Of a stretch of DNA of 64,000 bases, positions 1 through 64,000 are shown piece after piece. This stretch comes from Caldilineaceae bacterium (GTDB taxonomy: Bacteria; Chloroflexota; Anaerolineae; Caldilineales; Caldilineaceae). Position numbers and translations under genes: made by a program. The notes beneath the pieces are model-generated. The model saw only the letters and a program-made list of their open reading frames with translations. It was not told the origin of the DNA and made no database searches. The DNA lies in assembly GCA_019637695.1 (NCBI GenBank), contig JAHBVG010000026.1, positions 1 to 64,000 on the forward strand, written 5' to 3'. Position 1 is the first letter of the stretch. Every line of letters starts with the position of its first letter.

Positions 1-23
1 GACCGTTTCTTATTTCTAAAAAC

Positions 24-590
24 TTAGCTGGATTTACTTAGCGTTTTTAACCACCAGGATACAGCCTCTGCCAAGTCGGAGGCAAACGCGTCAGGATAAT
101 AATTCCCAAGCTGCCGTCGTTGGGACTCTCCGTATCCTGTCAAGACCAGGACCGTCCGGCAACCGAGTTCCCGTGCTGGCAGCAGATCGCTGACTTTGTC
201 GCCAATGATAACCGAGCGGCGCACATCCAATCCAAGCTCCTGAGCCGCCTTCTGGAACAATCCGACTTTGGGTTTGCGGCAGTTGCAGTTATCGCTAGGG
301 TGATGAGGGCAGATGAAAATAGCATCAACGTGTGCATTGGCTTTTGCCAGTTCTTCATTCATACGCTGGTGGATAGAAGCGAGAGTCTCTTGAGTAAAGT
401 AACTGCGGCCAATCCCAGATTGATTTGTCACCACGACGACAGGCCAGCCCTCTCTGTTCAAGCGGTGGATGGCTTCGGCTACCCCTGGCAGCAGCCGAAA
501 TTCATCTGGGTCTGAGAGATAATTGACTTCGACATTGATAGTACCATCTCGGTCGAGAAAGACCGCAGGTCGGCAAATGCCACTCGACAT
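24..590 (-). CDS. gmhB: D-glycero-D-manno-heptose 1,7-bisphosphate phosphatase (HAD family)
   Basis: A 188-residue cytosolic HAD phosphatase that removes the C7 phosphate of heptose 1,7-bisphosphate in the nucleotide-heptose pathway. The nucleophile motif FLDRDGT carries D13 and D15. VVVVTNQSGIGR (residues 51-62) is the second HAD motif. The zinc loop that marks GmhB within the histidinol-phosphatase-like HADs is present (C94, H96, C102, C104, followed by RKPK), and GDKVSD near 130-135 supplies the metal-binding aspartates. Length fits the family. It lies 1 base after hddC, so the two are probably co-translated. Together with hddA upstream this points to GDP-activated heptose. A gmhA isomerase is not in the window and may lie just beyond its left edge. 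Confidence 0.93.
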   Translation of the reverse strand: MSSGICRPAVFLDRDGTINVEVNYLSDPDEFRLLPGVAEAIHRLNREGWPVVVVTNQSGIGRSYFTQETLASIHQRMNEELAKANAHVDAIFICPHHPSDNCNCRKPKVGLFQKAAQELGLDVRRSVIIGDKVSDLLPARELGCRTVLVLTGYGESQRRQLGNYYPDAFASDLAEAVSWWLKTLSKSS

Positions 591-591
591 T

Positions 592-1314
592 TCAGTCTAC
601 CTCAAGCCTGGCGAATTCTGCGCGCAGATATTCTCCGGCGGCGGCGTAAGAGTCGGGCGTTCCAATATCGATGAAGGGACCGTGTCCGGTGTATGAATAG
701 AGACCCTTGCCAATCAGGCTTGGGAATAGATCCCGTTCCAACGAAACGTTCTGTTGGAGAGGGATTATCTCCACCGCGGCTCGCTGGAACCAATAGATGC
801 CTGCGTTGATGGCGCCGCGGCCCAATCCAGGCTGTTTTTCGCAGAATTCGATGACGGCCCCATCCTCGGCCGCGCGGACGGCTCCGTACCGGTCACATTC
901 TCCGACCTCTGTCAGCCACACTGTCACTTGAGCCTTCTGTTCTCGATGGCGCTGGCGCAACTGTGTCAGATCGGCCTGGCAGTACGAGTCGCCATTCAAA
1001 ACGATGATCTCATCGCTCTGAACAGAATCGAGGGCGCGGCGCAACGCTCCTCCGGTGCCGAGAGGTTCTTGCTCAACTGAGTAGTGGATCTCTATTCCCA
1101 GCGCTGCGCCGTTGCCAAAGTAGCGTTCATACGCTTCCGCCATATAGCCCGTCGCCAGCACAACTCGCCGGACGCCCTGCCTGCGCAGCCAGCGAATGAG
1201 CCACTCGACAAAAGGTCGCTCATTCACCAATGCCATCGGCTTGGGACGATCATAGACTATACTCTGTAGCCGAATGCCTCTGCCGCCGGCTAAGATGATT
1301 GCATCGGGATTCAT
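592..1314 (-). CDS. hddC: Sugar-1-phosphate nucleotidyltransferase, probable heptose 1-phosphate guanylyltransferase
   Basis: A 240-residue nucleotidyltransferase that by context would join GTP and D-glycero-alpha-D-manno-heptose 1-phosphate. The N-terminus IILAGGRGIRL (residues 6-16) is the nucleotide-binding signature, followed by a lysine in RPKPM. VLNGDS near residue 100 supplies a metal-binding Asp. I chose the ATG at 1312-1314, preceded by GAGAAG. A longer reading from 1398 would overlap the upstream glycosyltransferase by 70 bases and adds only non-conserved sequence. Nucleotide specificity cannot be read from sequence alone. The GDP-heptose assignment rests on the neighbouring hddA and gmhB; a mannose-1-phosphate or glucose-1-phosphate enzyme is the alternative. 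Confidence 0.83.
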   Translation of the reverse strand: MNPDAIILAGGRGIRLQSIVYDRPKPMALVNERPFVEWLIRWLRRQGVRRVVLATGYMAEAYERYFGNGAALGIEIHYSVEQEPLGTGGALRRALDSVQSDEIIVLNGDSYCQADLTQLRQRHREQKAQVTVWLTEVGECDRYGAVRAAEDGAVIEFCEKQPGLGRGAINAGIYWFQRAAVEIIPLQQNVSLERDLFPSLIGKGLYSYTGHGPFIDIGTPDSYAAAGEYLRAEFARLEVD

Positions 1315-1328
1315 GGAACTTCTCTGTG

Positions 1329-2459
1329 CTAGAGAACTGGTGGGGTGACAAGTAATTGACGATAGGCCGCTATTGTAGCCTGAGTTGTATTTTCCCAAGA
1401 GAATTGTTGTGCGCGCAAAATGCCGCGCACCGACATAGTTTCGCGAATTACTCTATCGCTTACCAACGTATGTAAAACCTCAACAAGATTGTCCTCACTG
1501 GTTGGATCTACAAGCACAGCAGCATCTCCTGCGATCTCAGCCATGCTAGAGCAATTGCTAGTCACCACAGGCGTCCCACATGCCATGGCTTCGAGGATGG
1601 GCAATCCAAAACCTTCATAAAGGGAAGGGTAAATAAACAGTTGTGCCGCTCGATAGAGATCGGGCAGTAGCTCATCTGGTACAAAACCTGGAAAGATGAC
1701 CCGATCCTCAATGCCGATTTGATGTACAAGTTGGTAAATAGAGGAACTATGCCATCCATAGGCGCCTGCCAAAACCAAAGGTGGAGCAGTCTTACCTAGA
1801 TAGGCGTACGCCTGGAGCAATCTCGGTAGATTCTTACGTGGTTCCAGCGTACCGACTGTCAGCCAATAAGGTTCGGTGATCCCAAATGGCAGCAATCGAT
1901 CGGCTATTTTCTTCTGATCACCAGGATTGAAGCGAGCATGATCGACGCCGAGGAGGGTAGTCACCACTTTTTTGGATGAAATATTCATATACTTTAACAC
2001 ATCATGGCGCGTTGACTCCGAATTTGTAAGAATGATGGCAGCACGACGCAGCATCATCGGAAGCACTAGACGCTGATAGCGACCATGGAATAGAGTGTGC
2101 AATTGGGGGAAAAGCTTTGTCGTTAAATCATGCACTGTAATTGCGATTGGAACTGGTAATGCAGGTGTTATGACATCTGTCCCATGGAAAATGTCACAAT
2201 GATAAGCGGTGGTACCCCATGCTTTAGGTAAGGGCAGACCACTCAGCAAAAAGAATCTCCAGGCTTTGTCTTTCAAGGGAATTTCGCTACGCTGTAAGTG
2301 TACCAATGGCTGGGGTAGCCGATGAAGCGGTTGCCGATTGTGAATAAGGGAAAGATGAATATCTTTCGATTTGCTCAATGCCAGCGCTAATTCACGAGCA
2401 TAGCGCCCAATTCCAGCACTTTGTCCCAACGCTGGTGATACATCAAGGCAGACGTTCAT
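1329..2459 (-). CDS. Glycosyltransferase, GT4 family
   Basis: A 376-residue GT-B-fold retaining glycosyltransferase. The N-terminal half begins MNVCLDVSPALGQSAGIGRY, with the glycine-rich acceptor-side loop. The C-terminal donor domain has the hinge LTVGTLEPRKN and, near residues 281-289, the EGFGLPILE motif (E-x7-E) that binds the nucleotide sugar, followed by AMACGTPVV. It is a clear paralogue of the enzyme at 16026-17165, sharing the GTLEPRKN hinge and the same C-terminal motif. The next gene downstream, hddC, starts 15 bases after its stop. It probably adds one residue of the heptose-containing surface glycan; donor and acceptor are unknown. Confidence 0.88.
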   Translation of the reverse strand: MNVCLDVSPALGQSAGIGRYARELALALSKSKDIHLSLIHNRQPLHRLPQPLVHLQRSEIPLKDKAWRFFLLSGLPLPKAWGTTAYHCDIFHGTDVITPALPVPIAITVHDLTTKLFPQLHTLFHGRYQRLVLPMMLRRAAIILTNSESTRHDVLKYMNISSKKVVTTLLGVDHARFNPGDQKKIADRLLPFGITEPYWLTVGTLEPRKNLPRLLQAYAYLGKTAPPLVLAGAYGWHSSSIYQLVHQIGIEDRVIFPGFVPDELLPDLYRAAQLFIYPSLYEGFGLPILEAMACGTPVVTSNCSSMAEIAGDAAVLVDPTSEDNLVEVLHTLVSDRVIRETMSVRGILRAQQFSWENTTQATIAAYRQLLVTPPVL

Positions 2460-2470
2460 CGTGTTGAACC

Positions 2471-3658
2471 TCAGTTATCTGAGTGTCGTTGCCACAGATC
2501 CTTGAGTTTAGTTGCCAGATTCTTTTCACTGTGTTCAGAGCAATACTGATTCCGCATATGGGCCAACTTGCTCTGGATCTGGGGATTGTTTAGCAAATAC
2601 TCGAAGTGTAGGAATATATCCGCTGCAGACCAATCCACAACAAGGGGATCTAGCCCATATTTTTGCAGTTCATAGGCCATCCATGTATCGCGACTAACCA
2701 AAGGGATTTTGCCCGCTACAACCGCTTCAATGAAGATCCCAGATGTGCGCTCACGGTAGGCTACGGGATCATAGGGAAGCAGCAGTAGATTGCTTCTGGC
2801 AAATTGCCCAAGATACTCTTCCCGACTAAGTGTTGCAGCCACTGCTTCTACGGTAAGCCCATCTGGTCGAGCAAATTGCTGTAGATTAGCATCCGAAGAA
2901 GCACGCAAGATAAATCGGTTCGCGCCAATCAATGGCGTAGAAACCATCTGTTGCAACAGGTCGAGTCCCTTTTCTGTACGTGGTGTTCCCGGCCACCAGC
3001 AACGAATTTTACCATCCCCAGGAGGATCAAAAACGGGAAGTTCAGCTGCAGTGTGGGGTACAGGTAAGACATAAACCGGAATCTGAAAAATCTTCTTATA
3101 TGTCTGTGCCAGTCGATCACTGTCTGTCAAAACTTGAAAGTTTGACTTTCCTACTGTGCGTTGAATCCCCATGTTCAACCACTTGTAAATTTGAGCATGC
3201 ACAGGTGAGTGAGCGAGATCAACAATACCTCGATAAAGTAGCCAAACGCGCAGATCGCGTTCAGAAGATCGCCATAGACCAAGCGCGAAAGCTATTAATG
3301 TACTCAGCGAAAAGCTTTCTAAAAACAGGATAACAGGGCAAGGAGGAGGGGCTATATCTCGACGCAGGCGCGTCAGGTAATGTGCAATTTCGCCGCTGAA
3401 GCGCTGAATCCCTTGTGCCTGAGAGAGTGGTTTGCCCCGCAATTGAGTGAAATCCGGGCTATCTAAACATATATCCCAATCTGAGGGCCATTGAACAGGT
3501 GCAACACGCCAAAGGTTTGTAAGTACTGCACGTGTATTCCACTGGTTCATCATGCAAGCTCGCCGAACCGATAGATTATATTCCAGGCTATGGCCACGCC
3601 CCCAATCACAATCTACCAAAAATGAGACCAACATTGGTTGTATAGGTTTCTGCTTCAT
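2471..3658 (-). CDS. Glycosyltransferase-like protein (GT-B fold)
   Basis: A 395-residue protein with a divergent GT1/GT4-like layout. The C-terminal half carries YRERTSGIFIEAVVAGKIPL, corresponding to the E-x7-E donor-binding region, and an earlier RCWWPGTPRTEKGLDLL hinge. It is paralogous to the product of 5696-6919, which has YAERTSGPFVEAVAAGK in the same place; both share MAxEL shortly after. The start chosen is the ATG at 3656-3658, which overlaps the upstream stop as ATGA. A GTG-type start further upstream would run 55 bases into the neighbour. The tight coupling indicates one operon. Substrate unknown. Confidence 0.75.
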   Translation of the reverse strand: MKQKPIQPMLVSFLVDCDWGRGHSLEYNLSVRRACMMNQWNTRAVLTNLWRVAPVQWPSDWDICLDSPDFTQLRGKPLSQAQGIQRFSGEIAHYLTRLRRDIAPPPCPVILFLESFSLSTLIAFALGLWRSSERDLRVWLLYRGIVDLAHSPVHAQIYKWLNMGIQRTVGKSNFQVLTDSDRLAQTYKKIFQIPVYVLPVPHTAAELPVFDPPGDGKIRCWWPGTPRTEKGLDLLQQMVSTPLIGANRFILRASSDANLQQFARPDGLTVEAVAATLSREEYLGQFARSNLLLLPYDPVAYRERTSGIFIEAVVAGKIPLVSRDTWMAYELQKYGLDPLVVDWSAADIFLHFEYLLNNPQIQSKLAHMRNQYCSEHSEKNLATKLKDLWQRHSDN

Positions 3659-4824
3659 GATGTTCCCTGGTAGAGGCTGGTCTGTGGATACGATCCTAGT
3701 AGGCCTCGCCACACTTGCAGAATTTCAGATGATAGACATTCAACACTATAGCGACTGAGAGCGTGGAGGCGCCCTTGTGATGCCAGGTTAAGCCGTAGAT
3801 GCGGGCGGTTGCCAAGTTCATGGAGGGTGGCCGCCAGTGCCATTACATCGCCCTCTGGAAAGAGAAGCCCCGCTGTACCCAATACTTCAGAGATCGCGCC
3901 ACTATTTGACCCTACAACTGCCACTTCACAGGCCATCGCCTCGACAAGAACACGTCCGTACTGTTCCTTCCAATTCGCTGTGGTGCGTGAAGGCAATACA
4001 AGCACATCTAGGGCGCTTAGATAGCTGGCGATAGAATCATAAGGCTGGGCAGGTACAAAGTGACAGCGGCTTTCTATGCCCAACATCGTCGCTAATTGAT
4101 GTAGCTGAGCCTCGCTCGAACCTGATCCCACAATAAGGAGCTTCGCCTGGGGAAGTTCAGCCAGCGCGTGCAACAAGATATCTACTCCTTTCTCTGGGAT
4201 GAGGCGGCCACAGTAGCCAATTAGATAATCCTCATTTCCTAACCCCAAATGGCAACGTACTTCCATCCGGTCTGCTTGTTTAGGATGAAAATAGCGTGTA
4301 TCAATCCCAAACATAGGCATAATGGTTGCTCCTTGTGTATATCCCTGTCTGCGCAGAACCTCGACGGCTTCAGAACTGGCACAGAGCATGTGAGAAGCCG
4401 CCGACAGGGTGTAGCGACAGATAATACGAACCGGCAGGCTGCGTTGGCGCAGGATGTTCTGCCACGAGTAGAGAATCAGCGGCGCATTGGGAGCAAAGAT
4501 GGAACGCGCCAGCGCTACCTGCGCCGCCATCAGCCCCTCTTGCTCCTGTTCACAGTGGACGATATCAGGCTTGAACCTGCGCATCCTGGTAAGGGCAGAA
4601 CGGAAAACGACACGATGTGGGTCAATTTTGCCCTGCGGCCAGTAAACGGGAACTTCCAACGACCTATACTGGCGGGCGCCGGAAGCTGAGGGGTGCGCGC
4701 CATCGCTGAGACCGCTGGGAGGGATGGTAAGGTGCAAGATGTCGATACCGTCCGTATCGGCAAGTAGTTCCACTTTGCGATGAGCCGAAGGATGTTGATA
4801 GCCCGACAAAAAGAGTACGCGCAC
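3655..4824 (-). CDS. Glycosyltransferase, GT4 family
   Basis: A 389-residue retaining glycosyltransferase. It starts MRVLFLSGYQHPSAHRKVEL. The donor domain begins LIGYCGRLIPEKGVDIL, a standard GT4 hinge with R and K for the diphosphate. Further on it has LDVLVLPSRTTANWKEQYGR followed by VLVEAMACEVAVVGSNSGAI, the E-x7-E equivalent in which the first Glu is displaced by the WKEQYG insert seen in several GT4 enzymes. It sits between a GT2 enzyme (20 bases upstream) and another glycosyltransferase (4-base overlap downstream), so it is one step of glycan assembly on the cytosolic face of the membrane. Sugar specificity cannot be told. Confidence 0.88.
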   Translation of the reverse strand: MRVLFLSGYQHPSAHRKVELLADTDGIDILHLTIPPSGLSDGAHPSASGARQYRSLEVPVYWPQGKIDPHRVVFRSALTRMRRFKPDIVHCEQEQEGLMAAQVALARSIFAPNAPLILYSWQNILRQRSLPVRIICRYTLSAASHMLCASSEAVEVLRRQGYTQGATIMPMFGIDTRYFHPKQADRMEVRCHLGLGNEDYLIGYCGRLIPEKGVDILLHALAELPQAKLLIVGSGSSEAQLHQLATMLGIESRCHFVPAQPYDSIASYLSALDVLVLPSRTTANWKEQYGRVLVEAMACEVAVVGSNSGAISEVLGTAGLLFPEGDVMALAATLHELGNRPHLRLNLASQGRLHALSRYSVECLSSEILQVWRGLLGSYPQTSLYQGTS

Positions 4825-4844
4825 GGTTCTTTTCTTTCGGCCAC

Positions 4845-5699
4845 TCAGATTGGCGGCGTATTGAGCAACTTAAGGTCGCGTTCCAACCATTCACCGTCGC
4901 GGTTCTGAATGCGCTGCCGCTCCCACAGCACAGCGTAGGTCAAAAATTTTCCATAGGCGGAAATGGCCGTGAGCGCAAGGCCATGCTCTCCCAATCGCCA
5001 CCAACCGAAGCGAAAATAGGCGTAGACGCCATGACGAGCAGCGCGTAGAATTGCTTCAAGAATTGTAGCGCGGCGGTTGCCACGAATTTGCGCCAGGTGT
5101 GCGGCCTCGATATAGGTAAAAGCAAGCGGCGCAAACGTCAGGCTCAAATTACTCTGCGAGTAGTGATATAGCGGACCACTTAAACGGGCAGTCGGTTGCG
5201 GTACCTGTACAATCTCATGCAGCGCGCGCGTCCAGTTCCCGAGCCGGCGGTTAAAGAGTCGCACCGTGCCCACAGAACTGTTGAAAGGTACTGCCGCTGC
5301 GCCGTGTGGCAAAAGGGTAGATTCCGGCTCAGGCCACCACCTGCCTGTGAAAAGTTCGACGCGGCCAAGCCAGTAACCGTTATAGTCGCCAAGTGCATCG
5401 GCGTCGGCCAAACTGCGAATGCTTTGCTGAAGGGTTGGGGAGACAACTTCATCGGCGTCGATAAAGAGAACCCAATCGTAAGTCGCCTCTGCCTGCGCAA
5501 AGTTGCGCTGCGCGGCAAAATCCTGGAAAGGATGTTGGATGACGCGTGCGTCGTGCGCACGCGCAATATCAACCGTGCGATCGGTGCTGTAGGAATCAAC
5601 TACCAACACCTCGTCCGCCCAACTGAGTGCACTGAGACAGCCAGGCAGCATTTCCTCTTCGTTTTTCGTGATCACGATTGCTGAAATGGGGATAGTCAT
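4845..5699 (-). CDS. Glycosyltransferase, GT2 family (WaaE/KdtX-like)
   Basis: A 284-residue inverting glycosyltransferase with the GT-A fold. ISAIVITKNEEEML (residues 5-18) opens the nucleotide-binding domain, VDSYSTDRT (35-42) is typical of the WaaE/KdtX subgroup, and DAD at 81-83 is the metal-binding motif. AAQRNFA near 62-68 is another subgroup hallmark. In diderm bacteria relatives add glucose to heptose in the LPS core, which is suggestive beside GDP-heptose genes, but this is family-level inference only. The first ATG overlaps the upstream stop by 4 bases (ATGA). No membrane segment is evident, so the enzyme is probably cytosolic or peripheral. Confidence 0.87.
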   Translation of the reverse strand: MTIPISAIVITKNEEEMLPGCLSALSWADEVLVVDSYSTDRTVDIARAHDARVIQHPFQDFAAQRNFAQAEATYDWVLFIDADEVVSPTLQQSIRSLADADALGDYNGYWLGRVELFTGRWWPEPESTLLPHGAAAVPFNSSVGTVRLFNRRLGNWTRALHEIVQVPQPTARLSGPLYHYSQSNLSLTFAPLAFTYIEAAHLAQIRGNRRATILEAILRAARHGVYAYFRFGWWRLGEHGLALTAISAYGKFLTYAVLWERQRIQNRDGEWLERDLKLLNTPPI

Positions 5700-6919
5700 C
5701 TTGTGTCCCTGGTCTGCATCTCGATGTAGATGCGCCTGATTTCGGCGGCGAAGTTGGCCACGCTGTGGTATTGAACATATGCAATCTGCATCCGCGCCAA
5801 TTTCCTGCGTAGCGCTGCATCCGACAGGCGTACATGAATCTGTAGAAACGGGTCCTCTCCGTTGAAGTCAACGACATACTCTGCCAGGTCAAAACGCCGC
5901 AACTCATGAGCCATCCAGGTGCCATCTGTCACAAAAGGTGGTTTGCCAGCTGCCACAGCCTCCACGAAAGGGCCAGAGGTGCGTTCGGCATACTCATGTG
6001 CAACATAGGGTAAAATGACAAAGTCACAGCCAGACAGCCAACTGCCATAATCCTGTTGCGAGAGTTCATTGGGGACGGCGATGACTTCACAACCACCCGG
6101 CGTTGGCTGCAGGCTGGCGCTCGCCGAGGCAGCCAAGGTGAATGCAACTGCGCTGTCACCCACCCATCTTGTCAATTTGCGGATGGTGTCCACCCCTTTG
6201 TCGGTTCGCGCGATGCCCGGCAGCCATCCGACCTGCCGCCCACGCGCCCTGGCTTCTTGAATCGGCTGCGGGGTCTTAAGCGTGGCAACATCCCAACCAA
6301 CTGCGTGGGGAATCGGTAATGTCCGTACTGGCACCCTCAACATGCGCGAGATCGAAAAGCGCAACAGATCGCTGTCGGTCAGCGTCACGAGTGAATTTGC
6401 GGGCATGATCTTTTGCAGATAGCGCATCACCCAGCGATACAGAGGCGCCGTGCGGCGATAGGCAACATCCAAGCGGTAGACGAGCCAAAGAGAGGCGTTG
6501 CGACGAGAAACACGGCTCATTGCCAGGGAGAGCGGTACAAGGTGCGAGATCGTGAAGAAATCGACAAAATAGACTACATGCCGATGCGTATGCTGTTGCA
6601 CAGGCAGAACCACATTCGTGATGTAGCCCACGATCGAGTCGGCGGTGGCGAAAATAGCTCGCTGCATGGCTAACAAACGCTGTAGCGGCGGAAAAGCAAC
6701 AATGCGCTCGTAGTGCAGCCCAACCAGACAGGGCGTCCAGTGGTCGGGCAGCGTGTGAATCATGGGCAGTTCAGGATTGATCTCCTGCACTGCGGCCCAG
6801 TGGGTCCAGCCCAGGGATTCAACAGCCTCCTTGAGCGATTTGTTGTAGGTGAAAGGGTGTCCCGCTGCCTGGGGACTGACCAACATTCCAAGCGAGACAA
6901 CCAGCGGCGCGTCAGTCAT
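5696..6919 (-). CDS. Glycosyltransferase-like protein (GT-B fold), paralogue of the gene at 2471-3658
   Basis: A 407-residue protein. The C-terminal donor half shows QVGWLPGIARTDKGVDTI as hinge and YAERTSGPFVEAVAAGKPPF as the donor-binding helix. The same arrangement occurs in 2471-3658, so the two are likely duplicates now separated by two other transferases. I use the ATG at 6917-6919, which overlaps the upstream stop by 8 bases; the in-frame alternative at 6955 would extend the overlap to 44 bases without recognisable added sequence. The gene ends with a 4-base overlap to the GT2 gene. Function is inferred as glycosyl transfer; donor and acceptor unknown. Confidence 0.75.
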   Translation of the reverse strand: MTDAPLVVSLGMLVSPQAAGHPFTYNKSLKEAVESLGWTHWAAVQEINPELPMIHTLPDHWTPCLVGLHYERIVAFPPLQRLLAMQRAIFATADSIVGYITNVVLPVQQHTHRHVVYFVDFFTISHLVPLSLAMSRVSRRNASLWLVYRLDVAYRRTAPLYRWVMRYLQKIMPANSLVTLTDSDLLRFSISRMLRVPVRTLPIPHAVGWDVATLKTPQPIQEARARGRQVGWLPGIARTDKGVDTIRKLTRWVGDSAVAFTLAASASASLQPTPGGCEVIAVPNELSQQDYGSWLSGCDFVILPYVAHEYAERTSGPFVEAVAAGKPPFVTDGTWMAHELRRFDLAEYVVDFNGEDPFLQIHVRLSDAALRRKLARMQIAYVQYHSVANFAAEIRRIYIEMQTRDTR

Positions 6920-7847
6920 TGGACGGGGCCAGCAAGAAGTATGCTGCCTCTGCACGCATCCAATCTACGGTGCGTTGGATGCCGACTTGGAGTGGAGTGG
7001 CTGGCAATGCCCCCAGTTGTGCCTGGAGCTTTTCCACCGATAACACCTTGGATTTCGCGCCGACATAGGCGGACACATCGTACTGAATCGCGTGTACGTC
7101 GAAGCCAACCTCTGTACAGATGGCTGCTGCAAATTCACGAATCGTATATCCTACACCAGCACCGACATTATAGATGTCGTTGTCGCAGGTTGCCGTCAGC
7201 CGCAGTAGCATATCGATGAAGTCGTCAATGTAGACAAGTTCACGTTGCTGATAGCCGTCGCCCCACAAGATGACCGGTTCCCCGAAATGAGCGCCACGCA
7301 GAATCTTACGAATGAGATCGTAGATAAAATGAAGCTGGCGGCCATCCGTATGATAGCCCGGTCCATACAGCGTCGAGGGCACCAGGTAAAGATAACGCAG
7401 TTCATATTGCTTCGCCAGTGATTTCAGCCCCGCATAAAGCATACGTTTGCTCATGGCGTAGGCGTAGAACTTGTCGGACGGCTCACCCAGCATGTAGGCG
7501 TCTTCGACCAGATTCTCTTCTGTAGCATACGAGACGCTGGTACCAAGCGCGACCAACTTCGCCTGGGGCTGGTCGCGCCGCCACCAATCGAGTACATTGG
7601 TGTTGATCCGGTTGTTGATCACCCACTGTTCGCCGCCATGTTTCAGACAGAAATCCCCTGCCTGGGTCCAGGCCGCCAGGTGGAAGATTTGATCATAGAG
7701 GGGGTGATTCAGGGCCGACAACGAATCGTCGCGCGTCAGGTCCGCATGGCGTGAACTGACTGTGCGCACATCGTGGCCGAGGGCTGCCAATTTCGCTTGC
7801 AGATGGCGGCCAAGAAATCCACTGGCACCGGTGATAAAGATTCTCAT
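6912..7847 (-). CDS. NAD-dependent sugar epimerase/reductase (extended SDR)
   Basis: A 311-residue extended short-chain dehydrogenase. The Rossmann motif TGASGFLG is at residues 6-13, a catalytic Ser lies in LGTSVSY near 104-106, and Tyr130-x3-Lys134 (YAMSK) completes the catalytic set. LYGPGY and the later REFAAAICTEVGF are typical of the GDP-fucose synthase/WcaG-like branch that converts 4-keto-sugars. The neighbours, an RmlC-like epimerase and a TylC3-type C-methyltransferase, make it a plausible 4-ketoreductase in synthesis of a modified deoxysugar. The exact substrate, dTDP- or GDP-linked, is not determined by the sequence. Confidence 0.84.
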   Translation of the reverse strand: MRIFITGASGFLGRHLQAKLAALGHDVRTVSSRHADLTRDDSLSALNHPLYDQIFHLAAWTQAGDFCLKHGGEQWVINNRINTNVLDWWRRDQPQAKLVALGTSVSYATEENLVEDAYMLGEPSDKFYAYAMSKRMLYAGLKSLAKQYELRYLYLVPSTLYGPGYHTDGRQLHFIYDLIRKILRGAHFGEPVILWGDGYQQRELVYIDDFIDMLLRLTATCDNDIYNVGAGVGYTIREFAAAICTEVGFDVHAIQYDVSAYVGAKSKVLSVEKLQAQLGALPATPLQVGIQRTVDWMRAEAAYFLLAPSND

Positions 7848-7875
7848 TGGCTTTCATCATTCCATGGAGAAGGGA

Positions 7876-8415
7876 TCAATCCAGCAGCTTCGCCGAGCTA
7901 TCGCGCGGCGAGAGAATCGGATTGCTGATCGGCCAGTAAATGTTGAGTTTGGGATCATTCCAGCGCACGGTGAACTGTTGACCCGCATCTCTATAGATGG
8001 CAGATTGTTTGTAGCTGATTGTGCATCTGGGGGACAGACACTGCATCCCGCTGGCGCACCCTGCCGGCACCAACACCTGCCGGCGGTTCGATTCTGTGAG
8101 TGCATATGCTTCCCATGCAAGATAAGAGGGGGATGTGGGCCGCATGTCGGCAACCACGAAATGTACCTCACCGGCAACACACTGTATCAACTTCCATGTA
8201 TGTTGATCGCCGTGCATGCCGCGCAATACGCTATAACGTGAAACTGCCAGGTCATCCTCGACAAAGGTGATGGGGTTGCTGTCCGCATCATGGAAATTAT
8301 AATCGTTCACGTTGAAGGTTGAAACAAACTCACCGCGAAAGTCATAAAAGACTGCCGGCGTGAGCAGGTGGAGACCGCCGATGGTAGCAGATTCCTCGAT
8401 CTTTAGTTCATTCAT
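7876..8415 (-). CDS. dTDP-4-dehydrorhamnose 3,5-epimerase-like cupin (RmlC family)
   Basis: A 179-residue cupin. FYDFRGEFVSTF, then VLRGMHGDQHTWKLIQCV with the catalytic His of RmlC, GEVHFVVADMRPTSPSY, and NDPKLNIYWPI near the end match the family in order. ISYK supplies the usual Tyr. One family feature is altered: the segment normally G-F-A-H-G-F reads GCASGM, so a substrate-contacting His is Ser. That may signal a C3- or C5-only epimerase or another 4-keto sugar as substrate. Its start overlaps the methyltransferase stop by 4 bases. Together with the reductase downstream and the C-methyltransferase upstream it forms a deoxysugar-tailoring trio. Confidence 0.83.
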   Translation of the reverse strand: MNELKIEESATIGGLHLLTPAVFYDFRGEFVSTFNVNDYNFHDADSNPITFVEDDLAVSRYSVLRGMHGDQHTWKLIQCVAGEVHFVVADMRPTSPSYLAWEAYALTESNRRQVLVPAGCASGMQCLSPRCTISYKQSAIYRDAGQQFTVRWNDPKLNIYWPISNPILSPRDSSAKLLD

Positions 8416-9614
8416 AGTGCCTGGGGATCCACTGGAAAGAAGAACTCAACACCTTGTTCAATCAAGTCACGATGATTGGCGAGAATTTCCTGTTTGAAAT
8501 TCCAGGCCAATACATAATAAACATCGGGTTCATGCGTCAACTCGTCTTCGATTACGATTGGAATGTGCATTCCTGGCGAAAAGAGCCCTCGCCGTAGCAC
8601 ATTCTTTTCGACAAGACACTCGATATACTCTGTTCCCACACCAAAGTAGTTCAGCAGTGTATTGCCCTTGACTGGCGCACCCATGCCATAGACGCGTTTG
8701 CCGGCGCGCCGACAGGCTTCCAGGAACGCAAGATTCTCACCCTTCATCTGCTCGATGCGCTGGGCAAATTCGACATAAGTAGCCAGTTCGTTGCTGCCTG
8801 CGGCGTCTTCATCGGCGCGCATAGATTCCAGCCGCGCCGACGGTGTGCGTTGCCCGGCATGGGCTACAAATCCGATGATCGAACCGCCGTGGATCGGAGA
8901 GAGATAGGCGTCGAACATGGTCAAATTGTGCTGGTTGAGCAGCCGCTCAATGGTGCGCAGGTTGTAGTAGAGTAGATGCTCATGATAGATCTGGTCGAAC
9001 GCACAGTTTTCGACAATGCGCTTCATGTATAAAAACTGGACGACAAACACGCCTTGTTCGTGCAACGCCTCCCGGATGCCTTCCGCAACCGAATGCAATT
9101 CCTCCAGATGAAAAAAGACACCGGCGGCATTGACGACGCCGAATTTGCGACCGATCTGCTGTGCTACATCCAGGTTAAAGAAGGCATTCAAGGTAGGTAC
9201 ACCGGCGTCATTGGCAAGTCTTGCCGTTGTTTTCGACGACTCCACGCCGAGCACATCCCAGCCCAGTTCTTGAAAATGCCGCAACTGGGTGCCGTCATTC
9301 GAGCCAATATCAAGGACAGCTTTGGCCTCCACCCTCTCGCCAAAGCGTTGGTCAACCTCTTGTGCAACGGCGCGAAAGTGGTTGCTCAACGAGCGCGTGA
9401 CGCCCGACAGATAGGTGTGGTCGCCAAACATGATCTCTTTCTTGACGGTGAAGTCGAGTTGAGCAGTCTGGCATGATTGGCAGTAGACCACGCGCAGCGG
9501 ATAGTACGGCTCCTTGCCGACCTGATCTGCCGTCAAGAAATGATTGCACCAGGGCTGTTCTCCTAGATCGATCACGGGAACCAACTGATCCGAATCGCAG
9601 ACGCGACATTTCAT
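8412..9614 (-). CDS. Sugar C-methyltransferase, TylC3/NovU-like
   Basis: A 400-residue SAM-dependent methyltransferase of the three-domain type. The N-terminal zinc-binding domain has C3-x2-C6 and C45-x2-C48, the central Rossmann domain has AVLDIGSNDGTQLRHF (about 99-114), and the C-terminal domain contains VYGMGAPVKGNTLLNYFG. The family puts a methyl on C3 of 4-keto-deoxysugars to make branched sugars, as in mycarose or noviose pathways. I use the ATG at 9612-9614 with GAGGTG just upstream. An upstream GTG at 9668 would add 18 residues before the zinc domain and overlap the previous gene. The neighbouring RmlC-like epimerase and reductase fit the same pathway. Confidence 0.88.
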   Translation of the reverse strand: MKCRVCDSDQLVPVIDLGEQPWCNHFLTADQVGKEPYYPLRVVYCQSCQTAQLDFTVKKEIMFGDHTYLSGVTRSLSNHFRAVAQEVDQRFGERVEAKAVLDIGSNDGTQLRHFQELGWDVLGVESSKTTARLANDAGVPTLNAFFNLDVAQQIGRKFGVVNAAGVFFHLEELHSVAEGIREALHEQGVFVVQFLYMKRIVENCAFDQIYHEHLLYYNLRTIERLLNQHNLTMFDAYLSPIHGGSIIGFVAHAGQRTPSARLESMRADEDAAGSNELATYVEFAQRIEQMKGENLAFLEACRRAGKRVYGMGAPVKGNTLLNYFGVGTEYIECLVEKNVLRRGLFSPGMHIPIVIEDELTHEPDVYYVLAWNFKQEILANHRDLIEQGVEFFFPVDPQAL

Positions 9615-9660
9615 CGAACACCTCGCAGACCTATGGGTGATTGACCCGTAACTGTCGACA

Positions 9661-10455
9661 TTATTCACCCACCACCAATCTTTTCAATGTGCGCTGATAT
9701 GGGGAGCCTAGCCAGGAATCATAAAGTCGCGTCACTAAAGGGTACGCAGGGAGGGGTGGTGCAATCCCTGGGTTCCTGCTCAAAATCAAATGGAAACTGC
9801 CGGGAGCGCCGTATTTGGGGCCTCGCACGTACTGCGTGTTGAAGAACTTTTCATGGGTCTCCAAGTGATGCCAGCCTAAAGCCAGGAACTTTGCCAGCCA
9901 CCAGGATCGAGGTTGCACCGTCTGGTGTAACTGCACGCCGTGGACAACTTCTTCGTTTGGCGAGACGCTCATAATCCAGAGTCCGCCAGGCGCAAGATGG
10001 CGTTCCACGTTGCTTGATACGCCGGACAGATCCTGTTCTGCGATATGCTCGATCAGTTCCCAGCTAGTGACAACATCGAATTGGATTGGCGTGAACTCAT
10101 CTGCATCCTTCCAACCGACGGTAAAGGGACGTGTCACATCGCACGTAAATAGATTTCCGGGAATGGTGGCCCATTCTGCGCGCCGATGGCGTTTTGAATA
10201 GTCACTGCCCTCCAGACCGACGGCAAAGAACCCGTCATCGATACAACTTCTGACAAATCCCCCTCCAGAGCAACCTAAATCGAGTACACGCACGGATGAT
10301 TCTTTGTCTTGAAAGAGCAGGCTCAGTTTTGTGTTGAAACGGCGATTTTGGCTGTTGTCGCGACGTGTGCCCCAGGGCTGCACATGATCCGGAGAATCAT
10401 ATGCGACCGGTCGTTCGGCCATCACGTCAATCGTTCCAGTCTTGTCTAGTTCCAT
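9661..10455 (-). CDS. Class I SAM-dependent methyltransferase
   Basis: A 264-residue methyltransferase. VRVLDLGCSGGGFVRSC at about 55-71 is motif I, and FDVVTSWELIEHIAEQDL corresponds to motifs II-III. LAPGGLWIMSVSPN matches the post-catalytic strand. It resembles the generic Methyltransf_11/23 proteins scattered in polysaccharide clusters; the methyl acceptor, probably a sugar hydroxyl, amino or carboxyl group or a lipid-linked intermediate, cannot be told. The 163 bases between it and the flippase gene upstream show no gene. Confidence is high for the fold and low for the substrate. Confidence 0.82.
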   Translation of the reverse strand: MELDKTGTIDVMAERPVAYDSPDHVQPWGTRRDNSQNRRFNTKLSLLFQDKESSVRVLDLGCSGGGFVRSCIDDGFFAVGLEGSDYSKRHRRAEWATIPGNLFTCDVTRPFTVGWKDADEFTPIQFDVVTSWELIEHIAEQDLSGVSSNVERHLAPGGLWIMSVSPNEEVVHGVQLHQTVQPRSWWLAKFLALGWHHLETHEKFFNTQYVRGPKYGAPGSFHLILSRNPGIAPPLPAYPLVTRLYDSWLGSPYQRTLKRLVVGE

Positions 10456-10618
10456 AGCAGCTCTGTCCTATGACTGGTTGGGTCTTTGCCGTCGCATTGC
10501 TGGCATACATCAGTTGATGATGTTGCCGCGCAATAGTTCGTGCAAAGCCTGCATATCCAATCTCCCACCAGTAGATGCATCAGTACTTGCCTGTGCGCAA
10601 TCTGGTGCATTCTCCACA

Positions 10619-12148
10619 TCATCGCCATGACGCCCGCAAAAACGCGATCCGCACCAACATCTCTCTGCGGTTGAACGTCAGCAAAACCCCCAGGTAAACC
10701 ACACCCATCATCAGGGCTGTCGCCACAATTCGGGCTATCGCCTCTGGCAGCGAATCGCCCATGGTCGTCCACTGCGGCAGATTGGCAACTGCATAGAATG
10801 CGCCGACGGCAATGCCCGTGGCCAGCAGCGGAAACAGCAGGACCTCTCGAGGGCTTAACTTAGTCTCGCGAAAGGTGTAGATGCAGCCGATCGTTGCGCC
10901 CAGAAAGGCGTTGATGCAAACTGCAAACGCTGTGCCCAGCGCGCCGCGCGTGAGCGTCAATATCGTTCCGACAGTGACGAGCAGCAGCGCCTGGCTTACG
11001 GCCAGACCAATCGTCACTCGATGGCGTCCTAGCGCCGCTGCCAGCCAGAAGGCAATGCTGAGAAACGCAGTGCCGATGCTGGCCAGTGCCAGCAGACGTA
11101 GAAACAGAGCGCTCGGCATCCAACGTTCTCCGTAAAGCACGGTCACGACATCTGACGCTGCAAAGCTTAACGTCAGCGCCAGCGGGACCCCAAACGTCGT
11201 GATGATCCAAAACGACATGCGCACCGTATGCGCCAGCCGTTCCGGGTCTTCCTTGACTTTGGCCATGGTTAAGAAAGCGATGCGCGCAATCGCCACCGTA
11301 AGCAGCACATTGGGCCAGGCTGCCAGCCGAAACGCTCGGTCATAATACCCCAATTCGGCGCGACTCACATAAGTGCCCACCAGGAAATTGTCAAACTGGG
11401 CGGTAATGACACCAAGTAGCGCCATAGCCATGCCCGTGGCGATGCCATCGCGCAACAGCCCCACTGCCAATGTGCGGTCAAACCGCCAGCGCCAACGAAA
11501 GGCTTCAGGAAAGTCACGGCGCACGATTGTACGCGAACCGATAACGCCGATCCCAAATGCAACTCCATTGATGATCAGCAGACTCCACAGGCTCTGCGTG
11601 GCAAACGCCAGGATCAGCGCGCAGATGTAGGCGGTCAAATAGCTGGCAAATGACCAGAGCGTGGCCGCGCTCAGGTGCATCTTGCGTTCAATGATTACAT
11701 TGGCAGGGCCGGCGAAGATGGGGATGAACTCGGTCAGCATCATCACCGCCAGCGCAATTGCCACCTGTTGGTCGAAGCCGCTGGTCGCTGCGCCCTCGTC
11801 ACCCTGGGGCGTCAGCCACCAGATCACCAATGCGGTCAGGAGGAGCGAAAGAACTCCGCTGATAACATCGAGGACGAAATAAGTACCGAGCAGTCGGCCA
11901 TCGAGTTCCCCGCGGCGCACGGCTGCGTAGTTCAACCCCAACTTGGTGCGGATGTTCAACAAGCCGGCCCAAAAGGCGGCCAGGGCAAAGGTGCCGAATA
12001 CTTCCTGAGAAAGCTGGCGTGTGAGTACCAGCATGGCCACAAACCCGATGAACTGGTTGCCGTAGACGCCAATCATCACCCAGACGCCGCCGCGCACTGC
12101 TAACCGCGCGATGGTTTTGCTAGATTCAGCACCTTCCGTTTCAGGCAA
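10619..12148 (-). CDS. Polysaccharide flippase (Wzx-like, MOP superfamily)
   Basis: A 509-residue integral membrane protein with about twelve to fourteen hydrophobic segments. The first, GGVWVMIGVYGNQFIGFVAM, is typical of the polysaccharide-biosynthesis branch of the MOP exporters, and FIPIFAGPANVIIERKMHLS is the conserved loop seen in that branch. It probably flips the lipid-linked glycan repeat across the cytoplasmic membrane. It overlaps hddA by 8 bases, so heptose activation and export are translationally linked. No Wzy-type polymerase or ligase is recognised in the window. Confidence 0.87.
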   Translation of the reverse strand: MPETEGAESSKTIARLAVRGGVWVMIGVYGNQFIGFVAMLVLTRQLSQEVFGTFALAAFWAGLLNIRTKLGLNYAAVRRGELDGRLLGTYFVLDVISGVLSLLLTALVIWWLTPQGDEGAATSGFDQQVAIALAVMMLTEFIPIFAGPANVIIERKMHLSAATLWSFASYLTAYICALILAFATQSLWSLLIINGVAFGIGVIGSRTIVRRDFPEAFRWRWRFDRTLAVGLLRDGIATGMAMALLGVITAQFDNFLVGTYVSRAELGYYDRAFRLAAWPNVLLTVAIARIAFLTMAKVKEDPERLAHTVRMSFWIITTFGVPLALTLSFAASDVVTVLYGERWMPSALFLRLLALASIGTAFLSIAFWLAAALGRHRVTIGLAVSQALLLVTVGTILTLTRGALGTAFAVCINAFLGATIGCIYTFRETKLSPREVLLFPLLATGIAVGAFYAVANLPQWTTMGDSLPEAIARIVATALMMGVVYLGVLLTFNRREMLVRIAFLRASWR

Positions 12149-13121
12149 AGATCACCTCTGCGCCAGGGACGTTAATCCGAACATCCAGTACAACCCGGTC
12201 GGCAAAGGACGCTCGCAGGCTCGCGCGCTGCTCTGGGGGTACGAAGAAGAGCATAAAGCCGCCGCCGCCTGCGCCCAATAGCTTCCCACCCAATGCGCCT
12301 GCTTCTCGACCCGTACGATAAATCTGATCGATTTCAGGATTTGAAATGGAACTATCTAGACTGCGCTTAGCCAGCCACGCCTTATGCAGCAATTCGCCGA
12401 ACTCTGCCAATGGGCGTCGGCTCGTTAATATTTCCCATCCTTCCTCAGTCATATGGCGCATGGTTGCCAGCGTCTGCTTATTGTCGCCGACGCGTTGGAG
12501 TTGCTGGGCAACGACTTCGCTGGCCTTGCGCGTGATACCGGTGAAAACCAGGCAAAGGTGCTGCTCAAATTCGACAATACGTTGGGGCGAAACAGGTAAT
12601 CGGTGTACAACAATATCATCCTCGCGGCGAAATTCGATCAGATTAAATCCACCCACGGCGGCTATGGTCTGATCCTGGCAGCCTACCTGATCCTGAATGC
12701 AATGGCGTTCCACATGGATCGCTTCGTATGCCAGATCCAACGGCTTCACAAATTCGCCTTTGAAGGCATGGAGTGCCTGCAACAGCGATACAGTAAAGGA
12801 TGAAGAAGAACCAAGGCCGGTAAAAGCCGGCAGATCCGCAACAGTGTGTAATTCAATATCACGTTCCAAACCGCAATAACGCAGACATTCGCGAAAGACT
12901 GTATGCTGAATTTCATCTACAGAGCGGATCGATTCGACCTGCCGATATTGAATCCGGATCGAATAGTCAAAGAGATGGCTGTAGAACTGGCTGGCTGTCA
13001 CATACGAAAATTTATCAATCGCAACAGCGAGGACTGCGCCGCCATGCTCGACAAAGTATTCTGGGTAGTCTGTGCCGCCGCCGAAGAAACTGACACGTAA
13101 AGGGGCGCGTGAGATGATCAT
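12141..13121 (-). CDS. hddA: D-glycero-alpha-D-manno-heptose 7-phosphate 1-kinase (GHMP kinase)
   Basis: A 326-residue GHMP kinase. IISRAPLRVSFFGGGTDYPE (residues 2-21) is the substrate-binding start typical of HddA and L-fucokinase-like sugar kinases, PAFTGLGSSSSFT (98-110) is the ATP-binding GHMP motif, and GKLLGAGGGGFMLFF near 277-291 is the C-terminal glycine motif. The enzyme phosphorylates C1 of heptose 7-phosphate with alpha configuration, which commits the pathway to GDP-heptose rather than ADP-heptose. hddC and gmhB at the far end of the cluster supply the next steps. It begins 18 bases after the preceding epimerase gene. Confidence 0.9.
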   Translation of the reverse strand: MIISRAPLRVSFFGGGTDYPEYFVEHGGAVLAVAIDKFSYVTASQFYSHLFDYSIRIQYRQVESIRSVDEIQHTVFRECLRYCGLERDIELHTVADLPAFTGLGSSSSFTVSLLQALHAFKGEFVKPLDLAYEAIHVERHCIQDQVGCQDQTIAAVGGFNLIEFRREDDIVVHRLPVSPQRIVEFEQHLCLVFTGITRKASEVVAQQLQRVGDNKQTLATMRHMTEEGWEILTSRRPLAEFGELLHKAWLAKRSLDSSISNPEIDQIYRTGREAGALGGKLLGAGGGGFMLFFVPPEQRASLRASFADRVVLDVRINVPGAEVIFA

Positions 13122-13139
13122 GAATATTTTGCAACTGTT

Positions 13140-14072
13140 TTAGATATTCGAGTAGATGCTGTTGTTAAGGATGGTATATCCTTTGATTAACTCACGGATG
13201 CCGCGTGGTAAAGACCATTCTGGACGAAAACCCGTGTTGTAGAGGCGTTCGTTCGATACGATATAGTCGCGTTTATCGGGGTCCTCGCCGATCGGCGCTT
13301 CCAGGTAGACAAACGCCGGAACCTGCTTCTGAATTTCGGCGCAGAGTTCCAATTTGGATAGATTCGCATCGTCGAGGCCGACGTTGTAGGCTCTTCCTTT
13401 CATAGAAGCAAAGTTATCAAGTGCATGAAGAAAAGCTCGCGCTACATCTCGAATATGGATATAGTTGCGCTTGAAATGACCTTCAAAAATGACAACTGCG
13501 CGATCATGTACAGCACGATAGACAAAATCGTTGACCAACAAATCCATGCGCATACGCGGTGACATGCCAAAAACGGTAGCAAGCCTGAAACTTAGGCTGT
13601 TTTCTCGTTCTAATACTGCCTGTTCTGCCTCTACTTTCGTACGGCCATAGTGAGAGATGGGGCGTAGAGGTGTATCCTCGGTGCAATATTTATCTTTTTC
13701 GCCGATACCATAGCCACTGTTCGTGGTAGGGAAGAGTATCCACTGCTCGCGGCTGACCATTCGGCACACCATTTGCACGGCATCAGCATTAATCGTTTGG
13801 GCGCCTATAGCATCTCTTGCACACAGAGGCGCGCCCACCAGCGCTGCCAATGGGATAATCACATCCGCTTTGGATACCAGTTCTCTTACCAGCTTCTCAC
13901 TGCGACAGTCGCCGCGTACAACCTGAAATTCCTCAAACTGGCAGCAATCTGCCAAACTGTTCTGCTGGAACATAAAGCTATCCAGCACAGTGACATGATG
14001 CCCCTGTGCGAGCAAAGCAGGTGTCAATATGGAGCCAATGTAGCCCGCACCGCCAGTGATAAAAATCTTCAT
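13140..14072 (-). CDS. NAD-dependent sugar epimerase/dehydratase (extended SDR)
   Basis: A 310-residue extended SDR. FITGGAGYIGSIL (residues 4-16) binds NAD(P). TTNSGYG near 115-121 carries the catalytic Ser/Thr, and YGRTK is the YxxxK motif. RNYIHIRDVARAFLHAL and the C-terminal PEWSLPRGIRELI are standard for the UDP-galactose 4-epimerase/nucleotide-sugar dehydratase group. It probably supplies a modified nucleotide sugar to the cluster. Upstream, bases 14073-14330 hold no gene I recognise; a short open stretch at 14219-14330 could be a remnant but is not assignable. Confidence 0.82.
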   Translation of the reverse strand: MKIFITGGAGYIGSILTPALLAQGHHVTVLDSFMFQQNSLADCCQFEEFQVVRGDCRSEKLVRELVSKADVIIPLAALVGAPLCARDAIGAQTINADAVQMVCRMVSREQWILFPTTNSGYGIGEKDKYCTEDTPLRPISHYGRTKVEAEQAVLERENSLSFRLATVFGMSPRMRMDLLVNDFVYRAVHDRAVVIFEGHFKRNYIHIRDVARAFLHALDNFASMKGRAYNVGLDDANLSKLELCAEIQKQVPAFVYLEAPIGEDPDKRDYIVSNERLYNTGFRPEWSLPRGIRELIKGYTILNNSIYSNI

Positions 14073-14330
14073 GATTATCTGTCCAAATGATTGTTAATGT
14101 AAGTTCCGCTTGAGATCAGTAAGGTTTCGTAGTCGTTGTCTGTACGATTTCAGATACGTGGCAGGGAGCGCCATCCCAGATAATCGTCCATCGGACGAGT
14201 CATAGGTCCCACCCCTTTTCATCGTCCATCTATAACCGGCAGACTATGGTCAATAGGGGCGATCTCGGCGACCGTCTGGATCAACTCGCCCACCTGCGAT
14301 TGGGTGAAAGATGGGCATCCTCCTGTGGTT

Positions 14331-14648
14331 TCATGCAGCAGATACGGTAGCGCAATACCATTCCACCGTCTGCGCCAACCCATCGCGGAATGATGTGGTC
14401 GCCTCAAAGCCAAATGCATCCCTGGCACGTTGAGTATCAAGTTTGCGCCGGGGTTGGCCGTTCGGTTTGCTCGTGTCCCAGACGATTTCGCCGTCAAAGC
14501 TGGTCACTTCGGCGATGATCGTCAGCAGATCTCGGATGCTGATCTCGTAGGTGCTGCCCAGATTCACCGGTTCGCTGCTGTTGTAGCGCTCGGCGGCCAG
14601 AAAAATTCCTTCCGCTGCGTCTTCAACGTAGAGAAATTCATCAACCCG
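14331..14648 (-). pseudogene. C-terminal remnant of GDP-L-fucose synthase (NAD-epimerase family)
   Basis: About 105 codons whose translation matches only the end of GDP-L-fucose synthase. It has VDEFLYVEDAAEGIFLA (the usual REFLYVDD segment), PVNLGSTYEISIRDLL, then GEIVWDTSKPNGQPRRKLD and a closing FRDGLAQTVEWY. All of these are family signatures in the right order. The N-terminal two thirds, including the NAD motif and YxxxK, are absent. Reading further upstream in frame gives unrelated sequence lying over the 3' end of the Uma2 gene, so the break falls at about 14646. No matching N-terminal part occurs elsewhere in the window. Confidence 0.8.
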
Positions 14649-15294
14649 CCATGATCTGTCCCAGCGCCGCCAAATTTTCCGCTTCATCGAAGATGGATCG
14701 CACCGTCGGCGCGAAACCGTCCACGGCCCGGCTGCGCACGACGCCGCTGTCCGCTTTGAAGACAAGTTCGTAGGTCTCGCCCGCCAGCAGATATTGTTCG
14801 ATCCGCTCGTGTTCAGGATCGACGATCCAGTATTCGTCCACACCGTGCGCGGCGTAATCCTCAAGTTTGACGCCACGGTCAATCGCCTCTGTCGAGGGGG
14901 AGAGTACCTCCGCTGCAAAATCCGGCGCGGGGAAGATCATCTGATCAGGCTGGAAGTTGCGCGCCTTTTCCGCCGAAAAGAAGCAGACATCCGGTTCGTA
15001 ATCGTTGCGCGTCAGAGCGATGAGGATCTTCTCGTGGCCCACCAATCCCAGTCCACGCTTGCGGACATACATATCCAACAACATCAGCAGGTGTTTACTG
15101 GCAAGGTTGTGGCGCAACTTCACTGGAGAATGCACGATTACCTCTCCGTTAATGAATTCGGTTTTCTGTGCCTCCTGCAAGGTATCATAAAAGCGCTGGC
15201 GACGCTTTTGTTCATCTGCGACAATCCGGCCAAGTTCCTTGTAGATCTGTGGCATCTGGGGTAATTCGATTAATCTTTCTATAACAGGATGCAT
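14641..15294 (-). CDS. Uma2-family protein (DUF820, PD-(D/E)XK nuclease fold)
   Basis: A 217-residue Uma2 protein. The core is conserved: NDYEPDVCFFSAEKARNF, then PDFAAEVLSPSTEAIDRGVK with the catalytic-type Glu, and YAAHGVDEYWIVDPEHERIE. These proteins are abundant in Cyanobacteria and Chloroflexota, often in many copies. Their role is not established, though the fold is that of PD-(D/E)XK nucleases. It follows a DUF3782-like gene by 10 bases, and its last codons abut the broken fucose synthase. The pair therefore looks like an accessory insertion that removed or replaced the front of that gene. Confidence 0.86.
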   Translation of the reverse strand: MHPVIERLIELPQMPQIYKELGRIVADEQKRRQRFYDTLQEAQKTEFINGEVIVHSPVKLRHNLASKHLLMLLDMYVRKRGLGLVGHEKILIALTRNDYEPDVCFFSAEKARNFQPDQMIFPAPDFAAEVLSPSTEAIDRGVKLEDYAAHGVDEYWIVDPEHERIEQYLLAGETYELVFKADSGVVRSRAVDGFAPTVRSIFDEAENLAALGQIMAG

Positions 15295-15304
15295 AAGATG
15301 TCTC

Positions 15305-15955
15305 TCACCGCAACTCTAGACCACGAACCTGCTCATAGTTGAGCAGATCCATTGTCTCGTCGCCCATTGCCATCGCATAGATACCTTTTCTGGTCAGGTA
15401 ATTGACCTCACTTTCATCCAAGGAGAGTGAGGCAAAGATCGGGATGATCGGTTTACCTCGATACTCCGGCAGATAGTCGTCGAGTTCACCCAACACTTGC
15501 ACAAATCGCTCCAGGTACTCCTGACGAACATAGGCTTTTGTCTCATTCAGGAGAATCAGTTCCTGGCCACTGGCAGTTTTGCCAACCACCATACTATCAA
15601 ATTCGCGCTCTTTCAAGCCCTCATCCGTGCGGACGCGTACTTTGCGGCGCGTAATAAAATCCGAAATTTCTACAACGCCAAAATACTCTTGGGCAATGCG
15701 AGGCAAATTCGGCGCCACAATATCTTCCACAATGGTACCCAACCGGTTGGCAAGCTCGCCCCAGCGTTTGTTCCATTCGCGGCGGTCCGCAACTCGATCC
15801 GCGCGTGTCTGTTCTTTAAAATCACTCATCTCCTGCTTGAAGTCGCGCATCTCTGATGAGAGCCTGTTCAGCTCCATCTCTGTGCGGAGCTGTGCATAAG
15901 CCAGCTCTTTCATGATCTCTTCAAGAGAAAGGACTCTTTCTTCAACTACTGACAT
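15305..15955 (-). CDS. DUF3782-like protein with coiled coil and nuclease-like C-terminal domain
   Basis: A 216-residue protein. Residues about 1-70 are charged and heptad-like (coiled coil), with two MRDFKQEMSDFKEQ-type turns. The rest contains NRLGTIVEDIVAPNLPRIAQ, then REFDSMVVGKTASGQELILL followed by NETKAYV. That D...E-x-K pattern resembles the catalytic core of the PD-(D/E)XK fold and matches DUF3782-type proteins of Cyanobacteria and Chloroflexota. Function is unknown. Its position directly before a Uma2 gene suggests a functional or mobile pair. The 70 bases between it and the glycosyltransferase gene upstream contain nothing recognisable. Confidence 0.7.
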   Translation of the reverse strand: MSVVEERVLSLEEIMKELAYAQLRTEMELNRLSSEMRDFKQEMSDFKEQTRADRVADRREWNKRWGELANRLGTIVEDIVAPNLPRIAQEYFGVVEISDFITRRKVRVRTDEGLKEREFDSMVVGKTASGQELILLNETKAYVRQEYLERFVQVLGELDDYLPEYRGKPIIPIFASLSLDESEVNYLTRKGIYAMAMGDETMDLLNYEQVRGLELR

Positions 15956-16025
15956 GCCTTACCTCTCTTCCAGACTTTTATCCGCCACAAAGTCTAAGAA
16001 GTTGATAAACTTGCCGGCTGTATGC

Positions 16026-17165
16026 TCAGTCTCCATCCATTCCTTCGACTTCGGCATAGATCTGCACGGTTTGCTCAACACAGGCCGACCATCGAAAACC
16101 GGCAGCCTGCTCTGTTCCACGGCAGCGCAACTGGGAACCAAGACTGGAATTGGCCAAGAGTCGGCCCATCGCAGCGGCCAACATGCCCTCATCCTCAGGA
16201 TCGACCAACAGCGCCGCGTCCCCGGCCACTTCGGGCAGACTGCTGGTGTTGCTGCACACCACCGGCGTTCCACACGCCATCGCTTCGAGGACCGGGAAAC
16301 CGAAGCCCTCATACAGGCTGGGCATGAGAAAGCAGTCAGCGCCGCTGTAGAGAGCAGGCAGGTCGTCGTCTGGGATGCGACCCGTGAAGATCACATCGGC
16401 GGATAAATCTAATTCTCCCACCAATGCCTGGATCGGGTCAAATAGCCATCCGCGACCGCCGACGATGACAAGGCAATGGGGAAAGCTATCCACTTTGAGA
16501 CGAGCCAGGGCGCGCAAGGCAGTAGCGTGATTCTTGCGCGGTTCGAGCGTGCCCACCATTAGCAGGTAAGGACGCTCGATGCCGTACTTTCCGCGCACGG
16601 CGGCGACGCCCGGCGGATCGACCGGCGTGAAACGTTGGTCGATCCCCTCGTAGATCACGTGGATTTTGACAGGGGGGACGTTGTAGAGTTCGATCAGATC
16701 GCGCCGGGTCTGCTGGCTCACGGCGATGATGGCGCTGGCGGCGCGCACAAAGAGCGGCATCCCCAGTTTGAGGAAGAAGCGATTGGTCCATGTGTGGTGT
16801 TGGGGAAACCGCTCGAAAATCAGATCGTGGACGGTGAGCAGGGTAGGCCGGCGCAAGTTAGGCAGTAGATGCTCGGCGGCGTGATAGATCTCGCCTGCGG
16901 GTAGCTGCCTCTCGGCGAAAGGACGGCGCAGGATCTGGCTTGCCAACACGCTCAATCGCCACGCATACTGCCCCAACGAAATCGTGTGTTGGGGGATTGG
17001 GCGCAAGGTCTCCGGCAGAGAATGTCCGCTGTGGGCATTGTAGAAGAGGGTCAGATCCACCGTATTGACGTGGTCGCGGTGCAGGTGATAGGCCAGCCGC
17101 TCGGTATAACGGGCCAGCCCCGCGTTCTGATGGACAGCAGGGCCAGCGTCCAACGTCACGGCCAT
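16026..17165 (-). CDS. Glycosyltransferase, GT4 family
   Basis: A 379-residue retaining glycosyltransferase and a paralogue of 1329-2459. It has an N-terminal MAVTLDAGPAVHQNAGLARY acceptor loop, the hinge LLMVGTLEPRKNHATAL, and the donor-binding EGFGFPVLEAMACGTPVVCS with the E-x7-E pair. The ATG at 17163-17165 is chosen because the residues before it (KKRRSEGAKRR) are non-conserved and overlap the upstream uridine kinase gene. It is the outermost member of the sugar cluster on this side and may have been separated from the rest by the Uma2/DUF3782 insertion. Confidence 0.88.
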   Translation of the reverse strand: MAVTLDAGPAVHQNAGLARYTERLAYHLHRDHVNTVDLTLFYNAHSGHSLPETLRPIPQHTISLGQYAWRLSVLASQILRRPFAERQLPAGEIYHAAEHLLPNLRRPTLLTVHDLIFERFPQHHTWTNRFFLKLGMPLFVRAASAIIAVSQQTRRDLIELYNVPPVKIHVIYEGIDQRFTPVDPPGVAAVRGKYGIERPYLLMVGTLEPRKNHATALRALARLKVDSFPHCLVIVGGRGWLFDPIQALVGELDLSADVIFTGRIPDDDLPALYSGADCFLMPSLYEGFGFPVLEAMACGTPVVCSNTSSLPEVAGDAALLVDPEDEGMLAAAMGRLLANSSLGSQLRCRGTEQAAGFRWSACVEQTVQIYAEVEGMDGD

Positions 17166-17197
17166 GCGTCTCTTCGCACCCTCACTTCTTCGCTTCT

Positions 17198-17857
17198 TCA
17201 CTTCTTCTCCTCACCGCTTCTGTTCAACCCCTCTTCCGCTAACAAGGATTGAACCCGCGCCAGGATCATCTCCATCGCCACGTGATTGTACCCTCCTTCT
17301 GGCACGATCACATCGGCGTAGCGCTTGCTCGGCTCGACGAATTCCAGATGCATGGGGCGTACTGTCATCAAATACTGTTGGATGATCGAATCGGGCGTGC
17401 GACCGCGCTCCTTGACGTCTCGATCAAAGCGGCGGATAAAACGGATGTCGGCGTCTGTATCCACATAGATGCGGATGTCCATCAGCTCGCGCAGTTCTTT
17501 TTCGGCAAAGATGAGGATCCCCTCCACCAAGACGACGCGGGCGGGCGCGACGCAGCGCGTCTCCGCCTGACGGGTGTGGGTGGCGAAATCGTACATAGGA
17601 ACATTCACCGCTTCGCCGCGACGCAGTGCACGCAGATGCTCGATCAAGAGCGGCGTGTCTAAACTGTCAGGGTGATCATAGTTGCGGCGGGCGCGTTCTT
17701 CGGGCGGCAGGTGGCTGTTGTCGTAGTAATAGCTATCATGCTGCAAATAGGCGATGCGCCCGACCTCAATCTGCGCCAGGATGCGTTCGCTCACCGTGGT
17801 TTTGCCGCTGCCCGTGCCCCCCGCTACGCCGATCACAATGGGTTCATGCGCGTTCAT
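17198..17857 (-). CDS. udk: Uridine kinase
   Basis: A 219-residue P-loop kinase that phosphorylates uridine and cytidine for pyrimidine salvage. VIGVAGGTGSGKTT (8-21) is the Walker A motif, LQHDSYYYDNSHL contains the substrate-binding Asp, NYDHPDSLDTPLL is a Udk hallmark, and VVLVEGILIF is the Walker B-like strand. RFIRRFDRDVKERGRTPDS forms the lid region. Length fits bacterial Udk. The last residues (LNRSGEEKK) are unconserved. It is transcribed in the same direction as the glycosyltransferase 32 bases downstream but belongs to housekeeping metabolism. Confidence 0.95.
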   Translation of the reverse strand: MNAHEPIVIGVAGGTGSGKTTVSERILAQIEVGRIAYLQHDSYYYDNSHLPPEERARRNYDHPDSLDTPLLIEHLRALRRGEAVNVPMYDFATHTRQAETRCVAPARVVLVEGILIFAEKELRELMDIRIYVDTDADIRFIRRFDRDVKERGRTPDSIIQQYLMTVRPMHLEFVEPSKRYADVIVPEGGYNHVAMEMILARVQSLLAEEGLNRSGEEKK

Positions 17858-17879
17858 CTATTCGTCTAGCTCCGTGGGT

Positions 17880-17950
17880 GGGATTGGGTATCAGGTATTG
17901 GGTATTAGGCGGCAGTGTACCAATATCCAATACCCAATACCCAATATCTA
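17880..17950. repeat. Heptamer-arm hairpin, ATTGGGT type (udk/resB junction)
   Basis: Tandem 7-base units of ATTGGGT/ATTAGGC type on the left face complementary CCAATAT/CCAATAC units on the right, with about 14 bases between. The arms can fold into an imperfect stem of about 25 pairs. The right arm runs into the last codons of the ResB-like gene. Same family as the hairpins near 31078, 43949/44509 and 45749. Confidence 0.85.
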
Positions 17951-19423
17951 CTCTCCAATCTCCAATTTCTTTATCACACTCGGATCATCGCTTTGCGCCA
18001 CCAGGACAGACCGATCCTGCGGCCAGGGCGCCAGTTGGCAGAGCAGAAAGCGCGGACGGCGCAGGAAGCCCGCAGCGCCGATGATGGCGAGCAGCAGCGC
18101 AAGCCAGATCCAGCGGGCTGCGGGCTGGTAGCGCGCGCTCACACTCAAGCCAGGCAGGTAGCGAATACGCAGGATCAGCGTTCCATCGCCCGCGCCATAA
18201 GGGACAACGATAGCGTCGTCGGCGCTGATCTCGGTGCGTTGTGTCTCCTGCGCTGAGACGCTGCTGACGACCTCAACCAGAAAGCGATTCTCGGCGGGCA
18301 GACGCACGAGCCGCAGCCCCAGTTCCGCCTCGGGGATGAGGATCGATTCTTCGCTGCCGACAGTGGGAAAGGTGAATCCCAACCGTTCCACCAAACCCGC
18401 CTGCCCTGGCAAGGAGAGCGCGGCCAGCCGTGCTTCGCCTCGCCAGCTTTCCACGATCAGCGCCGGGGAGACAGGTTGACTGCGCACGTCGACGCCCCCG
18501 ATCCGCAATTGTCCCTCCGTTTCCACAGGGATCTGCCCGCTTTCGTCGCCCAACCGCACCAAAAGCACAGGACGATTGCCGGCTGCGCGGTTTTCGACTG
18601 TGTCGGCGGAGGGCGCAACCTGATAGGACAACAGGAGATTGCGCTGCGGCAGACGCAACTCACTGTTCGGCGTCAGGATCGACGGATCTACCTGCCATCC
18701 ATAGAGGACGCCCAGCCAACTGATCAGCAGGGCAAGGCCAATCCCCAGCCAACTGATCAACCGCAGATAGAGGAAAGATTGACCCTCTAAGACCAGCCAA
18801 CGCCGTTCACTCAGGGGATCGGTCTCAGCGGGCGCGTCGCCAACCGGTTGGGGATGGGACAGGATCTGCGCCTGCCGTCGCGGGAATGACTGCCGAAGTT
18901 GCTGCTCAAGCTGAGCCGCCATCTGTGCGGGAGGCGTTGCCAGCGCTTGCCGTCGCCGGTAGACCGATCCCAGGCCGGGGATGGGCAGCGGATCGCCGCT
19001 TGTCACCGATGGCTGTTGGAGCAGGGCGGGCAAGTGGCGCATCCGCTGGAAGAGCGCCAGCAGGTTGCCCAGTTGGATCAACAGGAGGAGCGTCAATAGG
19101 GCAAGCAGCAGACGCAACGCAAAGCTGTGGGCGAAGTCGAAAAGGCCCAGCCCGGCGATGAGTGGACCCAATCCGCCGTAGCGCTCCTGTGTGGAAAGCA
19201 GCCAACGCGCGCCGTCCACGGCGTCTTCGCGGAACTGCCCCGGCATTTGCGGCAGCGTTTGTGCGACCAATTGCAGGATCAAGATCAACAGCGCCACGCC
19301 GATCAGCAATAGCGGCTGCTGCAAGATCTGCCAGATCCGCATAAAAAGTATAGTGCGCGGCGATTCCGCATCGTCAGATATCGTGGAAGGTATTGTTGAG
19401 TTCGTCACGGTTGATGTTGTCAT
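17948..19423 (-). CDS. ResB-like membrane protein (cytochrome c biogenesis family)
   Basis: A 491-residue protein with the ResB layout: hydrophobic segments near residues 30-50, 85-105 and 230-255, a large extracytoplasmic beta-rich domain, and a last membrane helix (WIWLALLLAIIGAAGFL) close to the C-terminus. The signature is weak, so the assignment rests mainly on topology. ResB works with CcsA to attach haem to c-type cytochromes; no ccsA is in the window. I start at the ATG 19421-19423. Reading from 19537 would add residues encoded by the heptamer repeat (GDRGLGIGDRG), which looks artefactual. The last residues lie in the hairpin at 17880-17950. Confidence 0.6.
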   Translation of the reverse strand: MTTSTVTNSTIPSTISDDAESPRTILFMRIWQILQQPLLLIGVALLILILQLVAQTLPQMPGQFREDAVDGARWLLSTQERYGGLGPLIAGLGLFDFAHSFALRLLLALLTLLLLIQLGNLLALFQRMRHLPALLQQPSVTSGDPLPIPGLGSVYRRRQALATPPAQMAAQLEQQLRQSFPRRQAQILSHPQPVGDAPAETDPLSERRWLVLEGQSFLYLRLISWLGIGLALLISWLGVLYGWQVDPSILTPNSELRLPQRNLLLSYQVAPSADTVENRAAGNRPVLLVRLGDESGQIPVETEGQLRIGGVDVRSQPVSPALIVESWRGEARLAALSLPGQAGLVERLGFTFPTVGSEESILIPEAELGLRLVRLPAENRFLVEVVSSVSAQETQRTEISADDAIVVPYGAGDGTLILRIRYLPGLSVSARYQPAARWIWLALLLAIIGAAGFLRRPRFLLCQLAPWPQDRSVLVAQSDDPSVIKKLEIGE

Positions 19424-19466
19424 AAGTGAATAGCGAACAGGGATCGGGTAAACGAGATCTGCCCTC

Positions 19467-19532
19467 CTAATCCCCGATCCCCGGTCCCCGATCCCCAGCC
19501 CCCGATCCCCAGCCCCCGATCCCCAATCCTCC
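19467..19532. repeat. Tandem heptamer array, ATCCCCG/ATCCCCA type
   Basis: About nine consecutive 7-base units (ATCCCCG, GTCCCCG, ATCCCCA, GCCCCCG and variants). It is mainly one-armed; a short GGATCGGGTA just to its left is the only partial counterpart. It is read through as the last roughly 20 codons of the dinG-type gene, giving the Gly/Ile/Asp/Trp tail GGWGSGAGDRGPGIGD. Confidence 0.85.
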
Positions 19533-22409
19533 ATCATAACCGCTGGGCAAGGACCAGGGCTTGTTGTTCAGCCATTGGGCGATGGTTTCACTAAGGTTCA
19601 TGAGCGGCGCATGGCGGATGGTGCAGGCGGGCAGGGCATCGAGAAAGGCAGATCCATAATCGCGCTGCCAGATCCGGCTATCCAAAAGGACGACGACGCC
19701 CCGATCATCCGCACGGCGGATCAGCCGTCCGAAACCCTGACGGAAGCGCAACACGGCATCGGGTACTGTGTATTCTAAAAATGGATTGTCATAGGCCCGG
19801 CTGCGCGCCGCCACCAGCGGATCGGTGGGGACGGCAAAGGGCAGGCGCACGATAACCAGACACGAGAGCATCTCGCCGGGCATATCAATACCTTCCCAAA
19901 ATGTGCCAGTACCCAGCAGCACAGATCGGCGCCCAGTGCGGAAGTCGCGCAGCAAACGACCTCGGCTGCTGAATCCATGTTCCAACACCGCTACCCCCGT
20001 CTGATCAAGGGGCGCGCGCACGGCGTCCGCAGTGGCGCGCAGGTGGGCATGGCTTGTAAAAAGCACCAACGTGCGTCCTTCTGCCCCGCGCGCTGCTTCG
20101 ATGATGGCGCGCTCAATAGCCGATTGATAGCCAGATCGGTCGATCATAGGGACGTCGCTGGGCAGATAGAGCAGGACCTGAGATTGATAATCGAATGGAC
20201 TCTCGATGGCGCGGGTGCTTGCATTCCAACAGCCCAGCCGCTCCTGGATGAAATCGAAGCCTTCGTCTGTACGCAGGGTTGCGCCGGTGAGGATCGCCGT
20301 GCGACGCGGGCGCAGCAATTGTTTTTCAAGCAGATCGCTGACATGGACAGGCGCCACGCAGAAGGTAAGGTCATTGGTTTTGGTGTTCAATTCCAGCCAG
20401 CTAATCGTCTCGCGCCGCTGCCCAGACGATCCTGAGATCAAAGTCTCAAGCTGACTATCCATTTCGGCCAGGCGACTCTGCCCCCATTGCAGATGGTTCA
20501 ACACCGATCCGTGGGGATCGTCCTGCCAGCCGACAGCAGCGGTCGGCCCGCGTTCTGACTGAAGATCCGCAGCCAGCTTTTCGAGCATCCGCCCGAGCCG
20601 GCGCAGCCCGGCGCTGATCGTATCCCACTCGATTTCCACCTGACTCCAGCGCGGTTGTTGGCGCAGCTTATCCAGATCGAGCCGTTGGATTTGTCCCGTC
20701 TGTTCTTGGATTTCTGGCTGCCGCAAGATCACACGCAACAAAGACTCAATGAAGGTGCGCATGGCTGGCAGCATTGTGCGGACCCCGCCCACAACCTGGC
20801 GCGCCAACCGGTGACAATCGGGATAGGGCGCTAAACGATCCCGCGCCTCGGCGGGGAGGGGCAGCCGTTTCAATAGGGCCTCAATCTGTAAGTTGTCAAT
20901 GCGATAGGTGAACTGCTCGGTAGCGGCGTTCTCCAGACGGTGAGCTTCGTCCACAATCAAGTGTTCATAGGCGGGCAGCAGCCTGCCGCCGCTTTGAAGA
21001 TCGGCCATCAGCAGCGCATGGTTCACCACCAACAGATGCGCCTCTCCGCCACGTTGCCGGGCATTCCAGTAGAAATCTTGGGGCGCGCCTGAGGGCAGAA
21101 GCCAGCTCATGGATGTGGGCGTCGTTGTCGCCGTTCCGCAACGTTCGAGCGTACAGGTGAGCGGATCCGAAGTGATCTGCTGCCAGATCGCCCGTTCCTG
21201 GGCATCGTAGATCGCCAATTCGTCAAGATCCCCATTTTGGGTTTGTGGCAGCCAGACGAGGACGCGCGCCAGCAGGCGTAGATCCAAATGCGAGAGGTTG
21301 CGTCCATTGAGCCAGGTATGCAAGCGGTGCAGGCAGAGATAGTGGCTGCGTCCTTTGAGCAGCGCCGTGCGCAGTGGCGGCCGCAGGGGCGACTGCCCAG
21401 GATAAAGTTCAGCCACAATGGCAAGGATCTGTGGGATCTCCTTTTCGAGCAGTTGTTCCTGAAGGGTGATGGTGTCGGTGGCGATGACGACGCGCTGGTT
21501 GTGCGTCATCGCCCACAAGGCCGCTGGCAGCAGATAGGCCAGACTCTTGCCGGTGCCGGTGCCCGCTTCGATGAGATGATGGCCGCCGTCGTTCAGCGCG
21601 CTCAGCACAGTGTGCGCCATTTCCACCTGTCCTTTGCGCATTTCGTAGCCGTCGCCCATCTGCCGCGCCAGCGGGCCATCCGCCGCGAAAAAATCGCTCA
21701 AGGTGGCTTCTGTCACTGCGGATGTGGGGTAACTTTGCGGTCTGTCATCAGGCGGCAGGGGATGGACGATCCCCCCCTCCGTGCCAGGCCAGACAGGCTC
21801 AATTTGGGCAAGGTCCAGCGCCTCGCGAAAGAGCAGCAAGGGCGCCCAGGTGCTATCCCCGCCGCAATCGACCATCATGCGCAGGATGGAACGGGGCAGC
21901 GCTCTTATGCGCGCCTGGATCTGCATAAGCAGGCGCGCTGCCGCTTCGGCATCGTCCAGGGCGCGATGGGCGTGAGGAAGGTCGATCCGCAGCGAGCGGC
22001 AAAGCTCTCCCAGGCTATAGCTGGAAAGCCCCGGCAGCAAGATCGTCGCCAATTCATGCGTATCCAGCGTGGGACGGTGAAAATGAATGCCTGCTCGCCC
22101 TAAAAAGCCGATGTCAAACGGCGCGCTGTGAGCAACAACGGCGTCGACAGTGCCATCGACGAAAGCGAGAAGTTCAGACGCGACCTGATCAATGGTCGGC
22201 GCGCCGCTCACCGCTCGATCATCAATACCGGTAATCTGTTGAATGCGCAGAGGAATGGGTCGTTGCGGATGGACAAAGGTAGCAAAGCGATCCAAAATCG
22301 TTTCGCCTTGAAACCGCACAGCACCGATCTCGATGATAGCATCGCGACCACTATCAAGCCCGGTGGTTTCCAGGTCCAGAGCGACAAAGGTGCGCTCGGC
22401 CATGTACAT
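19467..22409 (-). CDS. dinG: DinG-type helicase with N-terminal DEDD exonuclease domain
   Basis: About 980 residues. Residues 1-170 are a DnaQ-like 3'-5' exonuclease (FVALDLETTGLD for ExoI, HRALDDAEAAARL for ExoIII). From about 230 on it is an XPD/DinG superfamily 2 helicase, with EAGTGTGKSLAYLL (Walker A), HLIVDEAH (DEAH box), and GTGFWEGIDMPGE plus FRQGFGRLIRR (motifs V-VI). The fusion matches the Firmicutes-type DinG. The segment that holds four Fe-S cysteines in E. coli DinG keeps two (CTLERC) and reads DFYWNARQ where the others are expected. I use the ATG at 22407-22409, preceded by AAGGGA. The last 20 residues are translated heptamer repeat. The 267 bases upstream hold only scrappy repeat-like sequence. 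Confidence 0.9.
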   Translation of the reverse strand: MYMAERTFVALDLETTGLDSGRDAIIEIGAVRFQGETILDRFATFVHPQRPIPLRIQQITGIDDRAVSGAPTIDQVASELLAFVDGTVDAVVAHSAPFDIGFLGRAGIHFHRPTLDTHELATILLPGLSSYSLGELCRSLRIDLPHAHRALDDAEAAARLLMQIQARIRALPRSILRMMVDCGGDSTWAPLLLFREALDLAQIEPVWPGTEGGIVHPLPPDDRPQSYPTSAVTEATLSDFFAADGPLARQMGDGYEMRKGQVEMAHTVLSALNDGGHHLIEAGTGTGKSLAYLLPAALWAMTHNQRVVIATDTITLQEQLLEKEIPQILAIVAELYPGQSPLRPPLRTALLKGRSHYLCLHRLHTWLNGRNLSHLDLRLLARVLVWLPQTQNGDLDELAIYDAQERAIWQQITSDPLTCTLERCGTATTTPTSMSWLLPSGAPQDFYWNARQRGGEAHLLVVNHALLMADLQSGGRLLPAYEHLIVDEAHRLENAATEQFTYRIDNLQIEALLKRLPLPAEARDRLAPYPDCHRLARQVVGGVRTMLPAMRTFIESLLRVILRQPEIQEQTGQIQRLDLDKLRQQPRWSQVEIEWDTISAGLRRLGRMLEKLAADLQSERGPTAAVGWQDDPHGSVLNHLQWGQSRLAEMDSQLETLISGSSGQRRETISWLELNTKTNDLTFCVAPVHVSDLLEKQLLRPRRTAILTGATLRTDEGFDFIQERLGCWNASTRAIESPFDYQSQVLLYLPSDVPMIDRSGYQSAIERAIIEAARGAEGRTLVLFTSHAHLRATADAVRAPLDQTGVAVLEHGFSSRGRLLRDFRTGRRSVLLGTGTFWEGIDMPGEMLSCLVIVRLPFAVPTDPLVAARSRAYDNPFLEYTVPDAVLRFRQGFGRLIRRADDRGVVVLLDSRIWQRDYGSAFLDALPACTIRHAPLMNLSETIAQWLNNKPWSLPSGYDGGLGIGGWGSGAGDRGPGIGD

Positions 22410-22676
22410 CTGATCCCTTCTGAGGGCGGACCTTTGGGGAGCCAATGCCCTGGTTTGGCGTCACAACCGCACTGGTTCTTTCTCAAAGCCAGCACTCCCG
22501 CCATTATAACAGCAAGTTTTCGGCAAAGGCGAATCGCTCGAATTGGCAGGCGTTAGATAAGAATCTTAACGCAAAGGCGCAGAGTCTCTCCTTGCGTGAA
22601 ATTGCTGCGCGCATCGTGTCGTTGACCAATACAAAATCCGTGAAAATCTGTGCAATCTGTGATCCATTCTTTTCTG

Positions 22677-23912
22677 CTACGGCGCGGCGGTGAGGGCCTG
22701 CCAGAGCAGGGTTGGCTTGTCCCCCGCCGTGCGGATGAGCGACCGGCGCACGCGGCCCGGCGCACGCGTGAAGAGGTCGAACATGGTACGCGCCAGTTCA
22801 GGCGTGGAGAGCGTATTGGAGAGATAGCCCGTCCACTGAGGATGGGGAAGATTGAAAAAGGTGGTGAAGAAGTCATGGAGTTCCGCTTCGTTGAAACTCA
22901 TCAGACTTTCGAGGCCGAGCAAATAGAGATTGCGGTTGCGGATGAATGGACTCGGCCACAACGCATTCCACCCGGCCTGGGCCGCTTCCACGGGCGAGGA
23001 CGGTCCAGCCAATGTCGCCGAGATCGCCGCCGCTACCGTGGCCGCTCGCTTGAGCGCCATCCCCACCTGGTAGCCCGACGCCGGGTGGACCATGCTGGCC
23101 GCGCCGCCGTAACCGAGGATCGGCTGCGTCAGATCGGGCAGGGGCAGGTTCATAGGGAAGAGGCAGCGCTCCACATGCTGCGCTTCCACAAGAAAGACCC
23201 CGTAATGGGCCAGCCGCCGCTCCAGCCGCTCCTTGAGCAGATCCAGCGAAACCGCGGGCGCGAAGGCCAGCGAAGTTTCTTCGACAAAATAGAGAGCGTC
23301 GCCCAGATCCATCGCATAAAGGAAGGTGGGCGGCTGAGTGCGGCGTTCTTCGGCAGTGAGGTGATCGGCGCGGTAATCCATGAGTACGAGTTGACCGGCG
23401 CGCACTGGCGGCGCAGAGAAACGCCCTTTCACCCCATAGGCCGCCTGATAAGCCACGTTGGGCTTGGCCGGACGCGCGACCAGCGCCGGAAAATGCCCGC
23501 TGGCGTCGACGACCAGCCTCGCCGAGATCGTCTTCCCATCCCCAGTGAGGAGGGTTGAGTGGTCGGCGCTGTGATCGATCCCCGCGGCGATGCCCTGCTG
23601 CCAATCCATGCCGCCCCGCTCACATTCGCCCAGCAGATGCGATTGGAGCTTTTGATTGTCGAAGAGCGCATAGACGCGATCCAGCCGGATCTCCGGCCCG
23701 TGCATGTAGGCCGAGCAATCGGTCCAGTGCGGACTCAGCACGTCAGGCAGATCGAGACTATCCAATTCATCGGCCCAGATGCCGTAGGTGTTGAGCCACG
23801 GCGCGGCGGGATCGCCAGGGGTCAGCCCGGCCACACGCAACCCGGTTTTCGAGAGCGCCGCGGCCAGCGCCATCCCCGCCGGGCCGGCGCCGATCACCAA
23901 AAGATCATACAT
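22677..23912 (-). CDS. crtL: Lycopene cyclase, CrtL (plant/cyanobacterial) type
   Basis: A 411-residue flavoprotein that cyclises the ends of lycopene. LLVIGAGPAGMALA (4-17) is the FAD-binding motif. LNTYGIWADELDSL matches the NYGVWxDE signature of CrtL cyclases. FLYAMDLGDALYFVEETSLA carries the conserved FVEETSL, and GYGGAASMVHPASGYQVG is the C-terminal cyclase motif. It overlaps the upstream RraA-like gene by one base (TGATG). No phytoene synthase occurs in the window; a phytoene-desaturase-like oxidoreductase lies 10 kb away on the other strand. Beta versus epsilon and one- or two-end cyclisation cannot be told. Confidence 0.88.
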   Translation of the reverse strand: MYDLLVIGAGPAGMALAAALSKTGLRVAGLTPGDPAAPWLNTYGIWADELDSLDLPDVLSPHWTDCSAYMHGPEIRLDRVYALFDNQKLQSHLLGECERGGMDWQQGIAAGIDHSADHSTLLTGDGKTISARLVVDASGHFPALVARPAKPNVAYQAAYGVKGRFSAPPVRAGQLVLMDYRADHLTAEERRTQPPTFLYAMDLGDALYFVEETSLAFAPAVSLDLLKERLERRLAHYGVFLVEAQHVERCLFPMNLPLPDLTQPILGYGGAASMVHPASGYQVGMALKRAATVAAAISATLAGPSSPVEAAQAGWNALWPSPFIRNRNLYLLGLESLMSFNEAELHDFFTTFFNLPHPQWTGYLSNTLSTPELARTMFDLFTRAPGRVRRSLIRTAGDKPTLLWQALTAAP

Positions 23913-24583
23913 CAGAGAACTCCATATTTTTCGTAGACTTCGCGCAGCGTCTTGCCCGCCAGCAGTTCGGCGCGGGTGGCGTTTTCGGCCTTCACCCGCT
24001 CTTGCGCCAACGCGAAGACCTGATCCTCGGCGGCGCGGGGAATGACAACAATGCCATCGTAATCGGCCACGATCAACTCGCCGGGGTGGACGAGTACATC
24101 CCCACAGCGAACCGGCACGTCAATCGCCATCACCCGTCCCCGTCCTTTGGAGTCGAGCGGGCGGATGCCGGTGTAATAGATGGGAAAGTTCATCTCGATG
24201 ATCTTCACTGTGTCGCGGATCTGGCTGTCGCAGACGCAGCCAACACAGCCGTTGCGTTTGGCAATCGTGGACATGAGTTCGCCCCACGGCGCGTTGGTCC
24301 CCGCGTGGTCGGTGGAGTGGACCACCACATCGCCGGGTTTGAGGTCGTCGATCAGGTCGATCTCCAGCCCGTAGGGGTCTTCTTCTACAACATAGTCGGT
24401 TTCCATCCAGCGCACCGTACGCGCCCGCCCCACAAAACCACAATTGCGGATATCGGGCAGCAGCGGACGCAGCCGATGGTGCATGGCCTGGTTTCGATAG
24501 CCGAGATCGTCCAACATGTCACAAATCGCGGCGACGTAAAGATTGTCCTGAATGAAGCGGCGCAGTTGATCGTCATTTTTCAT
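23912..24583 (-). CDS. RraA-family protein (HMG/CHA aldolase-like)
   Basis: A 223-residue member of the RraA/4-hydroxy-4-methyl-2-oxoglutarate aldolase family. GDVVVHSTDHAGTNAPWGEL contains the family's G-E-L segment. AKRNGCVGCVCDSQIRDT is the R-D motif (usual G-x-V-x-D-G-x-x-R-D, here with Cys and Ser in place of Asp-Gly). VHPGELIVADYDGIVVIPR is the C-terminal signature. Members are either metal-dependent aldolases/decarboxylases of keto-acids or RNase E regulators. The metabolic neighbours (mandelate racemase-like, amidohydrolase) favour an enzyme. It overlaps the lycopene cyclase start by one base. Confidence 0.85.
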   Translation of the reverse strand: MKNDDQLRRFIQDNLYVAAICDMLDDLGYRNQAMHHRLRPLLPDIRNCGFVGRARTVRWMETDYVVEEDPYGLEIDLIDDLKPGDVVVHSTDHAGTNAPWGELMSTIAKRNGCVGCVCDSQIRDTVKIIEMNFPIYYTGIRPLDSKGRGRVMAIDVPVRCGDVLVHPGELIVADYDGIVVIPRAAEDQVFALAQERVKAENATRAELLAGKTLREVYEKYGVL

Positions 24584-24610
24584 AAGTGGGAACTCCGTTG
24601 TAGATGCGAA

Positions 24611-24692
24611 GAGGGGATTGGGGATTAGTGACTGGTGATTGGGAGCGGAAGCTCACTCTGCCCCAGTCCCCAGTCCCCAGTCACCAATCCCT
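24611..24692. repeat. Heptamer-arm hairpin, GGGGATT type (rraA-like/enolase-like junction)
   Basis: The left arm is GGGGATT-GGGGATT-AGTGACT-GGTGATT-GGG. The right arm is CCCCAGT-CCCCAGT-CCCCAGT-CACCAAT-CCC. The arms are complementary apart from A/G drift (G-U pairs in RNA) and enclose about 20 bases. Unit length is strictly seven. Confidence 0.87.
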
Positions 24693-24695
24693 ACG

Positions 24696-25865
24696 CTAAA
24701 GAACGCGATATCGCGCCACGATCTCCTCATCCACCGTCACGCCGAGGCCGGGGCCGGTGGGGATGGGGACGTAACCATCTTCCATGCGGATAGGTTCGTG
24801 GCAGAGTTGGTTGAGCAGCGACGCCGAGGAGACATTATACTCCAGATAGAGCGAGTCCATGAGGTAGGCGTTGAGGTGAAGCGAGGCAGCTTTGAGCAGA
24901 TCGGTGAGCCAGGCATGGGGGACGCAATTGATCTGCCGTCGGGTGCAGAGATCCGCGATCTGCCTCCCCACGCTGATACCGCCGCAACGCGAGAGATCGG
25001 GCTGAAGTGTGTCCACTTTGCCTTCCACGGCGAGGCGCTCAAAGGCTTCGTAGCCGGCCAACTGTTCCCCGGCGGCGAGTCGCAGTGTGGAAGTCTGTTC
25101 GGCTACCGCAGCATAGCCAGCGAAATTATCCGGGTGGAGGAAATCTTCGAGCCAGAAGATGCCCAGTTCCTCCAACGCGTGGACGAGATTGATCCACTCG
25201 CGCAGCGCCCGCGGACGGAAGGGATCGGCATAAGTGATGCCATACCAGCCGCCATCCACCATCAGATCGATCCCCGGTCCCGCTTCGGCGCGGGCGGCTT
25301 TGACCAGCGCAATGTCGAGATCGAGATCCCGGCCGAACGCGCCCCAGCCAAACTTGATGGCGCGAAAACCGTGTTCTAAATAGAGGGCGACGGCGGCGCG
25401 CATGGCATCGGGGGTGGGGCGGAAGGTGGTCGAGGCATAGGCTTTCACCCGATCCCGGTAACGCGCGCCCAGGAGTTTGCAGATAGGCTGGTTGAACGCC
25501 TTGCCCGCAATGTCCCACAAGGCGATGTCCGCGCCGGAGATCATCTGCATCCCCGCGCCCTGGCGTCCGTAATAGGCGAGGAAGCGCTGCATCTTCTGCC
25601 AGAGCCGCTCCCGTTCCAACGGATCTTCCCCGATCAGCGCCGCCCGCAAGGACTCGAAGCCGATCTGCCCGCCGGAGGGCGCGTCCACAATGGCCTTGCC
25701 CACATGGGGCTGTGTCTCAATGTCCGCCCAGCCGGTGATCCCTTCATCAGTGCTGATCTTGAGCAGCGACACAAAGCGCACCCCATGCGCCTCCGCCGCC
25801 TGCGCCGGATCGGTGTAATTCTTGCCGGTGTCGAGGACCATCGCTTCGACATTGGTGATTTTCAT
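24696..25865 (-). CDS. Enolase-superfamily dehydratase/racemase (mandelate racemase group)
   Basis: A 389-residue two-domain enzyme. The N-terminal capping domain ends near residue 120, and ISGADIALWDIAGKAFNQPI opens the barrel. AIKFGWG provides a barrel lysine, MVDGGW and FWLEDF the first two metal ligands, GEQ the third, and CVPHAW the catalytic His of the mandelate racemase subgroup. Such enzymes abstract an alpha proton of a carboxylate, most often dehydrating sugar acids. The exact acid cannot be read from the sequence. Neighbouring RraA-like and amidohydrolase genes suggest a catabolic set for a sugar acid or aromatic-derived acid. Confidence 0.88.
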   Translation of the reverse strand: MKITNVEAMVLDTGKNYTDPAQAAEAHGVRFVSLLKISTDEGITGWADIETQPHVGKAIVDAPSGGQIGFESLRAALIGEDPLERERLWQKMQRFLAYYGRQGAGMQMISGADIALWDIAGKAFNQPICKLLGARYRDRVKAYASTTFRPTPDAMRAAVALYLEHGFRAIKFGWGAFGRDLDLDIALVKAARAEAGPGIDLMVDGGWYGITYADPFRPRALREWINLVHALEELGIFWLEDFLHPDNFAGYAAVAEQTSTLRLAAGEQLAGYEAFERLAVEGKVDTLQPDLSRCGGISVGRQIADLCTRRQINCVPHAWLTDLLKAASLHLNAYLMDSLYLEYNVSSASLLNQLCHEPIRMEDGYVPIPTGPGLGVTVDEEIVARYRVL

Positions 25866-25883
25866 GGGTGATTTCCTTGGAGA

Positions 25884-25994
25884 TGAGAAATGAGTAAGGA
25901 GTAGGCTGGGCCTGTTGCCGTTTCAATTGAACGAATTCACGTTCAAGTTTTACGGGAATCGCACTTAACCTACTCATTACTCCTTACTCATTAT
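25884..25994. repeat. Heptamer-arm hairpin, AATGAGT type (enolase-like/amidohydrolase junction)
   Basis: The left arm AAATGAGTAAGGAGTAGG faces the right arm CCTACTCATTACTCCTTACTCATT across about 65 bases, giving an almost perfect stem of 17 to 18 pairs. The right arm overlaps the last codons of the amidohydrolase gene. The same family recurs near 33236 and 43287. Confidence 0.85.
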
Positions 25995-26839
25995 CTTGAC
26001 CGTTCAATCCCCAACAGCCGAAACGCGTCCCTCTCCAAAATCCCCTCAATGGTTTCGGGACGCACTCGCGGCAAGCCGCTTTCCCCGATGACGGCGTTGG
26101 CGTTGCGCAGCCCGTCGATAGATTCCTGCCCTTTGGCAAAGGGATAGTCAGTGCCGAAGAGCAGCTTGCCGGTGACGTGATATTCCTGGGCGCTGATGAG
26201 CATGTTGTAAAACTGCCACGGGCGGTAAAAGAGCGCGGAGATGTCGGCGTAGGCATAGGGATGTTTGCGGATCACCACCAGGCATTCATCGCAGAAGGGA
26301 TGGCCGACATGGGCGAGGACCATGCGCAGTTCGGGATAGCGGATGGCGACTTCGTCAAAGAGCCACGGTCGGGTGAATGCCAGCGGCGCGGCGGCGTTGA
26401 AGGTGGTGCCGCTGTGGAAGAGGATGGGCAGTCCGTTCTCCTGGCAGTATGCGTAGATGGGCTGGCAGCGTTCATCCCGCGGATCGAAACCAGCGTACAT
26501 GGGGACCATTTTCACGCCGACCAAACCCAGATCCTCGACGGCGTGGCGCAGATCGCTCAGCGCGCCATCCTGCGTGGGGTCCACACAGGCGAAGCCCACC
26601 AATCTATCGGGGGCGCGCGCCACAAACGCGGCCACATACTTATCGGGAACCCAATAGCCGGTCAACTTTGCCTTGAGGCCAAAGACTGCCGTCCGCTCGA
26701 ACGGTTCGTTGTCGGCCATAAACCGATCAAAATCTACCGTCAGATCCATCGGCGCGCCGCGTGATCGATCCGCTTCGGCCCGCGTCGCCGCGGCAATGTG
26801 CAAATTGGGTTCCCAAGCGTGGGTGTGGATGTTTTGCAT
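25991..26839 (-). CDS. Amidohydrolase-family protein (ACMSD-like TIM barrel)
   Basis: A 282-residue metal-dependent hydrolase or decarboxylase of the amidohydrolase_2 group. NIHTHAWEPN near the start is the HxH metal site. FACVDPTQDGALSDLRHAVE and LGLVGVKMVP belong to the barrel. ILFHSGTTF and VLAHVGHPF supply further His ligands, and LLFGTDYPFAK the catalytic Asp. The family includes aminocarboxymuconate-semialdehyde decarboxylase, gamma-resorcylate decarboxylase and lactone hydrolases such as LigI. No specific substrate is assignable. Start ATG with AAAGGA upstream. Confidence 0.86.
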   Translation of the reverse strand: MQNIHTHAWEPNLHIAAATRAEADRSRGAPMDLTVDFDRFMADNEPFERTAVFGLKAKLTGYWVPDKYVAAFVARAPDRLVGFACVDPTQDGALSDLRHAVEDLGLVGVKMVPMYAGFDPRDERCQPIYAYCQENGLPILFHSGTTFNAAAPLAFTRPWLFDEVAIRYPELRMVLAHVGHPFCDECLVVIRKHPYAYADISALFYRPWQFYNMLISAQEYHVTGKLLFGTDYPFAKGQESIDGLRNANAVIGESGLPRVRPETIEGILERDAFRLLGIERSR

Positions 26840-26856
26840 GAGCAGATCCTTTGGGA

Positions 26857-26958
26857 GGTGATTAGTGATAGGTGACTGGAGATTAGGCGATTGGGTGATT
26901 GAGCGATTTCAGATCCTCGACGCGATCCCAGTCACCGATCCCCAGTCCCCAGTCCCTC
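26857..26958. repeat. Mixed hepta/octamer hairpin (amidohydrolase/PIG-L junction)
   Basis: The left arm has ATTAGTGATAGGTGACTGG followed by octamer units GATTAGGC, GATTGGGT, GATTGAGC. The right arm reads CCCAGTCACCGATCCCCAGTCCCCAGTCCC. The outer parts are complementary. The octamers show that unit length is not always seven. Confidence 0.78.
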
Positions 26959-26962
26959 TTCT

Positions 26963-27670
26963 TTACGGCAACACTGAATACGCCTTGATCGCCCCGCGCG
27001 CCTGCATGGGGGTGAAGGCTTCGGCGTATTCGCAGCCGACTTGCTCACCGCGGTAACTTTCGAGCCGGGTGCAAAGACGCTCGAAACCCGAGCCCAATGC
27101 CAGGAAGAGCGCTTCGTCTTGCGAGGCGTGATGTTTGAGCAGAGCAACCTTTTGATCATGGTAGCCGGAAATATCGACATAATGGGTGGCGGGGAAGGTG
27201 AACGGTCCCAGCGGCTCGACGAGGAAAACCGCTGGCGGTGAGATCAGCGGCGCTGACTCGGTGGCGATGACGGGCAGCGCCGCTTGCATGGCGCAGTGTC
27301 GCACCAACGAGTTCACCGTCACATGATCGGCGTTATAATCTTCGTGGTAGTGGGTGAAGATGAGATCGGCGCGGGTGCGGCGGATCGCCTCAATCAATCT
27401 CATCCGTACATCGGGCGTGTCGTAGAGGAACTCATCGCGCTCGCCCAAGTTAATGAACTCGGCGTCGATGGCGGCGCAGAGCGCGCTCATCTCGGCGTGG
27501 CGGATAGCGGCAGCGTCCTCGCGACGGATGGTCGGATTCTGCACAAAGCCCAATGATCCATCGGTGACGGTAACAAAGGCCAATTGATCGCCGCGATCCC
27601 GGCACTTGAGCATCGTACCCAGGCAGCGCATTTCGTCATCCTGATGGGCCATGATCGATACAATGTGCAT
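26963..27670 (-). CDS. PIG-L family N-acetylglucosaminyl deacetylase-like protein
   Basis: A 235-residue LmbE/PIG-L protein. MAHQDDEMRCLGTML (7-21) is the zinc-binding P-H-x-D-D/E-type motif, here A-H-Q-D-D-E. TDGSLGF follows the family pattern TDG, and FTHYHEDYNADHVTVN is the second motif with zinc-ligand His residues. Relatives deacetylate N-acetylglucosaminyl compounds such as GlcNAc-inositol or bacillithiol precursors. The true start is the ATG at 27668-27670 with GAGGT upstream. An open frame to 28018 continues but overlaps the divergent polymerase start and is not conserved. It is the first gene of the minus-strand catabolic set. Confidence 0.87.
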   Translation of the reverse strand: MHIVSIMAHQDDEMRCLGTMLKCRDRGDQLAFVTVTDGSLGFVQNPTIRREDAAAIRHAEMSALCAAIDAEFINLGERDEFLYDTPDVRMRLIEAIRRTRADLIFTHYHEDYNADHVTVNSLVRHCAMQAALPVIATESAPLISPPAVFLVEPLGPFTFPATHYVDISGYHDQKVALLKHHASQDEALFLALGSGFERLCTRLESYRGEQVGCEYAEAFTPMQARGAIKAYSVLP

Positions 27671-27681
27671 GGAAACCTCAG

Positions 27682-27720
27682 AGGGAATTGGGCGATTGGG
27701 CGATTGAGAGATTGGGAATA
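27682..27720. repeat. Octamer tandem array, ATTGGGCG type
   Basis: Four consecutive 8-base units (ATTGGGCG, ATTGGGCG, ATTGAGAG, ATTGGGAA) with no opposite arm in this gap. It lies just upstream of the PIG-L gene start. Confidence 0.7.
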
Positions 27721-27768
27721 TCATACCGAATTTTGGCGCGGTTGTCACGGTGATGCAGACTGCGGGGT

Positions 27769-27882
27769 GTAGTTCAAGTTGGGCGCATGTGAAGTGTCGG
27801 GGACTTTTTGTCTGGGGCCACCGTGTCTTCTCATCTTCTTTGTCAAGTCCCCGGCACTTTCGCCCAAAAAATGAACTGCAAC
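27769..27882. repeat. Imperfect inverted repeat with AAGTGYCGGGGACTT core
   Basis: The left arm (27769-27810) reads GTAGTTCAAGTTGGGCG and then AAGTGTCGGGGACTTT. The right arm is its imperfect reverse complement, with CAAGTCCCCGGCACTTTCG followed by GCCC and TGAACTGCAAC. The arms of about 40 bases enclose about 35. It sits in the divergent gap between the PIG-L and polymerase genes and looks like a small non-coding repeat element or MITE relic. Confidence 0.7.
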
Positions 27883-27940
27883 CCAGACCGCGTTCTATCC
27901 CTCCTTTGCCAATGGACCGTCCACAGCCGATAATACGGTC

Positions 27941-30900
27941 ATGGATGCGCAACCGTTGACCCATCTTCATGTCCACTCGCACTTTACGCTGTTGGGAGCC
28001 ACCCCGCGTGTGGATCACCTGGTAGCCCGCGCCGTTGAGGAGGGGTTACCGGCGCTGGCGTTGACCGATACCCACGCGCTTTACGGCGCCGTAGCATTCG
28101 CCCGCGCCTGCCGCCGTGCAGATCTGCACCCGATCCTGGGGATGACGACCAGGGTGCAGCCTCCCGCCGACCTCCTCAGCGTGGACAAACCCGATCAGTT
28201 GGTGCTGCTCGCCGCCGGACCTGAGGGCTACCGGTCGCTCTGTCGTCTCTCGTCGCTCATCCAAAATCACCCCAACCGCGAGGAGCGCGCCCGCCGCGGG
28301 CTGAGTTGGGACGATCTGCGCGCTCAACATGCCGGTCTCCTCTGTATCACCGGTGGACGGCAAGGGTGGATCGACCGGCTGCTGCGCCGCGGCGAGGATG
28401 CGCTCGCCCTGCGCCTGGCCGGTCGCATTGCCGGTCTCTTTGGCGAAAGGCAGACCTTTTTGGCCCTGGAGATCCATGAGGACGGCGACCATGCCTTTGC
28501 CCGCAGTAGCATGGATATTGGCCGCCGCCTGGGCCTTCCGGTTGTGGCCGTGCAGCCGGTCTATACCCTCCACCCCGAAGATCGTTACCGGTTGCGGCTG
28601 CTTGCCGCCATCTGCGAAGGATGCACGGTAGAGGCCGTCCCCGCCGACGCCCTGCCCGACGCTGGAGACGTGGCCTGCGATCTTCACTGGCTCAGCCCCG
28701 ACGAAATGATCGCACGCTTTGCAGCGTTCCCTGCGGCGCTGGCACAGATCGACGATATTGTGGCGCTTTGCGATCCCTGTCTGCCCGACGGACGCCCCAT
28801 CTGGCCCAACGTTCTCCCCAACGCAGATGCCGCCGATCCCATCATCTCATCATCGCCGACCGTTGCGGTCGGACATCATCACTTGACAATCGCCGCCCAC
28901 ACTGGCCTGCTCGAACGCTATGCCAACGCGTCTCCCCTCCGCCCGCGCCTCGATCACGAGTTGGCCGCCATCGTCGCCCACGGCTATGCGCCGCTCTTTT
29001 TGCTCGTGGCGGACATTGTCAGTTACGCCCGCCAGCATGAGATCCCCGTGAGTACGCGCGGCAGCGTCGCCAATTCGCTGGTCGCCTATTGCCTGGGCAT
29101 CACCGATGTGGACCCCATGGAACACGATCTGCTCTTTGAGCGCTTTTTGAACCCGGCGCGGCGCGAACTGCCCGACATCGACCTTGACTTCTGCTCGCGC
29201 CGCCGCGACGAGGTCCTTGAGTATGTACGTCAGCGCTACGGCGAGGATCGGGTGGCATTGGTCGCCACTGTCAACACTTTTCAGCCCAAATCCGCCGTGC
29301 GCGAGACGGCCAAAGCCTTTGGATTGAGCGACGCCGAGGCCGGCGCGCTGGCGAAACGGGTGCGCGGCGGCTGGCATCCGGATCCGCGACGGCGCGAATC
29401 GACGACATTGGAGGATCTGCTCGCCCTCCTGGACGATCCCATGCAGCAGGAGATCGTGCGCCAGGCCTACACGCTGATCGATATGCCCAATCACCTCTCC
29501 ATCCATCCCGGCGGTGTGGTGGTGACACCAGGCCCGCTCACCGATTACACGCCGTTACAGCACACGCCCAAAGGGTTCGCTATCACCCAGTTTGATCACG
29601 GCGATGTGGAATCGTTGGGGCTGATCAAGGTGGATCTGCTGGGCATCCGCGCCCTCACCGTACTCAGCGACGCCGTCAGGCTAATTCGCAAATGCCATGA
29701 TCCCGACTTCCGGCTCGACGCCATCCCTGCCGAGGATGGCGTTACCGGAGATCTCCTCATGCGCGGGGATACCATTGGCGTCTTCCAATGCGAGTCGAGC
29801 GGCGCGCAGCGGACGCTACGCCAGCTCAAGGCGCGCAACGCCGCCGATCTCGCCGTCGCCAATGCCTTCTTCAAACCCGGACCGGCCACGGGCGGCATGG
29901 CTGACGCCTTTGTGCGTCGCTATCGCGGCGAGGCCGCCGTGAGCTTTTTGCACCCATCGCTCGAACCGATCCTGCGCGGGACGAAGGGGGTGCTGATTTT
30001 TCAAGAGCAGGTTTTGCGATTGGCGACCGAGATCGCGGGGCTCTCCTGGGCCGAGGCGGAACATCTGCGCCGTGGCATGAGCAAATTCCGCCCCGATGAG
30101 ATGGAGAATCTACGCGACCGCTTCGTCTCCGGCTGCTGCCGCGAGGATGGCCCAGGGCTGAGCGAGGCCCAGGCGCGCACACTCTACGAACAGGTGGCAG
30201 CCTTTGCCGGGTACGGTTTCAACCAGGGGCACGCCACCGCCTACGCTGCTGTCTCGTTTCGCTCGGCCTACCTGCGCGCCCACTACCCGGCGGAGTTCCT
30301 CTGTGCGCGGCTGGCCGACTGGGGCGGCTTCCACCACCAGGCCGTCTACATTGCCGAAGCGCAGCGGCTGGGCATCCCAGTGTATCCCCCGCATGTCAAC
30401 CACAGCGACCGTAAATTCACCATCTCCGCCGCTCCCTCTGCGCTATCTGCTAACCGCCAACTGTTAACGGCTCTCTTCATGGGATTGGAACAGATCCGCG
30501 ACCTGCGCCGTGAATCGATCCGCGCCATCGTGCGTGAGCGTCGTCGCCGCCCCTTTGAGGATCTGCGTGATCTGCTCGCCCGCGTCGATCTTCAGCCCAA
30601 AGAGATCGATCACTTGATCCGCTGCGGCGCGTTGGAGGGTCTGGGATCCTCGCGCGCAGGCTTGCTCCACGAGGCAGCGGAGATCCGCCGCGCTGGCAGC
30701 GTGGAGCAACTGGGCTTTGGCTTCTTCGACGAGATCCCTCCCGAATCCCCTGCCGAGCGCATCGCCTGGGAGACGCGCATCCTGGGCCAGCCGATCAGCG
30801 TCCACCCGGTGGAACTGCTCGACAACTCGGCTGTCACGCCGCTGGCCGATCTACCGCGCCATCCTAACCGGTCCGTCACCGTCCGCGGTGTGCGCCTGCC

Positions 30901-31072
30901 CGGCTGGACCGGCGGCAAAGGCTTCTTCCTCAATGACGGGCGGAGCTATGTCATCGCCATCCCCGCAGGGAAGATCGCCGCGCCCAAACCCTGGCAACCC
31001 ATTACCGTCCACGGGCGCTGGCAGATCGATCCCTGGGGCGGGGGGAGCTTCGTGGTGGAAGAGGGTAGGTAA
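27941..31072 (+). CDS. dnaE2: DNA polymerase III alpha subunit, error-prone (DnaE2) type
   Basis: A 1,043-residue C-family polymerase. Residues 1 to about 200 are the PHP domain (THLHVHSHFTLLGA). The polymerase core has PDIDLDFCSRRRDE near 409-422 with catalytic Asp residues and IKVDLLGI with the third. YGFNQGHATAYAAVSFRSAY is a C-family signature. Helix-hairpin-helix and OB-fold parts follow (VTVRGVRLPGW). The short length and the FCSRRRDEV segment fit the DnaE2/ImuC group that performs mutagenic translesion synthesis. No imuA, imuB or lexA-like gene is adjacent, so the DnaE2 assignment is family-level. It probably is not the main replicase. Confidence 0.85.
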   Translation: MDAQPLTHLHVHSHFTLLGATPRVDHLVARAVEEGLPALALTDTHALYGAVAFARACRRADLHPILGMTTRVQPPADLLSVDKPDQLVLLAAGPEGYRSLCRLSSLIQNHPNREERARRGLSWDDLRAQHAGLLCITGGRQGWIDRLLRRGEDALALRLAGRIAGLFGERQTFLALEIHEDGDHAFARSSMDIGRRLGLPVVAVQPVYTLHPEDRYRLRLLAAICEGCTVEAVPADALPDAGDVACDLHWLSPDEMIARFAAFPAALAQIDDIVALCDPCLPDGRPIWPNVLPNADAADPIISSSPTVAVGHHHLTIAAHTGLLERYANASPLRPRLDHELAAIVAHGYAPLFLLVADIVSYARQHEIPVSTRGSVANSLVAYCLGITDVDPMEHDLLFERFLNPARRELPDIDLDFCSRRRDEVLEYVRQRYGEDRVALVATVNTFQPKSAVRETAKAFGLSDAEAGALAKRVRGGWHPDPRRRESTTLEDLLALLDDPMQQEIVRQAYTLIDMPNHLSIHPGGVVVTPGPLTDYTPLQHTPKGFAITQFDHGDVESLGLIKVDLLGIRALTVLSDAVRLIRKCHDPDFRLDAIPAEDGVTGDLLMRGDTIGVFQCESSGAQRTLRQLKARNAADLAVANAFFKPGPATGGMADAFVRRYRGEAAVSFLHPSLEPILRGTKGVLIFQEQVLRLATEIAGLSWAEAEHLRRGMSKFRPDEMENLRDRFVSGCCREDGPGLSEAQARTLYEQVAAFAGYGFNQGHATAYAAVSFRSAYLRAHYPAEFLCARLADWGGFHHQAVYIAEAQRLGIPVYPPHVNHSDRKFTISAAPSALSANRQLLTALFMGLEQIRDLRRESIRAIVRERRRRPFEDLRDLLARVDLQPKEIDHLIRCGALEGLGSSRAGLLHEAAEIRRAGSVEQLGFGFFDEIPPESPAERIAWETRILGQPISVHPVELLDNSAVTPLADLPRHPNRSVTVRGVRLPGWTGGKGFFLNDGRSYVIAIPAGKIAAPKPWQPITVHGRWQIDPWGGGSFVVEEGR

Positions 31073-31077
31073 TAGAT

Positions 31078-31139
31078 ATTGGGTATTGGATATTGGGTAT
31101 TGGCGGCATGATGCCAATACCCAATATCCAATACCCAAT
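31078..31139. repeat. Perfect 27-pair heptamer-arm hairpin, ATTGGGT type
   Basis: The left arm 31078-31104 (ATTGGGT, ATTGGAT, ATTGGGT, ATTGGC) is exactly complementary to 31113-31139 with 8 bases between. It follows the polymerase stop codon at once. It is the cleanest example of the family and could also act as a transcript 3' end or stabiliser. Confidence 0.93.
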
Positions 31140-31268
31140 ACCCAATCTATACCACAACCTATACCACTTTCCTGTATCAATATAGGTGTGCCCAGATTCA
31201 AGAAGATGATACCCTCTGCTTGTCCAAGTAGCAAAGCGACTATTTTTTAATAAGCAGAGGAGGATCTT

Positions 31269-32054
31269 ATGAAACAGTGGTACATGCGCCTTGCCGTCAG
31301 TCTATCGGCGCTGTTACTTGTCAGTTTGGTGGCATGGCCTGCCGCATCGAACCCTGTTGGGGCGCAGATGCAGCCACCGCTTACAGAGACCACCCCCCGC
31401 ACGATTACAGTTTCGGGGATGGGCGAAGTGGATGCCCGGCCAGATCGCGCCGTGGTCAACTTAGGTGTGGAAACCCAGGCACAGTCGGCCAGTGAGGCCA
31501 TTGCTCAAAACAATGAGCAGATGCAAGCGTTGATCAATGCCATGACGGACGCTGGCATTGCGGACGAGAACATCCAAACGCAGGTGGTTCGCCTTAGCCC
31601 CCAATATGAGGATCAACCACCCTTGCCGCCGCAGCCCACTGAACAGGTGCAGCCCATGCAGCAGCAGACCGTCCCGCGTGCGATCCTTGGCTATGTGGCC
31701 GTGAATACAGTGCAGGTACGCGTTGAGGATCTGGAAAGTGTGGGGGAAATTCTGGATGCAGCCATTGAAGCTGGCAGTAACCGCATTGACGGCATCAGCT
31801 TTGAAATCAGTGACTCTGCCCAACTCCTGGTTGAGGCACGCGAAGCAGCCTGGAACAATGCGCTACAGAAAGCCGAACAGTTAGCGGCGCTGGCCGGCGC
31901 TGAACTGGGCGAGGTCCTGAATATCAACGCCAGCGACCAGGGACCATTCCCCGTCATGCAAGAGACTTTTGCAATGGACGCTGCCCGCGTTCCCATCCAA
32001 CCGGGGATGCAGAGCGTTTCCACCAATCTTCAGGTGACATGGAGATTGCAGTAG
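31269..32054 (+). CDS. SIMPL-domain (DUF541) secreted protein
   Basis: A 261-residue protein with an N-terminal signal or anchor segment (about residues 8-25, then ending WPAASNPVGA), followed by a SIMPL domain. RTITVSGMGEVDARPDRAVV opens it, then VNLGVETQAQSASEAIAQNN and IQTQVVRLSPQYE. A Pro/Gln-rich linker (residues about 115-135) precedes YVAVNTVQVRVEDLESVG. Members are periplasmic or exported proteins of uncertain function; the E. coli relative YggE is linked to oxidative stress. The start has a strong AGAGGAGG site. It is monocistronic, with a hairpin after it. Confidence 0.88.
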   Translation: MKQWYMRLAVSLSALLLVSLVAWPAASNPVGAQMQPPLTETTPRTITVSGMGEVDARPDRAVVNLGVETQAQSASEAIAQNNEQMQALINAMTDAGIADENIQTQVVRLSPQYEDQPPLPPQPTEQVQPMQQQTVPRAILGYVAVNTVQVRVEDLESVGEILDAAIEAGSNRIDGISFEISDSAQLLVEAREAAWNNALQKAEQLAALAGAELGEVLNINASDQGPFPVMQETFAMDAARVPIQPGMQSVSTNLQVTWRLQ

Positions 32055-32101
32055 AGGACGAATAGAGCAGCCATTCGTGGTTCTCCATAAGAAAGTTATT
32101 C

Positions 32102-32133
32102 CAACTCCCGCAGGATAGATCTTGCGGGAGTTG
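32102..32133. terminator. Hairpin after the SIMPL gene, terminator-like
   Basis: CAACTCCCGCA pairs with TGCGGGAGTTG (11 pairs, 10-base loop) 48 bases after the stop codon. No T tract follows on either strand, so termination efficiency is uncertain. Confidence 0.55.
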
Positions 32134-32180
32134 CATTGACAGGGTCGGTCGCTCGAAATCAAGCAGGACTTACGCAGTTC

Positions 32181-32218
32181 GCAGACCTGCCAGGTTTTCT
32201 GAAACCTGGCAGGTCTGC
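32181..32218. repeat. Perfect 17-pair palindrome, GCAGACCTGCCAGG type
   Basis: The arms 32181-32197 and 32202-32218 are exactly complementary with a 4-base TCTG loop. The CCTGCCAGGTTT core resembles intergenic palindromes found widely in bacterial genomes. It is preceded by GCAGGACTTACGCAG. Position: gap between the SIMPL and AraC-fusion genes. Confidence 0.85.
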
Positions 32219-32317
32219 TTCAACTTGTAAGCCCTATCAAAGCAAGAAATGGGTCGAGATCTCCCTTCTTATCGATTATGATGGACTTCGGTTATCATAA
32301 AACAGAGGAGGGAAACA

Positions 32318-33223
32318 ATGTTGCAAAATCACGTATGGCAAATCCCTGAAGATCAGGGTGTGATCGTGGAAGGATCGTTGGCGCAGGCTGCACAGGATTA
32401 TCATATCGTTGCACAGGCCATCCATTATTTGGATGCGCATTTCCAACGTCAGCCCGGCCTGGCCGAGGTCGCCGCTCATGTCGGGCTGAGCGAATACCAC
32501 TTTCAACGGCTGTTCAGCCGTTGGGTGGGGATCAGCCCTAAACGCTTCCTCCAATATCTGACAAAGGAGTATGCCAAGGCCGCGCTGGATCGCTCACGTT
32601 CGCTGCTCGATGTCTCGCTCGATGCCGGACTTTCCGGCCCAGGACGGCTGCACGATCTCTTCGTTCACTGCGAGGCGGTGACGCCCGGCGAGTATAAAAG
32701 CGCCGGGGAAGGGTTGACCATCCACTATGGTGTTCACCCTACCCCCTTTGGCGAGGCGCTGCTGGCGACCACGGATAAAGGGATCTGCGCGCTGAATTTC
32801 GTGGCCGGGGATGGCAGCCCCGAATTGGCTGCCCAACAGGCCCGTTGGAGATCTGCCCGCTTTGTGCGCGATGATAGAGAAACCGGACGGTTGATCGAGG
32901 CCATCTTCGCGCCGTCAAGCGATCCCATACCGCTGCATCTCTACATCCGCGGCACTAACTGGCAGATCAAAGTTTGGGAAGCGCTGCTACGTCTGCCGTC
33001 CGGCGCGCGCGTCACCTATGGCGACATTGCTCAGGAGGTCTGCACCCTCAAAGCAGCGCGGGCCGTGGGCAACGCCGTGGGCAGCAACCCGATTGCCTAT
33101 CTCATCCCCTGTCATCGCGTTGTGCGCCAGAGCGGCGGCATCCACAGTTACCGGTGGGGGGGCGAACGCAAACAGGCCATCCTCGCCTGGGAAGCGGCGC
33201 AGACGGAAAAGATGCGTGGATAG
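32318..33223 (+). CDS. AraC-type regulator fused to O6-alkylguanine-DNA alkyltransferase
   Basis: A 301-residue fusion. Residues about 20-120 are an AraC helix-turn-helix domain (VAAHVGLSEYHFQRLFSRWV and then GISPKRFLQYL). Residues about 125-295 are a methylguanine methyltransferase, with TYGDIAQEV, KAARAVGNAVGSNPI and the active site PCHRV (acceptor C265). This is the Ada layout without the N-terminal zinc domain that senses methyl phosphotriesters, so it should repair O6-methylguanine but may sense damage only through C265. A GAGGAGG site precedes the ATG. It could regulate itself or neighbouring repair genes. Confidence 0.9.
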   Translation: MLQNHVWQIPEDQGVIVEGSLAQAAQDYHIVAQAIHYLDAHFQRQPGLAEVAAHVGLSEYHFQRLFSRWVGISPKRFLQYLTKEYAKAALDRSRSLLDVSLDAGLSGPGRLHDLFVHCEAVTPGEYKSAGEGLTIHYGVHPTPFGEALLATTDKGICALNFVAGDGSPELAAQQARWRSARFVRDDRETGRLIEAIFAPSSDPIPLHLYIRGTNWQIKVWEALLRLPSGARVTYGDIAQEVCTLKAARAVGNAVGSNPIAYLIPCHRVVRQSGGIHSYRWGGERKQAILAWEAAQTEKMRG

Positions 33224-33235
33224 TCGGAGGAAAAG

Positions 33236-33290
33236 GTAATGAGTAAAGAGTAGGGGGGAGCATCTCTCGTTACTCGTTACTCATTACTTG
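33236..33290. repeat. Heptamer-arm hairpin, AATGAGT type (AraC fusion/oxidoreductase junction)
   Basis: The left units AATGAGT-AAAGAGT face the right units CTCGTTA-CTCGTTA-CTCATTA-CTT across about 20 bases. The stem is imperfect, about 16 to 18 pairs with mismatches. Confidence 0.82.
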
Positions 33291-33312
33291 CTTGTTACAA
33301 AAAGGAACACCC

Positions 33313-34749
33313 ATGCCCCCATCCCCACACTACGATGCTGTTGTTGTCGGCGCTGGCCCGAACGGATTGGCCGCGGCGATTACATTGGCGCAACGCGGTC
33401 ATTCGGTACTCGTGATCGAAGCCAGGGAAACGGTGGGCGGTGGATCGCGCACCCATGAATTGACGCTGCCCGGCTTTCGCCACGACCTCTGCTCGGCGAT
33501 CCACCCGTTGGGGTTGGGATCGCCCTTTTTTCAGAAGTTGCCGCTGGATCGCTTCGGTCTGGAGTGGATCCAACCGGAGATCCCCGTGGCCCATCCACTG
33601 GATGATGGCAGTGCAGCAGCGCTCTATCGATCCCTGCCCAGGACGGCGGCTGCGTTGGGCGCGGATGGGCGCGCATGGATGCGGTTGATGGAGCCGCTGG
33701 TGGAGGCGTGGGAGAGGCTGATTCCGGCATTCTTGAGCCCGCTCCCGCTGACGACCAACCTGTTGGGACTGGCCCGGTTTGGCGTCCATGCTTTGCAACC
33801 GGCGACCTGGCTGGCCCAGGCACGCTTCACAGGAGATCGGGCGAAAGCGCTCTTCGCCGGGCTTGCTGCTCATGCCATTATGCCATTAGAGACCCCCGCC
33901 ACCGCCGCCTTTGGATTGGTCCTCGGCATCCTCGGCCACGGCGTCGGCTGGCCTTTCCCCCGCGGCGGCGCAGGCGCCATCCCTGAGGCGATGGCGCGCT
34001 ATCTACAAAGCCTGGGCGGGCAGATCGAAACGGGCTGGCCTGTGGAAACGTTGGATGAGTTACCCTCAGCGCGACGTGTCCTGCTCGACGTGACGCCTCG
34101 TCAATTCTTGAAGATGACAGAGGATCGATTGCCGCCGGCTTATCGAAGGAGATTGGAGGGCTATCGTTATGGACCAGGCGTTTTCAAGATCGACTATGCC
34201 CTGAGCGAACCGGTCCCATGGATAGCGCACGAGTGTCGCCGAGCCGGAACCGTACACCTGGGCGGCACACTGGCTGAGATCGCCGCTTCGGAGCGAGCGA
34301 TGGCGACGGGCAAGAATCCCCAACGGCCTTATGTATTAGTAGCGCAGCAGAGCCTCTTTGATCTCACACGGGCGCCAGCGGGGAAGCAGACCCTGTGGGC
34401 CTATTGTCATGTTCCTCACGGATCTACCTTTGACATGACGGATCGGATTGAAGCGCAGATCGAACGCTTTGCCCCTGGTTTCCGTGAGGCTGTTCTGGCG
34501 CGACGCGTTCATACCCCTGCGGATCTGCATCGCTACAACGCGAACTATATCGGCAGCGATATCAACGGCGGCGTGCAAGATCTGCGCCAGCTTTGGACGC
34601 GCCCCATGCTGCGCATTCCGCCCTACAGCACACCGTTGCCCGGCGTCTACCTCTGTTCCTCGTCCACGCCGCCGGGCGGCGGCGTGCATGGGATGTGTGG
34701 GTATCATGCGGCTCAATGGGCGAATTGGGGATTGGTGACTGGGGATTAG
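33313..34749 (+). CDS. Phytoene-desaturase-family FAD oxidoreductase (PYROXD2/CrtI-like)
   Basis: About 478 residues. YDAVVVGAGPNGLAAAITLA is the dinucleotide-binding motif, followed by VIEARETVGGGSRT, the usual FAD-contact segment of the phytoene desaturase family. Near the C-terminus GVYLCSSSTPPGGGVHGMCG is the conserved flavin motif of the CrtI/PYROXD2 group. It may act on a carotenoid, which fits the lycopene cyclase in the window, but PYROXD2-like proteins have no settled reaction. I use the ATG at 33313 (AAAGGA upstream) over a TTG at 33292. The last residues, LVTGD, are encoded by the heptamer hairpin at 34723. Confidence 0.82.
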   Translation: MPPSPHYDAVVVGAGPNGLAAAITLAQRGHSVLVIEARETVGGGSRTHELTLPGFRHDLCSAIHPLGLGSPFFQKLPLDRFGLEWIQPEIPVAHPLDDGSAAALYRSLPRTAAALGADGRAWMRLMEPLVEAWERLIPAFLSPLPLTTNLLGLARFGVHALQPATWLAQARFTGDRAKALFAGLAAHAIMPLETPATAAFGLVLGILGHGVGWPFPRGGAGAIPEAMARYLQSLGGQIETGWPVETLDELPSARRVLLDVTPRQFLKMTEDRLPPAYRRRLEGYRYGPGVFKIDYALSEPVPWIAHECRRAGTVHLGGTLAEIAASERAMATGKNPQRPYVLVAQQSLFDLTRAPAGKQTLWAYCHVPHGSTFDMTDRIEAQIERFAPGFREAVLARRVHTPADLHRYNANYIGSDINGGVQDLRQLWTRPMLRIPPYSTPLPGVYLCSSSTPPGGGVHGMCGYHAAQWANWGLVTGD

Positions 34750-34788
34750 TGATAGGTTCCCCAGTCCCCAATCACTAATCCCCAGTCA
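34723..34788. repeat. Heptamer-arm hairpin, GGGGATT type, between convergent genes
   Basis: The left units ATTGGGG, ATTGGTG, ACTGGGG, ATTAGTG face the right units CCCCAGT, CCCCAAT, CACTAAT, CCCCAGT across about 8 bases. It forms the 3' ends of both convergent reading frames (LVTGD and VVTGD) and so may serve as a shared terminator. Confidence 0.88.
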
Positions 34789-36709
34789 CAACGCCCGGCG
34801 ACCGCGTGATCCCCAGCAATTCCTCAAAGTCCTTACGGTCGAGGACTTCCTTCTCTAGAAGCGTCTCGGCAAGGAGGGTAAGTTTGTCCCGGTGGGTGGT
34901 GATGACCTCTCGCGCCTGGTCGTAGGCAGTCTCGACAATTCGGCGCACTTCGCGGTCAATGGCTTTGGCAATAGATTCGCTGTAATGGCGGCGTTCCCCC
35001 ATGTCCATCCCTAAGAAGGGGTTGACGTCGCCCTGGCTTAACTGCATGGGACCCAACACGTCGCTCATACCGTAGCGAGTGACCATGGCCTTCGCCAGCC
35101 GTGTCGCCTTCTCCAGATCGTCGGCTGCGCCTGTGGTGATCTCGCCGAAGACGATTTCCTCGGCCACGCGACCGCCTAAACGACCTGCCAGTTGATCCTC
35201 AAACTCGGCGCGGCTGCGCAGGGTGCGATCCTCTTCGGGCAGGGGAAGGACGTACCCCAGCGCCTGTCCACGGCTGACAAGGCTAATCTTGCCCACGGGA
35301 TCGGTATGGGGTAGCATTGCCATGACCAGCGCGTGTCCCGCTTCGTGATAGGCCACCACCCGACGCTCCTCAGGGCTGATGATCCGGCTCTTGCGCGCAG
35401 GGCCAGCCATGACCCGTTCAATCGATTCGACAATCTCATCCATGGTGATAGACCGACGATTGCGCCGCGCCGCCAGGATCGCCGCTTCGTTGAGCAGGTT
35501 CTCCAGGTCGGCGCCGACCATACCGGGCGATTGGCGGGCAATCACAGCCAGATCCACATCTGTGGAGAGCGGTTTGCCGCGAGCATGGACGTTGAGGATC
35601 GCCTCGCGTCCTTGACGATCAGGCCGATCTACCACAACTTTGCGGTCGAAACGACCGGGCCGCAGCAGCGCCGGGTCGAGGATGTCAGGGCGGTTGGTGG
35701 CGGCGACGACGATCACAGTAGTATCGCTGTCAAAACCATCCATTTCCACAAGAATCTGGTTGAGCGTCTGCTCTCGCTCGTCGTTACCGCCGCCCATACC
35801 CGCGCCACGATGACGCCCTACAGCGTCGATCTCATCAATGAAGATGATACAGGGCGCGGCCTTTTTGGCCTGTTCAAAGAGATCGCGTACACGGCTGGCG
35901 CCCACACCCACAAACATTTCTACAAATTCTGAGCCTGAAATGCTAAAGAAGGGGACGCCCGCCTCGCCGGCTACAGCTTTCGCCAGCAAGGTCTTGCCGG
36001 TGCCGGGTGGGCCAACCATCAACACTCCCTTGGGGATGCGCGCGCCCAACGAGGCGAATTTCTGCGGCTCACGCAGGAATTCCACCACCTCTTGGAGTTC
36101 CTGTTTGGCTTCCTCGGAACCGGCCACATCCTCAAAGGTTACAGTGGGCCGATCCGCTTCATCGAGCTTTTTGGCGCGGCTGCGCCCAAACTGCATGGCG
36201 CGGTTCTGACCGCCACCCCCAGCCTGACGCATGATGAAGATGAAGAAGCCAAAGATCAAGATCATCGGCAGCAGCATGATCAGCCAGTTAAAGAATGCGC
36301 CTGTATTGGGGGGGCTTTCTACGTCGATGGGCAATCGCGCCAGCCGTTCTTCAGGCACACCTAAGGCGTTAAGCGTCTCTAGCACACTTTCGCCGGGTTC
36401 CCTGCGTGTTTGCACGGGTTGTGTCCCGGCGCCGCGCTCAACAATGATCTCATCCCCGCGGACGACAAGGCGGGAAACCTGACCAGACGTTACCCACTCA
36501 GCTACCTGATTTAAGCCAACCATGTTGCCTGTAGCTGTGGACGGGCTGAAAAGGACACGATACCCCAAGAAAAAGACAACAATCAAGATGATCCAGATCC
36601 AACTCCGGCTAAAGATCTGCCGATAGCGCTGGTTGGGATCTTGATTATCAGGTCCGTTCGATCCGCCTGAACCAGAAGGATCCTTGCGCGGTGGTTTGTT
36701 ATTAGCCAT
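34775..36709 (-). CDS. ftsH: ATP-dependent zinc metalloprotease FtsH
   Basis: A 644-residue membrane-bound AAA protease. Two membrane helices flank a short external domain ([19 protein letters not shown] near 30-50 and [18 protein letters not shown] near 135-155). GPPGTGKT (about 232-240) and [15 protein letters not shown] are Walker A and [16 protein letters not shown] is the SRH arginine finger. HEAGH near 455 is the zinc site. It degrades misassembled membrane proteins and selected cytosolic regulators as a hexamer. I start at the ATG in [10 protein letters not shown]; an upstream extension to 36805 is unconserved. The last four or so residues come from the hairpin shared with the convergent oxidoreductase. 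Confidence 0.96.
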
Positions 36710-36846
36710 GGAACATTTACCGTTAAGATGAAAGTGAACCAAATTCAGCGTACAAAATCGCCCGTGATCACGAGTATTGGCTGTGATCATAAATGGGCAA
36801 GTCACTCAAGTCAGTAAGCTGGTCAAACATTAACAGTGGAGGGAAC

Positions 36847-36900
36847 AAAAGACCTGACAGGACGAAGAATAGAATGGCTGCTTCGTCTGTCAGGTCTTTT
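36847..36900 (-). terminator. Terminator-like hairpin after the HAD-like gene
   Basis: AAAAGACCTGACAG-G-ACGAAG pairs with CTTCGTCTGTCAGGTCTTTT (20 pairs, one bulge). A-rich and T-rich ends lie on both sides, so it can work in either direction. It sits 18 bases after the stop of the minus-strand gene at 36918. Confidence 0.85.
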
Positions 36901-36917
36901 GAAGTAAGCTTTACACT

Positions 36918-38114
36918 CTAGCGCAGACGAGACAAGCGATCCTGAAGGTTAACCCCCACACGGTGGGTCTGTGCCCGGTGGATGGGTGAATAGTCGCGTT
37001 GTTGTGGACGCTGTGGCAATGAGGCTTCGTCGGGTTTGTCGCTCAGGCTGAGTACCAGACATCCTTGATCGAGCAGCCAGCGGCTGATCTCGTAAACTTC
37101 CTCGGTGATGGTGATCTCCCGATTCAGACGCTCTTCGGGTGATACATCATCGGGCAGGTTGTTCATCGATTCCAGCGTGGCGAAGAATTCCTGACGGCGG
37201 AAGCTCTTGAAAGGTGTGGGATCGCCGATCTTAACGCTGGTGTGTACAGCCTCGTGGACCTGACGCAGGGATTCGCTCACGCCGCCGCGCATGATCAGCG
37301 TATCCACCCAACGCACAAAGTGGGGGAACGAATTCAACGATGCCCGCTCCATCCGCTCCATAATATCGTCGCATTCGACCAGACCGGCGTTAAGGGCAAG
37401 GCAGATATAGGCCAGATAATCCTGGTTGTCTTCGGTAATGGTGTGATATCGTGCGCGGTTGAGGGAGTCGTAATGTTGCTCAAAGAGTTTAGCGTTGAAA
37501 TTATCGCCCAATACCCGATCCACAGCCCGATAGAGACCTTTCAAACGGGCGGCGTCAATGGCGCGATCGTTGCGTCCACGGGCGCCAATGGCGGTCTTGT
37601 CCATGTCCACCACCACGGCTGTATTCTTGTCAAGTTTCAACCCTCGATCCAGATTCCACTCTAACCAATCCACCAGATTTGTCCAGCGATTAGCGGTAAA
37701 GATTCCCCGTTCATCGTCCGCTTCCTGTAGAGCAGGCTTGTCCGCTTTTTCTCCGCAGATAAAGGCAGAACCGGGAAGGCGACTCAGTGCAGAAAGGTTT
37801 TGAAAGGCCTGCCCATCACCCGAAAGCGTATCGCCGATAATGAGGATCTCACCTAAATTTGCGCGTCGTTGTGATTGGGCCTCTTCCAAAATGAAGAGGG
37901 CGACTTTGGCGTAAGCATCTTCCAATTTACGCGGGGTGTGGCCATCATTCAACCCCAATCGATATCGAGCAGACTTCAAGCCGGACAGTTTTCGGTCTAA
38001 CGGTTGCATACTTCGATAAACAACCCGATCTTCAAAGAGATCGCTAAGGGCGGCTAGACCAAAGTTTTCCAATGTAATCGGATAGCTTTCAATCATTTTT
38101 AGCTCGCTTACCAT
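36918..38114 (-). CDS. Unrecognised protein with HAD-like motif
   Basis: A 398-residue soluble protein I do not recognise. Near its middle, TAVVVDMDKTAIGARGRND places D170 and D172 in a DxDxT nucleophile pattern preceded by a hydrophobic strand, as in HAD phosphohydrolases. GEILIIGDTLSGDGQAF (89-105) resembles the HAD motif IV G-D-x-x-x-D, but lies before motif I rather than after it. LVLSLSDKPDEAS near the end could be motif II (Ser after a strand). If it is a HAD enzyme, the order is permuted or the domain is compound. No signal peptide or membrane segment is visible. It stands alone between two hairpin terminators. Confidence 0.6.
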   Translation of the reverse strand: MVSELKMIESYPITLENFGLAALSDLFEDRVVYRSMQPLDRKLSGLKSARYRLGLNDGHTPRKLEDAYAKVALFILEEAQSQRRANLGEILIIGDTLSGDGQAFQNLSALSRLPGSAFICGEKADKPALQEADDERGIFTANRWTNLVDWLEWNLDRGLKLDKNTAVVVDMDKTAIGARGRNDRAIDAARLKGLYRAVDRVLGDNFNAKLFEQHYDSLNRARYHTITEDNQDYLAYICLALNAGLVECDDIMERMERASLNSFPHFVRWVDTLIMRGGVSESLRQVHEAVHTSVKIGDPTPFKSFRRQEFFATLESMNNLPDDVSPEERLNREITITEEVYEISRWLLDQGCLVLSLSDKPDEASLPQRPQQRDYSPIHRAQTHRVGVNLQDRLSRLR

Positions 38115-38463
38115 TCTTTCCTTCCGCTCTGCTACAGTCAGCTACACACATAAAACTGTATTTTGCTAGATGCTGCTAAATGGAGCGGCAACCGAACAGG
38201 GGGCTTACGAATTTCAATTACTTAGAAAAAGCGCTGATCGAACAGTTATGCTTGCCGCATTCAAGTTAACACGTCTCCTTTTAACAGCGTCCATAGAGAC
38301 ACGACCATTGTACAATAGGTTGGCGACTCTACATAATTGTTGACAGTAAAGTAACAGAGGGGCATATAACCGTCAAACTACCTGACCTGACGAAAAGGTA
38401 ACTACCCCTGCTCTAGCCAGGTCACGGACCCGACCAGAGGATGGGGCGTAGTTACACGAAAAG
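38115..38463. other. Intergenic region with one inverted repeat
   Basis: No gene is visible in these 349 bases. At 38398-38455 GTAACTACCCC is mirrored by GGGGCGTAGTTAC, enclosing GCTCTAGCCAGGTCACGG. GCTCTAGCCAGG and GGTCACGG recur in the gap near 63149-63180. The promoter of the HAD-like gene is probably here; no convincing -35/-10 pair is picked out. Confidence 0.6.
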
Positions 38464-38506
38464 AAAAGACGGCAGCCGAGCTTTGTACTCAATGCTGCCG
38501 TCTTTT
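38464..38506 (-). terminator. Rho-independent terminator after asd
   Basis: AAAAGACGGCAGC and GCTGCCGTCTTTT form a perfect 13-pair stem with a 17-base loop. On the minus strand the stem is followed by a T-rich run (CTTTTCTTTTC). It closes the aspartate/methionine block 28 bases after the asd stop. Confidence 0.88.
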
Positions 38507-38533
38507 AGGAAACGCAAGAGAAATCTGGCCTAT

Positions 38534-39649
38534 TTATGCGAGCTGGGCCAGGTTCGCCAGGGTTGCTGCTTTCGCGCCCAGATAGCCTTGGGCAACCAAC
38601 AGTTCCGCGTTGAGGAGACTGCCGCCCGCCGCGCCGCGGATCGTGTTATGGCCCAAGACAAGGAACTTTGCGTGGAAGAGCGGATCTTCGCGCAGCCTTC
38701 CAATCACCGTCGCCATCCCAGGTACGCTCCCTGCCAGCCGGTCGAGCCGGGGTTGCGGACGATCTTGTTCTTCCTGGTAGATAAGGGCGGGTTGGGGCGC
38801 GCTGGGCAGCCCCAATTGCTGGGCCAGCGGTTTGTAATTCATCCACACTTCGCGGATCTCCGCTAATGTGGGTTTGCGGTCGAACTCGATACTCACGGCT
38901 TCGAGATGTCCATTGCGCACCGGCACGCGGTTGCAGTGGGCGCTGACCACAAAATCGGCCATCTGCACTTTGTTGCCGTCAAAGCGCCCCAGCAATTTCT
39001 GCGGCTCGCGCTTCTCCATCTTCTCTTCTTCTTTGCCAATGTAAGGCACAATATTGTCGAGGATATCCATGCTGCTAACGCCAGGGTAGCCCGCGCCGCT
39101 GACGGCCTGCATGGTCACCACAAAGATCTTGCGGATGCCGAATGCCACATGCAGTGGATGGAGCGCGCTGACGAGGTGCGTTGTGCTGCAATTGGGATTG
39201 GTGGTGATATAGCCCTTCCATCCGCGCTGCCGCTGTTGGATCTCGATCAGCCCCAGGTGTTCGGGGTTGACTTCGGGAATAAGCAGGGGGATGTCCTCAT
39301 CGTAGCGGTGCGCGCTGGCGTTGCTACAGACGATATGCCCACCGGCGGCGAGTTCCTGTTCCTTTTCGCGGGCGGCGTCGCTGGGCAAGGCGCTGAAGAA
39401 AATCTGGCAATCCATACCCGGCACAGCTTCCTCAAGGATCACATCGCGCAGGCGCGCGGGCATATCCCCGCGCAGGTTCCACTTGCAGGCATCCACGTAC
39501 CGCTTGCCCACACTGCGTTCCGAGGCGCAGAGCGCGCTGATCTCAAACCAGGGATGGCCCTGGAGCATCTGCACAAAGCGTTGCCCCACTGCGCCTGTGG
39601 CGCCGAGGACGCCGACTTTGATTTTGTTGGGTTGTTGTCCGTTGTTCAT
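38534..39649 (-). CDS. asd: Aspartate-semialdehyde dehydrogenase
   Basis: A 371-residue enzyme that reduces aspartyl phosphate to aspartate semialdehyde. VGVLGATGAVGQRFV (about 12-26) binds NADP. TTNPNCSTTHLV carries the catalytic Cys near 153. GAGYPGVSSMDILDN and SAHCNRVPVRNGHLEAVS are typical of the archaeal/fungal-type subgroup rather than the E. coli type. I use the ATG at 39647-39649 with AGAGGA upstream; residues before it are unconserved. It is the last gene of the block and precedes a strong terminator. It is separated from hom by a heptamer hairpin. Confidence 0.95.
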   Translation of the reverse strand: MNNGQQPNKIKVGVLGATGAVGQRFVQMLQGHPWFEISALCASERSVGKRYVDACKWNLRGDMPARLRDVILEEAVPGMDCQIFFSALPSDAAREKEQELAAGGHIVCSNASAHRYDEDIPLLIPEVNPEHLGLIEIQQRQRGWKGYITTNPNCSTTHLVSALHPLHVAFGIRKIFVVTMQAVSGAGYPGVSSMDILDNIVPYIGKEEEKMEKREPQKLLGRFDGNKVQMADFVVSAHCNRVPVRNGHLEAVSIEFDRKPTLAEIREVWMNYKPLAQQLGLPSAPQPALIYQEEQDRPQPRLDRLAGSVPGMATVIGRLREDPLFHAKFLVLGHNTIRGAAGGSLLNAELLVAQGYLGAKAATLANLAQLA

Positions 39650-39663
39650 TGGTTCCTCTTTTG

Positions 39664-39774
39664 AGTAGTGCGTAGTGCAGTAAAGTTTCCGCTTTCTCAA
39701 TAACGTCAACGCGGATGGTTGCTCAAAGCGTCGGATGCGTCTATTGGTACACGCGCCACGCACTACGCGCTACG
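39664..39774. repeat. Heptamer-arm hairpin, GTAGTGC type (hom/asd junction)
   Basis: The left arm GTAGTGC-GTAGTGC (39665-39678) faces the right arm ACGCGCCACGCACTACGCGCTACG, with about 72 bases between. This is a fourth unit sequence built on the same 7-base period. The outer arms pair over about 14 bases. Confidence 0.8.
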
Positions 39775-39800
39775 AATTCAGTTCAAGATCAAGATAAAGT

Positions 39801-40922
39801 TCATACCGTGTACGCCATCTCCACGACATCGCTGAGGACGCCAGCGGCGGTGGCATCCACGCCAGCGCCGCGGCCCTGGATCACCAGGGGATTAGGGCTG
39901 TACCAGCGGCTATAGAGGGCGATGAGATTATCCGTGCCGCTGAGACGGCCCAGCGGCGTATCCTTTTCCACGGCGGTGGGGCCGACGCTGCACGCTACGC
40001 GGCCATCGGTCACTTGGATGGTGGCGGCGTAGCGGAGGACTTTGCCTTCGGCGGCGGCGCGCGCTACTTCGTCCTGATAGTGTTCGTCGAGCTGAGGCAG
40101 CGCGTCCATGAATTCGGCCACTGTGAGCGTTTCCATCAGCGGAGGATAGAGGCCCTTGACTTCGATATCCTTCATCTCCAACCGATGACCCATCCCCCGC
40201 GCCAGGATCAAGGCTTTGCGCGCCACATCGACGCCGCCGAGATCATCGCGCGGATCGGGTTCAGTGTAGCCAAGTTGATGCGCCTCGCGCACCACCTCGC
40301 TGAAGAGACGCCCCGCCTCCAGCCCTGTCATCAAAAAGCCGAGCGTGCCGCTGAAGGTCCCCGCCACTCGTTGGATGGTGTCACCGCTGGCGACGAGACG
40401 GGTCAGCGTGGCGATGACCGGCAGCCCGGCCCCCACCGTGGTTTCCCAGCGCAACCGCGCCAGATCGCGTGGCGCATCCCTGGTGTCACCGGCTCTGGTG
40501 AGCCGGTCGTACACCTCCTGTTGATTCGTCAGCGGTTTCTTGTTGGCGAGTACGACTTTATAGTCTCGGCTTAGAGCAAAGAGCAACGCCGGTACCGTCT
40601 GTTCGGTGGCGCTGCAATCAACAACCACCGTCCCCGGAATGCCGGCGATGTCAACAATAGCGGAGAGATCATCCTGAGAGCCACCTAACTCGTGGTGTGC
40701 CAGCGATTTCCCCTCTTTTTTCAGGGCCAGGGCTGCTTCGATCTCCTCATCGGTCAGACCATCAGTTGGCTCGATGATGGCAGATCGGCTATCGCACAGC
40801 GCCACAAAGCGGACGCGAAGCCCATAGGTTTCCGCATGGAAGAGGCGGTTGTCAAGGATCTGCCGCACCAGCGAGCGGCCCACACCGCCCAGTCCAAAGA
40901 GAATCACAGGAAGTTCCATCAT
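39801..40922 (-). CDS. hom: Homoserine dehydrogenase
   Basis: A 373-residue NAD(P)-dependent enzyme that makes homoserine from aspartate semialdehyde. PVILFGLGGVGRSLVRQIL is the Rossmann motif. VVVDCSATEQTVPALLF and VVLANKKPL match the central domain. TTVGAGLPVIATL and GTFSGTLGFLMTGLEAG are the signature around the catalytic Lys region, followed by GYTEPDPRDDLGGVDVARKA. It lacks a C-terminal ACT domain, so it should not be directly threonine-regulated in the usual way. The product feeds metX upstream in the same block. Confidence 0.95.
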   Translation of the reverse strand: MMELPVILFGLGGVGRSLVRQILDNRLFHAETYGLRVRFVALCDSRSAIIEPTDGLTDEEIEAALALKKEGKSLAHHELGGSQDDLSAIVDIAGIPGTVVVDCSATEQTVPALLFALSRDYKVVLANKKPLTNQQEVYDRLTRAGDTRDAPRDLARLRWETTVGAGLPVIATLTRLVASGDTIQRVAGTFSGTLGFLMTGLEAGRLFSEVVREAHQLGYTEPDPRDDLGGVDVARKALILARGMGHRLEMKDIEVKGLYPPLMETLTVAEFMDALPQLDEHYQDEVARAAAEGKVLRYAATIQVTDGRVACSVGPTAVEKDTPLGRLSGTDNLIALYSRWYSPNPLVIQGRGAGVDATAAGVLSDVVEMAYTV

Positions 40923-40981
40923 TGCGCATCACCGTTGCGTGAAGTTAGTCGAATAGAGACAATTATAGCTCAATGTGCATA

Positions 40982-41001
40982 CCTGGCTCGATCGAGCCAG
41001 G
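40982..41001. promoter_or_regulatory. Perfect 20-base palindrome upstream of hom
   Basis: CCTGGCTCGATCGAGCCAGG is its own reverse complement, with partial symmetry beyond (ATAC/GTAT). It lies 60 bases before the hom start codon. It could be an operator or a small hairpin; no regulator can be assigned. Confidence 0.55.
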
Positions 41002-41067
41002 CGTATTCTTGAGTTGCAAACCCACCCCTTTCATGCAATCTAGTGTCTCGTCAAGGGTGAAATGATG

Positions 41068-41127
41068 GGTACGGGCGCTGCTTGCTGCGCCTTGTTCACA
41101 GGGGGCGCTACTTGTTGCGCCCGTACC
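41068..41127. repeat. Inverted repeat GGTACGGGCGC/GCGCCCGTACC
   Basis: The outer arms of 11 bases are exact complements. Inside, GCTGCTTGCTGCGCC and GCTACTTGTTGCGCC form two direct, nearly equal copies. It lies between higA and hom and looks like a palindromic intergenic repeat. Confidence 0.75.
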
Positions 41128-41168
41128 AGGTTTCAATCAATTAATGCTTGACGAATCACTAGTCTGCT

Positions 41169-41477
41169 TTATGAATCGGACACACTTTGCTGCCAGGGTC
41201 TGATCTTCTCCAGCACTGTGGAAAGTTTTTCCTGGGCAATTTCTGTATCATAGGCGGCCTGGGCACGGAGCCAGTAGCCGTTGGATAGACCTAAAAAGCG
41301 GCACAACCGTAGATCAGTGTCCGCTGTAATTGTCCGCTGACCGGCAATGATCTCGCTAATGCGCTGGGGCGGAACGCCAATCTCCTTAGCAAGCCTGTAC
41401 TGTGATAGTCCCATCGGCTTGAGAAATTCTTCGTAAAGCAATTCGCCTGGGGTAATCGGTGTGATCTCTCGCATCAT
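41169..41477 (-). CDS. higA: HigA-family antitoxin
   Basis: A 102-residue DNA-binding antitoxin. TPGELLYEEFLKPMGLSQYR, then LAKEIGVPPQRISEIIAGQR is the HigA/VapI helix-turn-helix. LRLCRFLGLSNGYWLRAQA is the dimer region typical of the family. It follows the toxin gene by six bases in the host-inhibition order (toxin first). HigA binds the toxin and represses the shared promoter. The last residues (KIRPWQQSVSDS) are variable. Placed inside the lysC-hom interval, it may also keep that segment from being lost. Confidence 0.9.
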   Translation of the reverse strand: MMREITPITPGELLYEEFLKPMGLSQYRLAKEIGVPPQRISEIIAGQRTITADTDLRLCRFLGLSNGYWLRAQAAYDTEIAQEKLSTVLEKIRPWQQSVSDS

Positions 41478-41483
41478 ATTGTC

Positions 41484-41762
41484 CTAGTGATAGTCCACAA
41501 TTTCCACATCCTCTGCGCCGGCGGAAGTCCAACGAAAGCAGACTCGAAATTGGTCGTTGATCCGAATACTATGCTGCCCCTCCCGATCCCCTTTCAGGGC
41601 TTCAAGTCGATTGCCTGGCGGCACACGTAAGTCATCGAGATGATTTGCGATCTGTAGTTGTCGCAACTTTCGCAATGCGACCCGCTCAATGTTGACGAAT
41701 CGCTTGATCCGCTGGCCCTGAGCAAGAGATTCTGTATCAGTATCCTTGAACGAGACGATCAT
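41484..41762 (-). CDS. higB: HigB-family toxin (RelE/ParE superfamily)
   Basis: A 92-residue toxin expected to cleave mRNA on ribosomes. It starts MIVSFKDTDTESLAQG in the HigB manner (usually MIxSFKxKxLExF). LRKLRQLQIANHLDDLRVPP and then LEALKGDREGQHSIRINDQF form the core, ending in RVCFRW. The ATG at 41760-41762 aligns with family starts. The -10 box ends 8 bases before this ATG, so the transcript may begin almost at the start codon. Activity is not shown by sequence, but no key segment is missing. Confidence 0.9.
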   Translation of the reverse strand: MIVSFKDTDTESLAQGQRIKRFVNIERVALRKLRQLQIANHLDDLRVPPGNRLEALKGDREGQHSIRINDQFRVCFRWTSAGAEDVEIVDYH

Positions 41763-41769
41763 ATTGAGA

Positions 41770-41798
41770 ATAGTAATGCGTGGCGTGAATAGTGTCAA
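41770..41798 (-). promoter_or_regulatory. Sigma-70-type promoter for higBA
   Basis: On the minus strand TTGACA (41793-41798), 17 bases, TACTAT (41770-41775). The expected transcription start, about 7 bases on, falls at about 41763, next to the higB ATG, which suggests a leaderless message. HigA would be expected to bind across this site. Confidence 0.78.
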
Positions 41799-41817
41799 AA
41801 CACAACCAAAGGATCTA

Positions 41818-43254
41818 TTACGCAGTCACACGTTGCCCCAACTCAAACGCGTCGTGGATGGAGCGAATAGCTTCGTCGGCGTCGCCAGTGAGGACGACGA
41901 GGCTGATGTTGGCCTCGCTGGCCCCCTGCGCAATCGCGATCACGTTGATCTGCTTTGCGCCCAGCGCGTTGAAGACGCGGGCGGCGATGCCGGGTGTCCC
42001 CTTCATGCCGGAGCCGACGACGGCGACGATGACGATGTCGCGCTGGCTGTCGATCTTTTCGATGTAGCCGCGCGCCAATTCCCGCTCGAACTCAGCGTTG
42101 AGTGCGCTGACCACCCCGGTGGCCTCGGCGTCGGGGACGACAAAACAGATGCTCTGCTCGCTGCTGCTCTGGCTGATCATGAGGATGTTAGCGCGCAGGC
42201 GAGCCACAGCGCCGAAGGTGCGCGCCGCAATCCCCGGCACGCCCATCATGCCTCGCCCGGCGATGGTGATCATGCGCATGTTGCGGATGGCGGTGATGGC
42301 CTTGACCGATCCCGCAGCAGATGAGCGTTCGGGTTTGTTGACAATGCGTGTGCCAGGATGGCTGGGGTTGAAGGTGTTGAGTACCACCACAGGGATCTTC
42401 TTCTCCACGGCGGGCGTTACCGTCTTGGGATGCAGCACCTTGGCGCCATAATAGGCCAGCTCTGCCACCTCGTCGTACGAGAGTTCGGGCAGCGTGCGCG
42501 CGTTCTTCACAATGCGCGGATCGGCAGTGAGTACGCCGTCCACATCGGTCCAGATCTGGATCTCGTCCACATCCAACGCCGCGCCGATGATGGCCGCCGA
42601 GTAATCCGATCCACCGCGGCCCAACGTCGTGGGGACGCCCTTCTCCGTCGCGCCCACAAAGCCGGTGATGACGGGGATGACGCCGCTCTGCACCATCGGC
42701 TGCAAACGGTTGAGACAGCGGGTCACCGTCGGTTCCATCAGCGGCGAGGCGTTGCTGAACTCATCATCGGTGATGATCAACTCGCCGGCGTCGACGAACT
42801 CGGCGTGGAGTCCTTTGGCGCGCAGCACCGCGGCCAGCAGCGGAGCGCTCATGCGTTCGCCCAGCCCACTCACCACATCCAGCCCGCGGTTGGTCATCTC
42901 GCCCAACACGGCGATGCTGCGACAGAGGCGCTCAAATTCATGCAGCCGCGTATCGAGCAGACGGCCCAGGTTGGCGCGCTCCACGCCATCCTCAATGAGT
43001 TGACCGGCCACGACTTGATGCTTCACCAGCAGTTGGCTACGCGCCTCGCGATACGGACCTTCATCCCCGGCGGCGGCAGCCTGGGCCGAATCGATCAATG
43101 TATTGGTAACGCCGCTCATGGCGCTGGTCACCACCACCACACCGGGGCGACTGGTCTGCGCCTGTTGCGCGACCTTCTCTGCCACAATCTGCGCCACCTG
43201 TGCAAACGAATCTGTTGTGCCGACGGATGTGCCGCCGAATTTCATGATGATCAT
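41818..43254 (-). CDS. lysC: Aspartate kinase
   Basis: A 478-residue enzyme for the first step of the aspartate pathway. MKFGGTSVGTTDS is the ATP/aspartate motif. GLGERMSAPLLAAVLRAKG, ITGFVGATEKGVPTTLGRGG and SDYSAAIIGAALDVDEIQIW belong to the kinase domain. Two ACT domains occupy about 325-478 (MRMITIAGRGMMGVPGIAAR, then VAVVGSGMKGTPGIAARVFN), giving feedback control by lysine or threonine. Length fits the long monofunctional form. It lies after metW and a hairpin, and before higBA, in the same direction. Confidence 0.96.
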   Translation of the reverse strand: MIIMKFGGTSVGTTDSFAQVAQIVAEKVAQQAQTSRPGVVVVTSAMSGVTNTLIDSAQAAAAGDEGPYREARSQLLVKHQVVAGQLIEDGVERANLGRLLDTRLHEFERLCRSIAVLGEMTNRGLDVVSGLGERMSAPLLAAVLRAKGLHAEFVDAGELIITDDEFSNASPLMEPTVTRCLNRLQPMVQSGVIPVITGFVGATEKGVPTTLGRGGSDYSAAIIGAALDVDEIQIWTDVDGVLTADPRIVKNARTLPELSYDEVAELAYYGAKVLHPKTVTPAVEKKIPVVVLNTFNPSHPGTRIVNKPERSSAAGSVKAITAIRNMRMITIAGRGMMGVPGIAARTFGAVARLRANILMISQSSSEQSICFVVPDAEATGVVSALNAEFERELARGYIEKIDSQRDIVIVAVVGSGMKGTPGIAARVFNALGAKQINVIAIAQGASEANISLVVLTGDADEAIRSIHDAFELGQRVTA

Positions 43255-43286
43255 AAAGTGTGGCTACTCCTTGGACCTGTTGTTGA

Positions 43287-43356
43287 TGAATGAATAATGA
43301 GTAATGAGTAATGAGTAGGAGAGGTACACACGACCTACTCATTACTCATTACTCGT
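43287..43356. repeat. Heptamer-arm hairpin, AATGAGT type (metW/lysC junction)
   Basis: The left arm GAGTAATGAGTAATGAGTAGG and the right arm CCTACTCATTACTCATTACTC pair perfectly over 21 bases, with about 13 bases between. AATGA units continue beyond on the left. Confidence 0.92.
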
Positions 43357-44009
43357 TAATTCTTCTCCAAAACAAAAACCGCCGTTGTCGAAAGCAGATT
43401 CTTATAGCGGCGGATGTGAACTTGTCGGCTGCCCGCCAGATAACGCTCTTCGCGGATGTGGATCTGAAGTCGTCGGCAGAGACGGACAAAATCGGTGACG
43501 GTGAACGCCTGCCAGCGTGGCACATCGTACCAATGCTGGGGCAGTTCGGGCGCTTTGGGCATGCGCCCGGTGATCAACAAATAGAGCCGAGATCGCCAAT
43601 GTCCCCAATTGGGGAAGCTGACGATAGCATAGCGCCCAACGCGCAGCATCTCGTGCAGGATCATCTGCGGGTCGTCGAGAAACGAGAGCGTCTGGCTGAG
43701 GACCACATAATCGAAGCTGTTGTCCGGGTAATCGGCCAGCCCCTCCTGCAAATTGCCCTGACGCACGCTGAGTCCTCGGCGCACACAGGCCAGCATCCCC
43801 TTTTCACTTAACTCGATGCCGCGGCCCTTTACCCCTTTTTGCTCGATCAAATAGGCCAGCAGCGCGCCATCCCCGCAGCCGAGATCAAGGACGCGGCTCC
43901 GCGCGGGAATCAGATCGGCGACGAGTTGCAGATCGGGTCGAAGAGATTGGGATATTGGATATTGGGTATTGGGTATTGGGTACTCAGGACCGGGTTGATG
44001 AGAGCGCAT
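43356..44009 (-). CDS. metW: MetW-like methyltransferase-fold protein
   Basis: A 217-residue protein that in many bacteria accompanies MetX and is needed for homoserine acylation. SRVLDLGCGDGALLAYL (38-54) is the SAM-binding motif. YVVLSQTLSFLDDPQMILHE and SFPNWGHWRSRLYLLITGRM, with ELPQHWYDVPRWQAFTVTDF, are MetW hallmarks. The family normally starts just before RPDL (residue 24 here). The preceding residues, PEYPIPNTQYPISQS, are encoded by the right-hand arm of the heptamer hairpin as transcribed. The start codon therefore lies inside the inserted element and overlaps the four-helix-bundle gene by 26 bases. No ribosome site is visible, so translation may be coupled. Confidence 0.9.
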   Translation of the reverse strand: MRSHQPGPEYPIPNTQYPISQSLRPDLQLVADLIPARSRVLDLGCGDGALLAYLIEQKGVKGRGIELSEKGMLACVRRGLSVRQGNLQEGLADYPDNSFDYVVLSQTLSFLDDPQMILHEMLRVGRYAIVSFPNWGHWRSRLYLLITGRMPKAPELPQHWYDVPRWQAFTVTDFVRLCRRLQIHIREERYLAGSRQVHIRRYKNLLSTTAVFVLEKN

Positions 44010-44532
44010 TTAAGTCATTTTGGGAAAGGATGGCATCATCCTCTATGGATGTCTGATGATCAGATGGATTTACTATATAACTGCTGCTTGTTTCGGCAAT
44101 AGAAGCAGAACTTCCACTGCTGCGTTGTTGTCGAATCATCTGAGCAAACTGGTTGAGTTGACGGCCTAAGTTGTTCAATGAAGAGGAAAACCGTTCCTCG
44201 CATTGTGAATCAAGCAGATGACGATGGACACTCCAATTGATCCAATATTTGGTTTCAAAAAGACTGCCACGGGCGTAATAAAGGAACTGCAATTTCTCGC
44301 CATAGTGATAACGCCCAAAGGCCTCGGCAATATTCGCGCCGATAGAATCTGCCGCTCTTGCCAATTGTTTGCCCACCACATCTTTGGCAAACGAATCCCA
44401 GCCAATCACCAATTGCCAGATATCATCCGCCAGTTCTTCCGCTGCCTTCAGCACACGTAAATCATCAAACTGCAAAGCCATCCCCCACCTCCCACTAACA
44501 TTACCCATTCCCCAATATCCAATACCCAATAT

Positions 44533-44542
<10 letters not shown>
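43949..44542 (-). mobile_element. IVS-like unit: heptamer arms enclosing a four-helix-bundle gene
   Basis: The arms at 43949-43982 and 44509-44542 are inverted copies matching at about 31 of 34 positions (ATTGGGT-type heptamers). Between them lies one complete four-helix-bundle gene that nearly fills the loop: its stop is 2 bases from one arm and its start 28 bases from the other. The whole unit is 594 bases. It is wedged between metX and metW, and its arms encode the last residues of MetX (AIGY) and the first of MetW. In family terms this matches intervening sequences of 23S rRNA genes, which carry the same protein family inside a terminal stem. Calling it mobile is inference. Confidence 0.6.
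43984..44481 (-). CDS. Four-helix-bundle protein (23S rRNA intervening-sequence family)
   Basis: A 165-residue protein of the S23/TIGR02436 four-helix-bundle family. LRVLKAAEELADDIWQLV is helix 1, KQLARAADSIGANIAEAFGR is the family signature (RAA-x-S-x-x-x-N-I-A-E), and KLQFLYYARGSLFETKYWIN is helix 3. The last 50 or so residues are Ser/Asp-rich and unconserved. Members are encoded within 23S rRNA intervening sequences and elsewhere, with unknown function; a distant relative, bAvd, binds nucleic acid in diversity-generating retroelements. I use the ATG at 44479-44481 with GGGAGGTG upstream. The next gene upstream is metX and downstream metW, with no metabolic link to either. Confidence 0.88.
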   Translation of the reverse strand: MALQFDDLRVLKAAEELADDIWQLVIGWDSFAKDVVGKQLARAADSIGANIAEAFGRYHYGEKLQFLYYARGSLFETKYWINWSVHRHLLDSQCEERFSSSLNNLGRQLNQFAQMIRQQRSSGSSASIAETSSSYIVNPSDHQTSIEDDAILSQNDLNALSSTRS

Positions 44543-45741
<1,199 letters not shown>

Positions 45742-45748
45742 GGTGAAT

Positions 45749-45831
45749 AGGTATTGGATATTGGATGGTATTGGATATTGGATATTGGGGAGATGCCTGT
45801 CACAAATACCCAATATCCAATACCCACTATC
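45749..45831. repeat. Heptamer-arm hairpin, ATTGGAT type (metY/metX junction)
   Basis: The left side carries GTATTGGATATTGGATG and GTATTGGATATTGGATATTGGG. The right side is CAAATACCCAATATCCAATACCCACTATC. The inner arms pair over about 20 bases with a 16-base spacer. The left copy is partly duplicated. Confidence 0.88.
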
Positions 45832-45836
45832 TGCTT

Positions 45837-47129
<1,293 letters not shown>

Positions 47130-47170
47130 GATCCCTCCTCAGGGTGTGGCGATGTTGACAAACTTCTACA

Positions 47171-47206
47171 AAAATAAACCCTCTCGCCTGGTTAGATGAG
47201 AGGGTT
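47171..47206 (-). terminator. Attenuator terminator of the SAM-I riboswitch
   Basis: AACCCTCTC pairs with GAGAGGGTT (9 pairs, 12-base loop) and is followed on the minus strand by TATTTTT. Its upstream arm contains CCTCTCATCT (47194-47203 on the other strand), the exact complement of the aptamer's closing strand. The two alternatives are mutually exclusive. Confidence 0.9.
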
Positions 47207-47269
47207 GCTTTTGATGGCTGGCCTTTTGCTCGGAATCTTCCCGCGGAGGGGGCAAGGAGCGTTGGCGCA

Positions 47270-47396
<127 letters not shown>

Positions 47397-47420
47397 ACAG
47401 ATATTTGATTGTTGTTGACG

Positions 47421-47449
47421 ACTATAGCAGTTGGTACACGGAATGTCAA
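47421..47449 (-). promoter_or_regulatory. Sigma-70-type promoter of the metY riboswitch leader
   Basis: On the minus strand TTGACA (47444-47449), exactly 17 bases, TATAGT (47421-47426). The expected start near 47414 lies about 18 bases before the aptamer. It is the best-matching promoter in the window. Confidence 0.88.
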
Positions 47450-47490
47450 AAAATTGGCGTCGCCTCCGTTTCTTGCTTCACCCTTTGGAT

Positions 47491-49056
47491 CTAGCGTTGG
47501 GTGAGAGGCAAGTAGAGCATCCAATCACTGGCGTAGATGCTGCCCAGATCGATGGCAGAGACGCTGTTATTTGGGCCGATAATCTCCAACCAATAGGTGT
47601 GCAAGATCCCGCTGGTGGCGCTTGTATCCCGGTAGGTGTAGGTATGCCCGGCAGGCTGGCCTATTCGGGCGGCGGGCAGCGAGATGAGATGGGTGCGGCT
47701 ATTGTCGCTGACCCGGTAGAGATTGAATTTGAGGATCTTGGTCTCGTTGATTGTCTGCCACTGGATCTCAACTTCGCCGGGCTGGCTGCCCAACATGAAT
47801 GTACTCACGGCGACAGCAGTCGGCGCAAAGATGACGACATCGTCCTGCGCCGATTTGGGCGGCAGCGGTCCCTGCGGCGGCGTTCCCCCTGGCCCATCGG
47901 GATCGTAGAAGGCGCCATTCACGGTGGCTGTGTTGACGGTGGCTCCATTGGGCAGAGAAGTCGTGTCTGCTTTGGCAACAAACTCAACCACCACCTCAAA
48001 GGATTCGCCTGGCTCCAGATCCCGATCGAAGCCGGTGGACGCTGCCGCTGTCAGATCGCTCCAGTTGATGCTACCATCGCTGATGTTGTCGTCGGAGTAG
48101 GGCGAACTGCCCACGTAGACCAGGAATGCAGTCTGATAGGTATCGTTCAACGGCAACTCACTGATCGTCACATTGCCAGTGTTGGTGATGCGAATGGTGA
48201 AGCTGATCATCTCCCCCGTGCGCACCGGTTCAAGGGTGTTCAACCGTTTTGTAATCTCGAAATCTGGCTCTAAGGGAATCGGCGTAGTGGTAGCCGTCGC
48301 CGTCGGTGTGGCCGTTGACGTATTTGTTGCCGTTGCTGTGGCGGTCGGCGTGTTCGTCGGTGTGTTCGTTGGGGTCGCCGTCGGCGGCACGGGCGTATTT
48401 GTTGGTGTGCGCGTGGCTGTTGATGTTGGGGTTACTGTCGGCGGCACGGGCGTCTTGGTCGGCGTATTCGTTGGGGTCGCCGTCGGCGGCACGGGTGTTC
48501 TGGTGGGTGTGCGCGTCGCCGTAGGGGTGGACGCTATAGCACAGGTGGGGCTAGGACCGGTTACAGTGCCAGAGACAAAGCCAGGGCCACCTTTCAGCGC
48601 CACTGTAATGTTTTGGGCTGCGTAGTTTCCATCTACGGTGATATAGTAGTAACGGGTTTCGCCGACAGCAAAGCCCCGGTTAAACTTCTGGCCGGTTGTG
48701 CCTGTGGTTGGGTCTGTTTTGGGATTTGCAGGGAAATTCGATGGATCGGGGGAGCCAGCCCCTGAGCTACGGCTATTGGTGTTGCTTCCATTCCAGGTGC
48801 CAGCGTCCAAAATCTTCAAACAGCCGCCCAGCGCAAAGGTGACATGGCTGATCTCTGGGTTCGCACCAGACGTTACCTTGTAGTACCAGGTTGATCGACC
48901 ACTGCTGGGCGTGTTGTATTCCACAGCAATGAAGTCAACCTGGTGGTTCCCAATGTTGACTGCTTGGATACTTGTCGCGCTGGCAATCAACAGGGCAAGC
49001 AACGTAATCAGCATTGCCCAGTTGAAGTTGCGGCGCAGTCTCAATCGCATCTGCAT
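47491..49056 (-). CDS. Secreted surface protein with Pro/Thr linker and DUF11 domain
   Basis: A 521-residue exported protein. A signal peptide covers residues 1 to about 32 ([20 protein letters not shown]). Residues 33-175 form a beta-rich domain of unknown family. About 176-262 is a TPTxTPVPPT linker of near-tandem repeats. A DUF11 domain follows ([20 protein letters not shown]). Then comes an Fn3-like segment ([20 protein letters not shown]) and the tail [12 protein letters not shown]. The last 250 residues are homologous to the ends of the two larger proteins upstream. AAGGAGAG precedes the ATG. Cell-surface attachment is inferred from the shared tail; no LPxTG motif or C-terminal membrane helix is seen. 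Confidence 0.83.
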
Positions 49057-49208
49057 TGCTCTCTCCTTATGTTGTGCAAGTTATTGAAGATGGTTTACTA
49101 ACAATTTCAGAGAAGTGGATTCTCTTTCAACAACAGCCAAGGTTCATTGCACATCAGTGGTGTAATGGGATAGCAATCTACGCCGGAACCCAACATTCTT
49201 CATTGTCC

Positions 49209-49337
49209 AGGTTGGTAACGACTAACCCCTCCCCACCCCACCCCGTTCACAGCGAGGGAGCCGTTGGTCGTCGCAGCCCATTGTCCTCCCCCCGCAGGCG
49301 GGGGAGCTAGAGGGGGTTAGTTGTTACTTAGGTTGTC
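49209..49337. repeat. Small inverted-repeat element in the 49057-49480 gap
   Basis: The ends AGGTTGGTAACGACTAACCCC and GGGGTTAGTTGTTACTTAGG are imperfect inverted copies sharing TAAC-x-ACTAACCCC. A CTCCCCC-GCAGGC-GGGGGAG hairpin lies inside. About 129 bases with no open frame, compatible with a MITE- or REP-like unit. The rest of the 424-base gap holds no gene. Confidence 0.65.
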
Positions 49338-49480
49338 AATAGTCCACAGGGCCTACACTGACTAGTACTCAAGTACCATCGAATAGCATACCTGTATTTT
49401 TCGCTAAGCAAGCTAACAATTTCCTTGCAAATTGCAAGGAAATGCTATAGCCAAAGGTAACTTGGGCCAAACGCACGAAA

Positions 49481-49522
49481 AAAGCGGGCGAGGAGCAACT
49501 CTGGTTGCTCCTCGCCCGCTTT
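49481..49522 (-). terminator. Strong terminator after the giant surface-protein gene
   Basis: AAAGCGGGCGAGGAGCAAC pairs perfectly with GTTGCTCCTCGCCCGCTTT (19 pairs, 4-base loop), and the minus strand ends in six T. It lies 32 bases after the stop codon. Confidence 0.93.
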
Positions 49523-49553
49523 ATCAACGGGGGCAAGTTGTTAGGGGAGAGGG

Positions 49554-52500
49554 TTAGTTTGACACCCTCGGCAAGAAGAGGCGGACGCCGCCTGTGTAGA
49601 CGCTACCCAACTCCATGCTCAAGACGGATCCATCCAACTGTACGAGGTCAAGGCGATAGCTGTACCAGACGTTGACGATGACGCCGCTGTCTGTATAAGT
49701 GTAGCCCTGCCCACCTGATTGACCAGCCCGCTCGGCAGAGATGGTGGCTACCAGGGTACTCGCTTCTGCTTCAATTCGATACAGATCGAAGTATGCAATG
49801 TTGCTCTCGTCTACAGTCTGCCAGTTGACATCGACAACAGCCTCGCCCGCGGTCACCCCGTAGTCGGCGAGCAGCACTGACGTGGGGGCGATGACACCCA
49901 CGGTGGCCGTGGCTGAGCGATCCGGCAGCGGACCTTGTGGCGGCAGACCGCCAGGGCCATCAGCGTCGTAGAAGGCCCCTGTCACCAGAGCGGTATTGGT
50001 TGTCACACTGCCAGGCTGGCCGGTGGTATCGGCGATGGCGATGAAGTTGACCACTACGGAGAAGGCCGCGCCGGGAGCCAGATCCACGCCGAAGCCGTTG
50101 GGCGCTGGCGCTGTCAGATCGCTCCAGTCGATGCTGCCATCGCTGACATTGTCGTCCGAGAGCGGGGTCGCCCCTACATAGGCCAGGAAGAAGGTGGTGT
50201 ACGTATCGCGCAGCGGCAGAGTGGTCAGGGTGACATTGCCGGTATTGGTAATGCGAATGGTAAAGCTGATCGTCTCCCCAGTCCGTACGGGCGACGGTGT
50301 GTTGAGCGTCTTGGTCACCACGAAGCTGGTATCCAGAATCCTGATGGTGACGGTTGCCGTGTCGCAGATCGTCTGGTTGGGCGCAGGCAGGCAGACCTGA
50401 TAGGTGAAGCTGTCTGTGCCCGTGAAGCCAGGATTGGGTGTATAGGTGAACGTACCGTCAGTTGGATTGAAGCTATTGACTGTACCGTTCGACGGTACAG
50501 TTGTCGTTATGAAGGTGCTGCCCGGCGGGTAGGTGTCATTGACGCTCACTGTAGCCGTGATCGGCGTGTTGACCGATGTGGTGTAACTGTCATCACGGGC
50601 CTCGATGTTCAACGCTACCTCGAAGTTCTGGCCCGTCCTGTTCTGGCCCAACGTCAGGTTGACCGGGCTGATCACATTGGGGTTGCCGCCGTCGCGGTCG
50701 CCCAGGCTGCTGTAGTTGGGCAGCACGGTCTGCGCGATCCGGTAGAGACCCGGCTCCAGGTTGCTGAAGCTGTAGAAGCCAGTGATGCTGGTGGTCGCCG
50801 TCAGTGTGGCATCGTCGGCTGTGCCCAGGATGCCATCATCGCCGGCGTAGGTCAGGGTCACCGTGATACCCTGCAGCGGCGTCTCGTTGCCGTCATCGCA
50901 AGGCCCGACCCCTAGCAGGCCGCTGGGGCTGACACAGACTGTACCGCTGATGCTGCCTGGTCGCTGGTTGTAGCCGAAGTCCAGATCAGTGATGTTGCCG
51001 TTGACGGTGAACGGCGTGGAAGGCGTCTCGGTGGCCGCGTAGTCGTTGCGGGGCAGATCGTTCTCGTCCGCGTCGAGGACAGAACAGACCGCGCCCTGCG
51101 GAATACCAGCGACGCTCCAATTCCCGTTGGCGTCCGTCTGCACGCTGACGGTCCCCAATTGGGTGCAGATGACGGTCACATCCACGCCTGGGAAGCCAGG
51201 TTCGCCTGTATTCCAGTCACCATTGTTGTTCTGGTCGTTGTAGACCCGCCCGCTGATGGTGTAGACCGTGGTCGCTGCACGATACCCGAAGTCCACAGTA
51301 AGCACAGTGTTGCCACCGCTGAGCGTGGCCTTGCCCGTGTGGTCTAATGCGCCGAAGTTGTCGAAGGTCTGCACAAAGCCAGCGGGCAGGGTGGCGGTAT
51401 TGACCACGGTGATGTAGTTGCCGTCGGGCAACCCCGTGAAGAGGTAGTTGCCAGTGCCACTCGTCACCTGGGCGGCTAAGAAGGTATCGCCCCCATCCAG
51501 GACGCCATTATTGTTGTTGTCCCGGTAGAGGCTGACGGTAACGCCGCCCAGCCCCGATTCCCCAGTCTCTTGCACACCGTTGTTATTGGCGTCGTTCCAG
51601 ACGCGGTCGCCGATAGCGCCAGTATTGTCTACACCGAAGTCGAAGCGCTGCCAGCCATCCTCGCCGGCGATGGCAGTGAAGGAGAAGCTGGTGGGCGTGG
51701 TCTGCGTGCCCAGCGCCGGGTAGAGCGAAGTCACCTGGGCCGGGTTGTAGCTGATGGTGTAATCGCCCGGCGGGATCAGGAAGACTACGTTGCCGGTGGA
51801 CGAACTTACACCGGTCCGTGTCACCGGGTTGCCCAGCGTATCCGTGCCGGTGACGGTGACGGTGACGCCAGCCAGTCGTTGCTCAGCGCCCTCGAAGAGG
51901 CCGTTGCTGTCCTCATCCCAGAAGACCAGGGATTCGATGCGCGCGCCCACGAAGTAGCCGAAGTCAGCGTTCATGAAGGACATGTTGCCCGGCGCCAGCG
52001 TGACGGGAATGTTGTCGGCGGTGGTGGGAACCACATCGCGCACGCCATTGGTGACCAGACTATCCTCGTAGACATCGACGATGTATTTGCCCGGCGGCAG
52101 GTTCGGGATCAGATAGTAGCCGTTGGCGTTGGTGAAGACACGCAGGATCTCAAAGTCCCCGGCCACCAGATCCAGCACACCGTCGCCGTCCTTGTCGAAG
52201 TAGAGCTGGACACGGGCATTGAAGATCCCGCGGTTGGCCGCCTCGTCCTGCACACCATTGAGGTTGTCATCCCACCAGACGTAATCGCCGATGGAGCCAG
52301 ACCAGTTGTAGCCAAAGTCCACCGTATCCACCACCGTGGAATCGGTCGCCAACGTGACCAGGGCCACATGGGGCGTGCCGACGCCGTCGAGATCATAGGT
52401 GGGCGTCATCACGCTGCCCAGGCTGAATGTGCCGCTGGCATAAGGGCTGGTGATCTGGCTGCTGGTGTTCACCGTCACCCGATAGTTGTCGGCAATCAGC

Positions 52501-55500
52501 CCGGTGAAGGTGTACTTGCCGCTAGCATCGGTGGTTGTGGATGACAGAGTCGTCCACACGCCGTTGATGTCGATCTGCAACGTTACCGTGATGTTACGAA
52601 TGCCTAATTCGCCGGCATCCTGGATGCCGTTGTTGTTGGCGTCCAGCCAGATGGTGTCGCCGATGCGGCCTGTGCCCGCTGGCTTGAGACCGAAGTCGGC
52701 ATCGTCGAATTGCTGGCCGCTCGCCAGGTTGACGCTCAGCACCTGTGATGTGGTGGGGATATAGCCCGCCGGATAGGTGGATGGGTCTGTGCGCACAATG
52801 TAGGTGCCTGCGCCCAGATTAAAGATGCGGTACGCGCCCAGCGCATCGGTGATGGCATTGGGTTCGCCAACATCCCAAACCCCGTTGTTGTTGCTGTCGA
52901 TGTAGACGCGCACGCCAGCCAGCCCGGCTTCACCCACATTCTGGATGCCATTGCCGTCGGTATCGTTCCAGACGCGGTCGCCGATGCTGCCTGTGGTACC
53001 GGTCTGCGTCGTGTTGCTGGGGAAGGTATTGGGCGCAGAACTGACGATCACCAGTAGCCCCGTGTTGCGGATCACCGGTGGCGGTGAACCGGTCACCGTG
53101 GCGCGGAAGGAAAGGATCGGGCTGACCAGCACGCTGCGCGAGATCGCCGCCGGGAAGGCAGTCGGCCCTGCGCCGGTGCCACTGGCGCTGAAGCGCAGGC
53201 TGGAAGGTGTGGTGCTGCCCGCCACGGTACAGACCCAGCGGTAGCGCACATCGTCGCCGATATTGGTAGCGTTGTTGTCCGCTGTCACCAACACCGGCCC
53301 AGTGAGTACACTGCACGAGGCTCCGCCCGTGGGCGTGATGGTGAGCGAGCTGGCAACGACGTTGGTAACAGCCGCGGTAGATTGCAGCCGCAATTCTATT
53401 GTCACCTGATCGCCCGTCGCAGCCAGGCTGGGGAGGGCGGTCAGCGTGGTGAAGCGCCCCTGTGGGTTGACGCCGGCATCATAGACCAGCGATCCACCCT
53501 GGCCCACATTGCTGGGGAAGTTAGCTGCTGCCAGCACCGTCCACGTATTGGTGGCGATGGTGTAGCGCCAGAAGGCTTTGGTCTTGCCTTGCAAGGCATA
53601 GATGAAGGCGCCATCGGTGGTCAGCGCGCCGCCGTCGCCCACGTTGCCAGGGGCCAGGGCCAAAGCCGACCAGGTGTTGTTGGCAATGTCATAGCGCCAG
53701 AAATCGCGCTTGCCATCCCCGCGGAAGGCGTAGATGAAGTTGCCCACACGGGTCAGCGCGCCGCCCCATTTGACATTGGCTGGGGTCGAGGCCAGAGTTG
53801 TCCAGGTGTCCGAACCGACGTTGTAGCGCCAGAACCCGGTCTTGCCATCACCTTGCAGCACATAAAGATTGGTGCCATCGGTGGTAATCGCCCCACCCTG
53901 TTTGACGTTGGCCGGCGTAACGGCCAGGACCGTCCAGGTATTGGTCGCAATGTTGTAGCGGCGGAAGCGGTTGCTGTTGCCCAACACGGCATAGACATAC
54001 TCGGTGCCACGTACGTTGAGATACTGGATGCCGCCGCCCTCGTTGAAGTTGTCTGAGGCGTTGGCTAACGCTGTCCACGTATCGGTGGTAATGTTGTAGC
54101 GGAAGAAGCGGTTGGCGTTGCCTTCACTGGCATAGAGGATGCCACTGCCGGCGTTGGTCAGTGCGCCGCCTTTTTCGGTGCCGTTGGTGGTCTGCGCCCT
54201 GGCCGTCCACGCGCCGCTGGTAGTGCCATACTTTGAGAAGTCTCTTTTGTTGGCGCCAGCCAGTGCATAGACGCCTGGCGTGTAGCCGCTGACAATCGTC
54301 TCGCCCGGCACGCCAGGAATGTTTGTCCCCAGGTTCCAGGTGACCACATTGGGGCCGCCATGCGGCGCAGCCAGCACGCTGCGCGAGGTGGCCTCAGGCC
54401 AGCTATAGGTCCCCAGTACATTTTCTGCGCCTGCCGAGAAGACATATTCGCCAGTGCTGCTCAGGGTACAGGTCCATGTAAAGTTCTGACCGGTATTGGC
54501 AGATAGATTGGCGCTGGCTGGGGTGGGACCGGTACAGACGCCCACGCCGCCATTCACCACCAACTCGGTGGGCGTAACCGTTGTCACCGCCACGCTGCTG
54601 GTAATGCGCTGGGTCACGGTGACAACGCCGCCCAGGTTGACAAAGGTGGGCGTCACGGTGAAGGAGCTTCTCAGCGCCGTTGTGCCCAGAGGTCCGCCTT
54701 CCAGATCCTCCCCGTTTTCCGCGGCCAGAGGCATATACGCTCCAAAGACGCCACCCGCGTTGGCGCTGCCCGCCACATAGGTGGTTCCCGTTGGCAGCGG
54801 ATCGATGACGCGCACATTCTCCAACAGATCGGTAGTGGGGTAGACCGGCTTGAGGGTGAAGGTCAGCACCGTGCCTGCTGTGGCCGAGGCTGTATTCACC
54901 GTCTTGGTCAACCGCGGGGTGAAGGGGAAATCGGCGTCCAGATAGTTTTGACCCGCCGTCAGCATCACTTCAAACTGCTCAACGCTGGCAAAGAGATTGA
55001 GCGGCAGATCCGGATCGGCTGTATCGACAACCACGGTATAGTTGCCCGGCCCCAGATTGTTGAAGAGATAGCTACCATCCGGTCCCGAAACCGTGGTGCG
55101 GAAAGGCTCGCCGTCGCGCAGCAGCGTCACTGTAATATTGGCAAGCGGCGCGTCGCCGCTGTCATAGATACCGTTGCCGTTGTTGTCGATGAAGACCTGG
55201 TCTCCGATAGAACTGGGCGCAGTGCGCCAGAAACCGAAATCGTTGTCCAGATCGCTGCCCGTCAAGTTGGGCGAGGCGATGATCTCCGGCGTACTCAGTT
55301 GGAAGGGCGTGTTGGCCCCATACTTGATGTTGAAAAAGGCCTGGATATCGGAATCGGTACGGTCCACACGCACCAGATAGTTGAAGCCTGTGGCCAGATT
55401 GTTGAAGAAGTAATCGCCGCTGCCGTTGCTCTGGGTGGTGGCCACCAATGCATCGCCGGCGTCGATCACGCCATTGTTGTTGCCGTCCTCATAGAGCCAG

Positions 55501-57968
55501 ACGGTGACATTGGCGATGCCAACATCCCCCGCGTTGAAGACCCCATCGTTGGCGATGTCCTCAAAGACCTTGTCGCCGATGATGCCGGCGCCCGTGGGCC
55601 GGTAGCCGAAATCGGCGGTTAAATATTGCTGATCGGTGGCCAGGTTGACCGTGTGGCGGTTGTCACACGTCATACAGGTCACACCCGGCTGGTCTGGGTC
55701 ACCACTCTGCACCGTCCCCGGCAGGGGCGCGCCGCTGTTCACTTCCACCACATAGGTCCCCGCCACCAGGCCAGGGAAGTAGTAGTTGCCATTGGCGTCG
55801 GTGGTGGTGGTGGCGAGGAGGGTTGTGCCATTGGCGGCAAAGAGCCGAACAGTGACGCCGGCAATGCCTTCCTCGCCGGCATCCTGCACGCCGTCGCCGT
55901 CCCAGTCGCGCCAGATCGTATCGCCGATCTTGCCGCCGGCCACCTGCACACAGGCCAGCGCGCCCGTAGTCTGACGGATGCTGTTCTGGATCACATCATA
56001 GGTGTTACAGTAGGAGCCAGGGCTGAGCGCCGGGCTTATCTGCGCCCTGAAGACCAGTTGTAGCTGGCTGCCGGCGTTGATGCCAGAGGGAACCGTAAAG
56101 ACGGGCACAGCCGGCGTCCCCCCTACGGTTGTCGAGCCTGTGACCAGCGCGCCGTTGACAGTGACGCTGCTCAGGCTGCTATAGGTAAAGCCTGTGGGCA
56201 GATACTCGTTAATACGCGTGGGGTTGCCGCTGGGGCCGCTGCCCACATTGCTGATGGTCAGGGTATAGGTCACCGTTCCCCCTGGCGCCACCCCACTGGG
56301 CGAAACGCTCTTGGTGGGAACCAGCAAGGGGACGAGACCAGAGATGGTCTTGTCTGAACTGGAGACGCTGATCTCATTCGAGGTGACATTGATTCTATTC
56401 TGCAGCATCCCGGACTGGTTCACGCGCACCGTCACCGTTGCGGAGAATGCCTGTCCCGGCTGCAACGTACCCACATTATTCCAGACCAGGGGATTGGGTC
56501 CACTGTTCTGAGCAGGAACAGCGCTGAGGAAGGTGACGCCCGATGGCAGGGTATCGCTCACCACCACGTTGTTCATGGTGAAGTTGCTCAGGTTGTATGC
56601 CTTCACCTGATATTGGATGATTTCGCCAGTGCGCACCAGGTCGCGGTTGGCGGGTTTGCCCACCATCAGACAGACGTTGCCTACCAGACTGTTGGGATCG
56701 TAGTAGCGCCAGATGTGGTCCTTGCCGTTGCTGTCGCCGCCAGCGTCGCCGCCGAAGGTATCCAGCAGAAACTCAGGACATCCCGAAGGGTTGACAATAC
56801 CAGCGGGGTTGTCAACCTTGATCTTGAGCCAGGCGAACTCTGGTTTCTGAAAAGTCAACTGGCCGTAGGCCCAACGAATGGCGTTGGGTGTGCCATTGCT
56901 CTGGCCGGTGGTCAGGGGCAGGGGATTGCCGGGGCTGAGCGCATAGCCTACATTGCTGGCGTCTGCACCGCGGGTGTAGGGCTGCACGGGCGGGTTAGCG
57001 CCGGGCGGATCGTCGGAAATTTGGCTGCCTGGGTAGCGGATACGCTGCCAGGGGCCCACCGTCTGCGTAGCCGTGTTAATACAGGCGGCATTTGGGGCCA
57101 TCGATCCCCCGGTACATGCCAGATAGGCGGGGTAGTTGAATTCCCAAGCGTAGCCGCTCTGCGGCCCAGCCACGGCATTGGCCAGCCCCCAGGGGGCGGT
57201 GCCACGGCCATTGCTATCGATAATGGGTGACGACGGGTAGGCAGGATTGGTGGTGCCGGCAATCCCAAAGCCGGCCATCTGCCAGGCATCCCAGGCGTTC
57301 ATGGGCGTACCCAAGAGTGTACGCAAGCCAACGGTATCCCCGCTGTTGTTGCGGATGGTGCCGCCCGTGTAGGTGCCGAAGGCCGTGGATGGATGGGTGG
57401 AATAGAAAATGCCCGTGTCGGCGTAGACACCGGGCAGCGTTCCCAGGTTGGCATTGGCGGCTGTTACAATCGGGCTGGTAACACCGAGGATGTTAGGGCC
57501 ACGGCTGATGCCGGTCAGGTTCACCGTCGGGCCACCCCCTGCGCCCACCGACGGCATGGGGGCCTGTCCCTGTGCGGCGACCCTGGTATAGCCACCGCTG
57601 CCGTCCGGGGCCACAAAGGCTGCATCCACCACTTGAATGCCGTTGGGAATATAAAAGGTGGTGTAGCCGCCCACACCCGTGGTCGTGCCGTTGTCCGGCA
57701 GGGCCTTGATGATCAGCCCTAGTTCATCCGTGGATTGCAGCAGCGGCGTTCCCGGTGTCCAACCGCCGGCAATGCGTGCATCGAGCATGGCCTGGGTTTC
57801 GGGATCAAAGAAAATATAGATGGCGCTGGCGTCCAGGTTGTGCGCGGACGCGGTGGGTATCTCTCCTCCGGGGATAAGCGTTGGAAAGAGGTTAAAAACC
57901 ATCGCAATCAGCAGGGCAAGATGGACCCCAATCGATCGCCTCGATTTTCGATGTAGGTTAAGGTGCAT
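49554..57968 (-). CDS. Giant secreted protein: DUF11, SdrD_B repeats, internal kelch-like propeller
   Basis: About 2,804 residues. The signal peptide ends near residue 42 (PTASAHN). A unique N-terminal region runs to about 435, then two DUF11-like domains (436-676). Three SdrD_B/Cna-B-type domains start near 678, 794 and 919 (IGDTIWRDWDGDGVQDAGEE pattern). A further DUF11-like domain begins near 1023. About 1223-1496 hold six kelch-like repeats of the type FWRYNVGSDTWTTLASTPAN. Seven more SdrD_B-like domains start near 1661-2336, several with calcium-loop-like D/N-rich stretches. A cadherin-like (Tandem-95) domain (about 2449-2543), DUF11 (2544-2690) and an Fn3-like end with tail GGVRLFLPRVSN follow. 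The ATG at 57966-57968 has GAGAGGA upstream. Likely a long fibrous surface protein. Confidence 0.88.
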   Translation of the reverse strand: MHLNLHRKSRRSIGVHLALLIAMVFNLFPTLIPGGEIPTASAHNLDASAIYIFFDPETQAMLDARIAGGWTPGTPLLQSTDELGLIIKALPDNGTTTGVGGYTTFYIPNGIQVVDAAFVAPDGSGGYTRVAAQGQAPMPSVGAGGGPTVNLTGISRGPNILGVTSPIVTAANANLGTLPGVYADTGIFYSTHPSTAFGTYTGGTIRNNSGDTVGLRTLLGTPMNAWDAWQMAGFGIAGTTNPAYPSSPIIDSNGRGTAPWGLANAVAGPQSGYAWEFNYPAYLACTGGSMAPNAACINTATQTVGPWQRIRYPGSQISDDPPGANPPVQPYTRGADASNVGYALSPGNPLPLTTGQSNGTPNAIRWAYGQLTFQKPEFAWLKIKVDNPAGIVNPSGCPEFLLDTFGGDAGGDSNGKDHIWRYYDPNSLVGNVCLMVGKPANRDLVRTGEIIQYQVKAYNLSNFTMNNVVVSDTLPSGVTFLSAVPAQNSGPNPLVWNNVGTLQPGQAFSATVTVRVNQSGMLQNRINVTSNEISVSSSDKTISGLVPLLVPTKSVSPSGVAPGGTVTYTLTISNVGSGPSGNPTRINEYLPTGFTYSSLSSVTVNGALVTGSTTVGGTPAVPVFTVPSGINAGSQLQLVFRAQISPALSPGSYCNTYDVIQNSIRQTTGALACVQVAGGKIGDTIWRDWDGDGVQDAGEEGIAGVTVRLFAANGTTLLATTTTDANGNYYFPGLVAGTYVVEVNSGAPLPGTVQSGDPDQPGVTCMTCDNRHTVNLATDQQYLTADFGYRPTGAGIIGDKVFEDIANDGVFNAGDVGIANVTVWLYEDGNNNGVIDAGDALVATTQSNGSGDYFFNNLATGFNYLVRVDRTDSDIQAFFNIKYGANTPFQLSTPEIIASPNLTGSDLDNDFGFWRTAPSSIGDQVFIDNNGNGIYDSGDAPLANITVTLLRDGEPFRTTVSGPDGSYLFNNLGPGNYTVVVDTADPDLPLNLFASVEQFEVMLTAGQNYLDADFPFTPRLTKTVNTASATAGTVLTFTLKPVYPTTDLLENVRVIDPLPTGTTYVAGSANAGGVFGAYMPLAAENGEDLEGGPLGTTALRSSFTVTPTFVNLGGVVTVTQRITSSVAVTTVTPTELVVNGGVGVCTGPTPASANLSANTGQNFTWTCTLSSTGEYVFSAGAENVLGTYSWPEATSRSVLAAPHGGPNVVTWNLGTNIPGVPGETIVSGYTPGVYALAGANKRDFSKYGTTSGAWTARAQTTNGTEKGGALTNAGSGILYASEGNANRFFRYNITTDTWTALANASDNFNEGGGIQYLNVRGTEYVYAVLGNSNRFRRYNIATNTWTVLAVTPANVKQGGAITTDGTNLYVLQGDGKTGFWRYNVGSDTWTTLASTPANVKWGGALTRVGNFIYAFRGDGKRDFWRYDIANNTWSALALAPGNVGDGGALTTDGAFIYALQGKTKAFWRYTIATNTWTVLAAANFPSNVGQGGSLVYDAGVNPQGRFTTLTALPSLAATGDQVTIELRLQSTAAVTNVVASSLTITPTGGASCSVLTGPVLVTADNNATNIGDDVRYRWVCTVAGSTTPSSLRFSASGTGAGPTAFPAAISRSVLVSPILSFRATVTGSPPPVIRNTGLLVIVSSAPNTFPSNTTQTGTTGSIGDRVWNDTDGNGIQNVGEAGLAGVRVYIDSNNNGVWDVGEPNAITDALGAYRIFNLGAGTYIVRTDPSTYPAGYIPTTSQVLSVNLASGQQFDDADFGLKPAGTGRIGDTIWLDANNNGIQDAGELGIRNITVTLQIDINGVWTTLSSTTTDASGKYTFTGLIADNYRVTVNTSSQITSPYASGTFSLGSVMTPTYDLDGVGTPHVALVTLATDSTVVDTVDFGYNWSGSIGDYVWWDDNLNGVQDEAANRGIFNARVQLYFDKDGDGVLDLVAGDFEILRVFTNANGYYLIPNLPPGKYIVDVYEDSLVTNGVRDVVPTTADNIPVTLAPGNMSFMNADFGYFVGARIESLVFWDEDSNGLFEGAEQRLAGVTVTVTGTDTLGNPVTRTGVSSSTGNVVFLIPPGDYTISYNPAQVTSLYPALGTQTTPTSFSFTAIAGEDGWQRFDFGVDNTGAIGDRVWNDANNNGVQETGESGLGGVTVSLYRDNNNNGVLDGGDTFLAAQVTSGTGNYLFTGLPDGNYITVVNTATLPAGFVQTFDNFGALDHTGKATLSGGNTVLTVDFGYRAATTVYTISGRVYNDQNNNGDWNTGEPGFPGVDVTVICTQLGTVSVQTDANGNWSVAGIPQGAVCSVLDADENDLPRNDYAATETPSTPFTVNGNITDLDFGYNQRPGSISGTVCVSPSGLLGVGPCDDGNETPLQGITVTLTYAGDDGILGTADDATLTATTSITGFYSFSNLEPGLYRIAQTVLPNYSSLGDRDGGNPNVISPVNLTLGQNRTGQNFEVALNIEARDDSYTTSVNTPITATVSVNDTYPPGSTFITTTVPSNGTVNSFNPTDGTFTYTPNPGFTGTDSFTYQVCLPAPNQTICDTATVTIRILDTSFVVTKTLNTPSPVRTGETISFTIRITNTGNVTLTTLPLRDTYTTFFLAYVGATPLSDDNVSDGSIDWSDLTAPAPNGFGVDLAPGAAFSVVVNFIAIADTTGQPGSVTTNTALVTGAFYDADGPGGLPPQGPLPDRSATATVGVIAPTSVLLADYGVTAGEAVVDVNWQTVDESNIAYFDLYRIEAEASTLVATISAERAGQSGGQGYTYTDSGVIVNVWYSYRLDLVQLDGSVLSMELGSVYTGGVRLFLPRVSN

Positions 57969-58140
57969 AAAATCCTCTCTTATCATCTCTTCATTTGCAG
58001 ACAACTCTATTCCACATTTAAATCTTGCTTTCGATTATCATTATATATATATACTCTTACATCTATTGTTACAATAGGATGACAATTATTGAGATCCAAC
58101 CGAGATGTTCTGGGGGTGAGCCAGAATCTTGAATGAGTAA

Positions 58141-58191
58141 CACTACAAACAGGAGCGCCCTGGCGACGCCAGGGCGCTCCTGTTTGTAGTG
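58141..58191. terminator. Perfect 25-pair hairpin between the two large surface-protein genes
   Basis: CACTACAAACAGGAGCGCCC-TGGCG is exactly mirrored around one central base at 58166. It lies 39 bases after the stop of the 58230 gene. T-rich stretches within the stem ends allow terminator function in both directions, though no clean T tract follows. Confidence 0.82.
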
Positions 58192-58229
58192 AGGCAAAAG
58201 ATCCGCTCTACGGGTCATCGCCCCGATGG

Positions 58230-61200
58230 TTACCGGGTTACGCCGGGCAGGAAGATACGGATCCCACCGGTGTAGACGCGCCCGATACCCATGCTGACAA
58301 TCGAACCATCTGGACCGAAGACTTTGAGTTGATACTCATACCAGGTGTCGTTCACGACATTGGTGTCTTCGTAGGTGTAGGTAGCGCCTGTCGGCTGGCC
58401 GGTATGGACAGCCTGGATAGTCTCCAGCAACAGGCTTTGTTCTCCTTCAATGCGATAAAGCTCAAAGAAGGCGATGTTGCTTTCTGTGGTCGTCTCCCAG
58501 TGGACCCGAACAATCGCCGGGCTGTTGCCCGCTACATCCGACTGCCCAGCCACATGGACAACCCCATAGTTCACGACGTTGGCCGCCGTGGGCCCCAGGA
58601 TCTCCACGGTGTCGTTGGCCGATTTCGGCGACAGCGGACCCTGCGGCGGCACACCACCTGGTCCGTCGGGATCGTAAGTTCCGCCGGAGACCGTGGCCGT
58701 GTTGACGGTAGGCGTCCCCAATGTGTCCGCTACGGCGATGAAGTTGACTCTCACACTGAACGATTGACCTGGCCCCAGATCCTGGCCGAAGCCGGTCGGC
58801 GCCGGGGCGGTGAGATCGCTCCAGTTGATCACGCCATCGCTGATGTTATCGTTTGAAAACGGTGTCGCCCCCACGTAGGAAAGATAGGCCGTCTGATAGG
58901 TGTCGGTCATGGGCAGTGTTGTAATGGTAACATTGCCCGTGTTGGTGATGCGGATGGTGAAGCTGATCAGCTCCCCGGTGCGCACGGGTTCGGGCGAATT
59001 CAGCGTCTTGCTGATCTGATAGTCCGGCAGCAAGGGAACAAAGCCGCCATCCACATCCCGGTTATCGACGCCAGCGGTCAGCGTGGCCGGCGCGTGGCCT
59101 GTGCTGCTGATGAAATCGCTGTCGGTAGTGTCGCTGCCGACATTGGCCGGGCTATAGGCGTAGCCGTAGAGCGGGCCGCCTGGCGCGAAGTTGCTGGGGT
59201 CAATCTCAACCTGGTAGGTGCCGGGAGGCAGGTTGCTGAACAGATAGCTGCCATTGGCATCGGTGCTGGTCGAGTCGAGAAAATCGTTGTTGCTGTCGTA
59301 GAGATTCAACTCAACACCGGGTATACCAGGCTCACCACCATTCTGAACCCCGTTGCCATTCGTATCGCGCCAGATAAAATCGCCAATACTGCGGGTTACA
59401 TAGGCCCCAGCGTCCCAGCGCAGATCCGTCTGCCCAGAGACAAGGGTGATCAAGGTGGTGAAGCCGTTGAGCGAGTTGGCGTCGCTATCTTTTGTGTCGT
59501 CGCCACCCTGATCGCGCTGTGTAAAGACATAGCCGCTGGGCAGTGAGAAGTTGACGAAGTAGCTTCCTGGCGTCAATCCGCTGAAGAGATAGAGACCTGT
59601 AGAGGTTGTCACCTTTGTATCGAGTACCGTACTCAGGCTGGCATTCCACAGGCGCACAGTCGCCCCGCTAATGCCGCCCTCTCCCCCATCCTGGATACCG
59701 TTGCGGTTCAGGTCATTCCATACAAAGTCGCCCAGGCTGGCCGTGCGATATATGCCCGCATCCCAGGTCAGATCGATCTCGCCGGAGACGAGCGTGGTCT
59801 GTATGGTGCGGCCCGTTGTGGGATTCGCATCACTGTCGACTGCCGTGTTGCTTCCCTGATTCTGCAAGGTGAAGCTATAACCCGATGGTAGCGTGAAGCC
59901 GACGGAGAAGTTGCCCCCCACCTGTGCCGTAGGAATCGTGAAACTGTAAAGGCCAGAAGCACTCGTAGTAGTGGTGCTGATCGGGTTGTTGCTGCTGTTA
60001 TAGAGGGTGACCGTGACATTGGAGATGCCCAGCTCGCCCCCATCCTGGATGCCGTTGCCGTTCATGTCTTCCCACACACGGTCGCCGATCACAGCCGGGA
60101 AGACCGTCTGTACGTAGAAACCGCCATCAACGCTCAGATTGTCCACATTGGCGGTGACGATTTGGGCCGGCGCCCGCCCGGTAGCGCTGTTGAAATCGCT
60201 ATCGATCTCGTCGTTGCTGCCCACGTGGGCTGGGCTATAGAGATAGCCATTCAGCGCGCCGCCAGTGGTAAAGTTACTCGGCGCGATCTGCACTTCGTAG
60301 TTGCCCACGGCCAGACTCGTGAAGTAATAGCGCCCGCTACTATCGGTGGTTGTCGTACCAACCAGTGCGTTGCTGTTGTCGTACAGATTCAGCACGACAT
60401 TGGCAATGCCCACTTCGCCAGCGTCCTGAATACCGTCCTGATCGGTGTCCCCCCAGATGAAGTCACCGATACGCGCGCCGCCTGCGCCGCCTCCGGCCAC
60501 ATAGCCAAAATCTGCCTCGAGATAACTCTCCCCTTCATCGAGACTAATGACAGAGGTCGGGTTGTTGAAGGTGGTGATGGATAGCCCCGTCGGCGTGATG
60601 GTGGATTCTTCCACGTGGACGAAGTAATCGTTCGGCGGCAGGTCCTGGAAGAGATAGCGGCCACCGCCAGACGTGGTCTGCGTTCCCACCAGTGTATCCT
60701 GAGCAGCGTTGAAGATGCCGTCGCCGTTGTCCCTGTAGAGGCGCACCTGCACCCCGTTGATGCCCGGCTCACCCGCATCCTGCACACCGTCGCCGTTGAG
60801 ATCGTGCCACACAAAGTCGCCGATCTCACCAGGGCAGACGCCCGGTTCCGCATAGATGGTATTCGAGCCGAGCTTGCTGGGCGAGGCATGAATATAGGGC
60901 ACTTCTAGAGAGCCAAAGCCGGCTGCGCCAAAGGCTGCGCTGGCGATCTTCACCTCGTAGATTACATCGTAGATCCAGTTAGGATAGGTGGCGTTGGGCG
61001 CATAGAACTGGTTGGTGGCCGGGGAGTTCACCAGCAGGTTTGTCCCTCCTGCCGAACAGTTGCCGCCGGAGCAGTAACCTGTTGAGTTCAAGCTGTACTC
61101 AATAGATGTGCCCCATTGCAAGATGTTGGCCGCAGAGCCGATGTTGATCTTACCCTCGCCGCCGCTTACACCCAACGCAGCATAGTCAGAGGGCGTGCCG

Positions 61201-62936
61201 GTCTTGGTCGAGATATAGTCTAGCTTGAAGTCCAGAACCCTCGTGCCATTGGCATCATAGCCGTAGAACTGAGCATGGTCCGAGCCGACCAACTGGCTGT
61301 ACGTATGGCCGCCGGGCCAACCCACGGCATTGGTGCCATAGGTGTTATCGACAAAATCTTTGTCAATCGCCAACACCATGTAGATGTCGCCTGCCTGCTG
61401 GTAGAAGGTCGCCAGCTTGCCAAAGAGGACGCCATTGGCGTTATAGCAGACTTCTGTCGCATCGGGCGAAAGCGTATAGATCGAGTCGTACTTGCCGTCA
61501 ATCACCGGCGGCGCGTTGACAAAGACCTCGGTGCGGTCCGTAGCCGTGCCAAAGAAGGCCGCATTGGTGGTCAACGTGGCCTTGATCACGGTCTGATCCA
61601 CGGTGCCCGCGGTCGCGCCCACCGGCACGGTGACCTGCGCCACGAGATGATAGATACCGCCGCCGCTAATACAGACCGGGTTGGAGACTGGCGGCTCGTT
61701 GGGGTTGCTGGTCTCGTGGACGCCATTGGCGTTGAGATCGTGCCAGAGTTGGACCGTCCACCCCTGGCTGGAAGTGCCCGTCACGTTGACACAGATCTGG
61801 TTGGCGCTGTTGTTGGTGATCGAGTGTCCATAGAACAGGGTGGTGCCCGGGGTGGCAAACTGGCTGTTGCTGGGAGCGACCCGAATCAGCGAGCCAATCC
61901 GCGTCCGATCGGTTGCGGAAGTGGTGATCGCCCCCGCTGTAGCCGTGACCGTCGTCATGTCCAGGACACCGGGCTGCGTGCCAGGCGGTATGTCAATCTG
62001 CACCAGTAGTGGATAATCGGTATTGTCCACGACGTTCAGGCTTGCGATCGGCCCTTCGCCGCCGTCCACCTGTCCATTGTTGTTGATGTCGTGGTAAACG
62101 CGCGTGGTCCACCCCTGGCTGGAGACAGCGCTGAGGTTGACGCTGCCGTTGAAGCTGGCAACAGAGAGAGTGTGGGTGTAGGTCTTGGTCTGCCCGGCGA
62201 TGCTTTCGGCGCTGTTGTCCGGCGACAGCACCAACGCGCTGGAGTAACAGATCTCCAACTTGGGTCGCTGAGCAGCAGTCCCATCATCGCTGCTGCGGAA
62301 GCGAACTTCCGATTTGGGATTGGTGACAGACGACTCTAATAACACGCCAAAGTTGGTGGCCGGATTGCTGATCCAGGGACCGACCAACGGCGTGATATCC
62401 CAGTTTGCCCAGAAATTCTTCATGTCCTTGATAAAGACCGCAGAGCTGACCGTGGCCGCGTTGTAATCGCCGCCAAGGTTGGTCCACAAGAGATTCTGCG
62501 CCCGGTTGCGCGCCTTCCAGGTCACCTCGCTTTCCGTCCACGAATTGGTGATCTGGTGTGTAGCAATGGTCATGTTGCCATCGCGCACCTCTTTCACATA
62601 GAGCGAAAGCACCGCGCTGCTCACGGTGGCATTGGCAGGAATCGCCGACAGATCGAACTCTAGCAGGGTACGATTGAGCTTGCCTGTCTCACTCTTGACC
62701 CGCAGTTCGGTATCACCGCCCCGCTTTTCATCCTGGTTGTCCTGTCTAATATAGGAATCTTTGCCAGGTGTAGGCCCAGGTTGTAGAACAAGACAGGTAA
62801 GCGAAGAAGTGGCGGCCGATGCCTGGTTGGCTGCCGGATGAAATGCAGAGCTTGCAAATCCAACCATACCGATCAAGAAAACTGTCATTGCTAATTGCAG
62901 ATATTTCGCAATCCATCCCATCTTGATCCGCTTCAT
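58230..62936 (-). CDS. Large secreted protein: DNRLRE domain, SdrD_B repeats, DUF11
   Basis: About 1,568 residues. The signal peptide ends near ANQASA (about residue 43). Residues about 50-235 are a DNRLRE/CBM96-like beta domain (DSYIRQDNQDEKRGGDTELR, then LLEFDLSAIPANATVSSAVL). Two related domains with WTTRVYHDINNNGQVDGGE and WTVQLWHDLNANGVHETSN follow, and then a unique region around 430-690. Five SdrD_B domains start near 704, 820, 952, 1069 and 1184 (IGDFVWHDLNGDGVQDAGEP pattern). The end is DUF11 (about 1302-1445), an Fn3-like part (FELYRIEGEQS) and the tail GGIRIFLPGVTR. The ATG at 62934-62936 has AGGAG upstream. Probably a cell-surface or sheath protein; binding partner unknown. Confidence 0.88.
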   Translation of the reverse strand: MKRIKMGWIAKYLQLAMTVFLIGMVGFASSAFHPAANQASAATSSLTCLVLQPGPTPGKDSYIRQDNQDEKRGGDTELRVKSETGKLNRTLLEFDLSAIPANATVSSAVLSLYVKEVRDGNMTIATHQITNSWTESEVTWKARNRAQNLLWTNLGGDYNAATVSSAVFIKDMKNFWANWDITPLVGPWISNPATNFGVLLESSVTNPKSEVRFRSSDDGTAAQRPKLEICYSSALVLSPDNSAESIAGQTKTYTHTLSVASFNGSVNLSAVSSQGWTTRVYHDINNNGQVDGGEGPIASLNVVDNTDYPLLVQIDIPPGTQPGVLDMTTVTATAGAITTSATDRTRIGSLIRVAPSNSQFATPGTTLFYGHSITNNSANQICVNVTGTSSQGWTVQLWHDLNANGVHETSNPNEPPVSNPVCISGGGIYHLVAQVTVPVGATAGTVDQTVIKATLTTNAAFFGTATDRTEVFVNAPPVIDGKYDSIYTLSPDATEVCYNANGVLFGKLATFYQQAGDIYMVLAIDKDFVDNTYGTNAVGWPGGHTYSQLVGSDHAQFYGYDANGTRVLDFKLDYISTKTGTPSDYAALGVSGGEGKINIGSAANILQWGTSIEYSLNSTGYCSGGNCSAGGTNLLVNSPATNQFYAPNATYPNWIYDVIYEVKIASAAFGAAGFGSLEVPYIHASPSKLGSNTIYAEPGVCPGEIGDFVWHDLNGDGVQDAGEPGINGVQVRLYRDNGDGIFNAAQDTLVGTQTTSGGGRYLFQDLPPNDYFVHVEESTITPTGLSITTFNNPTSVISLDEGESYLEADFGYVAGGGAGGARIGDFIWGDTDQDGIQDAGEVGIANVVLNLYDNSNALVGTTTTDSSGRYYFTSLAVGNYEVQIAPSNFTTGGALNGYLYSPAHVGSNDEIDSDFNSATGRAPAQIVTANVDNLSVDGGFYVQTVFPAVIGDRVWEDMNGNGIQDGGELGISNVTVTLYNSSNNPISTTTTSASGLYSFTIPTAQVGGNFSVGFTLPSGYSFTLQNQGSNTAVDSDANPTTGRTIQTTLVSGEIDLTWDAGIYRTASLGDFVWNDLNRNGIQDGGEGGISGATVRLWNASLSTVLDTKVTTSTGLYLFSGLTPGSYFVNFSLPSGYVFTQRDQGGDDTKDSDANSLNGFTTLITLVSGQTDLRWDAGAYVTRSIGDFIWRDTNGNGVQNGGEPGIPGVELNLYDSNNDFLDSTSTDANGSYLFSNLPPGTYQVEIDPSNFAPGGPLYGYAYSPANVGSDTTDSDFISSTGHAPATLTAGVDNRDVDGGFVPLLPDYQISKTLNSPEPVRTGELISFTIRITNTGNVTITTLPMTDTYQTAYLSYVGATPFSNDNISDGVINWSDLTAPAPTGFGQDLGPGQSFSVRVNFIAVADTLGTPTVNTATVSGGTYDPDGPGGVPPQGPLSPKSANDTVEILGPTAANVVNYGVVHVAGQSDVAGNSPAIVRVHWETTTESNIAFFELYRIEGEQSLLLETIQAVHTGQPTGATYTYEDTNVVNDTWYEYQLKVFGPDGSIVSMGIGRVYTGGIRIFLPGVTR

Positions 62937-63297
62937 AGTGTGGCTCCTGGGTAAATGGTTAATTACATGCGCCGACACTGTTGCAAGTGTTGTCTCACTC
63001 TGTATGCGCACGACATACCAAAGCAAGCCCAACTTCTGACATTGAGGTGCGACATGTGGTCTATAGGAATTATAGTCTATTGTGAAATTCTGTTTTGTTA
63101 CACTTTGCTGACAGTATTGCTTAGAGTGGCGTAACTGCCAGGCATTGCTCTAGCCAGGCCCTCTGCTCCGGGCGGGTCACGGCTCCATCCCTGGCGAACT
63201 AAAATTGCCTCAGCCCTCAATTTGGTGAGGAAGTCTGGAGACTGCTATAATCAGCGACACAGTACATAGCAATCTTTTGGCACAAAAAAGGAACCTT
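62937..63297. other. Divergent intergenic region before secG
   Basis: No gene is seen in these 361 bases. On the minus strand TATAAT (63069-63074) could be a -10 box for the surface-protein gene, without a good -35. At 63149-63180 GCTCTAGCCAGG and GGGTCACGG recur from the inverted repeat near 38398-38455. The secG promoter is described separately. Confidence 0.55.
63222..63251 (+). promoter_or_regulatory. Probable secG promoter
   Basis: TTGGTG (63222-63227), 18 bases, TATAAT (63246-63251), with the secG ATG 46 bases further on. The -10 box is perfect and the -35 weak. Confidence 0.6.
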
Positions 63298-63516
63298 ATG
63301 GATACATTTTTAATGCTTGCCACCATTATCGTCTCCATCACGCTGATCGGCGTTGTCTTGCTGCAAGGGCAGAATAGTGGGTTGGGCAGCGCGTTTGGCG
63401 GCGATTCCAGCATTTATCGCACCCGCCGCGGCGTCGAGAAGACGCTCTTCAACCTGACAGTGACCCTGGGTTCAATCTTCCTACTGATGAGCCTGATCAC
63501 GGTTGCCATCCAGTAG
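63298..63516 (+). CDS. secG: Preprotein translocase subunit SecG
   Basis: A 72-residue membrane protein of the SecYEG channel. Two hydrophobic helices (TFLMLATIIVSITLIGVVLL and NLTVTLGSIFLLMSLITVAI) flank the conserved loop LLQGQNSGLGSAFGGDSSIY, matching the family. The loop is followed by RTRRGVEKTL. I use the ATG at 63298 with AAGGAA just upstream rather than the TTG at 63277. It would serve export of the signal-peptide-bearing proteins encoded next to it, although that neighbourhood may be chance. Confidence 0.93.
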   Translation: MDTFLMLATIIVSITLIGVVLLQGQNSGLGSAFGGDSSIYRTRRGVEKTLFNLTVTLGSIFLLMSLITVAIQ

Positions 63517-63587
63517 GCATCAGGCCCTTATAGCCAATATGGCTGTTCGACGCTGTTTGTGATCCACGGCGTCGCCTCTTAGATGCA

Positions 63588-64000
63588 ATGCAAAACTACC
63601 CGCGTACGCCTGTCCAATCAACTCCCCCTACCCTCACCCAATCTCCCTTAGGGCGCTATATTCGCTGGCAGGTGCTGCTGGCGCTGGTTGGCATTTTTTT
63701 GTTGACGCTCCTGTTGGGCGTCACGGCCTACAGCGTCTCTACTGAACTCGCGCCCGACTACGGTGGGGTCTTTCGGGAAGGGGTGGCAGGCAACCCACAA
63801 TATATGAACCCGCTTCTCTGCCACATCCACGAAGTCGATCAGGATCTCTGCCGGCTGCTTTTTCGCGGGTTGACGCGGCTCAACCGCAACGGGCAAATTG
63901 TTCCTGATCTGGCCGAAGCGTGGACGATCACGCCCGATGGTCTGGCTTACACTTTTCGGCTGCGCGAGAATCAGTTCTGGCATGATGGCGCGCCGGTGAC
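63588..64000 (+). CDS. ABC transporter substrate-binding protein, family 5 (partial)
   Basis: The first 137 codons of a gene cut by the window edge. The translation begins [20 protein letters not shown], followed by a membrane segment ([20 protein letters not shown], about 28-47). Then [40 protein letters not shown] and [20 protein letters not shown], with FWHDGAPV, match the start of the oligopeptide/dipeptide-binding family SBP_bac_5. The N-terminal helix lacks a lipobox cysteine, so it may be an uncleaved anchor. The ATG at 63588 keeps the frame open to the end; there are 71 bases after secG. Confidence 0.85.

Follow-up and report, generated by a model that had tools for sequence, protein, structure and literature searches.

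The window analysed here comprises 64,000 nucleotides of contig JAHBVG010000026.1 (positions 1 to 64,000 of the forward strand; assembly GCA_019637695.1) from a Caldilineaceae bacterium of the class Anaerolineae (Chloroflexota). On its minus strand lies a gene for a 2804-residue protein, whose attachment to the cell surface we assume. The reading frame opens with an ATG at 57968, ends with a stop at 49554, and contains zero internal stops; the frame listing gives the same open reading frame with an upstream TTG start at 58004. Compared with Pfam in full length, the protein showed ten stretches matching SdrD_B (411 bits, E 3e-125), five matching DUF11, and a Big_9 domain, bearing out an earlier sequence-only reading of an SdrD_B rod broken by DUF11-like parts. 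The signal-like N-terminus is followed by an N-terminal domain, two DUF11-type domains, SdrD_B repeats 1-3, and a 640-residue region with the kelch blades (residues 1019-1658), which we call the slot; after the slot come SdrD_B repeats 4-10, the Big_9 domain, and a C-terminal module, part of which is DUF11-like (Table 1). Neither LPXTG nor another known anchor motif was read at the C-terminus of the translation, and no tandem DNA repeats were found in 49500-58100 at the default score.

Table 1. Features of the gene and of its protein product, with positions in the window.
Feature	Residues	Window	Strand	Basis
Gene of the 2804-residue surface protein (P0001)		49554-57968	-	Open frame and Pfam domains
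Signal-peptide-like N-terminus (basic, hydrophobic, ASA-HN)	1-42	57843-57968	-	Translation read by eye
N-terminal domain, kept in relatives (40-68% identity)	35-440	56649-57866	-	Homology
DUF11 no. 1, uninterrupted	434-532	56373-56669	-	Best Pfam stretch
DUF11-like no. 2, uninterrupted	about 548-676	55941-56327	-	Sequence reading and DUF11 stretches
SdrD_B repeats 1-3	680-1016	54921-55931	-	Pfam
Host DUF11, first part	1019-1078	54735-54914	-	Profile scores, joined parts
Lys1022 codon	1022	54905-54903	-	Within first part of host DUF11
Asp1056 codon	1056	54803-54801	-	Within first part of host DUF11
Insert A: Ig-like domain	1100-1205	54354-54671	-	Homology among relatives; predicted strands
Host DUF11, middle strand VVTWNLGTNIPGVPG	1206-1222	54303-54353	-	Sequence
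Insert B: six-bladed kelch propeller	1229-1498	53475-54284	-	Pfam, AlphaFold2, Foldseek, VIA-align
Insert B: Ig-like adaptor following the propeller	1507-1617	53118-53450	-	Homology, including relatives with other heads
Host DUF11, last part	1618-1657	52998-53117	-	Sequence, profile scores
Asn1635 codon	1635	53066-53064	-	Within last part of host DUF11
SdrD_B repeats 4-10		50655-52997	-	Pfam
Big_9 Ig domain	2457-2542	50343-50600	-	Pfam
C-terminal module (DUF11-like part and tail RLFLPRVSN)		49557-50330	-	Common to both neighbouring genes

Kelch motifs in the slot exceeded the Pfam cut-offs for Kelch_6 (40.7 bits; cut-off 25.3), Kelch_1 (36.7; 20.1), and Kelch_3 (33.2; 22). Six blade units of 42-47 residues each could be read at residues 1225-1498 (window about 54296-53475), in agreement with the six kelch-like blades proposed earlier at 53480-54300. 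We modelled the slot by AlphaFold2 from an 8-row alignment of the window protein, a provirus-borne relative, and distant kelch proteins (L113 as one row). The mean pLDDT was 68.8 for the whole slot, and the ring reached 84-97 in ten-residue blocks save two blocks at 75 and 67. The predicted ring has 24 strands ordered 3 + 5x4 + 1; blade 1 is without a GGxL strand, and the last strand, GGSLVYD, which follows blade 6, can supply it and thereby complete blade 1. The Ig-like domain of insert A was modelled with pLDDT mostly 59-86 and a low end, and the Ig-like adaptor of insert B with just 47-68. The PDB matches in the 50 Foldseek rows listed were SAKe6 designs and kelch domains of Keap1 and KLHL proteins (TM by target 0.72-0.87), and the region matched by Foldseek and VIA-align corresponds to about residues 207-485 of the model. 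VIA-align superposed the KLHL17 kelch domain with a Z-score of 36.0 and r.m.s.d. of 1.5 for 259 residues, and the SAKe6 designs with a Z-score of 35.9 and r.m.s.d. of 1.3 for 254 residues. The closed propeller for which the sequence-only reading had suggested structure prediction is predicted with confidence (top Z about 36), and the model supports a six-bladed kelch ring midway along the SdrD_B/DUF11 stalk.

The likeness of neighbouring blades had also been taken as a sign of recent duplication. This did not hold: the blades are not recent copies because each of the six pairs best with the blade at the same position in G380, a relative from another family. The best partner was found at the same position for five of six blades in the provirus-borne protein (L112), five of six in G245, and three of six in G313. 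The most alike neighbours, blades 5 and 6, share 69% identity in DNA and use different codons at 12 of 28 shared residues. A search for a second copy of the propeller in the bacterium's own genome returned weak kelch matches only, the best with 31 bits.

The propeller does stand between SdrD_B repeats, as first noted, but it appears to be inserted in a split DUF11 domain rather than to form a link in line. By sequence, one DUF11 stalk domain seems to be interrupted by the propeller and two Ig-like domains. Two inserts, of about 130 (A) and 390 residues (B), separate this host domain into three pieces: the first part leads into the Ig-like insert A, then into the middle strand VVTWNLGTNIPGVPG (the W strand), then into the propeller with its Ig adaptor, and finally into the last part, which carries RNTGLL. 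We built a local DUF11 profile from 101 uninterrupted copies with the slots masked, and scored the first part, the joined parts, and 100 control joins. In 10 of the 12 proteins scored, none of the 100 control joins reached the true join; the window protein reached 40.4 when joined, 33.7 with the first part alone, and 39.0 with the best control. The gain by joining was weak in L112, where 4 of 100 controls matched it, and absent in G245, where 47 of 100 controls were equally good. With the Pfam DUF11 profile, the joined parts scored 43.1 against 29.7 for the slot in situ in G380, 39.3 against 26.3 in G145, and 39.2 against 32.4 in G013. The joined window host is also above the Pfam cut-off (31.6; cut-off 24.6), but its score is carried by the first part, which reached 32.3 alone (wrong-order control 29.3).

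The propeller and its Ig neighbours might instead be consecutive links of the fibre, with force running through the propeller and the flanks being separate, degenerate domains. Such an arrangement would agree with the first part of the window host scoring as well alone as joined in Pfam, and with the lack of a confident AlphaFold2 model of the host domain, whose outer parts had a pLDDT of 25-61 in ten-residue blocks. However, the last 40 residues hold the DUF11 Asn strand, joining outperformed every control in most of the proteins scored, as given above, and in the slots without insert A (G145, G082, G013, G032a, and G032b) the first part continues into the W strand as in uninterrupted DUF11. 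We consider consecutive links unlikely, and infer a nested fold of the separated DUF11 parts from their sequences. An alignment of uninterrupted DUF11 to the split hosts was rejected as an input for folding because it placed the Asn strands within the propeller.

DUF11 (CLIPPER) is described in PMC12617251 as a stalk domain able to form a Lys-Asn isopeptide bond, and the same text reports that CnaA/CnaB folds tolerate inserted adhesion domains. Using the triad positions of PDB 9IFR as tabulated in that article, we located Lys1022, Asp1056, and Asn1635 in the window host, aligned with the uninterrupted copies. The Lys-Asp spacing is 34 both in the window host and in uninterrupted DUF11 no. 1, whereas the Lys-Asn spacing is 613 in the former and 86 in the latter. 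In 12 of the 14 hosts, Lys, Asp, and Asn/Asp all aligned despite the intervening inserts, with the Asn being Asp in G245. The two exceptions are G176, the last part of which is absent from the data, and L112, in which the Lys is four columns off in the multi-host alignment, yet opposite Lys1022 in the pairwise alignment. Because the Lys-Asp-Asn triad is found in 81 of the 101 uninterrupted DUF11 copies, it marks a normal DUF11 and not a special staple. The aligned residues suggest that an isopeptide bond could form across the inserts of the split host.

The architecture had been called unusual, and the family is indeed uncommon. Its N-terminal domain, a better family marker than the slot, was found in 21 of 396 genomes drawn from the class (own genome included) and in 2 of 400 drawn from the phylum, namely the own genome and one of the same class. 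Within the taxonomic family, 6 of 46 genomes contained it, own included, and in three other families of the class 5 of 20, 2 of 24, and 2 of 10. The slot as a query matched 21 of 100 genomes (own included), mostly by partial matches. Searches with the N-terminal domain named 23 proteins, the window protein included, in 12 of which the slot was wholly or partly readable; G032a, identified by the slot search, became the 13th. Of the other 11 (G006, G023, G172, G139, G272, G004, G056, G276, G325, G242, and G750), some stop ahead of the slot or barely within it, some are shorter relatives, and G750 presents a short locus only. All 13 readable slots interrupt the corresponding DUF11, between SdrD_B repeats 3 and 4 where both flanks could be placed, and none of the 13 slots read was a dock without an insert.

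What insert B holds (in G176, what both inserts hold) differs among these 13 members: seven carry a kelch head (G000, which is the window protein, G380, G245, G313, G076, G214, and G222), four a CBM96 head (G145, G082, G032a, and G176), one an SBBP propeller, and one an uncatalogued domain. The G245 ring is below the Pfam kelch cut-off, yet 50% identical to the window ring. CBM96 matched in four stretches across both inserts in G176; PMC9971899 describes this domain as an alginate-binding module. In G013, 13 SBBP stretches take the place of kelch on a stalk collinear with that of the window protein (45.6% identity over residues 15-1073 and 39.0% over 1509-2802). The uncatalogued head of G032b includes an in-frame stop (on L060, separating frame 554-4177 from frame 4181-6862). 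The genome G032 holds two such proteins, G032b and the CBM96-bearing G032a, and the latter has an apparent third insert of ~300 residues near the end of the host DUF11 (L051, 3987-4949, minus strand) with a phytase-like match of sub-threshold score only. The kelch proteins have an Ig-like domain as insert A, to which G076 and G214 add about 125-130 residues. The sequence of the Ig-like adaptor also found matches in relatives whose heads are of other kinds, the one in G176 lying at insert A.

On a stalk tree of 17 rows (four without a label, all from the 11 proteins whose slot was not readable), inferred from the N-terminal and pre-slot parts, the kelch label changes three times and the CBM96 label three times; the well-supported branches force at least two kelch changes and at least three CBM96 changes. 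All head labels together require four changes, compared with a mean of 5.5 for shuffled labels, and 12 of 200 shuffles were as low. The labels are thus partly clustered on the stalk tree, so the heads have been partly inherited and partly exchanged.

This variety also bears on the idea that the kelch ring is a fibre-borne enzyme of the mutarotase or galactose-oxidase type. The ring weakly matches N-acetylneuraminate epimerase/mutarotase models (14.2-18 bits, residues 1315-1467) as well as the PA5033 family (24.3 bits over residues 1268-1484), and the relative G222 matches Pfam NANM with 22.6 bits (cut-off 45). These scores are far under the family cut-offs (PRK14131, 17.1 of 416; mutarotase models, 18 of 243.2 and 14.2 of 256.35; PA5033, 24.3 of 100), for which we rejected a NanM-type enzyme for the window ring. 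Moreover, the listed structural matches were Keap1/KLHL domains and designed propellers, and relatives carry CBM96 or SBBP at the same place. A catalytic ring of any such type seems to us highly improbable.

Three co-oriented neighbours have in common a C-terminal module of ~258 residues (at 47503-48264, 49557-50330, and 58236-59021, minus strand; 52-62% identity), whose end reads YLPLTQR, LFLPRVSN, or IFLPGVTR. Two further contigs hold six weaker matches to it, of which one spans residues 5-235 with 35% identity; it is possibly a sorting or assembly module. The neighbouring 1600-residue protein (58230-63032, minus strand) has an N-terminal CBM96 domain, a head type also seen in the dock of relatives, and five SdrD_B repeats. 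Kelch rings are general folds for protein-protein interaction, and the head could accordingly be a structural module joining neighbouring fibres or cell-surface layers, with no outside ligand; three adjacent genes with a common C-terminal module could form one such layer. The head type, however, varies while the stalk stays related; a change of targets would account for this better than a conserved assembly contact, and we regard a purely structural head as very unlikely.

The N-terminal domain is conserved over ~400 residues with a mean column identity of 60% in a 13-row alignment. The domain of the window member had no match in Pfam or NCBIfam and no PDB match better than E 0.16, and its profile retrieved nothing convincing among solved structures, Pfam, and NCBIfam. 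AlphaFold2 with the single sequence gave a mean pLDDT of 32. The actual tip of the fibre may be formed by this domain.

The same DUF11-kelch cassette was found once more, probably outside the class. The IMG/VR provirus contig L112 encodes a 1871-residue protein with the same split DUF11 and Ig, kelch, and Ig domains, together with an unrelated N-terminus, another C-terminal part, and DUF11-type repeats; SdrD_B had no match in the scanned parts of the protein. Its identity to the window protein is 49% in the first DUF11 part, 32% in the Ig domain of insert A, 65% in the W strand, 64% in the kelch ring, 43% in the Ig domain of insert B, and 30% in the last DUF11 part. The contig has a GC content of 41% and the gene a GC3 of 30%, compared with 61% and 76% for the window gene, so any transfer would be old. 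One of the two serine recombinases of L112 shares 52-58% identity with those of the ten top entries listed out of 512 phage records; the hosts of these phages, where stated, are Acutalibacteraceae, Oscillospiraceae/Oscillospirales, and Ruminococcus. Acutalibacteraceae belong to the Clostridia (Bacillota), and from the recombinase matches the host of L112 is probably a clostridium. The tape-measure protein, about 30% identical to those of phages of many Gram-positive hosts, does not narrow the host. In the kelch tree, L112 falls inside the rings of the class, grouped with G000, G380, and G245 (99/98), and a tree keeping the seven class rings together without L112 was rejected (AU p 0.0003), although this group was chosen after the identities had been seen. 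The provirus bordering the kelch cassette gene has a CBM96 domain protein (L124, 6862-7506, plus strand) downstream of its tail genes.

Among viral contigs, the kelch ring as a query retrieved L112 plus six distant loci, and the G380 slot retrieved the L112 contig again plus 13 distant ones; the slot, the G076 slot, the N-terminal domain, and the L112 slot as queries gave no new close carrier. The slot query missed L112 among the viral contigs, hence the scans are not exhaustive. Plasmid and phage collections gave distant kelch matches only (1 and 8 records), none spanning 80% of the slot, and one scan of genome contigs gave seven distant kelch loci. By a crude motif count, proteins of ~2400-2580 residues on the Patescibacteria-type MAG contigs L014, L015, and L016 contain 8, 6, and 4 kelch stretches. 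The comparison excludes L125, L113-L123, and L131-L143, except for L113 as a row of the folding alignment. We suggest, though with more doubt than belief, that DUF11 might serve as a general dock for heads on the surface fibres of bacteria, and that DUF11, Ig adaptor, and head might make up a cassette passed between distant bacteria. Heads would be swapped at a point flanked by the W strand and the Ig adaptor, with the stalk unchanged, and the Lys-Asn staple would keep any head out of the load path without weakening the fibre.

For the window protein itself, we consider it probable that the fibre bears an exchangeable, side-mounted binding head on an isopeptide-stapled DUF11 dock. The protein would be a secreted, fibre-like protein of the surface, and one of its DUF11 stalk domains would act as the dock. 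Two DUF11 loops would carry the insertions: an Ig-like domain at A, preceded by another module in some relatives, and the head with its Ig-like adaptor at B. Lys and Asn on the strands before and after the inserts could form an intramolecular isopeptide bond stapling the split domain shut. Force applied along the fibre would then be borne by the staple, with the head hanging sideways from the two loops, outside the load path. The kelch ring is plausible as the binding head, which probably binds a glycan or a protein in the surroundings; relatives place CBM96 or SBBP at the same point. Exchanging the head would provide a new target for the same fibre. Surface anchoring, side mounting, load bypass, and binding are all presumed in this scheme. 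If it is right, bacteria could change what a giant fibre holds without rebuilding the fibre, by a fixed and probably cross-linked dock that takes propellers or carbohydrate-binding domains, which would also explain the domain order first seen as unusual. Such a natural insertion site might be useful for displaying proteins on fibres, and the dock would make it possible to test directly if isopeptide staples are there to hold heads mounted at the side.

Among the matches listed from the open-licence PMC literature, we found no title or start of an abstract that described this architecture, and we found no paper in that literature combining kelch with DUF11, or SdrD_B with a propeller. Among known families, the window protein fits kelch and DUF11 (by profile and triad) and neither SdrD/SdrC nor NanM-type enzymes. 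Staphylococcal SdrD and SdrC (MSCRAMM) have the SdrD_B stalk repeats in common with it, but the window protein is without a readable LPXTG, and its scores are far below those of the full-length families (237.4 of 2500 and 213.5 of 1700). Keap1, the KLHL proteins, and the SAKe6 designs share the fold, with blade number and last-strand closure alike by the predicted strands, whereas the window ring is about 20% identical, bacterial, and inserted in a stalk domain. The Vibrio biofilm adhesins Bap1 and RbmC contain a beta-propeller in another architecture. They are likewise modular surface adhesins, and the text of PMC10102183 has 'beta-propeller' 25 times and DUF11 never. According to PMC10952558, CshA/B_NR2-type fibrillar adhesins swap adhesive domains on stalks including SdrD_B and DUF11, but the adhesive domains described there are upstream of the stalk repeats rather than inside a stalk domain as here. 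Of the features of fibrillar adhesins, the window protein has a signal-like N-terminus and a repeat stalk, with no anchor recognised. In GBS104, the insert is a vWA domain at the pilus tip. GBS104-like adhesins (PDB 3TXA; ranges 137-211 and 587-717 in PMC12617251) likewise carry an inserted domain within an isopeptide domain of the stalk, whereas in the present family the domain so interrupted is a mid-fibre DUF11, and the heads, kelch, SBBP, or CBM96, vary on a related stalk. DUF11/CLIPPER (PF01345) of PMC12617251 is also close, with the same family, the same Lys/Asp/Asn positions, and a long fibre, but the window host is split by two head-bearing inserts. By analogy, the window protein might work like adhesins with domains inserted in isopeptide domains, from which its mid-fibre position and exchangeable heads would set it apart.
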